In this document: positions 1 through 64,000 of the stretch, piece by piece
How positions within the stretch are numbered: position 1 is the first letter of the stretch
Layout of the letters: the number at the start of each line of letters is the position of its first letter
Assembly (NCBI GenBank): GCA_025765615.1
Contig: JAIVFJ010000016.1
Coordinates: 434,001-498,000, forward strand
DNA from: Zopfochytrium polystomum
Taxonomy: Eukaryota > Chytridiomycota > Chytridiomycetes > Chytridiales > Chytridiaceae
Direction: 5' to 3'
DNA length: 64,000 nt
Notes under the pieces: generated by a model
Told to the model about the DNA's origin: nothing
What the model saw: only the letters and a program-made list of their open reading frames with translations
Databases searched by the model: none
Translations under genes and position numbers: made by a program

Positions 1-2951
1 AAACGTTTCAAATTGACACGCATTCTCAAATCGACGCAAAGACTACGCGAAGGTCCCCTTGGTTTCCGCCGCCTGGGACCTTCGCCAGGGCAAGTCGCTT
101 ATGAGTTGAGTGTCTCACTTTCCGCCTTTCTCTCTGGCCGCTCGCTCGCCTTTCTGTTTTAGCCGTTCGTCTCACAAAAACTCTGTTTCCCCTCCCCCCA
201 ACAAACACAACAAACAAAGCCGCCGCAAACACCGCCGCAAACGCCGCTGATGCTGACTGGATCAAGCAGGCCGCCGCGAATCCGCTGGGTCGGTACACAC
301 CCTAATCAGCCCATGAGCCCCCATTTTTTTATTTCCTGATGCGCCTCGCCTCCCACCTCCCACCTCAAACCTTTTCAGAAAAGGTTCAAAAAGCCAAGAT
401 GGAAGATGCCAAAAAGAACGGCAACGCACCCGCCGAAGAGCCAAAGTCAAAAATGCAAAAGGCCGGCTCTGTCGCGAAAACCATCGGGAAACTGGTGCGC
501 GCCCACCTCCTCCCTTTCCCTACAAACAACATTTCACCGAAAACCCATTTTTTTTTATCATTGTACGCAGGGCGTCAAGACCGGCTACGCCATCGCGAAC
601 AAGGCGGTCCCCGTCGCCGTCGCCGGTGCTGTCACCGCCGCCGCTGGACCCATCGGTAAGTGGCGAAAGAAGCCGTCGGGAAAATCACGTAAAAATAATC
701 CTCCCTCTTCCCCCATCCACCTAAAAAAAAACTATTAGCTGGCTGTGCCGCCGGACTTTGCACCGCTGCCGCGATGGGCGCCGCGCACGGCGTCGTCAGC
801 AGCGCCCTGAAGGGCGAGAGCCCAAAGAGTTGAGTAGTGATTGGCTGAGCGGGCGTATGTTTGTGTTTCGGAAAATCGCTGACACATCGTCATTTTATAA
901 CCAGAGATGCTCAAAAACGGGGTTGCGGTCGCCACCCACCAGGTCGCGTCGTGGGTCCCGGGCGGACGTGAGTTTGACTCCTCTTAGCCTCGTTGTTGCT
1001 CTTGCGACTATGGCCGGCTTCGTGCTCCTTTGCCTGACCAAACGAAAAAAAACAAAAAAAAAAAAAAAATATAGGCGCCATCCACTATGGAGTGCATGCC
1101 GCTGGCAACTCGCTGGCTGACGGCAAGGGCATGGCAGGTAGGCCGGGCGCGCAACAAATTTTTTTGTTCATTCACCCTTGCGCTCTTATTTCCGTATGGG
1201 AGGAAAAGACTTCGCGTTTCGGGCCAAACTTCGTGTGCTTCGCGCTCCCCTTCTGACAATACAACAAAACAAAAAAAAAAAAAAAAAAAAAAAATCAACA
1301 CCTAGCGGCGGTACAGAACGGCGTTGCGGGCTATGCGGGAATGGCGGCGAGCGGCGCTGTGAAACGCATCGGTGCAACGCGTAAGTGCTCTGGCAGGGAG
1401 GTCGGGTCGCCGCGACCTCGTTGACCTGAATTTTCTACTTCCTTCCTTCTTTATGCTCCCCTCTCATTTTAACAAATCACACCTTCCTCTTCACCCCCCC
1501 CAGCCATGACCGGCGCCATGGTGATGGACACAGTCCAGTCCGCGATCAACGGTGTCGCAAACACGATCAAGGGCGACCCCAATCTGTCCAAGAACGGCAA
1601 GAAGCTGCAGGCGGCGGGCAAGTACGCCGGCAAGACCGGCAACGTCATTAAAACCATCCAGGGCAAAATTGTGGCCAAGAAGATCGACGGCGGCCGGGCT
1701 GACGCCGGGGCGAAGAAGAACTTGGCCGTCGCGCAGGGCAGCGCGAAGGGCAACTTGGCGGTCGCCTCTGGCGCCGCGAAGAAGGACTTGGCTGCGGGGC
1801 AAGGCGCCGCGAGCAGGATCGCGGCTCCCGCAAAGGGCGCCGCGGCGAAGAACGGCGCCGCGGCCGCCGCGGCCGCCGACGCTGGGTATAAACGTGTTCA
1901 GCAGGGCGTAAAGGGCGCCGGACCGACGCCGAGCGGGCCCCAGTTCAAAACGCCGGACTCTCTCAAGCCCGGCGCAAAGACCAACCTGCAGTTTAAAACT
2001 CCAGACTCGCTCAAGCCCGGCGCAAAGACCAGCCTGCAGTTTAAAACCCCAGACTCGCTCAAGCCCGGCGCAAAAACGAATCTTAAGTCGAGCGCCCCGG
2101 ACGCGTCTAAGAAGGGCGTTGGCGGGGTCGCGCAGCCTCCGGCCGCTGCGGCAAAAAAGACCCTTGGGAGGTCCCCCCCGGCCACCAAAGAAAACGCAGG
2201 TTCGGTCGCAGCTCGTGCCACGCTCAAGGCCGCCGGAAATAAGGCCGTGGCCGTCGGCAGGCTGAAGGGCGCAGGGGCCGACGCAAAATCGCCGAAGGCC
2301 GCCGGCGCCGCGGGAGGCGAGACAGCTGCAACAACCGCGAAAAAGGGGCTGTCCCGTTCTTCGTCCGCCCCGGCAAAGCCCGGCGGCACCACGGGGAAAG
2401 CGCCGGGAGCAACGAAGGAGCTGTCCCGCTCGGCTTCCGTCCCAAAGGCTGCTTCTCCTGCGAAAGCGGCAGCCCCTGCAAAGGTTGCGGCACCTGCGAA
2501 GGCAGCTACAACTGCGATGCGTGGCAAAAAGTGAACTGTATCGACCATTTTGAGCAAGCGGGACGGACGATGAAGGGATTTCTTGGAGGAACGGGACAAA
2601 ATGAGCATCTCCATTTCGTTGTATCCCCCTCTTCATTTCGTTCTATCACCTTTCTTTCCCATTCAATCTATCAGCCTTTTCTCAACCACGACGAAAAAGG
2701 CACAAACCCCATCCTCACATTATTACTTTTTTTTCGTTCTTTTCCCGGTTCGATTTCTATGGCCTTCCCGCCCCTTGTCGCACGTTTTCTTGAGCACCAA
2801 TTTTTTATCAACTTCGTGTGGCTGTTGCAGAGATCAGTAATACCGCGTGCGAGCAGTGATGGCGTTCAATGACTCGATTTTGGTACTCCAGGTGAAATTT
2901 CGAGGATCAACAGATCCTGCGATTCTAAAGCAAAGGCTCGTGAGGACTCAG
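1..2951. repeat. Large inverted repeat, arm A
   Basis: This stretch matches the reverse complement of 21344-24329 almost base for base, including introns and the 3' flank of the gene it carries. Similarity stops at about 2951, just after the shared GTGAGGACT, and still holds at base 1, so the arm continues left of the window. Differences are mostly homopolymer-length changes and single substitutions in introns. The two arms are 18.4 kb apart. Confidence 0.9.
42..2534 (+). CDS. Modular Ala/Gly/Lys-rich protein, copy A (5' end outside window)
   Basis: I do not recognise a named family. Nine exons can be placed with GT-AG introns: 42-104, 220-288, 379-494, 571-655, 739-828, 905-967, 1075-1137, 1306-1380 and 1504-2534. 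The reading frame stays open through all of them. Almost all introns are phase 1, and most internal exons are multiples of three (63, 69, 90, 63, 63, 75 nt). Each short exon encodes one 20-30-residue Ala/Gly-rich helix-like module such as GVKTGYAIANKAV or AVQNGVAGYAGMAASGAV. The last exon (about 343 aa) starts near MTGAMVMDTVQ, has three tandem 16-residue repeats QFKTPDSLKPGAKTNL (about 1941-2086), and ends in a Lys/Ala/Pro/Ser-rich tail. The inverted copy shows that the missing 5' exon encodes a signal-peptide-like N-terminus. Function unknown; secretion is inferred from the copy. Single splice sites could shift, but the exon set is supported by conservation between the copies. Confidence 0.75.
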
Positions 2952-3590
2952 TGCGCGCTTCAAAGCAGGCGGTTCATGGAGCTTGGGGGGGACGTTTGGT
3001 GGCGACCCTGCGGTGTTCGAATTTCCTCTCCTTCACCGAGTGGTTGGTTCCGAGATCGGAGACAAGCATTACTTACGGATGCGAACGGAAGGACTCGGTC
3101 AGGTTGCCGGCTGCAGTCGCCATGTTCCAGATACCCACCCGAAATGGGCAGTTGGTTTTGGCCCCTGATTCTCAGTCTGCCGCGCACAATGAGCGATGAA
3201 AAGGCTTGAGCCGTGTTTGTAAGGCAAACGCTTCGCACTCCACGCGAGATCGCCGCTGAAGTCGTCGTGATAAAGCGAGGAGTCAACGAGACACGCGCTC
3301 TCCGTCTCGACCGCACTGTTGTCTTCAGGCCTTCCAAAGAAGACACCTCATTTTTATGCTTCAGAGACATCGAAGACAGTTTATTCTCGAAAGGACTAAA
3401 TCCTTTTTCGTGCGGAAGTTACCAACGAAGACAGCCGCTCAAAATCGTTTATTGTCGGGGGCGAACTCTCGCGGACTCCCGTCCGTCGCGCACGACTCAG
3501 TCCTTGCAGCTACACGTCTTGGCAAACAGACCCATTCCACATACACACACACACTCACTCGCCCGCTCACACACACACACACACCCCACC
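2535..3590. other. Intergenic region: 3' flank of copy A and 5' flank of kinase-like gene
   Basis: Bases 2535-2951 are the conserved 3' flank within the inverted repeat. From 2952 to 3590 I see no convincing gene. Just before the ATG at 3591 lies a CA-rich run (3541-3590). No TATA box is evident. Confidence 0.5.
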
Positions 3591-5554
3591 ATGACACGCG
3601 CGCCGTTCCTTGCGCTCCTCGTCGCCGTCCTCCCAAGCCTCCTGCGTCCGCTGACCACTCCATCGTCGTCGATCCGTCCCATCAGCGCCGCCCTCCACAA
3701 TTCCTTTGCGGCAGCGTCGGCAGTCCCAGACCCGCAGCCCCGTCCGCACCCGGGTGGCTGTATGAGCACGATGGGCTGCGTCGGAGACGGCGGCGATCGC
3801 CCGGTGGAGAGCAGCGGCAGTATGAGGGACGTAGACCCACCCGCACCGCCATCGTCGCCATCCCGGAGCAGTTCAGGAGATGAAGTTGTGGAACCGAGCT
3901 GGGTCCGCGGAAAGATTACAGTGGCGGGGACAGAGTACACGGTATGTTTGTGACGTCTGGCTCTTTTTCTTCTTTTTTTTTTTCCTCTTTTTTTTGGCGG
4001 TTCAAGCGATTTGGTTTTCCCATAACCACCTTAAATCGTAGAAAGACGAGTCGAAAAACGAACCGAGAGGCAAAAGCGGGGTGGTTTCGTTCACGACGGA
4101 CAACAAGGTCGTGAAGAAGACAATCCATGGTTTCTCGGACGACGCGATCGCGGCATACCAGGCTGGTAAGTTTCCTTCGCCCTCCCACCCCCTGCTGTGA
4201 GAGCTCAAGTCGATCAATCGCTTCCTTGGTCGATCCCATCCAATTTTCCCGTTGATTCCAAAACTTGCGGCTCTCACTCCGCCTGACGTTCTTTCAGCCG
4301 ATCACTATATCGCGCACGAAGGAAAGACAATGGTGCAGAGGAAGATCGAAGGCCAAACCCTTGCCGATTACAATCGCCAGAACCCTGAGAAGAAGGTGCA
4401 GCTGTCAGAGATGAAGGACCATATCCTGCAGAGACAGAACGCCATTGGATTCAGGCACAACGATGTTAATCCGAGAAACATAATGGTGGATGAGCAAGGG
4501 AAGGTGATATTGGAAATGTCGCCGACGATTTACAACTTTCTGAGATATTTCTCTTTTCTCCGAACAACCGCAGTTCAAGGATCTCATCGACTGGGACGAT
4601 GGTGAGGAAGAACTCCGCCGTCCCGTGACTGACTCACATCACTGAAAACAACTTCTTTGGCCCCCAAAAAAAAAAAAAAAAAAAAACGACAACAAGCAAC
4701 AAGACTTAACCACGGCGATACGGTGACAAGCCTTGAATGCGAAGGCGAAAGCGGAAGTCTCAGTCGGCGAGGGCTCCGCGCCAAAGCTGGCAGCGCGCAG
4801 TGCAAGAAGAACAGCGCCAAAAAGGTGGCGGGCAACATGAAGGCGCTGTTTGCGAACAAGAAGATGAACGCGGACGGAACCTTGGATATAAAGGTTGGAC
4901 AAATCGATTTCGCCAGTCCTTCACATTATCGTTATTCTTGTTCCCATCTCCCCCGCGTTCCCACGCCTCACGTTTCACCATCACCCTCGATCCGCACAGG
5001 CGACGCTGGCCGCTACCGGCGCAAACAAGGAGACTGCCGGTGCGGTGGGCAAGGTGACAAAGTCGACGATCGCAAAGGCAAAGGGAGCACGCTCCAAGAC
5101 CGGCAGCACGGGGTCAACGGGCGGCCTCTCAAAAAACAAGAAGAAGAAGAGTACTCCTACGACTCCGAGGTCTAAAACCGGAGGGAAAGGCGGAAAGCGA
5201 GCAGCGGGGAAGAACGGCGGGAAGTCAAAGGCGACGACGCGGACTGCCGGTAAGACGAGAGGCACCGCGAAGAAGTCAAAAGGCGCGCACAAAACTTCGG
5301 GGAAGAAGGTAGCGCCTAAGAAGACCAAGGCTGCAAAGCCCGGCAAGACCAAGGGGAAGGCAGCCGGTCGGTCAGGGGGTCCAAAAGTGGCAAAGCCGAG
5401 AAAGGTGGCGAAGAAGCTGACGGCAAAGAAGCAGGTGCCAAAGCGAGAGGCTCCGACGAAACCTAAGGGTACGAAAGGAAGCAAATCTTCCGGCCCGTCA
5501 ATGAAAGCTGCACCGATGGCGGAAGTGAAGAAGGGAAAAGGGCCGAAAAAATAA
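3591..5554 (+). CDS. Putative secreted APH/choline-kinase-like protein with polybasic tail
   Basis: Six exons fit in one frame: 3591-3941, 4042-4165, 4298-4503, 4574-4601, 4697-4893 and 5000-5554, all GT-AG, giving about 486 aa. Residues 1 to about 20 (MTRAPFLALLVAVLPSLL) look like a signal peptide, followed by a Pro/Ser-rich linker. The kinase-like part shows a beta-strand lysine region (NKVVKKTI, about residue 142), the catalytic loop HNDVNPRNIMVD (about 212-223, the HxDxxxxN pattern) and, made by splicing the 28-nt exon 4, LIDWDDA (about 230-236), the DWD/DFG-like metal-binding motif of APH and choline kinases. No Gly-rich loop is obvious, and the domain is compact. From about residue 303 the protein is dominated by Lys, Ala, Gly and Thr, like an H1 tail. 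The exon 4 to exon 5 joint is supported by the decayed copy downstream, which keeps the same acceptor. Substrate unknown. An alternative is two separate genes, with the kinase part ending at 4644 by read-through of the intron. Confidence 0.65.
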
Positions 5555-5962
5555 ATGAGTCTCTTCAGAATAGGTTCTTGGATGATTGGTGCCAGTTCCA
5601 GTAGGAGGGAGGGGGGGGATCCAAAGAAAACCTTTCTTTCTCAATCATTGTGTCGTCGTTTAACATTAACCATGCTCTGTAATCCACAGAGACGGGTTTG
5701 TGTGAGCGCGGTGGGGGCGAGCGGGGTGGAAAGTCCCAGTCGACGGGGGCAGCGGCGCCAAGAGAGGTCTGTTTCGAGATTGAAACAAGCACAACTCGTC
5801 GACGGAAAGCGGGTACTGTTTTATTTGCCGTGTGTCGCACACTTCGGCGAGCAACGCATACCCACGAGATGGAATAACGTTTAAGGACTCTCGCATTTTG
5901 CTCGTCCCGCGACATCTTTGGACTCCCCTGAATCTGCTCTCTTCAAAAATAAAAAATAACAG

Positions 5963-6757
5963 CAACAAGGCTCAACCACGGCGAGCTGGTGACAAGACTT
6001 GCGTGCGAAAGCCAAGCTCTCACTCGGCGACAGCTCCGCGCGAAAGCTGGCAGCGCACAGTGCAAGAAGAACAGCGCCAAGAACGTGGCTGCCAACATGA
6101 AGGCGCTGTTCGTGAACAATAAGATGAACGGGATCATGAATGTAAAGGCGCGACAATCCAAAATTTTGGCGTCGTTCGGTCGTAACGCTTGTTCCTTTAC
6201 CTCCGCCCCACTCCCTCGACCCGCACAGGCGACGCTAGCCGCGACCCGTGCGAACAAGAAAACCGCCGGCGCGGTGGGTAACGTGACAAAGTCGACGATT
6301 GCGAAGGCAAAGGGAGTCCGCTCCAAGACCGGCATGGCGGGCTTACGGCGCACTTGCAAAGGACAAAAATAAGAAGAAGACTCCGACGACTGGGAATCGC
6401 CCAGCAGCAGGGAAGAGCGGCGACAAGATAATGGCGACGCGCGAGCTGTCGGCATGATCAAAGGCGCTAAGAAGAAACAAAAGGCGGCCAAAATACGGCG
6501 CCGAAGAGAGTCATGGCGCCGAAAAGCCCAAGTCTGCAACGCACGGCAAGGGTAAGGGAAGGCAGCCGGTCGTGCCGGACAACGTGGCGAAGAAGTCGCC
6601 GGCTTGGAGGCAGGTATCAAAGCGGCACATAGCGGCAAAGCCCAAAGCTACAAAGGGGAGCAAATCTTCCGGTTCAGCGCGCGGGGCGGTCGCGTCCAAG
6701 AAAGCCGCGCTCAAGGCAGCAGCGAACAAAGGAAATGGGTCGAACAAACAAATGTGA
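5963..6757 (+). pseudogene. Decayed tandem copy of the polybasic-tail exons
   Basis: Bases 5963 to about 6150 and 6229-6757 are a second copy of exons 5 and 6 of the upstream kinase-like gene. They keep the acceptor AACAG, the RLNHG start, the KAGSAQCKKNSAK stretch and the ATLAATRANKKTAGAVG start. No kinase exons precede it: 5555-5962 shows none of their motifs. The last exon meets a stop at about 6370 and resumes in another frame near 6572 with tail-like text (AKPKATKGSKSSG). Truncated duplicate, probably non-functional. Confidence 0.7.
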
Positions 6758-7157
6758 TTTTCTTGAAACACTCGGCCAATTAGTTTTCACCAAGTATTTC
6801 CAAGCGTACACTGGTATCTCACGGAGTAATTATTCCCGCCATTCTCGTTTTTCAAAAAATTTTCTTTTTTTAGTATTCTCTTGATGAGGGTAGTGAAGGG
6901 GCGCACGGTGTAAGATGGGGACGAGTGAAAACAAAGCAAAGGCGGAGAGGCAATCGAAGCCCAAAAGAGAAGAAACAACATTACGGTCATAGAAGAAGCG
7001 AAAAGTGGAAGTGATCGCGAAGCGCGAGGTTACTCCTGGTCCGCTGGCCACGAACGCAAGAAAAAGGTTGCGCCGTCAAGTGAAAAAGTTGGGAAACAGA
7101 AAAGAAAGAAACGGGGGGAGAATAATAAAATGACGAACCACCCCACGGACTCTCTCA
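6758..7157. other. Intergenic region
   Basis: AT-richer spacer between the decayed tail copy and the 3' end of the transporter gene. No gene or repeat is supported here. Confidence 0.5.
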
Positions 7158-8513
7158 TCACGCCTTTGAGGCGACCGCGAACTCCTGGTCCTGAGCCAGC
7201 ACGGGCGCCTTACCCTCCCTTATCTTCCTGTCCGCAATCTTCTTTGGCACCTTGGATCCGACGAGGGCGTAGAACAGCACGACCAAGAACCCAAGCATGG
7301 GCAAAAACATGCCGCGAGCCGTTGTGCCGGTAGCGTCACCGACGGACGCAATGCAGAGCGGGAAGATCGCTCCTCCGACGAGGGACGAGATCATGAAGGA
7401 TGCGCCGCGGCGGGTGTGCTTGCCGAGGTCCTCCATGGCCAGGGTGAAGATGGTCGGGAACATGATGGACTCGAAAAAGTAGATCGACATGATGATCGCG
7501 ACGCCGGCTTTACCCGAGCCGACGATGAGGTACGCGGCCATGCCGGTCGCGATAAGGGAGTAGAGCGCGAGGAGGTGACGGGGGTTGACGAACTTGAGCA
7601 GCGCGGAGCCGATGAAGCGGCCGGCCGTGAAGATGATGAGCGAGTAGGTGAGGTACAGCGCGGCGTCGCCGGAGGAAATGGCGATCGACTCGGTCACAAA
7701 GTTGATGAAGAGCCCCGCGATGCCGACCTGCGCGCCGACGTAGGAGAACTGCGCGGCGATACCCCAGAGCAGGTTGGTGTGCTCCCAGATCTGCGTGTCG
7801 TGGGCGGCGTCGCCGCCCTCGGCGCCGGCCTCCATGGCGTCCTTTTCGGCCTCGTTGATTTCGGGGAGCTTTGTAAAGATGAAGAGGACGAGGATGAGGG
7901 CGACGAAGCCGGCGATGGCGAGGTAGACGTATTTGACGGAGGAGAGGTCACCGGAGGTGGTCTTTTTGGCGTCGTTGGAGTAGTCGGCGCCGCCAAAGAA
8001 TGCGTAGGAGCCGATGATGGGGCCGATGACGGAGCCGATGCCGTTGAAGGACTGCGACAGGTTCAGCCGGAACGTCGACGAGGAGGAGGGGCCGAGGACG
8101 GCGATGTACGGGTTCGCGGCGGCTTCGAGGGTCGAAAGGCCGCAGGCGATGACGAAGGTCGAAGCGACGAGACCGGGGAAGGTGACGTAGGTCGACGACG
8201 GGTAGAAGCAGATGGCGCCGACGATGTAGAACGAAAGACCCATGAGGATGCCGGCCTTGTATCCAAACTTTTTGATGACGGCGCCGGCCGGGTAGAGCCC
8301 CATGACAAAGTAGGCGCCAAAGTAGGCGAACTGGAGGAGCGTCGACTGGGTGCGCGAGATGCCGAGGACTTCCTGGAAGTGCTTGTTCAGGACGTCGAGC
8401 AGGCCGTATGCGAGACCCCACAGGAAGAAGAGCGACGTGACGAGGGCCAAAGGGCCCCAGAGCGTCTTTTGGGCGGCCGAGGCCGTGTTGACTGGGCCGG
8501 CGTATCCGGGCAT
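7158..8513 (-). CDS. FucP-type MFS sugar:H+ symporter, copy 1
   Basis: Intronless 451-aa protein of the major facilitator superfamily, close to the L-fucose permease / glucose-galactose transporter (FHS) group. Near the N-terminus it has the family pattern LFFLWGLAYGLLDVLNKHFQ, then LLQFAYFGAYFVMGLYPAG and KKFGYKAGILMGL, the conserved loop after TM2. About twelve hydrophobic segments fit a plasma-membrane transporter, and the length is typical. A central acidic loop (EINEAEKDAMEAGAEGG) separates the two six-helix halves. The start at 8513 is the first ATG and matches the start of the paralogue at 14297. It presumably imports a hexose or deoxyhexose with protons; which sugar cannot be told. 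A TATA box lies 140 bp upstream. Confidence 0.93.
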   Translation of the reverse strand: MPGYAGPVNTASAAQKTLWGPLALVTSLFFLWGLAYGLLDVLNKHFQEVLGISRTQSTLLQFAYFGAYFVMGLYPAGAVIKKFGYKAGILMGLSFYIVGAICFYPSSTYVTFPGLVASTFVIACGLSTLEAAANPYIAVLGPSSSSTFRLNLSQSFNGIGSVIGPIIGSYAFFGGADYSNDAKKTTSGDLSSVKYVYLAIAGFVALILVLFIFTKLPEINEAEKDAMEAGAEGGDAAHDTQIWEHTNLLWGIAAQFSYVGAQVGIAGLFINFVTESIAISSGDAALYLTYSLIIFTAGRFIGSALLKFVNPRHLLALYSLIATGMAAYLIVGSGKAGVAIIMSIYFFESIMFPTIFTLAMEDLGKHTRRGASFMISSLVGGAIFPLCIASVGDATGTTARGMFLPMLGFLVVLFYALVGSKVPKKIADRKIREGKAPVLAQDQEFAVASKA

Positions 8514-8652
8514 GCTGTGAGGAGGAGGAGGGAGGAGGGTGCGAGTTCTAACGGATGTTCGGGGGCCACGGGATGGTGTGCGTGAAGGAAATCGTCCGTA
8601 CGAGGGGTTGGATGTCGACTGAAGGAAGGTTGTGTGGTGCGTAGCTGGCAGG

Positions 8653-8661
8653 CTTTTTATA
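8653..8661 (-). promoter_or_regulatory. TATA box of transporter copy 1
   Basis: On the minus strand this reads TATAAAAAG, 140 bp upstream of the ATG at 8513. Position and sequence fit a fungal core promoter. The second transporter copy has no equally good box at the same place. Confidence 0.55.
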
Positions 8662-9818
8662 CTCTCATTTCCGCCTTGTTGGGGGCGATCTGCGAGCTGA
8701 TCACGATCATGTGGTGAAGGTCAGCTGGTGTGCAAAGGGTTTCCATCTTTGCTAATTTGCTAATTAGTGGGCGGGGGGAGAGTCAGAGAAAGAGAGAGAG
8801 TGTGTGTGTGTATGTGTGTGTGTGTGTGTGTGAGCAAGAGAGAGAGCGAGATACAGTGAGAGAGAGATGGCGGGTTTGATAACAACGAGAGGAATGGGGC
8901 GGAGACTGAGCAGGGAGGGGGCAAGCCCGCAATCGATGAAGCCCTTCATTCAAATTTGTGTCGTTTTCTGTCTTTCCGGGGTTAGGGTTACTCTCTTTTG
9001 CGTCTGCCGGCCGGCTGACCCGGAAAATTTTCCGCGTCTCCTCTGTCTGTCTGTCTCTCCGTCTCGCTGTCTCGGCAATCACCACGCTCGGCCCGAGACC
9101 GCACAACACAACAACAGGCAGCAGACAAACTCGTGGAGGCGGCGACTCCACCCCCACCTCTTTCCTTTTGAGTTACATGTCTGCCGTCAGCTTACGCCCC
9201 TTGTGGAGACAGAGAGACGAAGAAAGACAGAGAGACAGAGAGAGAGAGAGACGAGAGCACGAGAGCACGACGGGAGAGATGCAAGATGGATACAGATAGC
9301 GCTGTTGGAAGGACGAGTAAATTGCGGCGAGCACAGACTGTTTAAACTGTATGTGTATGTGTGTGTGTGTCTGTGTGTGGTGGGCGTTGCTGGCCGGTCG
9401 CTTTCTTCCTTCTTTTTCTCCGCTTGCATGCGGATGGCCAGAGTACTTGAGCTTGAGATCCGCCCCCATTCGCCAAAATATCCAAAAATAGCAGAAATTG
9501 CGGACCGACAGAGTGGTAAATTCTTATTTGTTCATCGCGACAGTGTCGAATCCTCATTGGTCCAATCGTGCGCAGCTCTCTCGACATCCATCGATCGATC
9601 GATCTTGCCCGCTATGGGTTCGTCACTTTTTGTTTCAGCACAAGCCCATGCAGCCAATTTGGACGGCTTGCCACGGGGACGGTCCAGTAAGAAAAAAAAA
9701 GAAAAAAAAGAAGAAAAAAGAGTGAGAGAAATAGAGGGGAAAAAAATCAGAACTCGAGTTTGGGCAGGGCCAAAGAGCAGCCGTTTCGCTCCCCCCTACA
9801 CCCCCAACCCTCTTACTA
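8662..9818. other. Intergenic region with microsatellites
   Basis: Contains AG/TG runs at about 8789-8870, a GA run at about 9215-9255 and a TG run at about 9351-9380, one isolated TTAGGG (about 8982), and an A-rich stretch near 9690-9750. Long open frames here follow the simple repeats, and I do not support any as a gene. Confidence 0.6.
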
Positions 9819-10710
9819 TCACTCCCTCTTGCCCTTCCCAGCCGCCGTAACGGCCCCCGCCCTCTTCTCCCACACGGTCGCCCTCATAAGCAGCAGCGCG
9901 GGCACGATAAAGTACGGAAAGTACGCGCCAAAGACGGTCCGCCTCTGCGTCGCGGTCAGCTCCGGGTGGGCAAAGACGATCTCGGAGAGGATGGGGACCA
10001 TCGAAGTCATGCATTGGACGGCGTAGATGATGGAGCCGGTCGGGAGGGCGGGCGAGTCTAATGTTCGCAAGCAATTAATATTTGGGTGGGTCGGGGAGGA
10101 AAGACAAGTCAGCGGGTGGCGCCACCCGTTTACGTATCCGGCCCAAACACGAACGAAATCGGAGTCTCTTCCCTTACCAACGACCGCAACGTAGATGAAC
10201 CAGAAGAACCACGGCAACTGGAACGCGAGCTCGACGGCGACCGTGGCGATCCACCACGCGGGTAAAGGCTGCTCGGCGGCGATGCGTGCGAGCCAGGGGT
10301 CGCCCGACGTGGCGGCCCAGGACTTGACGGCGTCGCGGAGGGGCGCGGGGACGGCGGAGGCCGGGACGAGGGACTGCGTGCCAATGAGGAGGGTGGTCTT
10401 TTTTGTTTTTTGGTGTGGGTTGGGGGGGGAGGTGAGGGGGATTGTAAGTTAGTTGTTGGGTTGTGAGTGTGGCGTTGGCCGCGCGTCACGCACTCTGATC
10501 ACACTCTTCGCTCGATCTCAGCGCGATCAAACGGTATGCGTCCAAATTCAAGTGAGAAAGACATGAAAAACGGGCCCAGCGTACCGGGATGTGCAGCAGG
10601 AAGAAGACGACAAAGAACAGGTCGAGCGGGCGCGACAGCAGCGAGCGCCGTCGTCGCGGGACGGCGGCGGCGCTGGTGGCGGTGGCGGCAGTGTTGGGTT
10701 TCGGTGGCAT
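9819..10710 (-). CDS. EXPERA-domain (TMEM97/sigma-2 receptor-like) membrane protein
   Basis: Three exons on the minus strand (10710-10585, 10397-10178, 10057-9819) give 194 aa, the usual size for the family. Exon 1 has the first helix, RPLDLFFVVFFLLHIP, typical of TMEM97/EXPERA proteins. Exon 2 continues TTLLIGTQSLVPAS and ends with ELAFQLPWFFWFIYVAVVG. Exon 3 has TGSIIYAVQCMTSMVPILSEIVF and the last helix FGAYFPYFIVPALLLM, then a short Lys-rich C-terminus (GKGKRE) that may act as an ER-retention signal. Four membrane segments are expected. Relatives act in sterol handling at the ER; the exact role here is inference. Splice sites are GTACGC/AAG, GTAAGG/TAG and frame-consistent. Confidence 0.88.
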
Positions 10711-10806
10711 GGGGTGATTTTATATTTTTTTTTCTCTACAAAAAAAATTGAGTGGCGGGAGATTTATGTACGCGACATGGATCAATTTCTGCGGCAACCG
10801 TCGACG

Positions 10807-11013
10807 TCACGTCGCGTTTCTGGTTGAACGAACGAACATTGCACCAAACACAACTCTCCACGCCACATCTGCGCCCGACTTGACGACGGACGCCGCCGTC
10901 TTGGACACCGTCGCTCCGAGTTTGGACGCGTCGGCTGTCGATGGGCTCTTGTTGAACTGATCGATAATGTCGCGTACGACGGCGGCGTCGGACAGCAGCA
11001 AGACGATCAGCAT
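10807..11013 (-). CDS. Small hypothetical protein with hydrophobic N-terminus
   Basis: Open frame of 68 codons starting at an ATG, MLIVLLLSDAAVV, then a helix-prone Ser/Lys/Ala/Val segment (KLGATVSKTAASVVKSG). It lies just upstream of the TMEM97-like gene on the same strand. The hydrophobic start could be a signal peptide. No family recognised. Further exons cannot be excluded. Confidence 0.35.
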   Translation of the reverse strand: MLIVLLLSDAAVVRDIIDQFNKSPSTADASKLGATVSKTAASVVKSGADVAWRVVFGAMFVRSTRNAT

Positions 11014-11294
11014 GGTCACGGCTGTGTGGGTTGCGAAGCTGTGTCGCGGGGCGCGAAGGAGTGGGGGGTGGAGAGGTTGAAAAGTTTTAATGAAAACAGT
11101 ATGAAAACGAAGAGAAGCGTCTCAACGACGAAGCTAATCCCCTGACGAGACTAAACCACCAAATTTAGTCCAAGTCACGACAGTGCCTAGTTGAAGTTTT
11201 TGGAAAAGTGGGGATCACAGAAATCAGGATCAACGTCGCCGCCAGCTCGAACCCTCAGCCCCCCTCCCCCACCCTCTACTCAACCCCTTGCAAA

Positions 11295-12160
11295 TCAACT
11301 GCGCAGCAAGACCATGAAAACCGAGATCACCGAGTACACGACGCTTCGCACGACCAGTTTCGCGACGATGGCTACGGAGACGTTGACTCGGTACACCTCT
11401 GCCAAGGATCGAATGACGGTGACCTGCGAGAAGGAAGACGAGCATGACGACGTCGAAGGATATCTTTGCGTAGGTGGTGGTGGAGAACTCGGGCGTCGGG
11501 GTGGTGTTGTGGTTGGCCTGGGGGGGTTTGGGTTGTGGCTTGTGTGTGTGTGGACGTCACACTTATGCCCCTCAATGTTATCGAAATGCGAAACTAGCTC
11601 AAAAAAAAAGGAAAAAACAAAAACAGCAACTACCGAGCCTTTCAGTGTTCGGAAGAAGTGTAGAACGCGCGTTAAATGTTTCTCCCACCCCGAAGACGTT
11701 GACATCTGTAATTTTTTTTTCAAATTCCTCATCGGCTAATACGAGGGATCCATTCGAGGTTGTATTCGAGGTTGTGTTGGAGGTGAGCGTTACGGCGCGG
11801 GGGTTAGGAAGCGGAGGGTGTTTCTGGAATTTATCCTCACACGCCGCCGACGACCCGACTGGATAGAACTCGTCGAAGTCGAAATCGCGCGAGGCTTTTA
11901 TGAAGAAGGCGCCGTCCAGCATCCCTCCTTCGACGTGGAGGAGGTTGGCCGAGATCATGGATGACGAGTTTGTTGCTGATTTTTGCGATCGAGTCCCAGA
12001 AGGCGACGGCCTTATTGAAATTTTTTTTTTTCTGGATTTTTTGTTTTTTTTTTCCACGAAAAACGAGCGTGAGGACTCTTCGGACGGGTGAGTGCACGAC
12101 GCGACAGAAACTAAACCGAGGGCAGTGAGGGATCACGTGGACGGCGTTGGGCCACAGACT
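11295..12160 (-). pseudogene. Frameshifted multi-pass membrane protein gene
   Basis: Several protein-like segments lie in order on the minus strand but in different frames. They are FNKAVAFWDSIAKISNKL (about 12020), EGGMLDGAFFIKASRDF (about 11930), a segment starting after an acceptor near 11520 with TYAKISFDVVMLVFLLAG, and VAIVAKLVVRSVVYSVISVF ending at 11295. The frame jumps by one base within CTTCTCGCAGGTCACC (about 11412) and again near 11960. Either the gene is decaying or the assembly has single-base errors. I do not recognise the family; the hydrophobic stretches suggest an integral membrane protein. Confidence 0.4.
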
Positions 12161-12282
12161 TGCCACCAGCGCCTAAGGCCCGTGGTGTGCTGTGGTGCGT
12201 GGCGCAGATGCCAGTACGCGCCACGAAGCTCGCTGAAAGCGGCGAAGGGAGGCGCGGCAGAAGAATTTGCATCAGGGGGCGT

Positions 12283-12328
12283 CGGCTTTTTGGCTATCTG
12301 CTCCCACGGGGGGCAATAGCCAAAAAGC
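12283..12328. repeat. Perfect 14-bp hairpin
   Basis: GGCTTTTTGGCTAT at 12283-12296 is followed 18 bases later by its exact reverse complement at 12315-12328. It could form a stem-loop in RNA or DNA. It lies in a gene-poor stretch, so role unknown. Confidence 0.8.
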
Positions 12329-13866
12329 CTCGAGGGGAATGACAACAGTCAACTCTCTCTCTCTCTCTCCCTTCCAGAAACGCCAACCCACCACGTTCCC
12401 AACATCCCTCACTTCGCTTCCGTTCACTTCGCTTCCGTTACCGATGGAAGACGGTACCAAACTTATCGGACGGCCTGAAGAGTGTCTCAGAGCGTGCAAA
12501 AAGATGCCTTATGCATCGAATGTTTCATCGGCTATCGATGGATGCAACACGGCGATGTTGAAGAAAAGAAAATGAGCCTTCAGTTGATCCGATTCCAAAG
12601 AGTGGATGGATTTTCTTCTTTGTCGGTTTGTCTCCTCAGGGTCGTGCGCCTGAACAGCCGATTGATAACTCCCAACCCGTCCCACTTTCTGTTGACGAGA
12701 CTGCTTGTGGGAAAACAGAACGTCGCCATCGATTTCGACTCTAGAGCATCTGCGCAATGCGCACAAATGGTGGGGCGTCCGGGGTGGTGGGCAAAAGGAA
12801 CCGCATGAACACACGGCGCGGGCACAGCACCGATCTCGGGGGCGATTGTCGGTCGCAGGCATGAGTCGCAGGGAGATGGTCGATAAGCCGGCGGCTGCGT
12901 GCCCTCCGTCACGCGAGGAAGTTAATCGATAAAATGGCGGAGCTTCGGATCGGCTGTTCCTCACGAGCGGTCCTGTTGATTGCCGTGCGTTATGTAATCG
13001 TTCTCATGTCTTTGTGTGGTTAAGCCGGATATCGATCGAGGGTATTTAATCGAGCTTTTTTTCCTCTTTTTTTTCAGGTGCGAACCAATCAGGGGACACT
13101 GCAATGTGAGGAGTTAACTCGGACACACACATCTCTCTTTCTGTCTCACCCTGTCTCAAAATCCGATCTCTGACGAATTCCGCTTCCTGTATTTCCCATT
13201 TCTCAATTGTTTTTTTTTTTTGGCCTTTCTTTTCCGTCAAGTCGGGATTTTTCGACCAGAAAAAGAACCAAGACAAATGAAAATCAAAGCTCGGCAATCT
13301 CTACTCGGCGCCTCGGCCCTTCCTCCACGAGTTCCTCCCCGCGTTCTCGGTTTTGATTGCGAATTTTTTCTTGTCTGTCCCCGCCCCATGGAACTTCCTC
13401 GCACAAACGCACGGACGGAGGCCGAGAAAAACACAAAGGGAGACTGAAAATCGGAAGAAAAAAAAAATTTCTCGCGAATAGAAAACAATCGATCCCCGAT
13501 CGATGATGACCGAAGGCTGCATGTGTTGTTGCCTGCCTGCCTGTCACGTGAGAAAAGGGAGGGAGGGGACAGGAAAAAAAGAAGGGGACAGCTGTCACAA
13601 TGCACAGCGGGCGGAACTCTGACAGAAGAACATCCCCTCCCACTGCCTCGCTCTGTCCCTTGCCTCTCTCTCCCTCTCCGAAATTTTTTTTTTTTTTTTT
13701 TTACGAGAAGAGGGATTTTTTTTTTTTTTTTCCCCCCAACAAACAAACAAACAAACACGCACACCCACCCACGCAACCCCACGCGATTGAGAAGAATACC
13801 CTCGGACTTCCCCCCTCCCAGTCTCCCCGCCTGTCTCCCCGCTCTCATCTCGCCCGCCCCTTCCTC

Positions 13867-13923
<57 letters not shown>

Positions 13924-14296
13924 CTCTCTGTCTCGGTCTCTTATCTGCCTCGCATCAGTCTATCAATCAAATCAATCCATCATGCAATCCCATCCCCTGT
14001 TGCTGCTTTGCTGCTGTCGTGAGCTAAGGGATAATGGACCCTCGCTCTGTCTCTGTCCCTCTCCGCCTGACAGGGAGGGACCTTTTATTCCTTCGGGCGG
14101 CCACGCACCGCTTTAAATTGCCCGCGCCTCCCCCCCTCGTACCGCGCTCTTCATCGTTTGCTCCCTCATTGGCAGATTCTAAGAAAGGAGAAAAGAGGGT
14201 CACCCGACCAACCCCGAACGTCTGACCTCTAGCACACCCCCGCCCGACAGCAGCCCATACCCCCACTCACAACCCTTCGAACAGCCACACACAAAC
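12329..14296. other. Intergenic region upstream of transporter copy 2
   Basis: No gene is supported. There are T runs at about 13682-13732, a CAAA run near 13740 and a long CT microsatellite at 13869-13920. The CT-rich tract lies about 380-430 bp before the ATG at 14297 and could be a promoter-type pyrimidine tract. Confidence 0.5.
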
Positions 14297-15658
14297 ATGA
14301 CCGGAATCGCCGCGCCGGTCGTCAACACGGCCTCGGCCGCCCAAAAGACGCTCTGGGGTCCCTTGGCCCTCGTCACGTCGCTCTTCTTCCTGTGGGGTCT
14401 CGCATACGGCCTGCTCGACGTCCTGAACAAGCACTTCCAGGAAGTCCTCGGTATCTCGCGCACCCAGTCGACCCTCCTCCAGTTCGCCTACTTTGGCGCC
14501 TACTTTGTCATGGGGCTCTACCCGGCCGGCGCCGTCATCAAAAAGTTCGGCTACAAGGCTGGTATCCTCATGGGTCTGACGTTCTACATTGTCGGCGCCG
14601 TATGCTTCTACCCGTCGTCGACGTACGTCACCTTCCCGGGCCTCGTCGCATCGACTTTTGTCATCGCCTGCGGCCTGTCGACCCTCGAAGCCGCCGCCAA
14701 CCCGTACATTGCAGTGCTTGGCCCTGCATCGTCGTCGACGTTCCGTCTGAACCTATCGCAGTCCTTCAACGGCATCGGCTCCGTGATCGGCCCCATCATC
14801 GGCTCGTACGCGTTCTTCGGCGGGTCGGACTACTCGAACAACGGCAAGAAGACCACCTCCGGCGACCTGTCGTCCGTCAAATACGTCTACCTGGCCATCG
14901 CCGGCTTTGTCGCGCTGATCCTCATCCTGTTCATCATCACCAAGCTGCCTGACATCAACGAGGCCGAGAAGGAGGCGATGGAGGCCGGCGCGGACGCGGC
15001 GGCGGGGGACGAGGACGACACGCAGATCTGGGAACACACCAACCTGCTCTGGGGCATCGCCGCGCAGTTCTCCTACGTCGGCGCGCAGGTCGGCATCGCG
15101 GGGCTCTTCATCAACTTTGTGACCGAGTCGATCGCCATTTCCTCCGGCGACGCCGCACTGTACCTCACCTACTCGCTCATCATCTTCACGGCCGGCCGCT
15201 TCATCGGCTCCGCGCTCCTGACGTACTTTGACGCGCGCCACATGCTGGCCGTGTACGCTGTCATCGCGACGGGGATGGCGGCGTACCTGGTCGGGGCGAC
15301 GGGGAAAGCCGGCGTCGCGATCATCATGTCGATCTACTTTTTCGAGTCGATCATGTTCCCGACGATCTTTACGCTGTCGATGGAGGACCTCGGCAAGCAC
15401 ACCCGCCGCGGCGCATCCTTCATGATCTCGTCGCTGGTCGGCGGCGCCGTGTTCCCTGTCTGCATCGCGGCGGTCGGCGACGCGACCAACACGACCGCGC
15501 GCGGCATGTTTTTGCCCATGCTCGGGTTCTTGGTCGTGCTCGTGTTTGCGCTGTACGGGTCGCGCGTGCCGGAGCGCATCAAGGCGCGCAAGGCCGGGTC
15601 GGGTAAGGCGCCCGTGCTCGGACAGGACGGCGATTTCGCCGTCGCAACAAAGGCTTGA
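14297..15658 (+). CDS. FucP-type MFS sugar:H+ symporter, copy 2
   Basis: Intronless 453-aa paralogue of the 7158-8513 gene in the opposite orientation. The proteins are nearly identical through the first six helices and differ mainly in the N-terminal tip (MTGIAAPVV instead of MPGYAGPV), the central acidic loop (ADAAAGDEDD) and the segment around LLTYFDARHMLAVYAVIATG. It has the same family signatures (LFFLWGLAYGLL, KKFGYKAGILMGL). Expected role is proton-coupled uptake of fucose-like or related sugars at the plasma membrane. The flanks are not conserved between copies except for the gene itself, so regulation may differ. Confidence 0.93.
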   Translation: MTGIAAPVVNTASAAQKTLWGPLALVTSLFFLWGLAYGLLDVLNKHFQEVLGISRTQSTLLQFAYFGAYFVMGLYPAGAVIKKFGYKAGILMGLTFYIVGAVCFYPSSTYVTFPGLVASTFVIACGLSTLEAAANPYIAVLGPASSSTFRLNLSQSFNGIGSVIGPIIGSYAFFGGSDYSNNGKKTTSGDLSSVKYVYLAIAGFVALILILFIITKLPDINEAEKEAMEAGADAAAGDEDDTQIWEHTNLLWGIAAQFSYVGAQVGIAGLFINFVTESIAISSGDAALYLTYSLIIFTAGRFIGSALLTYFDARHMLAVYAVIATGMAAYLVGATGKAGVAIIMSIYFFESIMFPTIFTLSMEDLGKHTRRGASFMISSLVGGAVFPVCIAAVGDATNTTARGMFLPMLGFLVVLVFALYGSRVPERIKARKAGSGKAPVLGQDGDFAVATKA

Positions 15659-16424
15659 GAAAGCTCGTGGCTTTTCTTTCGCTGGTCACACCAGCAGCAC
15701 CCTATTCCTTTCTCCGCTGCGCGTTGTAAGTTTCTCACCAACCCACCCTTCTGTGTTTCATTTGTACAAGTTTTTACACGTTGAACGTTGCACCTCTGTT
15801 TCTTGAAAAAAAACCTCACCTCCCCTCTCCACTTTTGGCGCTTCTTTTGTACACCAGAAACGAAACCCTGTCGGATTTGCTTTCCTCCCACCGCCTCTTC
15901 GCTTTCTTGTCAATCCACACCCTTTCTCCCTTCACCCTTTCTTCGGCCAGGCACTCCCGATCACACATCTTTCACTCGGACCTCGCGCTTTCTGCGTCAC
16001 CACCCCACTCCTCAATTCCGTTCTACACCCCATACAAAAGGGCAAACAAAAAAAAAAATCCCGGAAAAATGGGAAACAAGGTTACCGGCCCTCCTGGTAA
16101 TGACATCGGATAAAAAAAAAAAAAAAGAAGCACGAAATCAGTTCGCGATTGAGTGTTTTCTCTTGGCGTGACAAGAGAGAGAGCGAGAGAGAGAGAGAGA
16201 GAGGCGAGACAGGCCCCACTCCCAATTGCGACTTGCATGGAACTCCCAACCCGGAAGAAGCGGGCGAGACACCGCCATCGGTAAAGCCCGACAGACAGAC
16301 AGACAGACAGAGAGACAGACAGACAGAAAGACAACAGGCAAAAATGGATACCAATCAGACCCCATAAAAAAACAAAGACAGAAATCAACCACACTGATCA
16401 AACACCTTCCCCACCTTCCGAACC
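15659..16424. other. Intergenic region
   Basis: Pyrimidine-rich downstream region, then A runs (16049-16057, 16113-16126), a GA run (16168-16203) and a CAGA tetranucleotide run (about 16290-16330). No gene supported. Confidence 0.5.
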
Positions 16425-16892
16425 ATGTCCTCCGCAGATGCACGCCGTCCTCACCGCCGCGCCGCTGCCGCCTCCACCACCACCACCACTACCACCCCGC
16501 CGATCTTCGACGCGCACGACCCGTCCCCGCTCCGCCCGCTCCTCCTCGCGACCTCCCTCTACCTCGTCCTCGCCCTCCTCCTCGACGCCGGTCCCACCCT
16601 CCCCTACACGACCCGTCTCTACTACAGCGACACCAAAGGCGCACCCACACCCGCCTTTGCCTCACCCTGGCACCGGCGCGCAATCCTGGTGACCGCCGCG
16701 ACGGCGATCGTGTTCGCGATGGTGGCGCTGGTGCGCGCGGCGACGGGAGTGAGCCGCCTGCTGGCGCGGGAGACCGAGAAACGGACGGGGAGGCCGGAGG
16801 ACGGGCGCGAGGGGCGCAGCGGAGTCGTGGACCGGGTTTTGGTGGGGGTGTTGGGGTTTGGAGCCGTGGTGTGGGTTGTGGGGATGTGGTGA
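16425..16892 (+). CDS. Hypothetical membrane protein, 155 aa
   Basis: Single open frame from an ATG in good context (ACCATGTCC). It has a Thr-rich N-terminus, a hydrophobic helix LRPLLLATSLYLVLALLLDA, a second helix RAILVTAATAIVFAMVALV and a C-terminal helix VLVGVLGFGAVVWVVGMW. Three membrane segments are expected. Its 3' third is duplicated and decayed immediately downstream (17155-17330), which supports it being a real gene. Family not recognised. Confidence 0.6.
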   Translation: MSSADARRPHRRAAAASTTTTTTTPPIFDAHDPSPLRPLLLATSLYLVLALLLDAGPTLPYTTRLYYSDTKGAPTPAFASPWHRRAILVTAATAIVFAMVALVRAATGVSRLLARETEKRTGRPEDGREGRSGVVDRVLVGVLGFGAVVWVVGMW

Positions 16893-17154
16893 AGGGCGGG
16901 GGACTCCACTCACCTTGATCCGTCGCCCTTGTTTTGTTCTCCTCGCTTTGTTCGCAAACTCCTTCAACCTTTCTTTCGGTTTGCCAAACATCCAACTCCC
17001 CTCCCACATCCCTTCATCAGTCTCTCATCTCGTGGCCATATTATCCGCGGGTCGAAAAAGCTGGTTGGCTTCCCACTCTTTTAATCTGTTTGTGCCTTTC
17101 TTTTTATTGACGGTTAAGAACCTCGTCCTTGCACGGGGTGGGGGATTGGCCTTC

Positions 17155-17330
17155 ACCGCTCGGCGACTGCGGTGTGCCGGCTGCTCGTAAGGGAGTCGGA
17201 GTTGTTGACGGGGCGGCCGGCGCCTAATTCGGAGGGGCGGAGTGGGGTGGCGCAGCGGCTTTGCGGTGGGGGCGATGGGTGTCGCGGCGCTGCGGTGGGT
17301 TGTAGGGATGTGGTGAGGGGAATGCGAAAG
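17155..17330 (+). pseudogene. Decayed duplicate of the 3' end of the 155-aa membrane protein gene
   Basis: The stretch aligns with 16738-16905: SRLLARETE corresponds to a CRLLVRESE reading, and the ending GCGGTGGGTTGTAGGGATGTGGTGA matches the parent's stop region. A stop (TAA) at about 17225 and frame changes break it. Downstream flanks (about 16960-17110 and 17380-17500, each with CATATTATCC) also align, so the duplication was tandem. Confidence 0.6.
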
Positions 17331-18087
17331 TTTCTCTCGTCCCGCTCCCCTGCTTGGAATCCCTCGCGTTTTTTTGTTGCACGCTTTCTTTCGCCACGCA
17401 ATTCCCTAAACATCCCGTTATCCGCCCATCTTCTTGCGCCATATTATCCCCGGGGTTGAAAGAAAACCGGCCTCCCTTCCCACTCTAACAATCTGATGGT
17501 TCTCTTCTTTACTTGACCGTACCGAACGTCATCCTTGAATCCAAACTCATATCCTGTTCCTCCACCGCCGACCCAGAAAATATAAAAATCAAAAGTCACC
17601 GTCACAGAAACCCGGCACCGCACGGCACTCCCTGTTTCAACCGTGACTGCCCGATGGAAGAAGTCCTGGGGTCCCCGAAAGCAACACAGACCCTCTGTAT
17701 CTCATGAACTCCTGGTGCCAAAACTTCGCCAAAGTCAGCCACGGAAGAGTCGTCCCCCATAATGAGCTTTTGCGCCGGGGGTTTACCGTGACGTTCGACA
17801 TCATTAGCATGTGGATCCAGCTTCTCCCAAAGTAGAGAAAATTCCAGTCGACCAGTGGGAGACAGCGCAGTGATCCGGCAAAGTCCGCGCGCACAGAAAA
17901 AATGTCCCTGAGGTATGTTTACTTCCCCACCGTGAAAAAACAAAAAAAGAGTTGGGAGTCAAGGAAAAAGGCTTTCACCCGCTTGCTCAATATAAAAGCC
18001 GACTCACCCCTTTGCAAACCACATTCCCAATCGCTTTATCACCAACAGCAGCACCGCCCAGAACACCCACCACAACTAAAACGAAAG
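17331..18087. other. Intergenic region with one uncertain minus-strand open frame
   Basis: Contains the downstream flank of the duplicate. An open minus-strand frame of 113 codons (17943-17602) reads protein-like in part (FSLLWEKLDPHANDV, IMGDDSSVADFGEVL) but has no recognised domain. It may be a fragment of an older gene or chance. Confidence 0.3.
17991..17998 (+). promoter_or_regulatory. TATA box of small secreted protein gene 1
   Basis: TATAAAAG, 90 bp upstream of the ATG at 18088. Confidence 0.6.
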
Positions 18088-18348
18088 ATGGATGGCCACC
18101 AGCTCTTCCTCCTCATCCTGGCCATATTTCTCACCGCGCTCGCGCCGCCAACAACCGCGGGGCCGCTCGCCTACGGCGTCTGCCAGACGGGATGCAACGC
18201 GCTCGTTGCGTCCTGCTACATGGCCGCGGGCGCTGTGTTTGGCACCGTGACGGCAGGTTTGGGGACCGCGCCTGCGATTCTTTCGTGCAACGCAGCCCAC
18301 GGGACATGCATGGCCGCCTGCGCGGCGGCTGTTTTGCTGCCGGCTTGA
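18088..18348 (+). CDS. Small secreted Cys-rich protein 1
   Basis: 86 aa. A signal peptide is clear: MDGHQLFLLILAIFLTALA followed by PPTTAG. The mature part has six Cys in the pattern C-x3-C-x6-C, then a Gly/Ala-rich hydrophobic centre (MAAGAVFGTVTAGLG) and C-x7-C-x3-C. I recall this layout from a widespread family of small eukaryotic proteins sometimes labelled zygote-specific (Zys3-like); the name is from memory. The start is the first ATG after the TATA box. Function unknown; probably extracellular or cell-wall associated. It is paired with a paralogue 0.7 kb downstream. Confidence 0.8.
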   Translation: MDGHQLFLLILAIFLTALAPPTTAGPLAYGVCQTGCNALVASCYMAAGAVFGTVTAGLGTAPAILSCNAAHGTCMAACAAAVLLPA

Positions 18349-18898
18349 GGAATGCGAAGTGGGGATGGGGCGGGAGGTGGAAAAGTGGCGCTTATTGGTG
18401 GGAAGTTTTCGATGGAAGGCTGGCGCAGAGTCCGAGGGGGATTTTACACAGTCAAGGCCGTTTACTTTTTTTAACTTACTTGTGTATAAGCTTTACCCGT
18501 TTTGTGCTTTGCATGTGTTACACGATCTAGGCTTCTTGCTTGACCCTGCTATGAAGTGAAAAATCGTCCTTCGTCTGTTTTGGTTTGTTTTTTTACTTTT
18601 TTTTTCTTTTTTTTTTTCCCTTCATTTTTCAAGTCCGCCTGTCACTTTCCCGTGCCCCTGCGTTGCGACCAACATTGGTTTTGTTTTTCCTCACTTTTTA
18701 CTTGATCCTAAGCAGGTCCGGATGCGTAAAGGGAAGAGGCAAATTTTCATGCCAGCTTCTCGGGAAATACTGTCGACCCAGTTCATCTTCCTGGGAGACA
18801 TCACGTCCGACGACTGACGCAAGCCGGGCGAAGAGTCTCCCACCGCATCAAGCGTTTCCCTCCCCCCGACCCCTGTCGACTGTGCCGCACATCGCGTG

Positions 18899-18906
18899 TA
18901 TAAATG
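18899..18906 (+). promoter_or_regulatory. TATA box of small secreted protein gene 2
   Basis: TATAAATG, 115 bp upstream of the ATG at 19014. Spacing is similar to the paralogue. Confidence 0.55.
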
Positions 18907-19013
18907 GCCTGGTGCAGGTGACGCCCCCTGCTCACAGTTCACTACAAGCTAACCCCTCCCTCCACCCAAGGTGAACCACACTCCGTAAATACCGTGCAGC
19001 CGCTCACACAAAA

Positions 19014-19268
19014 ATGAAACCGCCCCGACTCGAACACCACCACGTCCTCGCCATAGCACTACTCTTCGCGCTCCCCGCCGCCGCACGCCCTTCAACGCCA
19101 CTTGGCATATGTCAATCTGGCTGCTCCGCGCTCGTGGTCGCTTGCTACGCGGCCGCTGGTGCGGTGTTTGGAACCGTCACAGCGCGGGCGGGGGCATCAC
19201 GGGATGTGCTAAGATGCAACTCGGCGTTCGGCACTTGCATGTTAAAGTGCTACGAGGCTTGTCATTGA
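19014..19268 (+). CDS. Small secreted Cys-rich protein 2
   Basis: 84 aa, same family as the 18088 gene. Signal peptide region LAIALLFALPAAARP, then ICQSGCSALVVACYAAAGAV, FGTVTARAG and CNSAFGTCMLKCYEAC. It has one extra Cys near the C-terminus compared with the paralogue. Same strand, same order, similar TATA spacing: a tandem pair. Confidence 0.82.
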   Translation: MKPPRLEHHHVLAIALLFALPAAARPSTPLGICQSGCSALVVACYAAAGAVFGTVTARAGASRDVLRCNSAFGTCMLKCYEACH

Positions 19269-19489
19269 AAAGAGTGTCGCGGTGTGGGGGAGTGACGGTG
19301 GGGCGGGAACGCAGGAAGGAAGTGCACGTTGTGGGAGTCCGTTCAGTGTTACTTCACTATTTTTGCATGTTTTTCGAGCATTCCCATTCTTTGCTAGCCT
19401 TGTCTGTACTGTGTTTCTCCTTTGACGGCATTTTGGGATAAGTTCGTTGAGTTGAGGTGGTGGTCTTTTTTTTTTTTTTTTTATTTTTT

Positions 19490-20345
19490 TTTATTTTTCG
19501 GGACCTCTTCGCCACTGCCGCACGAAGCGAGACACCTTCTCAACCTCGCACACACACCTCTTACTCCTCCTGGTCGACGATGAACCCAACGCCGTCGATC
19601 GGTATCGGCGGCACCGTCTCCGCAAACCTGGCGTCGTCGCTGCAGAGGCGCACGAGGCCACGATCCCCGCGGATCTGATCATCGCCTCCTGGCTCCTCAT
19701 CTTGGCCGGGTGCCCGTGGGCCACCGCTCCCTCAAGCTGAGCTCCGTGTCGCAAAAACGAGCCCGGATGGCGGCGACGATGGCGACGAATGACGAGCTGG
19801 GGCAACTATACACTTGTGGCTGGCAGCGACGACAACAGCGCAGAAACCGCGCCAATGATCTCCTCGCAGAGCCAGCCCAGTCCCGGGGCCTCGTCGTTGC
19901 AGCGGTACTGGTAGATCTGTACGCCTACTTTTCCCTGATCGAATTTGTCACGGGCGGATCGGTGAAGCGCAGGTTCGGGTACTCCCCCGTCTACTTCCTC
20001 ACCGCCAGCGTGAGCGTCCTCGCCCAGCCCAAACCGTCGAATACATACCTGCCGTGCGCCACGCCGGTATGTCAGCCATTGACCGAATGTTCCCCACCCA
20101 CCAACCGGATCCTCCTTCGCGCACGTATTCTGGTGGCTTTCGCGCATCATCTTTAATTGGATCCTGTGCATCGCCGCCTTCATCTACCTCGTCCCCAAAC
20201 TGGGGATCACCACCATCGACGGCTTTTCCGGAGCGTGAACGGTCGTACACTTCAACACGAGCGTTCAGGAGTCCTGCGACCCGGCGGATGTCCGCGCGGG
20301 AGTTGTTTACTCGAACATTCACGGATACGATCGCGTAACCTACCA
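19490..20345 (+). pseudogene. Decayed multi-pass membrane protein gene, copy 1
   Basis: Protein-like hydrophobic segments lie in order but in several frames: AHEATIPADLIIASWLLILAG (about 19645-19710), LVDLYAYFSLIEFVTGGSVK (about 19910-19970), RRFGYSPVYFLTASVSVLA, FNWILCIAAFIYLVPKLGIT (about 20150-20210) and VHFNTSVQESCDPADVRAG (about 20245-20300). The last segment also occurs, broken, at about 27555-27620. Stops separate the pieces. No family recognised. Confidence 0.4.
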
Positions 20346-21343
20346 GGCGTCCCTCACTTTGTCAGATCAGTCTCCTGCATCCCAAATTGTATTTGCATGA
20401 CCATAAAAACAGTCAAAAACAAGAAAAGTCTTGCCTTAGAAGTTGAACAACTCTTGCCACTGCCACTTTTGATCATTTTAGTCCTGAAACAAGCTCTGTC
20501 TGGAGGCTCTGCTCAGGTTGTTTTTTTGTTCTTCTACGCACAGCAACAGTCTGGAGCAAAACAGCAATATCAAACCAGATCAAAGCACTCCCCAGGCCAA
20601 TTTAATGGATCAACTTGTCCCCATCAGTGCGAATGCAATTAAGCCCCTGGCATCATTTATTTGGTATGGTTTGACAAAGCAACCACTGCCCAGTGTTGCC
20701 CGGTGTAGTTACAAAAACAAGAGAAAAAAACCTGCTCAGTGTCACCTGCCTCTGTTTGGCACCACCCAACAACCAGCCTTCCCTCAACACTCCAGACTGA
20801 TTGTGGGTGTCTTCAAGGCTCCCACCGTCACAATTTCCACTGCGGGGAGATTACCTCATCCCCAACAGTGGCCATTTAGGCTGCACCCGGATTTGAACCA
20901 GGGTTCCCAGAATCAAAATATGATGTGATAATCCCTACACTATGCAGCAATGCCCTTCGCAAACTGTAAGGACCATGTTTGCAGACAAAACTTCGCATCA
21001 GATCCTCTTTCAAAGAAAAAAAAAAAAAAAAAAAGGAAAAGAAGAAAGAATCCTTTTCTTCTTCTTTTTGTTTTCTTCCACAACTCAATTTCATGCTCTT
21101 ATGTTATCAGCCCACAGAGCTGAGTTCTGTTTGTTGCTGCCTCAATACAACACATTTTATAGTTTTACATGAAAATATGGCCCCATCAGAAAGAGGAATC
21201 AATTTCGGTTTTTTCTCTAATTTTCATAATTTTGTTTCCACTATGTCCTAGAACAAGGTTTGCCAATTCTTAGTGCAATTAGAAACATCATCTTTGTGAT
21301 AATGAAAGAGCTTTCTGGCTCCTTGGTTGCAAACCGGTCTATG
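20346..21343. other. AT-rich insertion-like segment
   Basis: Lower GC than both flanks, no long gene, an A run at about 21019-21035 and a tRNA-like sequence inside. It separates the decayed membrane gene from inverted-repeat arm B and could be an inserted SINE-like or other element. Ends not defined. Confidence 0.4.
20879..20949 (-). tRNA. tRNA-Gln(UUG)-like sequence
   Basis: Reading the minus strand, acceptor arms TGCTGCA and TGCAGCC pair at six of seven positions. There is an A-box-like TAGTGTAGGGA, an anticodon loop TTTTGAT with TTG in the anticodon position on a 4-of-5 paired stem, and a good T arm CCTGG-TTCAAAT-CCGGG with the B box GGTTCAAATCC. The unpaired first base (T with C) and the AT-rich setting leave open that it is a tRNA-derived repeat or pseudo-tRNA. 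Confidence 0.5.
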
Positions 21344-24329
21344 CAGTCCTCACGAACCTTCGCTTTAGAATCGCAGGGTTCTATTGATCCTCGAAATTTC
21401 ACCTGGAGTACCAAAATCGAGTCATTGAACGCCATCACTGCTCGCACGCGGTATTACTGATCTCTGCAACAGCCACACGAAGTTGATAAAAAATTGGTGC
21501 TCAAGAAAACGTGCGACAAGGGGAGGGAAGGCCATAGAAATCGAACCGGGAAAAGAACGAAAAAAAAGTAATAATGTGAGGATGGAGTGCATGCCTTTTT
21601 CGTAGTGGTTGAGAAAAGGCTGACAGGTTGAAGGGGAAGAAAGGAGATAGAACGGAATGAAGAGGGGATACAACGAAATAGAGAATGCTCATTTTGTCCA
21701 GTTCCTCCAAGAAATCCCTTCATCGCCCGTCCCGCTTGCTCAAAATGGTCGATACAGTTCACTTTTTGCCACGCTTCGCAGTTGTAGCTGCCTTCGCAGG
21801 TGCCGCAACCTTCGCAGGTGCCGCAACCTTCGCAGGGGCTGCCGCTTTCGGAGGAGAAGCAGCCTTTGGGACGGAAGCCGAGCGGGACAGCTCCTTCGTT
21901 GCTCCCGGCGCTTTCCCCATGGTGCCGCCGGGCTTTGCCGGGGCGGACGACGAACGGGACAGCCCCTTTTTCGCGGTTGTTGCAGCTGTCTCGCCTCCCG
22001 CAGCGCCGGCGGCCTTCGGCGATTTTGCGTCGGCCCCTGCGCCCTTCAGCCTGCCGACGGCCACGGCCTTATTTCCGGCGGCCTTGAGCGTGGCACGAGC
22101 TGCGACCGAACCTGCGTTTTCTTTGGTGGCCGGGGGGGACCTCCCAAGGGTCTTTTTTGCCGCCGCGGCCGGAGGCTGCACGACCCCGCCAACGCCCTTC
22201 TTAGACGTGTCCGGGGCGCTCGACTTAAGATTCGTCTTTGCGCCGGGCTTGAGCGAGTCTGGGGTTTTAAACTGCAGGCTGGTCTTTGCGCCGGGCTTGA
22301 GCGAGTCTGGAGTTTTAAACTGCAGGTTGGTCTTTGCGCCGGGCTTGAGAGAGTCCGGCGTTTTGAACTGGGGCCCGCTCGGCGTCGGTCCGGCGCCCTT
22401 TACGCCCTGCTGAACCCGTTTATACCCAGCGTCGGCAGCCGCGGCGGCCGCGGCGCCGTTTTTTCGCCGCGGCGCCCTTTGCGGGAGCCGCGATCCTGCT
22501 CGCGGCGCCTTGCCCCGCAGCCAAGTCCTTCTTCGCGGCGCCAGAGGCGACCGCCAAGTTGCCCTTCGCGCTGCCTTGCGCGACGGCCAAGTTCTTCTTC
22601 GCCCCGGCGTCGGCCCGGCCGCCGTCGACCTTCTTGGCCACAATGTTGCCCTGGATGGTTTTGACGACGTTGCCGGTCTTGCCGGCGTACTTGCCCGCCG
22701 CCTGCAGCTTCTTGCCGTTCTTGGACAGCTTGGGGTCGCCCTTGATCGTGTTTGCGGCACCGTTGATCGCGGACTGGACTGTGTCCATCACCATCGCGCC
22801 GGTCATGGCTGGGGGGGTGAAGAGGAAGGTGTGATTTGTTAAAATGAGAGGGGAGCATAAAGTAGGAAGGAAGTAGAAAATTCAGGTCAACGAGTTCGCG
22901 GCGACCCGACCTCCCTGCCAGAGCACTTACGCGTAGCACCGATGCGTTTCACAGCTCCGCTCGCCGCCATTCCCGCATAGCCCGCAACGCCGTTCTGTAC
23001 CGCCGCTAGGTGTTTAAGGTTAATTTTTTTTTTTTCGTATGTTGGTATTGTCAGACAATAGCGCGAAGCACAGGAAGTTAGGCCGAAACCGCGAAGTCTT
23101 TTCCTCCCCCCCTCCCATACGGAACTAAGAACGCAAAGCGCGTATGAATTAAAATTGGTTGCGCGCCCGGCCTACCTGCCATGCCTTTGCCGTCAGCCAG
23201 CGTGTTGCCAGCGGCATGCACTCCATAGTGGATGGCGCCTATATTTTTTGTTTTTTTCCCCCCGTGTGTGCAGTTTGGTTTGGTCAGACAAAGAAGCACA
23301 AAGCCACCATAGAGGCAATAGCACAAATGAGGCAAAGAGGAATCGAACTCACGTCCGCCCGGGACCCACGACGCGACCTGCTGAGTGGCGACCGCAGCCC
23401 CGTTTTTTAGCATCTCTGGTTATTAAATGACAATGTGTCAGCGATTTCCGAAACACAAACATACGCCCGCTCAGCCAATCACGACTCAACTCTTTGGGCT
23501 CTCGCCCTTCAGGGCGCTGCTGACGACGCCGTGCGCGGCGCCCATCGCGGCAGCGGTGCAAAGTCCGGCGGCACAGCCAGCTAATAGTTTTTTTTTAGGT
23601 GGATGGGGGAAGAGGGAGGATTATTTTTACGTGATTTTCCCGACGGCTTCTTTCGCCACTTACCGATGGGTCCAGCGGCGGCGGTGACAGCACCGGCGAC
23701 GGCGACGGGGACCGCCTTGTTCGCGATGGCGTAGCCGGTCTTGACGCCCTGCGTACAATGATAAAAAAAAATGGGTTTTCGGTGAAATGTTGTTTGTAGG
23801 GAAAGGGAGGAGGTGGGCGCGCACCAGTTTCCCGATGGTTTTCGCGACAGAGCCGGCCTTTTGCATTTTTGACTTTGGCTCTTCGGCGGGTGCGTTGCCG
23901 TTCTTTTTGGCATCTTCCATCTTGGCTTTTTGAACCTTTTCTGAAAAGGTTTGAGGGGATAGACAGTGGGGGGTGGGAGGAGAGGCGCATCAGGAAATAA
24001 AAAAAAGGGGGCTCATGGGCTGGTTAGGGTGTGTACCGACCCAGCGGATTCGCGGCGGCCTGCTTGATCCAGTCAGCATCAGCGGCGTTTGCGGCGGTGT
24101 TTGCGGCGGCTTTGTTTGTTGTGTTTGTTCGGGGGAGGGGAAAAAGAGTTTTTGTGAGACGAACAGGCTAAAAAGAAACAGGCGAGCGAGCGGCCAGAAA
24201 AAAAGGCGGAAAGTGAGACACTCAACTCTTAAGCGACTTGCCCTGGCGAAGGTCCCAGGCGGCGGAAAACATGGGGACACGCGCGTGGTCTTTGCGTCGA
24301 TGTGAGAGTGCGTGTGAATTTCAAGCGTT
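21344..24329. repeat. Large inverted repeat, arm B
   Basis: Reverse-complement copy of 1-2951. It includes exons, introns and 3' flank of the modular gene. Similarity with arm A holds to the left edge of the window, so the true far end of the duplicated segment is not seen here. Confidence 0.9.
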
Positions 24330-25371
24330 AGGGTGTCGATCGTGGTCACTCAACTGCCCGAATCCAGCTGCAGCGCCGTGCCCTGCATCGCGCCGGCCAA
24401 GGTTTGCTTGGCAATGTCTGACAAAAAGGCGTATGTCAGGAACAGAACAAATAGAAAAGAAAGGAAGGAACTTCGCTCCCTTTATACCCTTTGCGCTCTT
24501 CTTCTGCACCACGGCCTTGACACAGTCGATGCATGCGCTTGCAGTTGCACCAATGGCGATCGCGGCTGCTTTTCCGGCTGGTGTGTAACAAAAGGTGGGG
24601 TATGGTTACCTTTGGGAAGAGCAAGTTTTTTTCTCTCATCCTGAGGCTCGCGTACAGTTTCTACACCCACTAACCAGTCTTGCCGGCAACTGCTCTTATT
24701 GCTGCACCGGCGGTCGACGCGCCAAAGGCGACTGCGGCATCGGTGCCGTCGAGCTGCGCCATGTACGCAGTCTGGTTTGGAGTTGAAGCGGTGAGTTAGA
24801 CGAACAAGAAGTTGAGTAAGAAAGGATTTCCTCGCGACGGGAGTGATTTTCCAGCACCTACGAACATTCTCACTAACTCACTCACTCACAGAGTCTTCAT
24901 ACGCACGTTCTCAAACCTAACCGCAAACGTAAACCCAATCACACACGCACACACCTCCTTCAATCCAGCCTTTGCCGCATTGAAGCGCGAGTTGCCGAGC
25001 TTTCCGGTCTCGAAGCGGTCACCGGCGGTCTGAACGGGCTCGTTTGGCTGCCCGGTCTCTTTGTCGATCTTGACGCGGGCGCGGCGGACCAGATGCGAGG
25101 TAAGGCGGTTTTCGGGCGGTGTCGAGACGAAGAGCGGCGAGGCAATGGTGACGACGGTGCTTCCGCTGCTGCGTCTGGCGATGCTGATCGGGTCGCGTCG
25201 ACGGAGGCCTGTGTCGCGGCGAGGGATGGGCGTCGCGAGGATGTGTTTGTTTGGGAGGAGAATGAGGAGGTGGAAGAGGAGGAGGAGGATGGGGAGAAGA
25301 AGAACGTGGCTACGGTGGTGGTGTTGGTGGTGCGGCGTTGACGCCGGGCGGGTTGCGGTTGGCGACCCCAT
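21759..25371 (-). pseudogene. Modular Ala/Gly/Lys-rich protein, copy B, full 5' end but frameshifted last exon
   Basis: Fourteen exons fit: 25371-24955, 24771-24675, 24577-24488, 24417-24355, 24289-24227, 24109-24041, 23940-23825, 23748-23664, 23580-23491, 23415-23353, 23238-23176, 23005-22931, 22808-21759. (That is thirteen placed; a further short exon cannot be excluded.) Exon lengths equal those of copy A wherever both exist. Exon 1 encodes a hydrophobic core SHVLLLPILLLLFHLLILLP, signal-peptide or anchor-like, then a basic PRRDTGLRRRD stretch that could be a processing site. The following exons each encode an Ala/Gly-rich module (for example AGKAAAIAIGATASACIDCV). In the last exon six A replace the GAAGAA-type run of copy A near 22461, adding one base. 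This shifts the frame to a stop at about 22420, while the downstream frame stays open to 21759. It may encode a truncated protein, be a real pseudogene, or reflect a homopolymer error. Function unknown. Confidence 0.7.
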
Positions 25372-25470
25372 GGTATGGGAAGACGGGAATGGGAGCCTGA
25401 GCGATCAAGAGAGTTCGTGTGTGTGGGAAAAAAATGTTGTTCCGAGGCAGGGAGGGCTGTGCAGCCGCCA

Positions 25471-25478
25471 TATATACT
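25471..25478 (-). promoter_or_regulatory. TATA box of modular gene copy B
   Basis: On the minus strand GTATATAT, about 100 bp upstream of the ATG at 25371. Confidence 0.5.
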
Positions 25479-25690
25479 AGCAGAGGAGACAGAGACAGAG
25501 ACAGAGAGAGGGAGAGAGAGAGAGAGAGAGAGAGAGTGTGTGTGTGTGTGTGTGTGGAGGATTCGAAGTGTGCGGACAGGCGGGAACCGCGGCTGAGTAC
25601 ATTTCCCAACCGCGGACACAGTTCGCATGCGAGTCAACCTGATTTCCTGAATTAAGCCTTTGTGTCTTTTGTCTCACACACACACACACA

Positions 25691-25747
<57 letters not shown>

Positions 25748-26880
25748 CGTCTCGGTCTGGCGCTATCGCTTCCAATCCTTTTGCTGCTCAGCCTCAGAGT
25801 CTGTGTTTTTGTGTCTGGCCAATCCAGGCGGAACCGTCAAGAGGAGTGTCCGCAAAGAAAGCACTCTATCTGTCTCTCTCCCTCCCTCTTTCTCTCTCCT
25901 CTCTGCTCTGCCACTCCGACCTGTGACCTATTTGAATTAATACTGGAAGAATTGCGGACTTGGAGGCAGAAGGAGCGGGAGGGAGACAGAGAGAAAGACA
26001 GAAAAGGCCAAAGGGCGAAGCAAGCAAGCGGGACACTCCAAACAGATGCCGAAAGGGAAGAATGCGGATCGCAAGTTTTTCCTTCTTTGTTTGCAGACCG
26101 CTAGCAAGCAGGCTTACCTCGACTGGCGGCCCCCCGCCTTCCTCGTTTCGCGGGTTGATATCCCACGCGACCGCGTCCTCTCCCCCCTGACCCACGTTTC
26201 ATTAAAACCAATCAATCCACTGTGCTTCCTTTGACTCGCTCACCTCACTCATGCACTTAGACCAACATCAAATCAACCATCATATGCTCCACCCATTACA
26301 CCCCCAGGCGATCCCCGTACGAAACGCAGAGAGGGACGTTTGTTGGACAGGACCGCGGTCCGCCCGCAACGCTTTCCACCTCATTCCGATAAGCTCCGCC
26401 CGTTGTTCAGACCTTCTCTGCTCCTTTCGGCAAGAGCGACTATGATTGACTCAAAAGAAAAGAGAAAGAGCCACCCTCGACTTCTTTTATCAAAACAAAT
26501 GTCAGATATTCGAATATCTGACTTTGTCTAAAAGATATACCATTCCTGTAATCGGGAGGTAAATGGGTCTCTCGCACTTCTCTTCAATCTCTGCGTCTCT
26601 CGGCTGTGCTGAAGCCACGAATCAGATAAAACGGCAGAAATGACGATAAGGTGAACTGCGGATGAAGAAAAAGAAAGACGAATGATTTTTTCCGACGGAT
26701 TTCGGACTCTCGGCGTTTGGGTTGAGGAAAAAAAAAAAAATTTTTTTTTTCGGGTCTCACAGCGTTTGTCTCTCGGCCAAGTCCTGGCTTACTCTCCGCA
26801 GGAGAGTATGAGTACAGAGGGTAATCACCCCTTTCCTCCCATCGCATCTTGACCCCGATTCCCCAAGCTGAAACAGGCAC
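25479..26880. other. Intergenic region with microsatellites
   Basis: GA run at about 25504-25535, TG run at about 25536-25556, CA run at 25676-25690 and CT run at about 25692-25744 lie upstream of the modular gene. An A/T run sits at about 26726-26751. No gene is supported. Confidence 0.5.
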
Positions 26881-27345
26881 CTATTAGCGGTTGTCTACTC
26901 AATTACAGCGATGGCGAACTAAATGCCTGGTTCAAAGAACGCGCCGGTAACGGTACGTTGCTTCGTTTGAATTTGTCTGTGTAGAAGGGGTATGTATGCA
27001 TTTGAGTATGTGTGCAAGGCGCCCCCGTGAGGGTCCCCCTTTTTGACTGCAAACTCTGTCAGTTGTCAGTCGCACAGCTCCGAGATGTCGTGGCGACTGT
27101 ACAACCTCTACAAAAACGTAAGCCTTGCTTAACTTCATTCAAACTTGTATTTGCTCACTCGCAACGCTGTATCCCCAACAACTACCAACTAGCCTACCCC
27201 ACCTCGTCCCCCGCTGGCACCCCCGTCCGCCTGGAAAAACCCCCCGCGCAGCCAAAGGATCTACGAAAGCAAATCCGCAAGGTTCGCTTTTCGGACAAAA
27301 ACGCAGTCCACACGCTCAAGATGAAGCGGGAGGAGCTCGAGTGAC
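26881..27345 (+). pseudogene. Small gene fragment with basic C-terminus
   Basis: An ATG at about 27084 starts MSWRLYNLYKN before a GTAAGC donor. After an acceptor near 27190 an open frame reads AYPTSSPAGTPVRLEKPPAQ and then KQIRKVRFSDKNAVHTLKMK to a stop at 27344. The intron phases do not match exactly, so it is either broken or wrongly delimited. Unrecognised. Confidence 0.3.
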
Positions 27346-27379
27346 CAGGTGAGAACACCCTCTTAGTACATCCCGGCCA

Positions 27380-28057
27380 TTCAAAGCTACGGGACATCAG
27401 TCCTTGACCGCTTGTCCCATCGTCCATCCCTCCGGCGCGTTCGGTCCTCGCTGGGCTGGATCAACCCACGGATCGCCGTGAACTGGATCCTGGTCGTCCC
27501 CGTTACCATTCTCCTTTCTCCAGACTCGCGCACCCCGGTGCACGAACCATCGTCCATTTCAACACCAGCGTCCAATAGCAGAAGTCCTGCCAGTCGGGCC
27601 GACGTCCGCGCGGATCACCTGTACTCGACGATCTCGCAAGGGAAGACTTGATTGTTACGCAGGCTCCCTCACTTTCTGCGATTACGCGTACGCCGGCCCA
27701 ACCTCAGGCAACAGCGCCCTCCGTTGTAGCCTTGACGAACCGAAGATCCTCGATTCGTACATCGGGATGGCCATTTTCAGCATCTCGTTTCCCCTCTGGG
27801 CTCTATTTTCGTGGCTCCTCCGGGCCAAGCTAAGGAGCTTCGTCATCTGGAACATGCTGCTGATTCAAGTCCTAGCGGTCGATCTCCTCGTCGTGGTGCG
27901 CGACTTTGTCCGTCAGTGGCCATGGAGCTGCTCTGGTGCCCGTCCGCTACCTTCGTGGACTGCGTTCCGTTGAAATTCGGCTCTCTCCGTCCGTTCTCTT
28001 TGTGGCAGACGGTCATCTGGGCGACCTACTTTGGATTCAATTCGATCGAAAATACCT
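27380..28057 (+). pseudogene. Decayed multi-pass membrane protein gene, copy 2
   Basis: Segments RIAVNWILVVPVTILLSP (about 27470), IVHFNTSVQ (about 27553), ADVRADHLYSTISQG (about 27600), IGMAIFSISFPLWALFSWLL (about 27765-27825) and WNMLLIQVLAVDLLVVVRDF (about 27850-27910) lie in order with frame changes. HFNTSVQ and DVRA link it to the 19490-20345 copy. Not functional as assembled. Confidence 0.4.
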
Positions 28058-28084
28058 AGACATGCGGGCCCTACTTAGTGAAAG

Positions 28085-28262
28085 TGGGGCCAGAATCAAG
28101 TCCACTATCAAGCCCACTATCAAGTCCATTAATGAGTCCATTTTGTGTCTCCTTAATTGTTTTTTTTTGTCAATTTTATTGTTTTTGTTATGGTTTTCAT
28201 TCACTATTGAGTCCACACATATGGACTCAATATGGACTCAATATGGACTTAATATGGCCTCA
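28085..28262. repeat. Short tandem repeats around an AT-rich insert
   Basis: ATCAAGTCCACT-type units (about 28096-28140), a T-rich segment with TTTGTTATGG (28150-28200) and ATATGGACTCA units (28218-28258). The TTTTTGTCAATTTT...TTTGTTATGG part recurs at 31558, 31762, 35930 and 36090, so it is a dispersed repeat. Confidence 0.6.
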
Positions 28263-28288
28263 GGGATCCCAGATCCGCGGCGGCAGTC

Positions 28289-28590
28289 ATGGCGGGAATG
28301 GCTGCTGCGCCGTTTAACGTGCTGCCCTCCAACGAGGCATATCCAGGTTCAAGGCTCCACCTTTTTTGTAATTTTTGGATTTGCTCTCTCTAAAACGCTA
28401 CTCGCAACCCCACCCCCTCTCAAAAAAAAAAAAAAAAAAAAAAAACCAGTGGCTCCTGCTCCTGCCAAGTACCTGCTGCATCCAACCCACTCGTTGTCGA
28501 GCCTGACAAGGACGATAAAGACGCCAACGCCCCTGTCTGGATCACCGCGGAATCCACCACCACCCACACCACCAGCAGCAGCAGCGGTAC
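28289..28590 (+). pseudogene. N-terminal exons of an unidentified gene, frameshifted
   Basis: ATG at 28289 gives MAGMAAAPFNVLPSNEAYP before a donor at 28347. The next exon would start at 28450 after AACCAG and runs to a GTACGC donor near 28590. The frame that splices in (VAPAPAKYLLHPTHSL) gives way to a better-looking one (PLVVEPDKDDKDANAPVWI), which again suggests one missing or extra base. A long AG microsatellite (28689-28785) follows. Confidence 0.3.
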
Positions 28591-28688
28591 GCGCCTGCAC
28601 ACGCAGACGTTGTGGCTCTGCACTCCCTCCCGTTGGGTTGAACTGCTTCTTGCAGCAGCAGCGGAATGAAAGTGGAAGAGAGAGACAG

Positions 28689-28705
28689 AGAGGGAGAGAG
28701 AGAGG

Positions 28706-28785
<80 letters not shown>
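28689..28785. repeat. (GA)n microsatellite
   Basis: Nearly pure GA dinucleotide run with a few GG interruptions at its start. Long open frames across it are artefacts. Confidence 0.95.
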
Positions 28786-28788
<3 letters not shown>

Positions 28789-28949
28789 CAGGTTCGCCGG
28801 GGCCTTGACCTCGGCGATGTGGAGGGCGATGGGGAGGGCGAGGAGGGCGATTGTAGCGGCGACAAATGAGTGTATGCATGCGTGCTGAGGGAGCAGCAAA
28901 CGAAGGCCAGGCCTGGAGACTTCCCCTTGATCTGACGGCTGTGTGTTAA

Positions 28950-29300
28950 ATACTTCTGCTGCTGTTGCTTCTGTTGCAGCGGCTGGCATGGCGGTGGCAT
29001 TGGTGTCGGCGGGACCGGAGATGCTGTGGGACGCAAAACATTGGACAGCACTGTACTTGTTTTCTCTTTTTTCTTTCTTTTCATTTGTTGTCTTTTTGTG
29101 TCTCTCTCTCTCTCTCTGCTGGCAGCCACAAAGGCGGCGGCCCTTGTTGTAAAGTTCCCACGGCCCCTTGCTCCCCACAATGTATAATCCACCGTCGCTG
29201 GCCACCACCTGACAGATCTGAACGCATACGCCAGGTTTGCATACAGCCGTTTGTCAGCGTCGTGGTCGCTGCAAGTTCATCGCCCGCCCCATGGTCTGAA
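28950..29300 (+). pseudogene. Exon remnant related to 33900-34330
   Basis: After an acceptor-like TTGCAG the frame reads AAGMAVALVSAGPEMLW and DAKHWTALYLFS, then a T-rich intron-like tract and CAGCCACAAAGGCGGCGGCC. The minus strand of 33900-34330 has the same order: an RTALYFFS reading, the same T-rich tract, then a GCCGCC-rich exon. Both look like decayed copies of one gene that I cannot name. Confidence 0.35.
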
Positions 29301-31489
29301 AGTCGGCGAGGAGGATTTTGGTGTCACTGCAGCGGCGCCCAAGGACAGGCGGCAGGCGGTCAAAGTAAGGGCTTAGGGCTGCGAGGATCGTGGTGAGGCG
29401 TTCTGGGCAGTCTGCAAATGGATAGTGAGGGCGGAGAGGTTTTTGAGTTAATCAAGGGGGCGTCTGCGGCAAGGCAGACAAGAATCGTGCATTGGTCCTC
29501 TCTCTTCTCTCTCTCTCATGTGCGATTGCAATTTCTGTGAATGATGGAGATAGAGAGAGAGAGAGACAGACAAACAACTGAGCTACTGAGCTGTCTGTCT
29601 GCCTGTTTGGCTGGAAACCAAACAGCGGGTGCGGACTGCCGCAAAAGCTCCAATCATTCTGGAAGATATGAAGGTAGGTTCCTTCTTCTCCCCTCAACCC
29701 CCCCCCAAGCAGGTCAAGTTAGGGTGGTGGCGGCAGCAGCCTCTACACGCTCAGCGAGGCAAGGAAGTCGAAGAAGACGGTAGCATCCCAGTTTTGCCAA
29801 CAGACGAGGGCGTCCCGAGGGCACAACCCTCAAAATGTCTGCAGCAGACAGCGCCTCCAGCAGCCGCACACGTAACAGCTTGGGCAGCGTCAACGGCAGC
29901 GACCGATGGGTTAAAACCAGGCGCTCTGATCAGAAAGAGTCTTTGTTGACGTTGTTACTGGTCTTGCGGCAGCCACCACGTTGTCATTGAGTGGGAGTCA
30001 GAGTCGGACAGCCACAACGCAACAGCAGCCACAATGCAACAGCAGCAGGCACAGCGCCAAGATCACTTGGATCACTGTCGTTGCTGGATCTGATGGCCTT
30101 GCATGGGGGACGATGTCAGGGGCGTCGAGCTCCCAGGTGGCTTCTGACTCTGCTTGTCTACCAGGCTGTCGTCATTGTTGTCCAGAAGCAGTAGTGAAGG
30201 GTCCTTGCCTCATTTACGCAGCAACCTCCACGTGGGAAAGGCTGGGGGTCTTGCAAGATGTGGGCAACAACGACGACAACAGAAGACGAGCCCTATCTTG
30301 ATCAGACTCTTCCTCACTGGGACCACCGCCATGATGGCAGCAGCAGAAGGCAGTGGCGAAGGCCACGACACCAAACAAAAAGCGACGTGGACAGGCAGGA
30401 TTTGGTGGCATCGTCAGTCCACAGTCGGCGTTATTGGTGCCCGAGCTGCCTGGGGGTTGGCATGGACACTGCTACCATTTGGGGCGATGCGGAGCCAGAG
30501 TTTCACGCTTGAGCGGTGGGAGCTGGGTGGGTGGCAGCTGCTTTGTTGGCGGGGAGAGTCTGTTCATTTGAGGTGTGTTGGGGGCCGGCAGACGTGCGGT
30601 TACTTGTGCGGCCAGGGCACAGCATGGTGTCTCAGCTGAGCGTGGAGACATTTCTGGACTTGATGGGCTCGTCAGTTGCCGAGTCTGCGGCTTTGGGAAG
30701 ACTGGCAGCGACAGGGGTAGATGGGGTTCGTTTTTTAAATCCTAACCCGTGGAGGTGCCCTACAGCAGGCAAAGAGCAGTAGCAGCAGCGTATTTGGCGA
30801 GCTTGCTGGACAGCTGGACTGCAGGCATGACAAACTTGTGCCAGGGAACAGGAACACGAACAGCTTCGGCGGAATAGAACTTCTGGGTTGCGGCTGGCAA
30901 GCATCAGTGACAAGGGTGGTGACAACGGCGGTGGTGTAGCGGTGCTGCTGGAGTCTGTGAAGTCGCTGTTGCAGCTGCTGTACCTGATTTACAGAAGTAC
31001 GGGAGCCGCAAAGGGTTGGTGGAGGCACGGTATGGTGTTGCAGCTGATTTCTATGTATTTGGGCATACAATTAGAAAAACACTGGACATGGGTGACTGAG
31101 ATTTTATCATTTCTTCTCTATTTCATTTTCCTCTTGTTTTTTTCCATCCACCTTCTTGTCCATCTAACACCTTTCTTTCTCCCCTAGCAACAACATCATT
31201 GTATCTACTGGGGCCGCTTTCAGCACTTTCACAATTCTGCTCCCTGAGACAGTCTGTGTGGCATGGTGGCTGCTGTGGTTTTGGGTTCCTCACATTGCAG
31301 TTGAGCATGTGACTGCAAGAGCTGTGCTGTGTTCAGAGGCGGAGCTGGACCCAGCTGGTGCACCATCTTAATGACTTTCTCATTCTCTTGTCTTGCTACT
31401 CACTCCTAGACATATCCATCCGGCCCGCGATCAGTGCCAACGCAGCCGATCAGTGCTAACGAAGCCCGACCGCGTCCCACAGAGGGTGG
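29301..31489. other. Gene-poor degenerate block
   Basis: Mostly CAG/CTG-rich sequence without a convincing gene. A 51-codon frame at 29835-29990 (MSAADSASSSRTRNSLGSVN) reads like the start of a real protein, but no continuation is found. Short microsatellites occur near 29105 and 29545. Confidence 0.35.
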
Positions 31490-31970
31490 GGTCATCAGCG
31501 TTCCCACAGAAGCCCTTGCATCAGCGTTCCCACAGAGCCTGTCAATTATGGCAATTGATTTTTTTTGTCAATTTTTTCATTTTGTTATGGATTTGCATAA
31601 GGGCAAAAAAAAACTATGTCCTCACTGCGTCCCACAGAGTGCGCTCCAACAGCGTCCCACAGAGCGCCTCTCATCAGCGTTCCCACAGAGAAAAACGAAG
31701 CTGCGTCCCACAGAGCAGGCCCCCCAACAGCGTTCCCACAGACAGCGTCCGTCAATAATTTTTTTTGTCAATTTTTTGATTTTGTTATGGTTTTACGTGA
31801 GGGCAAAAAAAACTATGTCCTCACTGCGTCCCACAGAGAGAGCACTCACAGCGTCCCCACAGAGTCCCAGTCCCCACTGCGTCCCACAGAGAGCGCCTCC
31901 ACAGCGTCCCCACAGAGCCCCCACAAGCAATTGATTTTTTTTCTCAATTTATTTCATCACATTCCCCACA
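31490..31970. repeat. GCGTYCCACAGAG satellite with AT-rich spacers, array 1
   Basis: Units of the type GCGTCCCACAGAG or GCGTTCCCACAGAG follow each other at irregular spacing. The array is interrupted three times by an AT-rich spacer (TTTTTTGTCAATTTTTTCATTTTGTTATGG type) at about 31558, 31757 and 31933. The same composite is found at 35925-36370. Short open frames across it are artefacts of the repeat. Confidence 0.8.
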
Positions 31971-31974
31971 CAGC

Positions 31975-33349
31975 ACCCTCCTCCTCCTCCTCCTCCAGCG
32001 CCGACGATGGCGACTCGGCCGATCGTCGTCGTACTTGTAGTACGTGTCTCATTTGTCATTGGCTGTCGGCGGCGGCGCGCAAGACGGCACCCTCCTCGAG
32101 CGCATCTACTCGGACGAGGATGACGAGGACCACGACGACGATCACCGCAACGATGGCGACGGTGGTGTCGAGGACTACAACAGCGCCGACCTGGGCTTAC
32201 GGCTCTCCACCTCCCGCTCCCTGCCGTCTTCCCATAGCCTCAGCCACCTGCTGAACCACCATAACCAGCAAGACGGCCGCCGCCGCTTCCGTCTCCGCTC
32301 CGACTTTGTTGCCCTCTGCGCAACCTTACCCCCCCGGCGCGTCGGTGCCCCCACACTCGCCATCCTCGCCTACCTGGTGCTCTTGCCGGGTCATGTCCAC
32401 CCTGACGACCATGCCTGCCGCCGTCGCACCCCTCTCCGAGACGGAGCTGCCAGGCGCCTTTTCCGGCGCCGCTGCCTGGGAGCACCTGCAGGCCATCACC
32501 GCCGTGCCGCACATGTACAACAGCGCCTATGTCGCCAGCGAGACCGACTACTGCGTCTACACGTTTACGTGAGGCCAACCATCGTTAGTCCCGCTCACCC
32601 ATCCTCCTTGTCCCATCACGCCGAAAATCTGGGTGTGCGCTTTGTGACGCAGACCACCGCCGACTCCACTATCCTGTGTCTCTTCCAGCTCATCTTTATC
32701 GGCGCGGTCGGCAGCGGCGTCTCATTCCTCATTGCCATTATTGTGGAACGGACCTTGCATCGCTGGGCGGCGGCGGCTGGTACGATGCGCACAGCCAGCA
32801 GCAGCAGCAGTCCCAGGCGCAGGGTTACCCTAACCCGAACGTGTCAGGCGGCGGCGTGTCGTCCCGCTGCCGCTGGGCCAGTCCTCGCTCCGCGGCGGCC
32901 TGATGGACGGCGCCAATGGCAGCAATGGCGGCGCTCCCGTCATGTTGGAAAACAAGGAAGTCGTCTTCAACCACATCCCCAACCTCTCTGACGAAGTCTA
33001 CCTCTACATCAGCGACCCCGTCATAGTCAAATGCAAGTTCAACGACGGCTGGGGCTTTGGCTTCAACATGACCACCAAGATGGAGGGCTCGTTCCCACAC
33101 ACCTATGTTGCGCCCTGCGTCAACGAGTCCGACGTGGCCAGTGGTGGTGGTGGTGGCGGCGGCAGCCTTCCTGGGGCGATGCGGAACCAGTGGATCGACG
33201 GCATCGAGCGCGCCAGCTTCCAGATTCGACAGCGTAGAAGTAGCATCTTTGGCCCGCCCAGCGGGTTCAACGAGTTCGTGGACGGCACCGGACTTGGCAG
33301 CGGCACGGCTGGGAGCGACGTGGGGCGCTTACTGCACGAGTCAGTTTAG
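31975..33349 (+). pseudogene. SH3-domain protein with a membrane segment, frameshifted
   Basis: In order: a Ser/Asp-rich start, ELPGAFSGAAAWEHLQAITA and MYNSAYVASETDYCVYTF (about 32440-32570), an intron near 32573-32690, a membrane helix LIFIGAVGSGVSFLIAIIVE (32689-32748), a Gly/Gln-rich linker GGGGWYDAHSQQQQQSQAQG (about 32768-32830), and the SH3 domain SDEVYLYISDPVIVKC with FNDGWGFGFNMTTKMEGSFP (about 32985-33100). The tail ends at 33349. The SH3 fold is supported by the ALYDY-equivalent spacing, the DGW tryptophan and the final FPHTYV. Helix, linker and SH3 are in three different frames, so at least two single-base shifts break it. The layout resembles fungal one-pass SH3 proteins. Function unknown. 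Confidence 0.5.
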
Positions 33350-33897
33350 AGTAGCCCTGAACTGCTTTTCATCTCTGCAAGAGCGGAAGCGAACAAAGCT
33401 GAAAAAAAGCATGCAATGACCATTTGCGAGGGCCGAGAATCGAGAAAATCGACCCCAAATCTGTGTGCTTGGAACAGAACGGTGGGGGGGTTCTGTGGGT
33501 TCCTTGAAAAATAAGAGAGAGAAGAAACAGAAAATACCTAAAAGACGCTTCACAAGCGGCGGGACGCTCCTCGAGAAGGAAAGCTCCTTTGAGGGGTCAA
33601 GTTATGCATTTGGGGAGGGTTAGGGGGAAAGGCGTGCTCTGTGTGTGTGGCTGATCTCGGATCGTGATTTCCCGTCAGGATCTTGATTTGCGGGGTGATG
33701 GGGGAGAGACTGCAACGCGCCTGCTCGTGAAACAAGATCGATGATCGCTGCTAGAAATAGACCAAATAAGGATACGACTCGGAGAAAATCAAGAGACTTT
33801 GTGCGCTCACAGGTGTGGGAGGAAGGGGAGTTAAGCTGTACTGGGTGAGTTTTTTTTCCAGGTTTTTTTTTTTTAAATATTTGTGCTTTCTGACCAT
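33350..33897. other. Intergenic region
   Basis: No gene, repeat or clear signal seen. Confidence 0.4.
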
Positions 33898-34330
33898 GTC
33901 AACAATTCGTGGCGCACGAAGACCCCGCCGCCGCCGTGGCACATGTCATCATTGTGTTCATGGCCGCCTTCGATCGAATTGAGGAGCACCAGCCGTTGAT
34001 CGACCTGGTGAATCCAGACATGGATTCAGGTATGCGCGCCTTTGTTTGATGGAGCCAGCGTGCACGTGTGGGAGAGCTGGCCTGGAACGCGGACGGCAAT
34101 GACAATGATGACGAGGATGCGAGCCAGACGGTGCCGTCCTGGCTGGTTCTCCGTGTGGTCGATGGCGGCGGCGGTGGCGGCAAAGAGGCGGTGGTGCTGG
34201 CGGCGGCTTGGTCGGGTATCTGGTGTCTGTGATAGAGACAAAAAGACAATGAATGAAAGAAAAGAAAAAAAGAGAAAAGAAGTACAGCGCTGTCCGATGT
34301 CAGCAAACTTTGGTCTCATCCACGCCCATC
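33898..34330 (-). pseudogene. Exon remnant related to 28950-29300
   Basis: The minus strand reads an RTALYFFS-like segment, a T-rich intron-like tract with CATTGTCTTTTTGTCTC, then a GCC-rich segment and RILVIIVIAVRVPGQL. It aligns in order with 28950-29300 but has stops in all frames when read through. Confidence 0.3.
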
Positions 34331-34694
34331 AGCGGCAGCCCACCATGACCGCCTCGCCCGCTGCGCCTGCCAAAGCCTGGTGGTCCGCCACGACCGCAGC
34401 CACTCCCTCCGCCGTGGAACCTTCATGGGCTGCCGCACCTGCGACCGCCAAGCCAATGATTGCCACCCCCAAGTCTCACATACCTTTCTGTTGTTAGTTT
34501 AGACAGGAGCTCCTTGTCTGATTGTGATGAATGGCGCCCGGAGCGAATCAAAAACCGCGTCGTCGCAGCAGGACATGGGTAGTTGTGAGGGGAATAATGT
34601 GGGAAGGATAAGGAAACGGAGTTGGGGACGCGGGGCGGAAAACGTGACGGTGAGGACATGAAAAACAACTTCAGAGTCGCTGGAAGGGGGGCAG

Positions 34695-34943
34695 TCAGCT
34701 ACCAGCGTCCGGAGCAGCAGGCACACCGTCGTCGTCATTGTTGTTGCTGTTGTTCTCGCTCATCTTTGTGATCTTTGCATCGGGTTCCGCTGCTCTTGCC
34801 CCTGGTGCGGGGACGGCCTGCTGCTGCTGCTGCTGCGGTGGTGGCGACTGGGCTGGAGTCCCCAACACGATCTCGCGCAGCTGGGCAAGCTGCGATTCGA
34901 GGTCCACGACATACTCGGCCAGGTTCGCGGCTTCGACAGGCAT
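34695..34943 (-). CDS. Hypothetical 82-aa protein with coiled-coil start and poly-Gln
   Basis: ATG at 34943: MPVEAANLAEYVVDLESQLA then QLREIVLG, a short heptad-like helix. A Pro/Gln run (QSPPPQQQQQQAVPAP) and an acidic, Asn-rich tail with NNNDDDG follow. It is intact, unlike its neighbours. It may be complete or the first exon of a longer gene. Family not recognised. Confidence 0.4.
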   Translation of the reverse strand: MPVEAANLAEYVVDLESQLAQLREIVLGTPAQSPPPQQQQQQAVPAPGARAAEPDAKITKMSENNSNNNDDDGVPAAPDAGS

Positions 34944-35102
34944 TTTCTATATAAACTGATATCGTGAGGGGAAAGGATGTGCCTTATCGCTCGAAGCTGG
35001 ACGAAGAAATGGGCAACGAGGAGTAAAGGGGAAATGGGAAAAGAAGAACGGTGGCACCTGCGCTCTCACGAAACGCGCCGCAGTCAATCCATAGGTGGCT
35101 CG

Positions 35103-35728
35103 TCAGCAGAGTGAGCAGCAGCCCAACAGGAACGGGCACACAAGAGCTACCAAAGAGGCGATAACTACGGGTGCCAGGAGCGACCCGAATTTCGACGGCT
35201 CGCCCTTTCCCCTCCCCGTCCGTCCGGTGTTCGAGTCTGTACGCGACTGGACTGCCACGAGGGTCAGCGACAGTGAGACTGCTCCGCCCGACGCAAGAGC
35301 CCTGTTGTCATCCAGGCTTTCTTCCGATGCTCCCATCAGTCCTATCGACGCCAAAGAAAACCTGGCCGTCGTGTTACCGGAGATGCTTGCGCCAGCGGAT
35401 TCACCAGAAGCCATACAAGACAATCGTCTTGTTTGTGCCATCTGCCGTTGCGAATCGATCAATAGTATCACTCTCGCCCAACCGACGGCACGCTCCATCT
35501 CAACTGACTCACGCACATCTGTATCGGATTCGAGGTGCACAAAGTCACCCTCGTCGTCGATGTACAAAAGCAGCAGCGCTTCGTCCTTTCCGAGCACCGC
35601 TACCCTCAGGTGACTTGAACTGAGCTTAGCGACAACTGCTGCCGTCGCGCCGCCAGGCTGTTGGTCGGACTCTCCACGCGAAGGACTTTGCCACTGTCGA
35701 ATCCTTCACTTTGAAAGTGAACACTCAT
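35103..35728 (-). pseudogene. PB1-like protein with C-terminal membrane anchor, one frameshift
   Basis: ATG at 35728 begins MSVHFQSEGFDSGKVLRVES then SPTNSLAARRQQLSL. After a one-base shift near 35610 it continues HLRVAVLGKDEALLLLYIDD, GDFVHLESDTDVRESV and ARVILLIDS. The order (strand, SLA-helix, YIDDEGDFVHLESDTDV) matches the acidic PB1 pattern. A Ser-rich linker and a C-terminal helix APVVIASLVALVCPFLLGC end it at 35103. PB1 domains mediate protein-protein pairing; a tail-anchored PB1 protein is unusual. Broken as assembled. Confidence 0.45.
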
Positions 35729-35924
35729 TGACAGGTGCATCCGCGCATCTCGCTTCAGGGCAAACCATGTCATTGCCTACACCAAAGAAGAGTGCGGTTA
35801 CCGCACTGTGCTCGTGGAGACTGTCCTCGCAGTCGCCTGCAAGCCCAGCCAATTCCAAGACATATCAATCCAGCCTGTTTGGGGACGATCAGTCCGTTTG
35901 CCCACAGCATCCAAGTTTGTCTTC

Positions 35925-36370
35925 TGCATTTGTTTTTTTTTTGTCATTTTTTCTTTTTGTTATGGTTTCGCTTCACCAGAGCGTCCAAGTTTGTCTTTCG
36001 ACCCGACTGCGTCCCACAGAGAGCGCCCTCTCATCAGCGTTCCCACAGAGTCCCTCGCATCAGCGTTCCCACAGAGTTTGCCAATTTCAGTAATTTTTTT
36101 TTGTCATTTTTTTCATTTTGTTATGGTTTTACGTGAGGGCAGAAAACTATGTCCTCACTGCGTCCGACAGAGAGCGCCCCCACAGCATCCCCACAGAGAC
36201 TATATCCCCACTGCGTCCCACAGAGAGTGCCCCCACAGCGTCCCCACAGAGCCCCCACAACAATTGATTTTTTTTGTCTATTTATTTCACCACAGCGTCC
36301 CCACAGAGTCCCCGCAGCGTCCCTTTTTGGCATTTTCGTTTTGTTATAGTTTTACGTTAAGGCAAAAAAA
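35925..36370. repeat. GCGTYCCACAGAG satellite with AT-rich spacers, array 2
   Basis: Second array of the family seen at 31490-31970. It has the same AT-rich spacer at about 35930-35975, 36090-36155 and 36265-36365, the same phrase CTATGTCCTCACTGCGTC, and satellite units between. The array is preceded by ACATATCAATCC (35862), related to ACATATCCATCC at 31410. Confidence 0.8.
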
Positions 36371-36385
36371 AAAGGCCCCGTCACA

Positions 36386-36476
36386 ATGATCGCGATCTCT
36401 TCATCCTCGTCTGCAACGAGGAGCTCGACACTGCCGGTGGAGGTGGCGCTGCTGAGGCAGCGGACGCTGGGCTGGT
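36386..36476 (+). pseudogene. Coding fragment cut by telomeric repeat
   Basis: An open frame NDRDLFILVCNEELDTAGGG followed by AAEAADAGLV runs directly into TTAGGGTTAGGG at 36477. It reads like real protein sequence that lost its 3' part where telomeric repeat was added. Confidence 0.4.
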
Positions 36477-36485
36477 GTTAGGGTT

Positions 36486-38096
36486 AGGGGAGAGGAAAAA
36501 CTTTGCAATTTTTGGGGGTGGCGGATTCGGGGTGGCTGCAAGGCCGCCGCGGCCGCCGTCGCCGCCACCTTCGACGGTGGCAGCGAGTGGTGTTGGGCGA
36601 ACCCGCCGGCGTGCGGGGCGCCCGACAGCGCTGCGATCGCAATCGCGGCGCTGGGAAGGACGAGTCGTAAGCGTGGGATGCGATCCCCCCGGCTGGCCTG
36701 CGAAAATGGCAGTAGCAGGACGCTTTACGATCGTTTGCCCCACGATCCCCCCCTCGGCGACCGCCCCTAGGCCTATCGCATGGGAAGCGATTCCCCCCGG
36801 CAGTGGCCTGGGAAAATAGCAGTACCGGGATGCGAAGGTAAGCGGCGGTCTGCTGGGTGTTGCGCGTTTTGGTGTACTGCGACGGTCCTCCCTTGCCCCC
36901 GTCGTGATGGGTGCCTGCGCACCCATGTTTTCTCTTCGATCTTCGCCACTCCCTTCGGTACGCTACGCTACACGCGCGATCTCGCTCTAGTCGGTGGGTC
37001 ATAAGTCGAGAGGGGGTTGGGTCACCCCTCCCGATCCTTTTTCCTACCATGTCAAGAGTCGAGGTCTTTTGCTTCTCCGTCGGATCGGGTGGCGCCTCGC
37101 GGCGCCACCCCTCGCGCTCCAAGATGGGGCGGCGCCTCGCGGCGCCACCCAGTTCGGTTGGGACGGCGCCTTGCGGCGTCGCCCAGTTCGGTTGGGGCGG
37201 CGCCTCGCGGCGCCTCCCCTCGCATTTCGGCTGGGGTGGCGCCGCGAGGCGCCACCCTTCGTGCTTCGGTTCTTTCACGTCGGTTGGGTTGGCGCCGTGC
37301 GCCACCCCCCGCACTTCGGATTGGACGGCGGCTGGCGGCGCCATCGTTCTCACCTCGGTTGGGGTGGCGTCCCGTGACGCCACCCCTCGGACTCCGGATG
37401 GGCGGCGCCTTGCGGCGCTGCCCGTTTCGGCTGGCGGCGCCCTTCGGCGCCGCCCTTCGCTTCGGATGGGGCGGTGCTCTGTGCACCGCCCCGCGGTTCC
37501 TCGGTTGCGGGCGTCGCCTTAGGGCGCCGCCCCTCGCACTTCAGTTGGGTTTCGTTCTTCCGTTCTTCGCTTTTCTTCATTGCTTCCTCTTTGAACTTCG
37601 CTTTCTCTTCGCTTCTCTGCTTTTTCTTCGCCTTTTGTTTTCCCCTTCGAGTTATGGGCTTTCCTTTGAGTCTTGTTATCCTCCGCTTTGTTTTTCCGTC
37701 TCTTGCTTGAGTCTTCGTATCCTCTTCGATCTTCGCTTTCTCTTCGATCTTTGCTTATTCTTCGATTTCTGCTTTTTCGTCGACTTTTGCATTACCCTTC
37801 GACTTATGCTTTTCTTTCTTCGATTTGGCCCCCCCTCAGCGCAGGGGGGCCTTACGCATTCCCACCACCCCCTTTGGGGGGGGGTCGGGCCTCATAGTTT
37901 CCGTTGGTGGCTGTTCCTCGTTGGGTGTTAGTGTGGGTTTTTTCAAGGTTCGCCCTTTTTTCCCTCACGCCCGCACCCGGCGTATTCGGGCCTAGAAGCA
38001 GGTCTCTAACTGTTGTTTCCACTTCATCATTGGGCCGGTGAGGGTGGATTCGATCACCAAAACAGTTGTAGTAGATAATAAATTTCTTGAGGAGTT
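36486..38096 (+). mobile_element. Y-type GC-rich telomeric element, plus copy
   Basis: Bounded by TTAGGG on both sides. It starts GAGGAAAAACTTTGCAATTT and ends AATAAATTTCTTGAGGAG before TTAGGG. It contains a GGCGCC-rich minisatellite, CTTCGA-rich repeats and G/C runs (about 37845-37890). No reverse transcriptase or other recognisable protein is encoded, so it is probably non-autonomous. Minus copies lie at 50735-52250 and 52519-53879, and a fragment at 47739-47937. Confidence 0.8.
37080..37545. repeat. GGCGCC-palindrome minisatellite
   Basis: Tandem units of about 30-40 bp, each with GGCGCC...GGCGCC halves around a short spacer and a TTCGG-type linker. The reverse-complement version is in the Y copy at about 51308-51625 and a more degenerate one at about 53100-53285. 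The palindromic cores could form many small hairpins. Confidence 0.85.
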
Positions 38097-38108
38097 AGGG
38101 TTAGGGTT

Positions 38109-38746
38109 AAGTCGGCTGACCTGCACAGTGGGGGCCCGGGTTCGATTCCCGGAAGGACGAAACAGGGAACCACAACTGAAAACCACCCGATAAGGACACC
38201 CTGGCCACCGGCAAAGGATACCCCCTGGTGGTTAGTCTGGGCTAGGGATTGTTGGCGTACCTAGTCCAGGCGAGGTAGCACAAGTAACGGGAAGGTACCT
38301 TGGTGGTACTGGGCCGTCGCGGTTAAGTTGAGTGATGTCCCCAATGACGCTCCCCGAAAGGACAGCTAAGGAGACTATACTGACCGGCGTGACTGATGAG
38401 AGCGGCTACCGGTGTGCTACGCATGCTCAAGGTTTCACGGTGCCTAGAAAATAAGTGGCCCTCTGAAGTCGGGGCGAGGGTTCGACTCCCTCCTAGGTAC
38501 GGTGTTGACTTTATAGTTTTCAGCTGTTGTCTGGTTTAAGTTTGTTTCTACTGTTCTTTCTGCTTTCTTCTCTTCACCTTGGCCTCTTTGTCTTTCTTCT
38601 TCTTTGGCTTTCCCTCTCTCTCTCACATGTGCCCCCTCCGACCTCTTGGACTTTCTTTCTTCTCCTTCATATGCATGTACTTTTTTAACTTTCAAGCTGC
38701 AGATTCCTCACCTTCGGGTTGGAGCGAATAATACACTATTGAAAAG
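38109..38746 (+). mobile_element. Composite tRNA-derived SINE-like element, copy 1
   Basis: Starts, 5'-truncated after TTAGGG, inside a tRNA-like head with B box GGTTCGATTCC (about 38131). A body of about 280 bp and then a second tRNA-like unit follow (about 38438-38499: 7-bp acceptor stem GTGCCTA/TAGGTAC, B box GGTTCGACTCC). The last 240 bp, from about TTTATAGTTTTCAGCTG, match the 3' end of the LINE at 43500-43738. It ends GAAAAG before TTAGGG. Sharing the LINE tail suggests mobilisation by that LINE. Confidence 0.75.
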
Positions 38747-38756
38747 TTAGGGTTAG

Positions 38757-39002
38757 GCCCTAGCTTTTCAATAGTGTTTATTTGCTCCATTGGGGTTTCA
38801 GCCTTTTTCCTCTGTTCTTTCAGCTTTCTTCTCTTCACCTTGGCCTCTTTGTTTTTCTTCTTCTTTGGCTCTTTCTCTCTCATATGTGCCCCCTCCGATC
38901 TCTTGGACTTTCTTTCTTCTCCTTCATATGCATGTACTTTTTTAACTTTCAAGCTGCAGATTCCTCACCCTCGGGTTGGAGCGAATAATACACTATTGAA
39001 AA
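38757..39002 (+). mobile_element. Solo LINE-tail unit with inverted ends
   Basis: Only the 3' tail module is present. Its left end CTTTTCAATAGTGTTTATT is the inverse of its right end AATACACTATTGAAAAG, so it has terminal inverted repeats of about 20 bp. A second copy lies at 52261-52506 in minus orientation. Confidence 0.65.
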
Positions 39003-39013
39003 GTTAGGGTTAG

Positions 39014-39668
39014 GTGTGTAGGACAGTGGTTAAGTCGGCTGACCTGCACAGTGGGGGGCCCGGGTTCGATTCCCGGAAGGACGAAACAGGGAACCACAAC
39101 TGAAAACCACCCGATAAGGACACCCTGGCCACCGGCAAAGGATACCCCCTGGTGGTTAGTCTGGGCTAGGGATTGTTGGCGTACCTAGTCCAGGCGAGGT
39201 AGCACAAGTAACGGGAAGGTACCTTGGTGGTACTGGGCCGTCGCGGTTAAGTTGAGTGATGTCCCCAATGACGCTCCCCAAAAGGACAGCTAAGGAGACT
39301 ATACTGACCGGCGTGACTGATGAGAGCGGCTACCGGTGTGCTACGCATGCTCAAGGTTTCACGGTGCCTAGAAAATAAGTGGCCCTCTGAGGTCGGGGCG
39401 AGGGTTCGACTCCCTCCTAGGTACGGTGTTGACTTTATAGTTTTAAGCTGTTGTCTGGTTTAAGTTTGGTTCTACTGTTCTTTCAGACCTCTTCTCTTCA
39501 CCTTGGCCTCTTTGTTTTTCTTCTTCGTTGGCTTTCTCTCTCTCTCACATGTGCCCCCTCTGACCTCTTGGACTTTCTTTCTTTTCCTTCATATGCATGT
39601 ACTTTTTTAACTTTCAAGCTGCAGATTCCTCACCTTCGGGTTGGAGCGAATAATACACTATTGAAAAG
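39014..39668 (+). mobile_element. Composite tRNA-derived SINE-like element, copy 2
   Basis: As copy 1 but longer at the 5' end: TGTAGGACAGTGGTTAAG gives an A-box-like segment before the anticodon-like CTGCACA loop and the B box at about 39064. The 3' tRNA-like unit is at about 39362-39424 and the LINE-like tail ends at 39668. The first few bases of the tRNA acceptor stem are missing, replaced by telomeric repeat. Confidence 0.75.
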
Positions 39669-39678
39669 TTAGGGTTAG

Positions 39679-42600
39679 GTGGTGCCGACGCTATGCTTGA
39701 TGATTGATGGACTTAGATTTGGATTTGTGAACTTGAACTGCTCGCTCTCAGGACATGTCAAGAACATAGACCAAGCATTTTCAGATTTCCATTCAGACTA
39801 TATTTTGTTGGCGGACACTGGGATCACTGTGGTGGAGAATAACCCGTTGAGGGGATTGGTGGCTGACTCAAGGGGACCGGCGTTGGAGTTTGAGGAGCGG
39901 CTTGGGCATAAGGGCAAGAAGGGGGTGTCCATTCACAAGGGCAGGAGGATGGAGGAGGACCTGGTGGTTCAGACATTGGAGAAGGACACAAAGGGGGAGT
40001 GGGTCATTGCGAGGATGTCGGAGATTATCATGGCAGTGGTGTACTTTGCACCCTCGACGGATTTGGAGGTGCTTCAGTCATTCTCAGCAACAGCAGACAG
40101 GATTGCAGGGGCTAATCCCCAGGCACCCTTTCTGATCATTGGAGATTTCAACACTTCACTGCAGGAGTATGGCTGTGCCCACTCGCAGCCCAGGCTGAGG
40201 GTGGACTGGTGGCGCGCTTGGATTGATGGTTCAGGATGGAGCAGGGTTGAGCCAGTTCGGGGACAGTGGACCACTTTCTCACCTAGAATTGCTGGCCCTG
40301 TAGGCAGGGGAGTCACTGACTTGCTCCTTGTGAATCAAGCCGGACTTGGAGCTGTGCATAACTTGGTTGTCCATGACGAACCTGAGGACCACCTGGCTTT
40401 CACAGACCACAGGATGCTCACCTTTGAGCTCCGAACACACCTGACCATGAAACCACCCTTTGAGAGACTGAATGTGCGCAGGCTGATGCTGAGACAAGTC
40501 CAGTATGAGAAGAAACTTGCAGAGACCAGGAAGCCTTTGAGACAAGAGATTCACTCAGCATGGAAGACTGTGAATGCCGCTGCTGTGGCTCAGGAGGAGT
40601 GGTCCTTTGAGCGCAGACGTGCCTGTGCAGATTCTGTATCTCAGTTGGTGGTGAAGGGGCTTGTTGACACTGGTGTCCAAGTGGCTGGGAAGACCAAGTT
40701 TAGGGGTGGTGCAGGCGGCCCTGATGTCGAGGAGAAGCATTTGGAGGAGCTGAAGCGCCGGCGGGACCTGTCCCGCATGGAGGCTGAAGCCCACCCTGAT
40801 GATGATCCTGTCGGGCAGAAGGACGCCTGGGCAAAGTTCAGGCAGTGGAACCGGCTGACAAAGGTGGCCATCAAACGCTTCAGGAAGAGGGTGTACTCTG
40901 CCGTGCAGGATTTAGCTGTCAAGGACTTTGCTGCTGAAGCCAAGAGAATCAAGTGTCAGAAATCCAGAGTGGAGCGCACTCACTGTGCCCTTGACCCTCA
41001 GAAACTTCCAGACTATGCTGATCACTTTAGGGGAACCATTGGCCATGAGCCAACTGGTACTGATGCCGTCAACCAGGATGTCTTAGCTGCCTGCAGTGCT
41101 GAACGGCCCATGGTGCCTCTGAAGCTATCTGAAGTTGCCTGGATCAAGAAGAATGCTGTGGAAGAGGCTTGCAAGATTGCACCCCGGGGCAAAGCCCCAG
41201 GGGAGGATGCCCTGTTTGGCGAACTGGTGTGCATTGCCCCACATGTGGTGGCTCCTGTGTTGCAGAGATTCTTCCAGTTGCTTGCAGCCCTCCAGGTGGT
41301 TCCCACACTCTGGGGGATCGCGAATGTGGCCCTGGTGTACAAGAACAAGGGGGTGAACACTGATGTGGCAAACTACAGGCCAATCTCTCTGTGCTCAAGG
41401 CTGAGGCTGGTGTATGAGCGGGTGTTGGCCCCGCAGGTGGAAAGAGTGGTTGAAGGAATGATCCACCCCTCACAGGGTGGTTTCAGGCGCCACAGGTCCA
41501 CCATGGACCAGGCATTCACTCTGCATGAGCTTCAGCAAGAGTACCCTGATCTGACTGTGGTGTACTTGGACATCAAGGCTGCCTATGATTGCACAAACAG
41601 GAATTATGTGTGGGAGTCCATCTGGAATGCCAAGAATGACAAGAGTCCTGAGTTTACCAGGAACCAGTTGCTGCCGATTCTCAGATCCTTGTTTGACTTT
41701 AATGCGTGCCAACTTCTGGTCATGGGCCAGAAGTCTGATCAGATTCCAGTGACGCGGGGATTTCTACAGGGAACTGTGTTGTCCCCGATGCTGTTCAATG
41801 TTGCCATCAACTCGCTGCCTGAGGCGCTCTCCAGGGTGCCCCACAGCCAGTTGCAATGTGGTGGATTGAAGATCAACTCTCTGCTGTTTGCTGATGACTC
41901 TGCAGTGTTTGCGCGGGACAAGGCTGTCCTTCAGAATATGCTTGATGAAGTCCACAACTGGTCCCAGAGGCGGGGCATGACCTTTGCAGCACAGAAATGT
42001 GTTGTTGTTTCCAAGACACGAAACTTGAGATTGCAGATGAATGGGGTGGTGCTTCCCCAGGACAAGACCACACTGCAGTTGGGACTTGTGCGTGATTGCA
42101 ACGGAATCGACTTTGAGACGTCTCTGCAGATGAGGGTGAAGAAGACTGAGAAGATGCTTCAGTTTCTGAAATCTCGAGGGTTCAATGGCTGGGGATTCCG
42201 GCCTGTGAATGCGTACAGGGTGTACATGTGCTTTCTGCGGCCCATGCTGGAGTATGGGTTTGCGTTGAGGCCAAATTCAGAGGCCTTCTTGGCGCCTGCC
42301 CAGAAGGTCCAGGACATGTGTTTGCGCCAGGCTCTGTCTTTTGGGAAAACATCCAGCACTGTGGCAATGCATCTGATTTTTGGAGTGGTGCCAATGGTTG
42401 CACGCAACAAGATGTTGAACGCGAGATATTTCTACAGACTGCACCACACTCAGGACCAGAGAAACACCACTGCACACATGTACAGGCACATGGCGGAGCG
42501 GGGGCGGCGGGCTCCTGCAGGATCCCTCACCAGGCTCACTCTGTTCACACCGGATGTGGATCTATATTTTGGGTCAGTGCCACGGAAGGCCTTGGCACAG

Positions 42601-43738
42601 ATTCCGTTTGTCAGACACAGGACTTATCCGTATGACCTTGAAGTTACCAGATCTGAGCCCAAGAACATTGATGCTGTCGCTATGCAGAAGATGCACACTG
42701 TGTCACTTGAGAAGTATAAGGAAAAGGCCAACTTGACTGGGGTGGCAGCACCCCTGGTGGTCCCCCCTCACCGGGGGCCCTGCCAGGTGGTTCGTTCTGG
42801 TGCAATGTTTAACAGGAGGTGGTTGAGATGCCTTGTGGCATGGATGGGTGGCCGTGTGGCTTATCACCAGCAGTGCAAGAAGTGTGATGCTGAGCTGGAC
42901 AGGAACCATGCCTTGGAGTGTTCAGGTGTGCGCCGCCTCCTGGAGGCGGACCACCCTGAGTGCGTCCCAAGCCTGGAGCAGGGGAGGGGGAACATCACAG
43001 TGCTGGATCTGCTGCTGCAGACTCTGACTTTTTGGGCACCATACACAGCCAATGATGCAGATAAGATCCCTCAGGAGACGAGGGTTGCTTCAAAGAAACT
43101 GGGGATGAAGCTTGCTAGGCTGATTGCAAAGATTCGAGTGGAATGCGCTGGAATGAGGGACTTTGTGGATGCTTCAGAGACCACAGCAGAACAGGAGGCA
43201 GATTATTTGATGGAAGCAGGGACAGTGGATGATAGGAGGGCGGATTTGAGGACTCGCATGCAGATGGCGCAGGTGCGGCGGCAAGCTAGGGAAGCCCTGC
43301 GTGCACACTGGGATCCAGTGCGCAACAAGGGGTTTAGGGAATCGAGGAACAGGTGGCTGGCTAAGGAGACTCAGGGAGTGACGGGAAAGCCAGACAGATC
43401 TGGGTGGGTTGACTCTGATACAGAGAGTGGAGCTTCAGTGGGAGGTGGATGAGTGTCTGTTTCTGTTGCCTCATCATTTGTTTTCTATTTGTTTTTTGTT
43501 GTGTTGTGTTCATACCTTTAAGCTGTTATCTGGTCTAAGTTTGTTTCTACTGTTCTTTCAGATCTCTTCTCTTCACCTTGGCCTCTTTGTTTTTCTTCTT
43601 CTTTGGCTTTCTCTCTCTCTCACATGTGCCCCCTCTGACCTCTTGGACCTTTCTTCCTTCACACGCATGTACTTTTTTAACTTTCAAGCTGCAGATTCCT
43701 CACCCTCGGGTTGGAGCGAATAATACACTATTGAAAAG
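39679..43738 (+). mobile_element. Telomeric LINE copy L1 (subfamily 1)
   Basis: Longest LINE copy, lying between TTAGGG units. The coding frame is open from the very first codons, so the 5' end may be slightly truncated and no separate ORF1 is present. The 3' tail (about 285 bp) is rich in CTTTG/TCTTC and ends TACACTATTGAAAAG. Confidence 0.9.
39700..43452 (+). CDS. LINE polyprotein: APE endonuclease, reverse transcriptase, CCHC finger
   Basis: About 1250 aa from the first ATG. The N-terminal APE-type endonuclease shows LRFGFVNLNCSLSGH, IIGDFN (about residue 155), RGVTDLLLVN and FTDHRMLTFEL. The usual QETH motif reads LADTGI, so the catalytic Glu seems replaced by Asp. The reverse transcriptase begins about residue 500 (KAPGEDALFGEL) and has NYRPISLCSRLRLVYERVL, GGFRRHRSTMDQ, YLDIKAAYD, RGFLQGTVLSPMLFN and the catalytic LLFADDSAVF (about 736). 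A C-terminal zinc knuckle CKKCDAELDRNHALEC lies at about 1064. It copies its RNA into nicked chromosomal DNA; targeting to telomeric repeat is inferred from the insertion sites. Clade not assigned; a Tad1-like fungal group is possible. Confidence 0.9.
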   Translation: MIDGLRFGFVNLNCSLSGHVKNIDQAFSDFHSDYILLADTGITVVENNPLRGLVADSRGPALEFEERLGHKGKKGVSIHKGRRMEEDLVVQTLEKDTKGEWVIARMSEIIMAVVYFAPSTDLEVLQSFSATADRIAGANPQAPFLIIGDFNTSLQEYGCAHSQPRLRVDWWRAWIDGSGWSRVEPVRGQWTTFSPRIAGPVGRGVTDLLLVNQAGLGAVHNLVVHDEPEDHLAFTDHRMLTFELRTHLTMKPPFERLNVRRLMLRQVQYEKKLAETRKPLRQEIHSAWKTVNAAAVAQEEWSFERRRACADSVSQLVVKGLVDTGVQVAGKTKFRGGAGGPDVEEKHLEELKRRRDLSRMEAEAHPDDDPVGQKDAWAKFRQWNRLTKVAIKRFRKRVYSAVQDLAVKDFAAEAKRIKCQKSRVERTHCALDPQKLPDYADHFRGTIGHEPTGTDAVNQDVLAACSAERPMVPLKLSEVAWIKKNAVEEACKIAPRGKAPGEDALFGELVCIAPHVVAPVLQRFFQLLAALQVVPTLWGIANVALVYKNKGVNTDVANYRPISLCSRLRLVYERVLAPQVERVVEGMIHPSQGGFRRHRSTMDQAFTLHELQQEYPDLTVVYLDIKAAYDCTNRNYVWESIWNAKNDKSPEFTRNQLLPILRSLFDFNACQLLVMGQKSDQIPVTRGFLQGTVLSPMLFNVAINSLPEALSRVPHSQLQCGGLKINSLLFADDSAVFARDKAVLQNMLDEVHNWSQRRGMTFAAQKCVVVSKTRNLRLQMNGVVLPQDKTTLQLGLVRDCNGIDFETSLQMRVKKTEKMLQFLKSRGFNGWGFRPVNAYRVYMCFLRPMLEYGFALRPNSEAFLAPAQKVQDMCLRQALSFGKTSSTVAMHLIFGVVPMVARNKMLNARYFYRLHHTQDQRNTTAHMYRHMAERGRRAPAGSLTRLTLFTPDVDLYFGSVPRKALAQIPFVRHRTYPYDLEVTRSEPKNIDAVAMQKMHTVSLEKYKEKANLTGVAAPLVVPPHRGPCQVVRSGAMFNRRWLRCLVAWMGGRVAYHQQCKKCDAELDRNHALECSGVRRLLEADHPECVPSLEQGRGNITVLDLLLQTLTFWAPYTANDADKIPQETRVASKKLGMKLARLIAKIRVECAGMRDFVDASETTAEQEADYLMEAGTVDDRRADLRTRMQMAQVRRQAREALRAHWDPVRNKGFRESRNRWLAKETQGVTGKPDRSGWVDSDTESGASVGGG

Positions 43739-43741
43739 TTA

Positions 43742-43860
43742 GGGTTAGGGAGGAGCCCAGTAGCTCAGTTGGTTAACACCTCTGAGTTTGCTGGTGAGGG
43801 GCGCCGGTTTCAGGGTTAGGGTTAGGGTTAGGGCAAGGGTCAAGGTTAGGGTCGGGGGGC
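43742..43860 (+). repeat. tRNA-like fragment fused to telomeric repeat
   Basis: After TTAGGGTTAGGG comes GGAGCCCAGTAGCTCAGTTG with a perfect A box, then an anticodon-arm-like stretch with CCTC...GAGG pairing. The T arm is cut at GGTTTCAGGG, which merges into four TTAGGG units and degenerate variants (AAGGGTCAAGG). Confidence 0.65.
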
Positions 43861-44491
43861 GACAGGACGAAGAACTTGAAGGGGACCTCGACCCGACGCA
43901 CGTGGGCGACGACGCTGTGTGACCGGTTGAAGGCTCAATGGCAGGGTGGGGCCAGAGCCTAGACTTGCCAGACTAGGTGGTGGTGTGGTGGAGGAGAAGG
44001 GGCTTGCTTGCTTAAGAGAGGGAGGCCCCCCCTATGAGGGTGACGGGGGCCTCGAGTGTTGGGCTTGTTGCTTGGTGTTTGAACTAGAGAAGTTTCTTGA
44101 CCAGAGGGACTTTATTCAGCGTGAGCTTTCGGCTGTTTTGGCAGCCTCTTCAGACGCTTGAGTGAACAAAGAAAAACCAAGGGTTAAGAAACTTCAAACC
44201 AAAGGAACCAACAAGGGTGATTGCAACACTTGGGGTTTGAAAGCAAGCAAGGGATAGGGGATCAAGGGTAGGTTGCACTCACACACACACACACACACAC
44301 AAAGAAAGATTAAAAGACAGCATCATACCTCAAACCAAATGTCAAGGGCACAGGGGACACTTTTGGGTTTGGAAGAGTTTCTGGCAAGGAGAGGGGTGAA
44401 AGGGGGGGGCCCTGCCAGGCTTTATATACCCCCAGCCCAAGGGGGTCAAGCCATGGAAGGAAATGGAATGAATGAAACAGCAAAAAAGGAA
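43861..44491. other. Unassigned subtelomeric sequence
   Basis: No gene recognised. Contains a CA run (44279-44301) and a TTTATATACCCC motif at about 44422. It lies between telomeric tracts and may be another element whose ends I cannot define. Confidence 0.4.
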
Positions 44492-45060
44492 AAAGTGATT
44501 CCAAAGGTGATACCAAAGGTGATTCCAAAGGAGGGGTGATTCCAAAGGTGATTCCAAAGGAAAGGTGATTCCAAAGGTGATACCAAAGGTGATTCCAAAG
44601 GAGAAGTGATTCCAAAGGTGATTCCAAAGGAGAGGTGATTCCAAAGGTGATTCCAATGGTGATTCCAATGGAAGGGTGATTCCAAAGGTGATTCCAAAGG
44701 AGAGGTGATTCCAATGGTGATTCCAATGGTGATTCCAAAGGAGAGGTGATTCCAAAGGTGATTCCAAAGGTGATTCCAGTGGTGATTCCAATGGAAGGGT
44801 GATTCCAAAGGTGATTCCAATGGTGATTCCAATGGTGATTCCAATGGAAAGGTGATTCCAAAGGTGATTCCAGTGGTGATTCCAATGGTGATTCCAATGG
44901 AAGGGTGATTCCAAAGGTGATTCCAAAGGTGATTCCAGTGGTGATTCCAGTGGTGATTCCAATGGTGATTCCAAAGGGAAGGGTGATTCCAATGGTGATT
45001 CCAGTGGTGATTCCAGTGGTGATTCCAAAGGTGATTCCAAAGATTCCAAAGAGATTCCAA
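44492..45060. repeat. 12-bp minisatellite GGTGATTCCAAW
   Basis: Almost uninterrupted array of 12-bp units, GGTGATTCCAAA, GGTGATTCCAAT and GGTGATTCCAGT variants, with occasional GGA-extended units (AAAGGAGAGGTGATTCC). Because 12 is a multiple of three it gives long open frames in several phases that are not genes. Confidence 0.97.
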
Positions 45061-45139
45061 CCAAAAGAGGAAGAGATTCACCACAAAGGACCCCTCTGGG
45101 CGTCTGACACTGCCCAAAAAGGCAACTTCCATAAAAGGA

Positions 45140-45235
45140 AGGTGGTCACATGACCGCCATGTGACCAGTCACGTGACCCCCATGTGACCAGATCACGTGA
45201 TCCCCACGTGACCCAGATCACGTGACCCCCCTTCT
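45140..45235. repeat. Clustered CACGTG/CATGTG palindromes
   Basis: Repeated CATGTGAC and ATCACGTGAY units within about 95 bp, including several perfect TCACGTGA palindromes. CACGTG is the classical bHLH (Pho4/Cbf1-type) site; a regulatory role here is inference. Confidence 0.7.
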
Positions 45236-45249
45236 AACGTGGCGCGAGG

Positions 45250-45325
45250 CGGACGGTTAGAGGTTAGGGCGGTTAGGGTCAGGGTGGTTAGGGTCAGGGC
45301 CTTAGGGTTAGGGTTTAGGGTTAGG
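45250..45325 (+). repeat. Degenerate TTAGGG tract
   Basis: GGTTAGGG, TTAGGGTCAGGG and three clean TTAGGG units, all on the plus strand. This is the last TTAGGG-oriented tract before the Penelope-like element. Confidence 0.9.
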
Positions 45326-47738
45326 GCCAGTGGCGAAGGCGTCTAGAAAGAGGGGGTGTGGTGTGGAAGGGGCTGGAGGTTGAAAGGGAGCCAAGAGAGA
45401 GAGTGCGGTCGCAAAGTCCTTGGGATTGGTCCGTTCGAATTAGCAAAGAAATGCTGGATCGTCTTCAAGAAGGCCGATTGCTCTTGCGGCTGTCTTTGCG
45501 CTTTTTGGCAAAAGGCTGCCACTGACGCCAGGGATCTCGGTAAGGATCAGGGGGAGGACCCTTTGGCTTTGGTTTAGGGTCGAAGGGCGTCGGAGGCGGT
45601 GGTCTTGGAGGATCAAAGAGGTCCGGTGGCGGGCTCTGGGGCGTCACCGGGACTTTGGGGTCTCGAAGCTTTGTGAGGATCGAGCCGACGGACGGGTTGC
45701 TGCGTAGCGCAAGGACCATTCTTGGCGGATTTCTGTCCCAAATCTCATGGACTTGGTCCTCGTGGGTGTTGAGAACGGGTCCGATCTGAAGGGCCGAGAC
45801 TTGGGGGGCGTGCCGGACGACAAAGGGGAGAACCTTGTCTTTGGGGCCGTCGGCGGGCGGGTGGAGCCACCGAGGCCTGTCTGCATAGCTGACTGAAGCG
45901 AAGATTGGCTCCAGGAACTTGCGTGGATAGCCCCGAGCTTGAAGTCGTTGGCGGAAAAGAGCTCGGGTGGCCAGGAAGGTTGATTCGGACGTTGAGTTGC
46001 GCACATACCGAATCAGTTCGCCGCGGATGAAGCCCCTCTTGAGGCTCGAGGGGTGGAACGAGGCCGGGCCAAGGTAGGCGTAGGTGTTGAGCGGTTTTTG
46101 GTAGGTGCTGAACACGAGGGAGGCTTCATCGCTGTCGTCGCTGGTGCGGCGTAAGTTAATGTCGAGGTCGAGGAAGGCGGCATGGGTGGTGCTGCGGTTG
46201 ACTGTGAGTCGAAGTACACCGGGCCGTGAGGACGTGAGCAAGCCGTGAAGAAAGTCCACGTCGTCCGGTCCGCAGCAGAGGACCATGAAGAGGTCGTCAA
46301 TGTACCTTCCGTACAGGGGGCAACGGATGCGTTTGTGCTGGTTGCTGATGATCCTGTAGACCCCGGGGACGGATTCAAAGACGGCGAACCCGTAGAGGTT
46401 TGCAATGACAACGGCCATGTTGGTGCCCATGGCCATGCCACCGCGCTGCCGGAAGACCGTTCCCTGAAAGCTGAAGGCGTTGGCGTCAAAAACCCACTGT
46501 ATCAACTGAAGGATCTCGGGGCGGATGATGTCTCTGCCGTGATCACGGAGCCAGGAGTTGAGGTTGTTGTTGAGAGATCGAATGACGTCTGCCACATGCA
46601 TGTTGCCGTAAAAGTTTTCCACATCCATGGTGACGAGCAGGCAGTTTTCTGCTGGGAGAACTGGCACTTGGGTCTCGGCGATCTGAACGAGATGTCGAGA
46701 GTCTTTCAGGATGAACGGGAGGCTGTCCACAATGGGCTGGAGCACCGCGCAGATAATGCGCGAAGCGTTGGTGGTGATCCAGTTTGTCGAAGCGACGATG
46801 GGCCGAAGGGGGACAGCCAGGCCTGGACCGAGGTTGAGCATGTCGACAGGTTTGAGCTTGTGTATCTTGGGGAGGCAGTAAAAGGTCGGCACGGTGAACG
46901 ACCTGAAGCCGTCGACAGAGTCTTGCAGAAGTTCCAGTTGCTGCCGAGTGAACCGGGAGCCATACTCCCTGACGAACTTGGTGACGAACGCCAGGTGTTT
47001 CCGGAAGAAGGCGGGAAGATCTGCTGGAGCCAGAACGGTGTAGTTGTCGCTCTGGAGGTGCTCGGTGACGAGTCTGTTGTAGTCGTCAGTGTCCAGGACG
47101 ACCAAGCCGAGGTTCTTGTCTGCGGCTCGGAAGGTGAGGTTGCGCTGCTTGGCCAGCTTGTGGGCTAGGCGGAGCAGGGACCGACCGCGTTGCTGTTTCT
47201 TGTACAGTGGCGAAGCCTTGTCCAGGGGCTTGCTTTTTTGACAGTCGTCAAGCCACTTGAAGCTGCCGGTCAGGGCGCGGCGGATGGAGCGCGCGATTTC
47301 AAAGACGGGGACAGGTACGTTGTCCGGGGGCGGGTAGGACTTGGGCGCGGTGAACAGGCGAGGGTCAAAGTCCGGGTCGTCGGGCGTGTTCTGGTGACGG
47401 AACTGGACCGACAGACGGTGGGTGAACGAGTGAAGGGCTTCATCGAGCTCGTCGTAGGTGAGCGGACGAGCGAAAGGGATGTGCTTGGAGCCGTGGGTGA
47501 GAAGCCTTTGAGTCTGGGGCGAGAGGGTGGCTGAAGAAAGATTGAAGAAGAGAGGTTTCTTTGTAGGAGGAGAAGAGGAAGAAGTTGAATCCACAGGGCC
47601 GGCGGTCTTGGTTGAGAGACGATATGAGGGACGTGTTCTGCAAGAGACTGAGATGCAGATGTCGCGATGCTGCTGCAGCCACCTCATTCTTGCCGGGTGG
47701 ATTTTCTTCCTCTTTCTCCGCCGGATCCTTCGCCGCCT
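45326..47738 (-). mobile_element. Penelope-like retroelement without endonuclease
   Basis: Its 3' end lies against the TTAGGG tract, so in its own direction it is followed by CCCTAA. That is the arrangement expected if the 3' overhang of a telomere primed reverse transcription. Its 5' end abuts a truncated Y element at about 47739. No GIY-YIG endonuclease part is found. Confidence 0.8.
45465..47687 (-). CDS. Penelope-like reverse transcriptase, EN-minus
   Basis: About 740 aa from the ATG at 47687; the frame is open to an ATG at 47756, but those extra codons come from the abutting Y element. PLE hallmarks in order: AADKNLGLVVLD, FYCLPKIHKLKP, RPIVASTNWITTN, VTMDVENFYGNM, RGGMAMGTNMAVVIANLYG, catalytic YGRYIDDLF (about 46300) and AAFLDLDINLR. 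The thumb-like segment follows (STYQKPLNTYAYLGPASFHP, KRGFIRGELIRYVR). The C-terminus is Pro-rich and basic and lacks the GIY-YIG domain. EN-minus PLEs are known at telomeres of fungi and rotifers (Coprina, Athena). Frame intact, so possibly recently active. Confidence 0.92.
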   Translation of the reverse strand: MRWLQQHRDICISVSCRTRPSYRLSTKTAGPVDSTSSSSPPTKKPLFFNLSSATLSPQTQRLLTHGSKHIPFARPLTYDELDEALHSFTHRLSVQFRHQNTPDDPDFDPRLFTAPKSYPPPDNVPVPVFEIARSIRRALTGSFKWLDDCQKSKPLDKASPLYKKQQRGRSLLRLAHKLAKQRNLTFRAADKNLGLVVLDTDDYNRLVTEHLQSDNYTVLAPADLPAFFRKHLAFVTKFVREYGSRFTRQQLELLQDSVDGFRSFTVPTFYCLPKIHKLKPVDMLNLGPGLAVPLRPIVASTNWITTNASRIICAVLQPIVDSLPFILKDSRHLVQIAETQVPVLPAENCLLVTMDVENFYGNMHVADVIRSLNNNLNSWLRDHGRDIIRPEILQLIQWVFDANAFSFQGTVFRQRGGMAMGTNMAVVIANLYGFAVFESVPGVYRIISNQHKRIRCPLYGRYIDDLFMVLCCGPDDVDFLHGLLTSSRPGVLRLTVNRSTTHAAFLDLDINLRRTSDDSDEASLVFSTYQKPLNTYAYLGPASFHPSSLKRGFIRGELIRYVRNSTSESTFLATRALFRQRLQARGYPRKFLEPIFASVSYADRPRWLHPPADGPKDKVLPFVVRHAPQVSALQIGPVLNTHEDQVHEIWDRNPPRMVLALRSNPSVGSILTKLRDPKVPVTPQSPPPDLFDPPRPPPPTPFDPKPKPKGPPPDPYRDPWRQWQPFAKKRKDSRKSNRPS

Positions 47739-47937
47739 GAGACAGGGGGATCTCATCCCACGCTTCAGATCGTCGTTCCCGACGCCACGATCACTCGCGG
47801 CGCTGTGGATCGTGCTGCGCGCCGGCAGCGATCCACTCCACCCGCCACGCCGTCGAAGGCAGCGGCGTCGGCGGCGGCGGCGGCCTCGCGGCCGCAGCCA
47901 CCCGCCGCCCCCAAAAATTGCAAAGTTTTTCCTCCCC
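47739..47937 (-). mobile_element. Truncated Y element (5' part only)
   Basis: Identical or nearly so to 52058-52250. It ends at its 5' boundary (CAAAGTTTTTCCTCC before CCCTAA) but is cut on the left at AGGGGGATCTCAT, where the Penelope-like element begins. This is the proposed fusion point of two chromosome ends. Confidence 0.8.
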
Positions 47938-47946
47938 TAACCCTAA

Positions 47947-50722
47947 CTTTTCAACGGGATTTATTCGCTCCAACCCCCCCCGAGGGAAAGGGTGAGGAAT
48001 CTGCAACTTTGAAAGTTAAAAAGTGCATACATATGAAATAGGAGAAACATGTCCAGAGGCAAGAAAGAGCGCCAAGTAGAGAATCAAAAGGCAAAAGAGA
48101 GAAAAACAAAGAACAGCAACTAGGTCAAAAAGGAAAAGAGGAGAGGATCCACAGAGGTGAGGTGAAATTTAACAACAAGAAAACAAATAGAAAACAAATG
48201 AGGTTCGAAGGACTGCACCTGAAACACTGCACAAACTGTCACCCAGCTCCAGCCTCCTCCTCTGAATCCGAGTCCACATGCCCATTGCCGTCCACTGTCC
48301 CCTCAACACCCTCCGTTTCCTTCTTCTTCCACTTCTCCCTTGACTCCCGCCACTGTTTGTTCCGTACTGGATCGTAGGTGGTGATGATGACCGACCTTGC
48401 AAGCTTGCGCACCCTGGCTGCTGCCATCCGTTCCTGAATGCTCATATCCTGTCGGTCCACACGACCTGCCTCCACCACGACCTCTGCCTCCTCTGCTGCT
48501 GTTGTCTCTGAAGCATCAGTGAAATTCGCAAGCCCTCCACACTCAATGCGCATCTGCATGATCATCCTGGCCAGCTTCATTCCCATCTTCTTTGATGTAA
48601 TGCGAGTCTCCTTAGAGATCTTGTCCTCAGCTTTGGCACTGTAGGGGGCCCAAAAGACCAGCGACCTTAGGCCCAAATCCACTGCTGAAATGTTCAAATC
48701 CTGTTGCTCTGCAGTGGGAATCAACTCAGGATGCAGCCTCTCCAGCCTGTCCTTAACACCTGAACACTCCAAAACGTGCCTCCTAGTGCATTTCTCTGTG
48801 CAGTCAGCCCTTGCACACTGTTGGTGAAATGCTACCATCCCAGCCATCCACATCAGCAGGTGTCTGAGCCACTTCCTGTTAAATGCCGCACCAGATCGAA
48901 TAACTTGGCATGGCCCCATGTGTGAAGGCACCTCCAAAGCCTGAGCCACCCCGGTGGGGGAGGATTTCTGCTGGCACCTCACCAAAGCCCGCTTGTGCAT
49001 TGCCAGCATGTCTGCAGCCTCAATGTTCTTTGTTCTCACCACTGGCAACTCAATGTCATAGGCCTTGGTGGTGGGAACCACAAGTGGCACCTCCACAAAG
49101 GAAGGCCGCCTCACAGAGTCCAAAAAATCCTGAATACCCGTATAGTCAAGCGAGAACTTTGTCAAGGACTGTCCCACAGAGGCCCCTGAAGCAATCTTTT
49201 CCACCATGTGCCTGTACATCTGAGCCGTTGTGTTGCGAGCATCCTGAATGTGGTGCAGTCTGAAAAAGTATCTGGCGTTCAGCATCTTGTTCCTGGCTGC
49301 CACAGGGACCACTCCAAACATCAGATGCAGGGCCGCCCCTGAGGAGGTCTTCCCCAGTGACAGCGCCTGCCGCAGGCATTTATCCTGCAATTTCTGCGCA
49401 TCCTTCAGCTGTGTGTGGGTCAAGGGGCGCAGTGCAAACCCATACTCCATCATTGGTCTCAGGAAACACATGTAAACCCTGTAAGAGCTCACGGGCCTGA
49501 AGCCCCAGCCATTGAAACCCCGAGCAGCCAAAAAGGCCAGCATCTTTTCTGTTTTCCTCAGTCTCATGGCCAGTGAGGCCTCAAAGTCAATACCCCTGCA
49601 GGTGCGCACAAGACCCAACTGGGTAGTAGACTCCTCCTGGGGAATCTCCACTCCATTCATCTTCAACTTCAAATTCTTCTTGGCTGAAACTGCAACACAT
49701 TTCTTGGCAGCAAATGTCATCCCCCGCTTAAGGGACCACTCATGCACCTTGTCTAGCATTCTCTGAAGTACTGTCGCATCCTTTGCAAAGACAGAGGAGT
49801 CATCAGCGAAGAGCAGCGAGTTTAGGGAGGTTGCATTAAATGTCAGCATGTGGTCCCTGAAAGACATGGCCAATGTCTGAGGCAAAGAGTTGATGGCAAC
49901 ATTGAACAGCATGGGTGACAGAACTGTGCCTTGGAGAAATCCTCTTGTCACTTGAATCTGAGCAGACTTGGTCCCAAGTACCAGCAGCTGGCATGCATTG
50001 AAATCAAACAAAGATCTGAGGATCGGCAGCAGTTGAGTCCTTGTAAAGTCACGACTCTTGTCATTCTTGGCAAACCAGATGGAGTCCCACACCAGACTCC
50101 TGTTTGTGCAGTCATACGCAGCCTTAATGTCCAAATACACCACATGCATCTGGGGGTTCAGCTGCTGAAGCTCATGCAAAGTGTAGGCCTGGTCCATGGT
50201 GGACCGCTTTCTTCTGAAACCTCCCTGCGCCCTATGGATCATCCCTTCAACCACGCGCTCAACCTGGGGTGCAATCACTCGCTCAAACACAAGTCGCATC
50301 CTAGAGCACAAGGAGATGGGTCTGTAGTTTGCAACATCGCTGTTGAGCCCCTTGTTCTTGTAGACCAAGGCCACATTGGCCACAGACCACAGAGAAGGAA
50401 CCACATGAAGAGAGGCCACAAGCTGAAAGAATCTGTGCAAGACTGCAGCAACCAAGTGCGGAGCAATTGAGACCAACTCCCCAAAAAGCATGTCTTCTCC
50501 AGGGGCTTTGCCCCTGGGGGCATTCTTGCAGGCTTCTTCAACATGAACTTTCTTAATCCACGAGACTTCAGACTGCTTCAGAGGGACTTTGTTCCCAGTA
50601 ACCGCTGATTCTTCCAGAGCCACGGCGTCAGGGACATCAGTTCCAGTTGGATCATGCCCTATGGTTGTGCGGAAATGATCTTCGTAATGGCCCATCTTCT
50701 GGGGGTCAAGGGCACACTGGCT
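47947..50722 (-). mobile_element. Telomeric LINE copy L2 (subfamily 2), 5'-truncated
   Basis: The 3' tail ends AATAAATCCCGTTGAAAAG, different from subfamily 1. The 5' end is lost at CCAGTGTGCCCTTGACCCCC and replaced by telomeric repeat. Confidence 0.9.
48239..50695 (-). CDS. LINE reverse transcriptase and zinc knuckle, 5'-truncated but open (L2)
   Basis: 818 aa without endonuclease. It has GKAPGEDMLFGELVSIAP, NYRPISLCSRMRLVFERVI, GGFRRKRSTMDQAYTLHE, YLDIKAAYDCTNRSLVW, RGFLQGTVLSPMLFNVAINS, LLFADDSSVF and a C-terminal CARADCTEKCTRRHVLEC finger. It is clearly related to L1 but a distinct subfamily. The open frame suggests recent insertion; without the endonuclease it cannot move alone. Confidence 0.88.
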   Translation of the reverse strand: MGHYEDHFRTTIGHDPTGTDVPDAVALEESAVTGNKVPLKQSEVSWIKKVHVEEACKNAPRGKAPGEDMLFGELVSIAPHLVAAVLHRFFQLVASLHVVPSLWSVANVALVYKNKGLNSDVANYRPISLCSRMRLVFERVIAPQVERVVEGMIHRAQGGFRRKRSTMDQAYTLHELQQLNPQMHVVYLDIKAAYDCTNRSLVWDSIWFAKNDKSRDFTRTQLLPILRSLFDFNACQLLVLGTKSAQIQVTRGFLQGTVLSPMLFNVAINSLPQTLAMSFRDHMLTFNATSLNSLLFADDSSVFAKDATVLQRMLDKVHEWSLKRGMTFAAKKCVAVSAKKNLKLKMNGVEIPQEESTTQLGLVRTCRGIDFEASLAMRLRKTEKMLAFLAARGFNGWGFRPVSSYRVYMCFLRPMMEYGFALRPLTHTQLKDAQKLQDKCLRQALSLGKTSSGAALHLMFGVVPVAARNKMLNARYFFRLHHIQDARNTTAQMYRHMVEKIASGASVGQSLTKFSLDYTGIQDFLDSVRRPSFVEVPLVVPTTKAYDIELPVVRTKNIEAADMLAMHKRALVRCQQKSSPTGVAQALEVPSHMGPCQVIRSGAAFNRKWLRHLLMWMAGMVAFHQQCARADCTEKCTRRHVLECSGVKDRLERLHPELIPTAEQQDLNISAVDLGLRSLVFWAPYSAKAEDKISKETRITSKKMGMKLARMIMQMRIECGGLANFTDASETTAAEEAEVVVEAGRVDRQDMSIQERMAAARVRKLARSVIITTYDPVRNKQWRESREKWKKKETEGVEGTVDGNGHVDSDSEEEAGAG

Positions 50723-50734
50723 CCTAACCCTAAC

Positions 50735-52250
50735 TCCTCAAGAAATTTATTATCTACTACAACTGTTTTGGTGATCGAATCCACCCTCACCGGCCCAATG
50801 ATGAAGTGGAAACAACAGTTAGAGACCTGCTTCTAGGCCCGAATACGCCGAGTGCGGGCGTGAGGGAAAAAAGGGCGAACCTTGAAAAAACCCACACTGA
50901 CACCCAACGAAGAACAACCACAAACGGAAACTATGAGGCCCGACCCCCCCCCCCGAAAGGGGGGGGGGTGGGAATGCGTAGGGCCCCCCTCATCGAGGGG
51001 GGCCAAATCGAAGAAAAAAAAGCGTAAATCGAAGAATAAGCACAGTACGAAGAGAAAGCGGAGATCGAAAAATAGAGCAAGGTTCGAAGAAGAGGCGAAA
51101 ATCGAAGAAAAAGCGTAAAAGCGAAAACATATGCGGGGGCCCCCGGACTAATCAACAGGGGCAGGTCGAAGTGATAGCGAAATAAAAAGAGGCGAAAATC
51201 AGAGGGTTATCCCTGGAAAAAATCAACAGGGATAAGCTAGGCATTAAAACAGAACGAAAACAAGAAGAACGGAGACCCGTTACACAGCGATAACCGACAT
51301 CCAATGGGATGGCGCCTCGAGGCGCCGCCCCGATCCGAAGGGTGGCGCCCTGAGGCGCCTCCCCGACCGAGGGGGCGGCGCCGCGAGGCGCCGCTCCGAT
51401 CCGAAGGGTGGCGCCCCGAGGCGCCGCCCCAGCCGAGGGGCGGCGCCGCGAGGCGCCGCCCCAATCCGAAGGGCGGCGCCGCGAGGCACCGCCCAAGCCG
51501 AAGGGTGGCGCCCCAAGGCGCCGACCAAGCCGAAGGGCGGCGCCGCGAGGCGCCGCCTCAATCCGAAGAGTGGCGCCGACAGGCGCCGCCGACCGAGGAG
51601 GGGGCGCCGCAAGGCGCCGCCAATATGCTGAATCGAAGAATACCGTGACAAGGCAGGAAAAAGGATCGGGAGGGGGGACTCAACCTCCTCTCGATACTCC
51701 CCGCGAAGTATTAGATCGGAGAGTTGCGCGTGAGGCGGGGGGCAGCGGGGTGAGCCGCCGCCCCGAGCATGACGAGGGGGGGGGGGGGGGGGGCGCAAGG
51801 CCCCGACGACGGGGGCAAGGGAGGAACATCGAAATACGCCCAAACGAGCAACACTCGGCTTGCCAACCCTCTTACCTTCGCATCCCAGTACTGCTAATTT
51901 CCTGGGCCGCCGTCGGGGGGAAGCGCTTCCCATGCGAGAGGCCTTAGGGCGAGCTACGGTGACGAAGGGTGCGCCGACCCTGGGTCGCCGAACCGAGGGG
52001 GGGATCGCGGGACAGCGATCTGAAAGCGTCCCGTTACTGCTATTTTCACAGGCCAGCCAGGGGGATCTCATCCCACGCTTCAGATCGTCGTTCCCGACGC
52101 CACGATCACTCGCGGCGCTGTGGATCGTGCTGCGCGCCGGCAGCGATCCACTCCACCCGCCACGCCGTCGAAGGCAGCGGCGTCGGCGGCGGCGGCGGCC
52201 TCGCGGCCGCAGCCACCCGCCGCCCCCAAAAACTGCAAAGTTTTTCCTCC
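50735..52250 (-). mobile_element. Y-type telomeric element, minus copy 1
   Basis: Complete between CCCTAA tracts: TCCTCAAGAAATTTATT at the left (its 3' end) and GCAAAGTTTTTCCTCC at the right (its 5' end). It includes the GGCGCC minisatellite (51308-51625) and a G run (51778-51793). Y copies differ strongly in their middle part, while both ends are conserved. Confidence 0.82.
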
Positions 52251-52260
52251 CTAACCCTAA

Positions 52261-52506
52261 CTTTTCAATAGTGTATTATTCGCTCCAACCCGAGGGTGAG
52301 GAATCTGCAGCTTGAAAGTTAAAAAAGTACATGCATATGAAGGAGAAGAAAGAAAGTCCAAGAGATCGGAGGGGGCACATATGAGAGAGAAAGAGCCAAA
52401 GAAGAAGAAAAACAAAGAGGCCAAGGTGAAGAGAAGAAAGCTGAAAGAACAGAGGAAAAAGGCTGAAACCCCAATGGAGCAAATAAACACTATTGAAAAG
52501 CTAGGG
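52261..52506 (-). mobile_element. Solo LINE-tail unit with inverted ends, copy 2
   Basis: Near-identical reverse-complement counterpart of 38757-39002: CTTTTCAATAGTGTATTATT at the left and AATAAACACTATTGAAAAG at the right. Confidence 0.65.
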
Positions 52507-52518
52507 CCTAACCCTAAC

Positions 52519-53879
52519 TCCTCAAGAAATTTATTATCTACTACAACTGTTTTGGTGATCGAATCCACCCTCACCGGCCCAATGATGAAGTGGAAACAAC
52601 AGTTAGAGACCTGCATCTAGGCCCGAATACGCCGAGTGCGGGCGTGAGGGAAAAAAGGGCGAACCTTGAAAAAACCCACACTAACACCCAACGAAGAACA
52701 ACCAGCAACGGAAACTATGAGGCCCAACCCCCCCCCCCCAAGTGGGGGGGGGGGGGTGGGAATGCGTAGGGCCCCCCCTCAACGGGGGGGGCTGGATCGA
52801 AGAAAGAAAAGCGTAAATCGAAGAATAAGGCACAAAGCGGCGAAGAAGGAAAAGCGTAAATCGAAGGATAAGGCACAGTTCGAAGAAAAAGCGAAGATAC
52901 AGCGTATACCCCCCAACCGAAAAGAGGGGGGAAAAACGAAGAGGAATGCATAAGCGCGACCCCCGACGGAGAAAATGGGGGAAAGGAACGAAGGAAAGCA
53001 AGAAAACAATCAACTCATGCGTGCGCCCCTGGACCTATCAACAGGGGCAAGTTCGAAGGAAAAACACAACAAAAACGCAACGAAAAGGAAAATCGGCGTA
53101 CCAGGGCGCCGACGAAACCGAAGGGATGGGGGCAGCGCAACCGGCACCGCCCCCGCAACCGAAGCAAGAGAGGCAGCGCAGCCGGCGCCGCCCCTGAAGC
53201 CAACGTGGAGGCAGCGTAGCCAACGCCGCCCCCGCAAACCGAAGCGAAGGCCGATCGAAATGGCAGCGTCGCGGGGCGCCAAGCCAGAGCGAGGGAAAAT
53301 CGTGACAAGGAAGAAAAAAGGATCGGAGAGGCTGGTCCCGACACCGATGACCGTTACTCGACTTGCGTGGATAGAGCGGATAGCGGCAATGTCCACCGCT
53401 GCGACGAGTGATGATAGCGATAGTGACGAACGTGGGAGGCGCCTAGGCGCCTCGTGCGACGGGGAAATAGGGGGAACGTCGCATACTCCCAAACCGTGCA
53501 ATAGAGCGGTTGCCATGCGCTTACCACCGCATCGAGGGAATCGCTTCCCGTGCGGATGGCCGTGCGCCGCCTGAGGAGGCAGAGGCGTGAAGCCTCCACT
53601 GCTCAACTCAGCCGCCCAGGGGGATCGCGACATCCAGCATCCAACTGCATCCCGCTACTGCTATTTTCACGGGCCTGCCGGGGGGATCGCATCCCATGCA
53701 GAGGAACTACCAACAGTCGACGCCGCAATCGCTTGCGACGCAGCACGGCCCGCCACACGCCGGTGGGAAAGGCCCTGCACCACCCGAGGCTGTCGTCGAA
53801 GACAGCCTCGTCGGCGGAAGCGGCGGCCTTGCAGCCGCCACAAACCGCCACCCCCAAAAATTGCAAAGTTTTTCCCCCC
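52519..53879 (-). mobile_element. Y-type telomeric element, minus copy 2
   Basis: Same ends as the other Y copies. The middle has CGAAGAAAAAGCG-type repeats (about 52795-52900) and a degenerate GCGCC-rich tract (about 53100-53290). No coding region recognised. Confidence 0.8.
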
Positions 53880-53888
53880 TAACCCTAA

Positions 53889-56078
53889 CTTTTCAACGGG
53901 ATTTATTCGCTCCAACCCCCCCCCGAGGGAGAGGGTGAGGAATCTGCAACTTTGAAAGTTAAAAAGTGCATACATATGAAATAGGAGAAACATGTCCAGA
54001 GGCAAGAAAGAGGTGCCAGGTAGAGAATCAAAAGGCAGAAGAGAAAAACAAAGGACAGCAACGAGGTCAAAAAGAAAACAGAGGAGAGGATCCACAGAGG
54101 TGAATGAAATTAAACAACAAGAAAACAAATAGATAACAAATGAGGTTCGAGGGACTGCACCTGAAACACTGCACAAACTGTCACCCAGCTCCGGCCTCCT
54201 CCTCTGAATCAGAGTCCACATGCCCATTGCCGTCCACTGTCCCCTCAACACCCTCCGTTTCCTTCTTCTTCCACTTCTCCCTTGACTCCCGCCACTGTTT
54301 GTTCCGTACTGGATCGTAGGTGGTGATGATGACCGACCTTGCAAGCTTGCGCACCCTGGCTGCTGCCATCCGTTCCTGAATGCTCATATCCTGTCGGTCC
54401 ACACGACCTGCCTCCACCACGACCTCTGCCTCCTCTGCTGCTGTTGTCTCTGAAGCATCAGTGAAATTCGCAAGTCCTCCACACTCAATGCGCATCTGCA
54501 TGATCATTCTGGCCAGCTTCATTCCCATCTTCTTTGAGGCAATGCGAGTCTCCTTAGAGATCTTGTCCTCAGCTTTGGCACTGTAGGGCGCCCAAAAGAC
54601 CAGCGACCTTAGGCCCAAATCCACTGCTGAAATGTTCAAATCCTGTTGCTCTGCAGTGGGAATCAACTCAGGATGCAGCCTCTCCAGCCTGCCCTTAACC
54701 CCTGAACACTCCAAAACATGCCTCCTAGTGCACTTCTCTGCACAGTCAGCCCTCACACACTGTTGGTGAAATGCTACCATCCCAGCCATCCACATCAGCA
54801 GGTGTCTGAGCCACTTCCTGTTAAATGCCGCACCAGATCGAATAACTTGGCATGGCCCCATGTGTGAAGGTACCTCCAAAGCCTGAGCCACCCCTGTGGG
54901 GGAGGATTTCTTCTGGCACCTCACCAGAGCCCGCTTGTGCATCGACAGCATGTCTGCAGCCTCAATGTTCTTTGTTCTCACCACTGGCAACTCAATGTCA
55001 TAGGCCTTGGTTGTGGGGACCACAAGTGGCAACTCCACAAAGGAGGGCCGCCTCACCGAGTTCAAGAAATCCTGAATATCTGTATAGTCAAGCGAAAACT
55101 TTGTCAAGGACTGTCCCACAGAGGCCCCTGAAGCAATCTTTTCCACCATGTGCCTGTACATCTGAGCCGTTGTGTTGCGAGCATCCTGAATGTGGTGCAG
55201 TCTGAAAAAGTATCTGGCATTCAGCATCTTGTTCCTGGCTGCCACGGGGACCACTCCAAACATGAGATGCAGGGCCGCCCCTGAGGAGGTCTTCCCCAGT
55301 GACAGCGCCTGCCGCAGGCACTTGTCCTGCAATTTCTGCGCATCCTTCAGCTGTGTGTGGGTCAAGGGGCGCAGTGCAAACCCATACTCCATCATTGGTC
55401 TCAGAAAACACATGTAAACCCTGTAAGAGCTCACGGGCCTGAAGCCCCAGCCATTGAAGCCCCGAGCAGCCAAAAAGGCCAGCATCTTTTCTGTTTTCCT
55501 CAGTCTCATGGCCAGCGAAGCCTCAAAGTCAATACCCCTGCAGTTGCGCACAAGACCCAACTGGGTAGTAGACTCCTCCTGGGGAATCTCCACTCCATTC
55601 ATCTTCAACTTCAAATTCTTCTTGGCTGAAACTGCAACACATTTCTTGGCAGCAAATGTCATCCCCCGCTTAAGGGACCACTCATGCACCTTGTCTAGCA
55701 TTCTCTGAAGTACTGTCGCATCCTTTGCAAAGACAGAGGAGTCATCAGCGAAGAGCAGCGAGTTTAGGGAGGTTGCATTAAATGTCAGCATGTGGTCCCT
55801 GAAAGACATGGCCAATGTCTGAGGCAAAGAGTTGATGGCAACATTGAACAGCATGGGTGACAGAACTGTGCCTTGGAGAAATCCTCTTGTCACTTGAATC
55901 TGAGCAGACTTGGTCCCAAGTACCAGCAGCTGGCATGCATTGAAATCAAACAAAGATCTGAGGATCGGCAGCAGTTGAGTCCTTGTAAAGTCACGACTCT
56001 TGTCATTCTTGGCAAACCAGATGGAGTCCCACACCAGACTCCTGTTTGTGCAGTCATACGCAGCCTTAATGTCCAAAT
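53889..56078 (-). mobile_element. Telomeric LINE copy L3 (subfamily 2), 5'-truncated
   Basis: Nearly identical to L2 over its length. Its frame (631 codons, 56076-54181) starts inside the reverse transcriptase at YLDIKAAYDCTN and runs to the same stop as L2, keeping FADD and the zinc knuckle. It has lost the endonuclease and the first RT motifs at the telomeric junction. Confidence 0.88.
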
Positions 56079-56091
56079 AACCTAACCCTAA

Positions 56092-59000
56092 CTTTTCAAT
56101 AGTGTATTATTCGCTCCAACCCGAAGGTGAGGAATCTGCAGCTTGAAAGTTAAAAAAGTACATGCGTGTGAAGGAGAAGAAAGAAAGTCCAAGGGGTCAG
56201 AGGGGGCACATGTGAGAGAGAGAGAGAAAGCCAAAGAAGAAGAAAAACAAAGAGGCCAAGGTGAAAAGAAGAAATCTGAAAGAGCAGTCTTGGAAACAAA
56301 CTTAAACCAGACAACAGCTCAATATCAAAAAGTCAACACAACAAAAAATAAAAGGAAAACAAATGATGAGGCAACAGAAACAGACACTCATCCACCTCCC
56401 ACTGAAGCACCACTCTCTGTATCAGAGTCAACCCATCCAGATCTGTCCGGCTTCCCTGTCACTCCCAGAGTCTCCTTAGCCAGCCACCTCTTCCTCGATT
56501 CCCTAAACCCCTTGTTGCGCACTGGATCCCAGTGCGCACGCAGAGCTTCCCTAGCTTGCCTCCGCACCTGCGCCATCTGCATGCGAGTCCTAAGATCTGC
56601 CCTCCTATCGTCCACTGTCCCTGCTTCCATCAAATAGTCTGCCTCCTGATCTGCTGTGGTCTCTGAAGCATCCACAAAGTCCCTCATTCCAGCGCATTCC
56701 ACTCGAATCTTTGCAATCAGCCTAGCAAGCTTCATCCCCAGCTTCTTTGAAGCAACCCTCGTCTCCTGAGGGATCTTATCTGCATCATTGGCTGTGTATG
56801 GTGCCCAGAAAGTCAGAGTCTGCAACAGCAGATCCAGCACTGTGATGTTCCTCCTCGCCTGCTCCACGCTTGGGACGCACTCAGGGTGGTCCGCCTCCAG
56901 GAGGCGGCGCACACCTGAACACTCCAAGGCATGGTTCCTGTCCAGCTCAGAATCACACTTCTTGCACTTCTGGTGATAGGCCACACGGCCACCCATCCAA
57001 GCCACAAGGCATCTCAACCACCTCCTGTTAAACATTGCACCAGAACGAACCACCTGGCAGGGCCCCCGGTGAGGGGGGACCACCAGGGGTGCCGCCACTC
57101 CAGTCAAGTTGGCCTTTTCCTTATACTCCTCCAGTGACACAGTGTGCATCTTCTGCATAGCGACAGCATCAATGTTCCTGAGCTCAGATCTGGTAACTTC
57201 AAGGTCATATGGATAAGTCCTGTGTCTGACAAACGGAATCTGTGCCAAGGCCTTCCGTGGCACTGACCCAAAATATAGATCCACATCTGGTGTGAACAGC
57301 GTGAGCCTGGTGAGGGATCCTGCAGGAGCCCGCCGCCCCCGCTCCGCCATATGCCTGTACATGTGTGCCGTGGTGTTTCTTTGGTCCTGAATGTGGTGCA
57401 GTCTGTAGAAATATCTCGCGTTCAACATCTTGTTGCGTGCAACCATAGGCACCACTCCAAATATCAGATGCATTGCCACAGTGCTGGATGTTTTCCCAAA
57501 AGACAGAGCCTGGCGCAAACACATGTCCTGGACCTTCTGGGCTGGGGCCAAGAAGGCCTCTGAATTTGGCCTCAACGCAAACCCATACTCCAGCATGGGT
57601 CGCAGGAAACACATGTAGACCCTGTACGCATTCACAGGCCGGAATCCCCAGCCATTGAACCCTCGAGATTTCAGAAACTGAAGCATCTTCTCTGTCTTCT
57701 TCACCCTCATCTGCAGAGACATCTCAAAGTTGATGCCGTTGCAATCACGCACAAGTCCCAACTGCAGTGTAGTCTTCTCCTGGGGGAGGACCACCCCATT
57801 CATCTGCAATCTCAAGTTTCGTGTCTTGGAAACAACAACACATTTCTGTGCTGCAAAGGTCATGCCCCGCCTCTGGGACCAGTTGTGGACTTCATCAAGC
57901 ATATTCTGAAGGACAGCCTTGTTCCTTGCAAACACTGCAGAGTCATCAGCAAACAGCAGAGAGTTGATCTTCAATCCACCACATTGCAACTGGCTGTGGG
58001 GCACCCTGGAGAGCGCCTCAGGCAGCGAGTTGATGGCAACATTGAACAGCATCGGGGACAACACAGTTCCCTGTAGAAATCCCCGCGTCACTGGAATCTG
58101 ATCAGACTTCTGGCCCATGACCAGAAGCTGGCACGCATTAAAGTCAAACAAGGATCTGAGAATCGGCAGCAACTGGTTCCTGGTAAACTCAGGACTCTTG
58201 TCATTCTTGGCATTCCAGATGGACTCCCACACATAATTCCTGTTTGTGCAATCATAGGCAGCCTTGATGTCCAAGTACACCACAGTCAGATCAGGGTACT
58301 GTTGTTGAAGCTCATGCAGAGTGAATGCCTGGTCCATGGTGGACCTGTGGCGCCTGAAACCACCCTGTGAGGGTGGATCATTCCTTCAACCACTCTTTCC
58401 ACCTGCGGGGCCAACACCCGCTCATACACCAGCCTCAGCCTTGAGCACAGAGAGATTGGCCTGTAGTTTGCCACATCAGTGTTCACCCCCTTGTTCTTGT
58501 ACACAAGGGCAACATTCGCGATCCCCCAGAGTGTGGGAACCACCTGGAGAGCTGCAAGCAACTGGAAGAATCTCTGCAACACAGGAGCCACCACATGTGG
58601 GGCAATGCACACCAGTTCGCCAAACAGGGCATCCTCCCCTGGGGCTTTGCCCCAGGGTGCAATCTTGCAAGCCTCTTCCACAGCATTCTTCTTGATCCAG
58701 GCAACTTCAGATAGCTTCAGAGGCACCATGGGCCGTTCAGCACTGCAGGCAGCTAAGACATTCTGGTTGACGGCATCAGTACCAGTTGGCTCATGGCCAA
58801 TGGTTCCTCTAAAGTGATCAGCATAGTCTGGAAGTTTCTGAGGATCAAGGGCGCAGTGAGTGCGCTCCACTCTGGATTTCTGACACTTGATTCTCTTGGC
58901 TGCAGCAGCAAAGTCCTTGACCGCTAAATCCTGCACAGCAGAGTATACCCTCTTCCTGTAGCGTTTGATGGCCACCTTTGTCAGCCGGTTCCACTGCCTG

Positions 59001-59217
59001 AACTTTGCCCAGGCGTCCTTCTGCCCAACAGGATCATCATCAGGGTGGGCTTCAGCCTCCATGCGGGACAGGTCCCGCCGGCGCTTCAGCTCCTCCAAAT
59101 GCTTCTCCTCGACATCAGGGCCGCCTGCACCACCCCTAAACTTGGTCTTCCCAGCCACTTGGACTCCAGTGTCCACAAGCCACTTCACCACCAACTGAGA
59201 GACAGAGTCTGCACAGC
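56092..59217 (-). mobile_element. Telomeric LINE copy L4 (subfamily 1), truncated and frameshifted
   Basis: Very close to L1. It lacks the endonuclease: the left-over frame begins CADSVSQLVVKWLVD at the telomeric junction. One C is missing from the CCC run near 58372, so the reading frame splits into 59287-58286 and 58337-56388. Otherwise it keeps RT motifs and the zinc knuckle. Not functional. Confidence 0.87.
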
Positions 59218-59227
59218 CTAACCCTAA

Positions 59228-60314
59228 CTTTTCAACGGGATTTATTCGCTCCAACCCGCCCTGAGGGAGAGGGTGAGGAATCTGCAACTTTGAAAGTTAA
59301 AAAGTGCGTACATATGAAATAGGAGAAACATGTCCAGAGGCAAGAACGAGGTGCCAAGTAAAGAATCAAAAGGCATAAGAGAAAAACAAAGGACAGCAAC
59401 TAGGTCAAAAAGAAAAAGAGGAAAGGATCCACAGAGGTGAGGTGAAATTTAACAACAAGAAAACAAATAGAGAACAAATGAGGTTCGAAGGACTGCACCT
59501 GAAACACTGCACAAACTGTCACCCAGTTCCAGCCTCCTCCTCTGAATCAGAGTCCACATGCCCATTGCCGTCCACTGTCCCCTCAACCCCCTCAGTTTCC
59601 TTCTTCTTCCACTTCTCCCTTGACTCCTGCCACTGTTTGTTCCTTACTGGATCATAGGTGGTGATGATGACCGACCTTGCAAGCTTGCGCACCCTGGCTG
59701 CTGCCATCCGTTCCTGAATGCTCATATCCTGTCGGTCCACACGACCTGCCTCCACCACGACCTCTGCCTCCTCTGCCGCTGTTGTCTCTGAAGCATCAGT
59801 GAAATTCGCAAGTCCTCCACACTCAATGCGCATCTGCATGATCATTCTGGCCAGCTTCATTCCCATCTTCTTTGATGTAATGCGAGTCTCCTTAGAGATC
59901 TTGTTCTCAGCTGTGGCACTGTAGGGGGCCCAAAAGACCAGCGACCTTAGGCCCAAATCCACTGCTGAAATGTTCAAATCCTGTTGCTCGGCAGTGGGAA
60001 TCAACTCCGGATGCAGCCTCTCCAGCCTGTCCTTAACACCTGAACACTCCAAAACATGCCTCCTAGTGCACTTCTCTGCACAGCCAGCCCTTGCACACTG
60101 TTGGTGAAATGCTACCATCCCTGCCATCCACATCAGCAGGTGTCTGAGCCACTTCCTGTTAAATGTAGCACCAGATCGAATAACTTGGCATGGCCCCATG
60201 TGTGAAGGCACCTCCAAAGCCTGAGCCACCCCGGTGGGGGAGGATTTCTGCTGGCACCTCACCAGAGCCCTCTTGTGCATTGCCATCATGTCTGCAGCCT
60301 CAATGTTCTTTGTT
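59228..60314 (-). mobile_element. Telomeric LINE copy L5 (subfamily 2), strongly truncated
   Basis: Only the last third remains, from TKNIEAADMMAMHKRALV onward to the subfamily-2 stop at 59519 and tail. Its truncated 5' end meets CCTAACCCTAACCC and then the Plavaka-like gene. By chance the frame is continuous across the telomeric repeat (see 59519-60448). Confidence 0.88.
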
Positions 60315-60448
60315 CCTAACCCTAACCCTGGTTTTGCAAACCCCCAGTGGTCCAGTCCATTGATACTTGCGCGAAGTAGAGCTTTTTGCGGCTTTTTCAT
60401 GCTGCTTAGTGTCGCTCGAATTGCATATTTGACAAGGCCTGAACTCAT
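59519..60448 (-). other. Chimeric open frame: transposase piece, translated telomeric repeat, LINE tail
   Basis: 309 codons read without a stop. The first part, MSSGLVKYAIRATLSSM to GLDHWGFAKP, is Plavaka-like transposase. GLGLG is encoded by the telomeric repeat, and TKNIEAAD onward is LINE L5. Whether it is expressed is unknown. Confidence 0.75.
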
Positions 60449-60773
60449 GCAATGAAGGATATCAATTGGTGCGTCAAACCCCAGGTCAAAAAAGGGTTCC
60501 TCATTCAGGCGACCTTACTTTGTTTGTTGAGAGCTCTCTTTTTGTAAAAAAAAAAATTGACAAACCTAGCAAAGGGTTCATCTGAGGTATTTTGGACTTT
60601 CCCTGCAAGCCTTTTTGAAAGTACCAGTCTTTGATCCCTTTTGAAGCCACTGAGGACACTGCCTCTTTTTCAGTTATTGTCCCTTCCAATACCCTCCTGT
60701 GCAGGTCAGACAAGAATATATCTTAACTTCAGATGCAGACAGCCCTTCTTTGTAATTTGTTATGAATCACCCT

Positions 60774-60893
60774 CTGGAAACCTCTGGAACCTTCTAGAAC
60801 ATTCCTTCATGGAACCTTCTGGAACCTTCTGGAACCTTCTAGAACATTCCTTCATGGAACCTTGTGGAACCTTCTGGAACCTTCTTTGCTTTC
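60774..60893 (+). promoter_or_regulatory. Heat-shock-element array within the LTR
   Basis: Near-continuous alternation of GAA and TTC at two-base spacing: GGAACCTTCTAGAACATTCC and TGGAACCTTCTGGAACCTTC units, with two copies of a block ending TTCCTTCATGGAACCTT. This is the nGAAnnTTCn pattern bound by heat-shock factor. A further TGGAACTTTCTTGGA lies at about 60952. Confidence 0.75.
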
Positions 60894-60994
60894 CTGACTT
60901 GTCTTGTTGTCATTGGTATCATTGGTATCATTGTATTACTAATTGCTCTTTCTGGAACTTTCTTGGAGTCTTGACAAGGAACACTCTCAAAAGG

Positions 60995-61001
60995 TATAAA
61001 A
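60995..61001 (+). promoter_or_regulatory. TATA box of the solo LTR
   Basis: TATAAAA within AAGGTATAAAAGGGGG, about 100 bp downstream of the heat-shock-element array and 110 bp before the LTR end. Together they form a complete promoter layout. Confidence 0.7.
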
Positions 61002-62857
61002 GGGGGATGGGGGACCTGTCCCATCCCTCAAGTGAATTATTGTTTCCAATACAATCATCACTCCTCTCAGTTCCTTGTCTGCCTTGTCCTGTCCTGCCCT
61101 GTTCCTGACATAATTCGGTGATGAGTGTGGATCCAAATAGCTCAAAAGATTCATAGCTACATGATCGGGAGAAGTACCCAACTGAAAATCAGGAATTTGA
61201 CAAAAGCGACAAGGATGTGACGATGTCAGGCCAGTTTTGGAGCAAATAACTGCGTGCATCAGGTTGTCCCCAACTGTTTGCAGGATACAAGCAACAACAG
61301 TCACTTTCTTCTTGCGAATGGGATCAAAAATAGATATGCCGGTACGTAGCTCCCGAAAGCAAGCCGCAATAGCCTCTGCTGACTCAATTCCTGAAGCTGT
61401 CTTTGATGTCATGATAAAGTGAATGTTCTCATGAAGGTCCCGAAGCTGTTGGGGGAGCCTGGCAAATTGAAAATTCCAAGACTCATACTTGTTCCACTTT
61501 TTTGATTCGTTTCCACTCATATCATCCTCAGACACTGTCAACGGAGTCATGAGAACACATTCGCCCTCAGCTCTTTCTCGCAAGCTGTTTCTTTGCACTG
61601 GCTCCCGAGGTTGAAGAGTCCCTGCCATGTCAGTTTTCCAGAATGTTTGAAAACTCTCACAATCCAGGAACACCAAGGTAGTGGATGGATCATATGCTGA
61701 GTACCTTACTGGGAATGCTTGGTCAATGATAAGGATATCTCCATGGAGATTGCATTGGTAGCCAATCAGTACAATATCCCCATACTGCTTGTCATAAGTG
61801 AATGTAGTAACATAGAATATGCCCAACTGCTGGTCTGGGTCCTCCTTGTCTTGAAGTACATAGACCTCATTTGAGAAAATATCGGGACTTCCTTCAATTC
61901 CTGGGACCATGGGAGTTGAAATCAGGTGTATCCATTTGCTGCACTCACTGAGATCACTCACACAGTCAGTGAGAGTGGGGTAAAATTTGAGATGCTCCCA
62001 TATCTGTGGCTTTGCCAACTCCAAGCGAATTGTATCGGCAATAGAGTTATAGTATATCAGTTTTCCTGTTGAAGTCCGCAGAGATCGTGGGTTGATTTGA
62101 CATAAGCTAACTGCTTGCTTTTGGATTTGCTTAATTTTATACAAACTCGGAACATCGCCTACTCCAATGTCAACAAGAAGCCTCAAGATTGCTTTCTTAA
62201 CAGGGTTTGAGAAACGGAAAGGCTGCTGACTAAAGAATACAGCAAGTTTCATGTCCAGCACAGGTACATTGAAGTAGAATGGCTCAGTTGGAAAGGGGGC
62301 TTAAGTGGATGGTCAGCGGTTTCTGATGGTAAGGTTGACTGCGAATGTTCTGAAGGACCTAGAATTGGATGAGCAAGGAGCCACGGAATTCAATTCTTAG
62401 AGTTGGCTACTCAACCTGACTGTGCATGCTTTTGTTTGTTCATCTCTGATGAATTGTCTGAAATGACGAAGTCATCCTCGTCATATTCGCTGTCCAATGA
62501 ATCCAGTGGCGGCAATTCATCAAACACTTCCAATCTGTCGCTGTTTGAGTTGGATGATAACTCCTCGTCGATCGACTGCTCCTCATCTTCACTGCCGCCA
62601 TCTTCACTGGAATATCCAGCAGAATCTTCAGCGAGACTGCTTGCAGCATTCATATCATCATTCACGTCGAGTGGTTCATTCATGTTGAACTCTTGGATAA
62701 GTCTTTCATCACTCAATTCTGCGTGATCTCCTCCCTCCAATCTTTCGAACAGTGCCTGAGCAGTCTTGTGCCGTTCCGTTTGGACGTGCTCGTCAAGTTT
62801 ACTTTTGTACTCGAAGCTTCGGTTGCACGGTCGACACAGCCACTGAAGTGACATGGC

Positions 62858-63604
62858 GATGGTGACAGTTGAATGGACTTTTATTGAAGATCTGAAACCA
62901 ACCAGCCACAGCAAATGGGATGCCATCTCTGCAACGATTTTGCCCCCTCAGTAACGCACTGCTGTCCTCCTGTCCGGATGCAGACACGTCGCCAGATTGC
63001 GCTCGAACGAGCAGGTGTGGCAGCGGGGCGCCAACGGGTTCTGGCGACAGCGGCAACTTGCGCGTGGCTGTGGATGTTTTGCGTTCCAGCCGAGGGGCCT
63101 GTGAAAGCGGGGCAGGGGGATTTGTGAGGGAGCCAGATCCTCGCCTGCTCTGCTATTTTGGGGGAGGGAGTCAAGGGATAGCATCAGGCAGAATCACGCC
63201 AGCCGGCATGCCCATTTCAGATCTTCTGGGTAACCGCAGTACTGCACACCACATCAGAGCTTGCCGATAGTGGACGGATCAACAAAGGTAAGCAGGATGA
63301 GGGCCAGCGTGTTTGCTAGAGACAATGCCGCAGTAGAAGGCAGTTTCGATCATCTCCGAAGTGCAGTCACTTGAGTAGTGTCAAACATCCATGAGATGGT
63401 GGCGTCAACGCGATTGGAACCATGGGACCAATGATGCGGCAGCCAATGCGGCATCCGATGCAGGTAGCAGAGCTTGAGACAGGCCAGGCGGAGATGGCTC
63501 TCGCCAGCGGAGGGGAAAGGCGATTGCGTCGCACGATGCCGAGTTACATGGACTGATCTGTTTGAAAGGTTATCAATGGAAGGGCAACTGTCCAGGGATT
63601 AGAA

Positions 63605-63654
<50 letters not shown>

Positions 63655-64000
63655 GGATGTGTGTGTGTGAATGTGAGTGTGCAGAGCCATCATCCAACAA
63701 GGCGGGGATCCTGCTCGCACCATCCCCCAGTTGCGAAGCCTGTTCAGTCATGCGGGACTTGCCTTCACACAGGTTGCGAGAACGGAGCATTCGAGGAATC
63801 TTTTCTCGCACATTGTCTGAACCAGCCACCAGACCAAATCCTCCACCAATCTTCGCCTGGGTTGGGGGTGTAAGGGAAAAAAAAAAAAAAAAAAAAAAAG
63901 GAGGCGCTGTGATGCCTGTGGATTACTCAGAAAGTAACAAGTCAAATCCAAATGCTTTTGGTTTCTGCACTCAGTAACGTGGGTTAGATACAGTATGATC
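62858..64000. other. Sequence upstream of the Plavaka-like gene
   Basis: No gene supported. A GA microsatellite at 63603-63655, a short TG run, and an A run at 63879-63899. The transposon's terminal inverted repeat was not identified. Confidence 0.45.

Follow-up and report, generated by a model that had tools for sequence, protein, structure and literature searches.

The window, i.e., the whole 64-kb stretch analyzed here (C16:434001-498000, with C numbers denoting contigs of the assembly, which totals 80.16 Mb in 761 contigs), probably represents two former chromosome ends that were capped by retroelements, broken, and then joined end to end, a reading that we favor with moderate confidence on the basis of sequence comparisons. 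Two retroelement arrays face each other in it, the left one running from 36478 to 47743 and the right one from 47743 to 60328 (Table 1). We favor the fusion because the telomeric repeats are of opposed polarity (9/9 places on the left versus 8/8 on the right), the outer boundaries of the arrays look healed, a Penelope-like element (PLE) serves as a mark of a chromosome end, and the Y element at the join (Y0) has lost its 3′ part. End-to-end fusion was also the simplest reading in the original prediction, and it gains support from the terminal, outward-facing PLEs elsewhere in the genome (9/10), the start of the arrays on telomere repeats, and the one-base join, as well as from the long homologues of the two flanks, which come from separate contigs (left, C226, C25 and C175; right, C62). 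No description of this locus was found in those parts of the literature that the search covered.

Table 1. Features of the two arrays, the join and the adjoining arms, in window coordinates.
Feature	Position	Strand	Remarks
Left arm, last bases	36420..36477	+	C175 and C25 continue beyond with different sequence common to both
Telomere repeats, proximal boundary of left array	36478..36489	+	Putative healed end; C226 has them too
Y element	36490..38106	+	~1.6 kb; 3′ tail GTTAGGGTTAGG
Three element B 3′-end fragments	38107..39679	+	Each ends in TTAGGGTTAGG
Element B, non-LTR retrotransposon	39680..43750	+	RVT_1 5.8e-26; 3′ tail toward putative former end
Degenerate telomere tract under PLE 3′ end	43812..43853	+	Longer than the boundary tracts
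PLE	43854..47743	-	3′ 3890 bases of ~5364-base unit; 5′ part missing
Telomere-like block inside PLE	45271..45326	+	~29 perfect repeats start here on C63
PLE reverse transcriptase ORF	45465..47738	-	RYIDD; no GIY-YIG domain seen
Join	47743..47743	.	Single base (C) common to PLE and Y
Y fragment Y0	47743..47934	-	Keeps common Y 5′ start, lacks 3′ part; same as C20 copy up to join
Element A1	47936..50719	-	RVT_1 3.5e-25; 5′ truncated; 3′ tail TTAGGGTTAGG at 47936
Y1	50723..52249	-	Y element
Element B 3′-end fragment	52250..52525	-	
Y2	52507..53877	-	Y element
Element A2	53878..56079	-	
Element B (right array)	56081..59216	-	
Element A3	59217..60314	-	5′ truncated
Telomere repeats, proximal boundary of right array	60315..60328	-	Putative healed end
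Right arm	60329..64000	.	Three pieces, 88-95%, to C62:104948-108038 (-); C62 runs on past 108038

The polarity of TTAGGGTTAGG shows zero exceptions within the 64-kb window: it is on the plus strand at all nine places in the left array (36478, 38095, 38747, 39004, 39669, 43739, 43816, 45302 and 45315) and on the minus strand at all eight in the right array (47936, 50723, 52250, 52507, 53878, 56081, 59217 and 60315). The exact double repeat TTAGGGTTAGGG has 10 matches in the window as compared to 0 in 100 shuffles. For the single hexamers TTAGGG/CCCTAA, the left array yields 25/0 and the right one 3/13, with three in the latter oriented oppositely to the rest. The predicted distribution, with plus-strand TTAGGG on the left and CCCTAA on the right, is thus borne out; however, the view of these sites as telomeric junctions stands only as regards their opposed polarity, since at most of the junctions TTAGGG belongs to the fixed 3′ tail of an element and is no telomere remnant. 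The 3′ ends of the A, B and Y elements all read GTTAGGGTTAGG, as do those of the lone interior A copies on C22 and C37, and hence most of the apparent telomeric junctions in the window are attributed to element tails. Real telomere tracts are present at 36478-36489 and 60315-60328, with no element tail before either, and at 43812-43853; telomeric sequence accordingly faces telomeric sequence across the join in the manner of an end-to-end fusion, with most of the repeats being element tails.

Beyond its reverse transcriptase, the element B copy of the left array displays a weak match to Exo_endo_phos (1.3e-4; 22.3 bits versus a curated cut-off of 24.5), and a Zopfochytrium polystomum relative matches it at 88% over 17% of B. 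Many of the A and B copies elsewhere are in open frames, the longest being of 1296 codons. Pfam gave no match for Y in the single ORF examined. Between the tail of element B and the telomere tract of the left array, the short segment 43751-43811 has what we take to be the look of the start of a tRNA; ARAGORN and Rfam returned no tRNA at these positions.

Homologous contigs fix the proximal boundaries of both arrays. For the left one, C175 and C25 follow the window as far as 36478; beyond it, the two agree mutually (97%) for ~3.0 kb, whereas the window and C226 turn to TTAGGGTTAGGG at this point. C226 is nearly identical to the window on this side (100% as rounded over 4.8 kb at 26.5-31.3 kb and 98.7% at 36.4-40.45 kb), and it ends inside the left array at 40450 of the window, before reaching the PLE. 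On the right, similarity to C62 extends to 60329, where C62 runs into other sequence and the window has GGGTTAGGGTTAGG. The continuations of C175/C25 and of C62 beyond these boundaries were not found in the window, the only past-boundary match being 241 bases of C175 at 73% to 31.2-31.4 kb, i.e., on the left flank itself. The insertion of the entire array into one intact locus is thereby ruled out within the window, as neither flank's continuation is present on the other side. Because telomere repeats sit exactly where the homologues run on, and because PLEs face outward at ends elsewhere, we take both flanks to be former chromosome ends as judged from sequence, this being firmer for the left than for the right.

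Outside the arrays, the sequence inspected beyond the window comprises C16:498001-503000 and the two contig ends; the former, which takes the right arm further out, is repetitive and uninformative with respect to synteny. The right flank carries a repeat of about 358 bases (~60757-61114) that recurs at 98-100% on at least 27 other contigs among the matches scored. It is also the sole window match within the 4 kb fetched from C75, a 278 kb contig with a short interior TTAGGG run on the plus strand (C75:17425-17454). The left part of the window contains two inverted duplications, one between 2-2948 and 21345-24329 (94%) and the other between 7158-8514 and 14296-15658 (87%). The latter corresponds to a pair of MFS genes, fucose-permease-like going by the names of their relatives, many of the named ones among the best 120 being bacterial; an MFS transporter in the window is 69% identical to a protein of Cladochytrium replicatum. 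Together with the Z. polystomum relative of element B, this protein indicates a chytrid as the source.

The join itself was originally placed at 47739, and base-exact comparison moves it to 47743. Here, a PLE lacking ~1.5 kb of its 5′ side abuts a Y element lacking its 3′ part. All 17 of the other fetched PLE loci that span the corresponding point read on as PLE past GAGAC, whereas the window turns into Y. Conversely, the best relative of the Y portion, on C20, is identical to Y0 over 194 bases as far as the join, beyond which it goes on with Y sequence. The earlier claim of a Y element cut in the middle holds, for 47743-47934 has the common Y start without the remainder. As 5′-truncating retrotransposition cannot yield a copy that keeps its 5′ start and loses its 3′ part, a break is needed at Y0, and a chain of insertions without any break is ruled out on the same grounds. 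Compared with ten other copies, the PLE portion shows 2 substitutions over its 3890 bases, along with 1-6 gap positions for nine of them, which points to a young join; five further copies are 97.3-99.8% alike over shorter alignments. No second copy of the whole B-to-PLE join of the left end was seen among the matches listed (~40 candidates scored), and likewise none of the other listed matches (~40 candidates scored) spans the A1-to-Y0 join on the right at near identity. There is thus no unfused comparison for either end, as neither join recurs among these matches.

The structure of the join also bears on the possibility that a chimeric read or a wrong graph join linked two true chromosome ends during assembly, an alternative already named in the original prediction, which we regard as rather unlikely, though with a weight that cannot be neglected. 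Against it, the join lies outside any shared repeat, with the two sides sharing one base; the arms do not fold back on each other, their longest shared block being 96.5% over 3.1 kb (with a 276-base piece at 99.3%); and, at a 60-base threshold, nothing but simple repeats is common to the outer flanks in the window. However, a chimeric read, unlike a repeat-driven misjoin, could still give a one-base join, and both sides do look like true ends, where a false end-to-end join can survive since a chromosome end has no competing correct extension. Moreover, the PLE is nearly identical in many copies, which tangles the assembly graph; the assembly is fragmented into 761 contigs in 80 Mb, and the near-identical C226 stops within the same array. 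A fold-back or sister-chromatid fusion is ruled out by the lack of anything other than simple repeats in common between the outer flanks of the arms in the window.

To place the elements in their genomic context, we counted a cluster as terminal if it faces a contig end within 20 kb on a contig of at least 60 kb; the genome searches scored the best 40-54 candidates of the first look, and the counts are therefore lower bounds. PLE clusters face an end in 9/10 cases without the window and 9/11 with it, the two non-terminal ones being that of the window and a partial relic (80-87%) on C194. The corresponding figures are 16/22 and 16/24 for A/B clusters and 10/20 and 10/22 for Y clusters. The A/B tally takes in 55 of 56 matches, omitting a 61% fragment on C190; that of the PLEs 23 plus 6 matches, omitting two further C194 pieces; and that of Y 40 of 115 matches plus one, with the omitted ones being on contigs already in the tally. 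Outside the tally are Y copies on C17 (terminal) and C107 (interior), as well as C13, C55, C68, C203, C216, C710 and C758, which include contigs with A tails. In the stretches seen, interior elements comprise the single A copies on C22 and C37 and partial arrays on C52, C81 and C102, and the latter three have no facing partner in the stretches fetched.

Thus, element polarity alone proves no end, given that A/B and Y clusters are less strictly terminal and that interior arrays exist. This makes for a serious rival in which an internal locus that already had a relic of a left-facing array received the left end, i.e., a translocation and not a telomere-to-telomere fusion, although we consider such an event improbable here. 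Interior arrays do exist, such as the left-facing one on C102 and the partial ones on C52 and C81; half (10/20) of the Y clusters outside the window fail the 20-kb test for terminal position, and MoTeR relics have been internalized in a like manner in the parts of the published account available to us (PMC7367193). However, telomere repeats at the base of the right array directly abut truncated unique sequence, which marks an end at the time when the array began, and long same-facing arrays are also found at telomere-bearing contig ends, e.g., on C253 and C190.

On the six contigs with both a telomere run and an A/B match (C20, C190, C253, C579, C590 and C739), the A/B coding strand runs toward the telomere; in the same genome, the 3′ ends of A and B thus point to the telomere and PLEs are oriented the other way. 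Triple TTAGGG matches in the whole assembly number 336 forward versus 2 reverse (40 versus 2 when counted about once per run), with the telomere runs being nearly all at right contig ends, and the contigs seem to have been oriented that way. C173, C383 and C18 have outward-facing elements near both ends of each contig and may represent near-complete small chromosomes. These three would also be compatible with a very improbable variant of the fusion in which both of the joined ends came from one chromosome, giving a ring and no dicentric, as the structure of the join would then be identical. Neither 2.5 kb end of C16 carries a telomere run, and the two ends do not overlap. They share no sequence in 2.5 kb each, which rules out a circular contig; C16 does not close on itself, which counts against a ring, albeit not against one longer than the contig.

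Returning to the favored fusion of two former ends, one end marker is the PLE. Its Penelope-like identity, which had been predicted earlier, is confirmed by a minus-strand ORF with the RYIDD motif and other invariant residues, and by a PLE-type reverse transcriptase core with 89 relatives at E ≤ 0.001 among 8000 scored (best 7e-99); its Pfam RVT_1 match is below the cut-off of that model, and a search of PDB sequences gave no useful match. In the alignment, both the window ORF and a 923-aa ORF on C63 end without the C-terminal extension carried by P0014, P0018, P0022 and P0073, and PF01541 (GIY-YIG) is precomputed for P0018, P0022 and P0073. That the 3′ end of the PLE sits on TTAGGG is likewise upheld by the plus-strand tract at 43812-43853, with the correction that the minus-strand 3′ end is at 43854 and not at 45326, as 45271-45326 is an internal telomere-like block.

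The same configuration recurs in other PLE copies: out of 20 left flanks, six start on telomere-like tracts (C448, C400, C18, C63, C87 and C14), 11 belong to inner tandem copies with one TTAGG between them, and three fall short of the 3′ end. Hence, apart from the window, six of the 17 flanks reaching the 3′ end, on six contigs, are on telomere repeats. Ahead of the tract, C448, C400, C18 and C87 display four different sequences, while the stretch printed for C63 and C14 is mostly within the tract. C726, C448 and C400 contain near-identical head-to-tail PLE units with a spacing of 5363-5367 bases and one TTAGG between units; the spacing is 5291-5294 on C140. A block comprising B, TTAGGG and PLE recurs as a whole within C44:323565-353324, at an offset of exactly 21036 bases. 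On C63, ~29 perfect repeats that run up to the contig end begin in the telomere-like block of a partial terminal PLE, this being the one contig for which a telomere starting at the internal block is seen. On C400 and C448, the contig stops after three to four repeats of this block, which would fit a telomere, and on C190 a terminal PLE is cut ~100 bases before the block and capped by repeats. The block lies ~1.4 kb from the PLE 3′ end and may act as a stop for reverse transcription or as a seed for telomerase.

These features resemble those of the endonuclease-deficient PLEs (Athena and fungal relatives), which, in the portions of the source consulted, prime at exposed chromosome ends and then receive a telomere on the truncated 5′ end (PMC3846280). 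The likeness extends to a reverse transcriptase without GIY-YIG, location at chromosome ends, a 3′ end on telomere repeats, and a telomere added to the truncated 5′ side, as on C63 and C190. The present case differs from what is described in those portions in that the host is a chytrid, the ~5364 bp units are in head-to-tail tandem with one TTAGG between them, and two arms meet head to head at one of the copies. Among non-LTR elements, the parts consulted of the account of Magnaporthe oryzae MoTeRs describe comparable telomeric head-to-tail arrays with TTAGGG between elements, in which breaks are healed by a new telomere or by non-homologous end-joining, with truncated copies becoming internal relics (PMC7367193). 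However, MoTeRs have the 5′ end toward the chromosome end, while A and B are oriented in the opposite way; further, the neighbors of the MoTeR relics described there are internal, duplicated or single-copy DNA, and two relics have TTAGGG where the 5′ end is truncated, whereas the join partner here is another, facing array of the same kind. The word “fusion” is absent from the main text of that paper. The FoTeRs of Fusarium oxysporum are also fungal telomere-associated non-LTR elements, but they have a REL endonuclease and an outward 5′ end, and the sections consulted report none detected away from telomeres (PMC12857005), as against the interior copies of A. The end-to-end or translocation-type fusions of Cryptococcus and Kwoniella, for which non-homologous or microhomology joining has been considered, offer another parallel, but the sections consulted describe their junctions as free of interstitial telomeric repeats (PMC11185503), while here both arms keep facing repeats and arrays.

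Taken in order, the favored history would begin with the loss of the distal part of each arm (at 36478 and 60329), where comparison within the assembly finds telomere repeats. Elements A, B and Y would then have piled up on each end with their TTAGGGTTAGG-tailed 3′ ends outward, as the structure of the arrays suggests, and a PLE would have been copied onto the telomere tract of the left end (43812-43853) in the manner published for endonuclease-deficient PLEs. Finally, the ends may have been broken or uncapped inside the PLE and inside Y0 and sealed by non-homologous end-joining at the one shared base, 47743. A more speculative and rather doubtful version has the PLE itself as the bridge: cDNA primed from an uncapped telomere 3′ end would have stopped early and, rather than receiving a cap from telomerase, been ligated to a second chromosome at a broken end. 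Retention of a centromere on each arm would make the product dicentric, so that one centromere would have to be silenced or lost.

The window thus offers a candidate, located to the base, for a recent fusion between chromosome ends in an early-diverging phylum of fungi, and both candidate ends carry a mark of healing along with a retroelement array. If this is correct, it would mean that when retroelement-capped ends fail, the broken elements can be joined to each other and not only to internal DNA. Other PLE-capped ends in the same genome stayed capped, and comparison with these makes the question testable.
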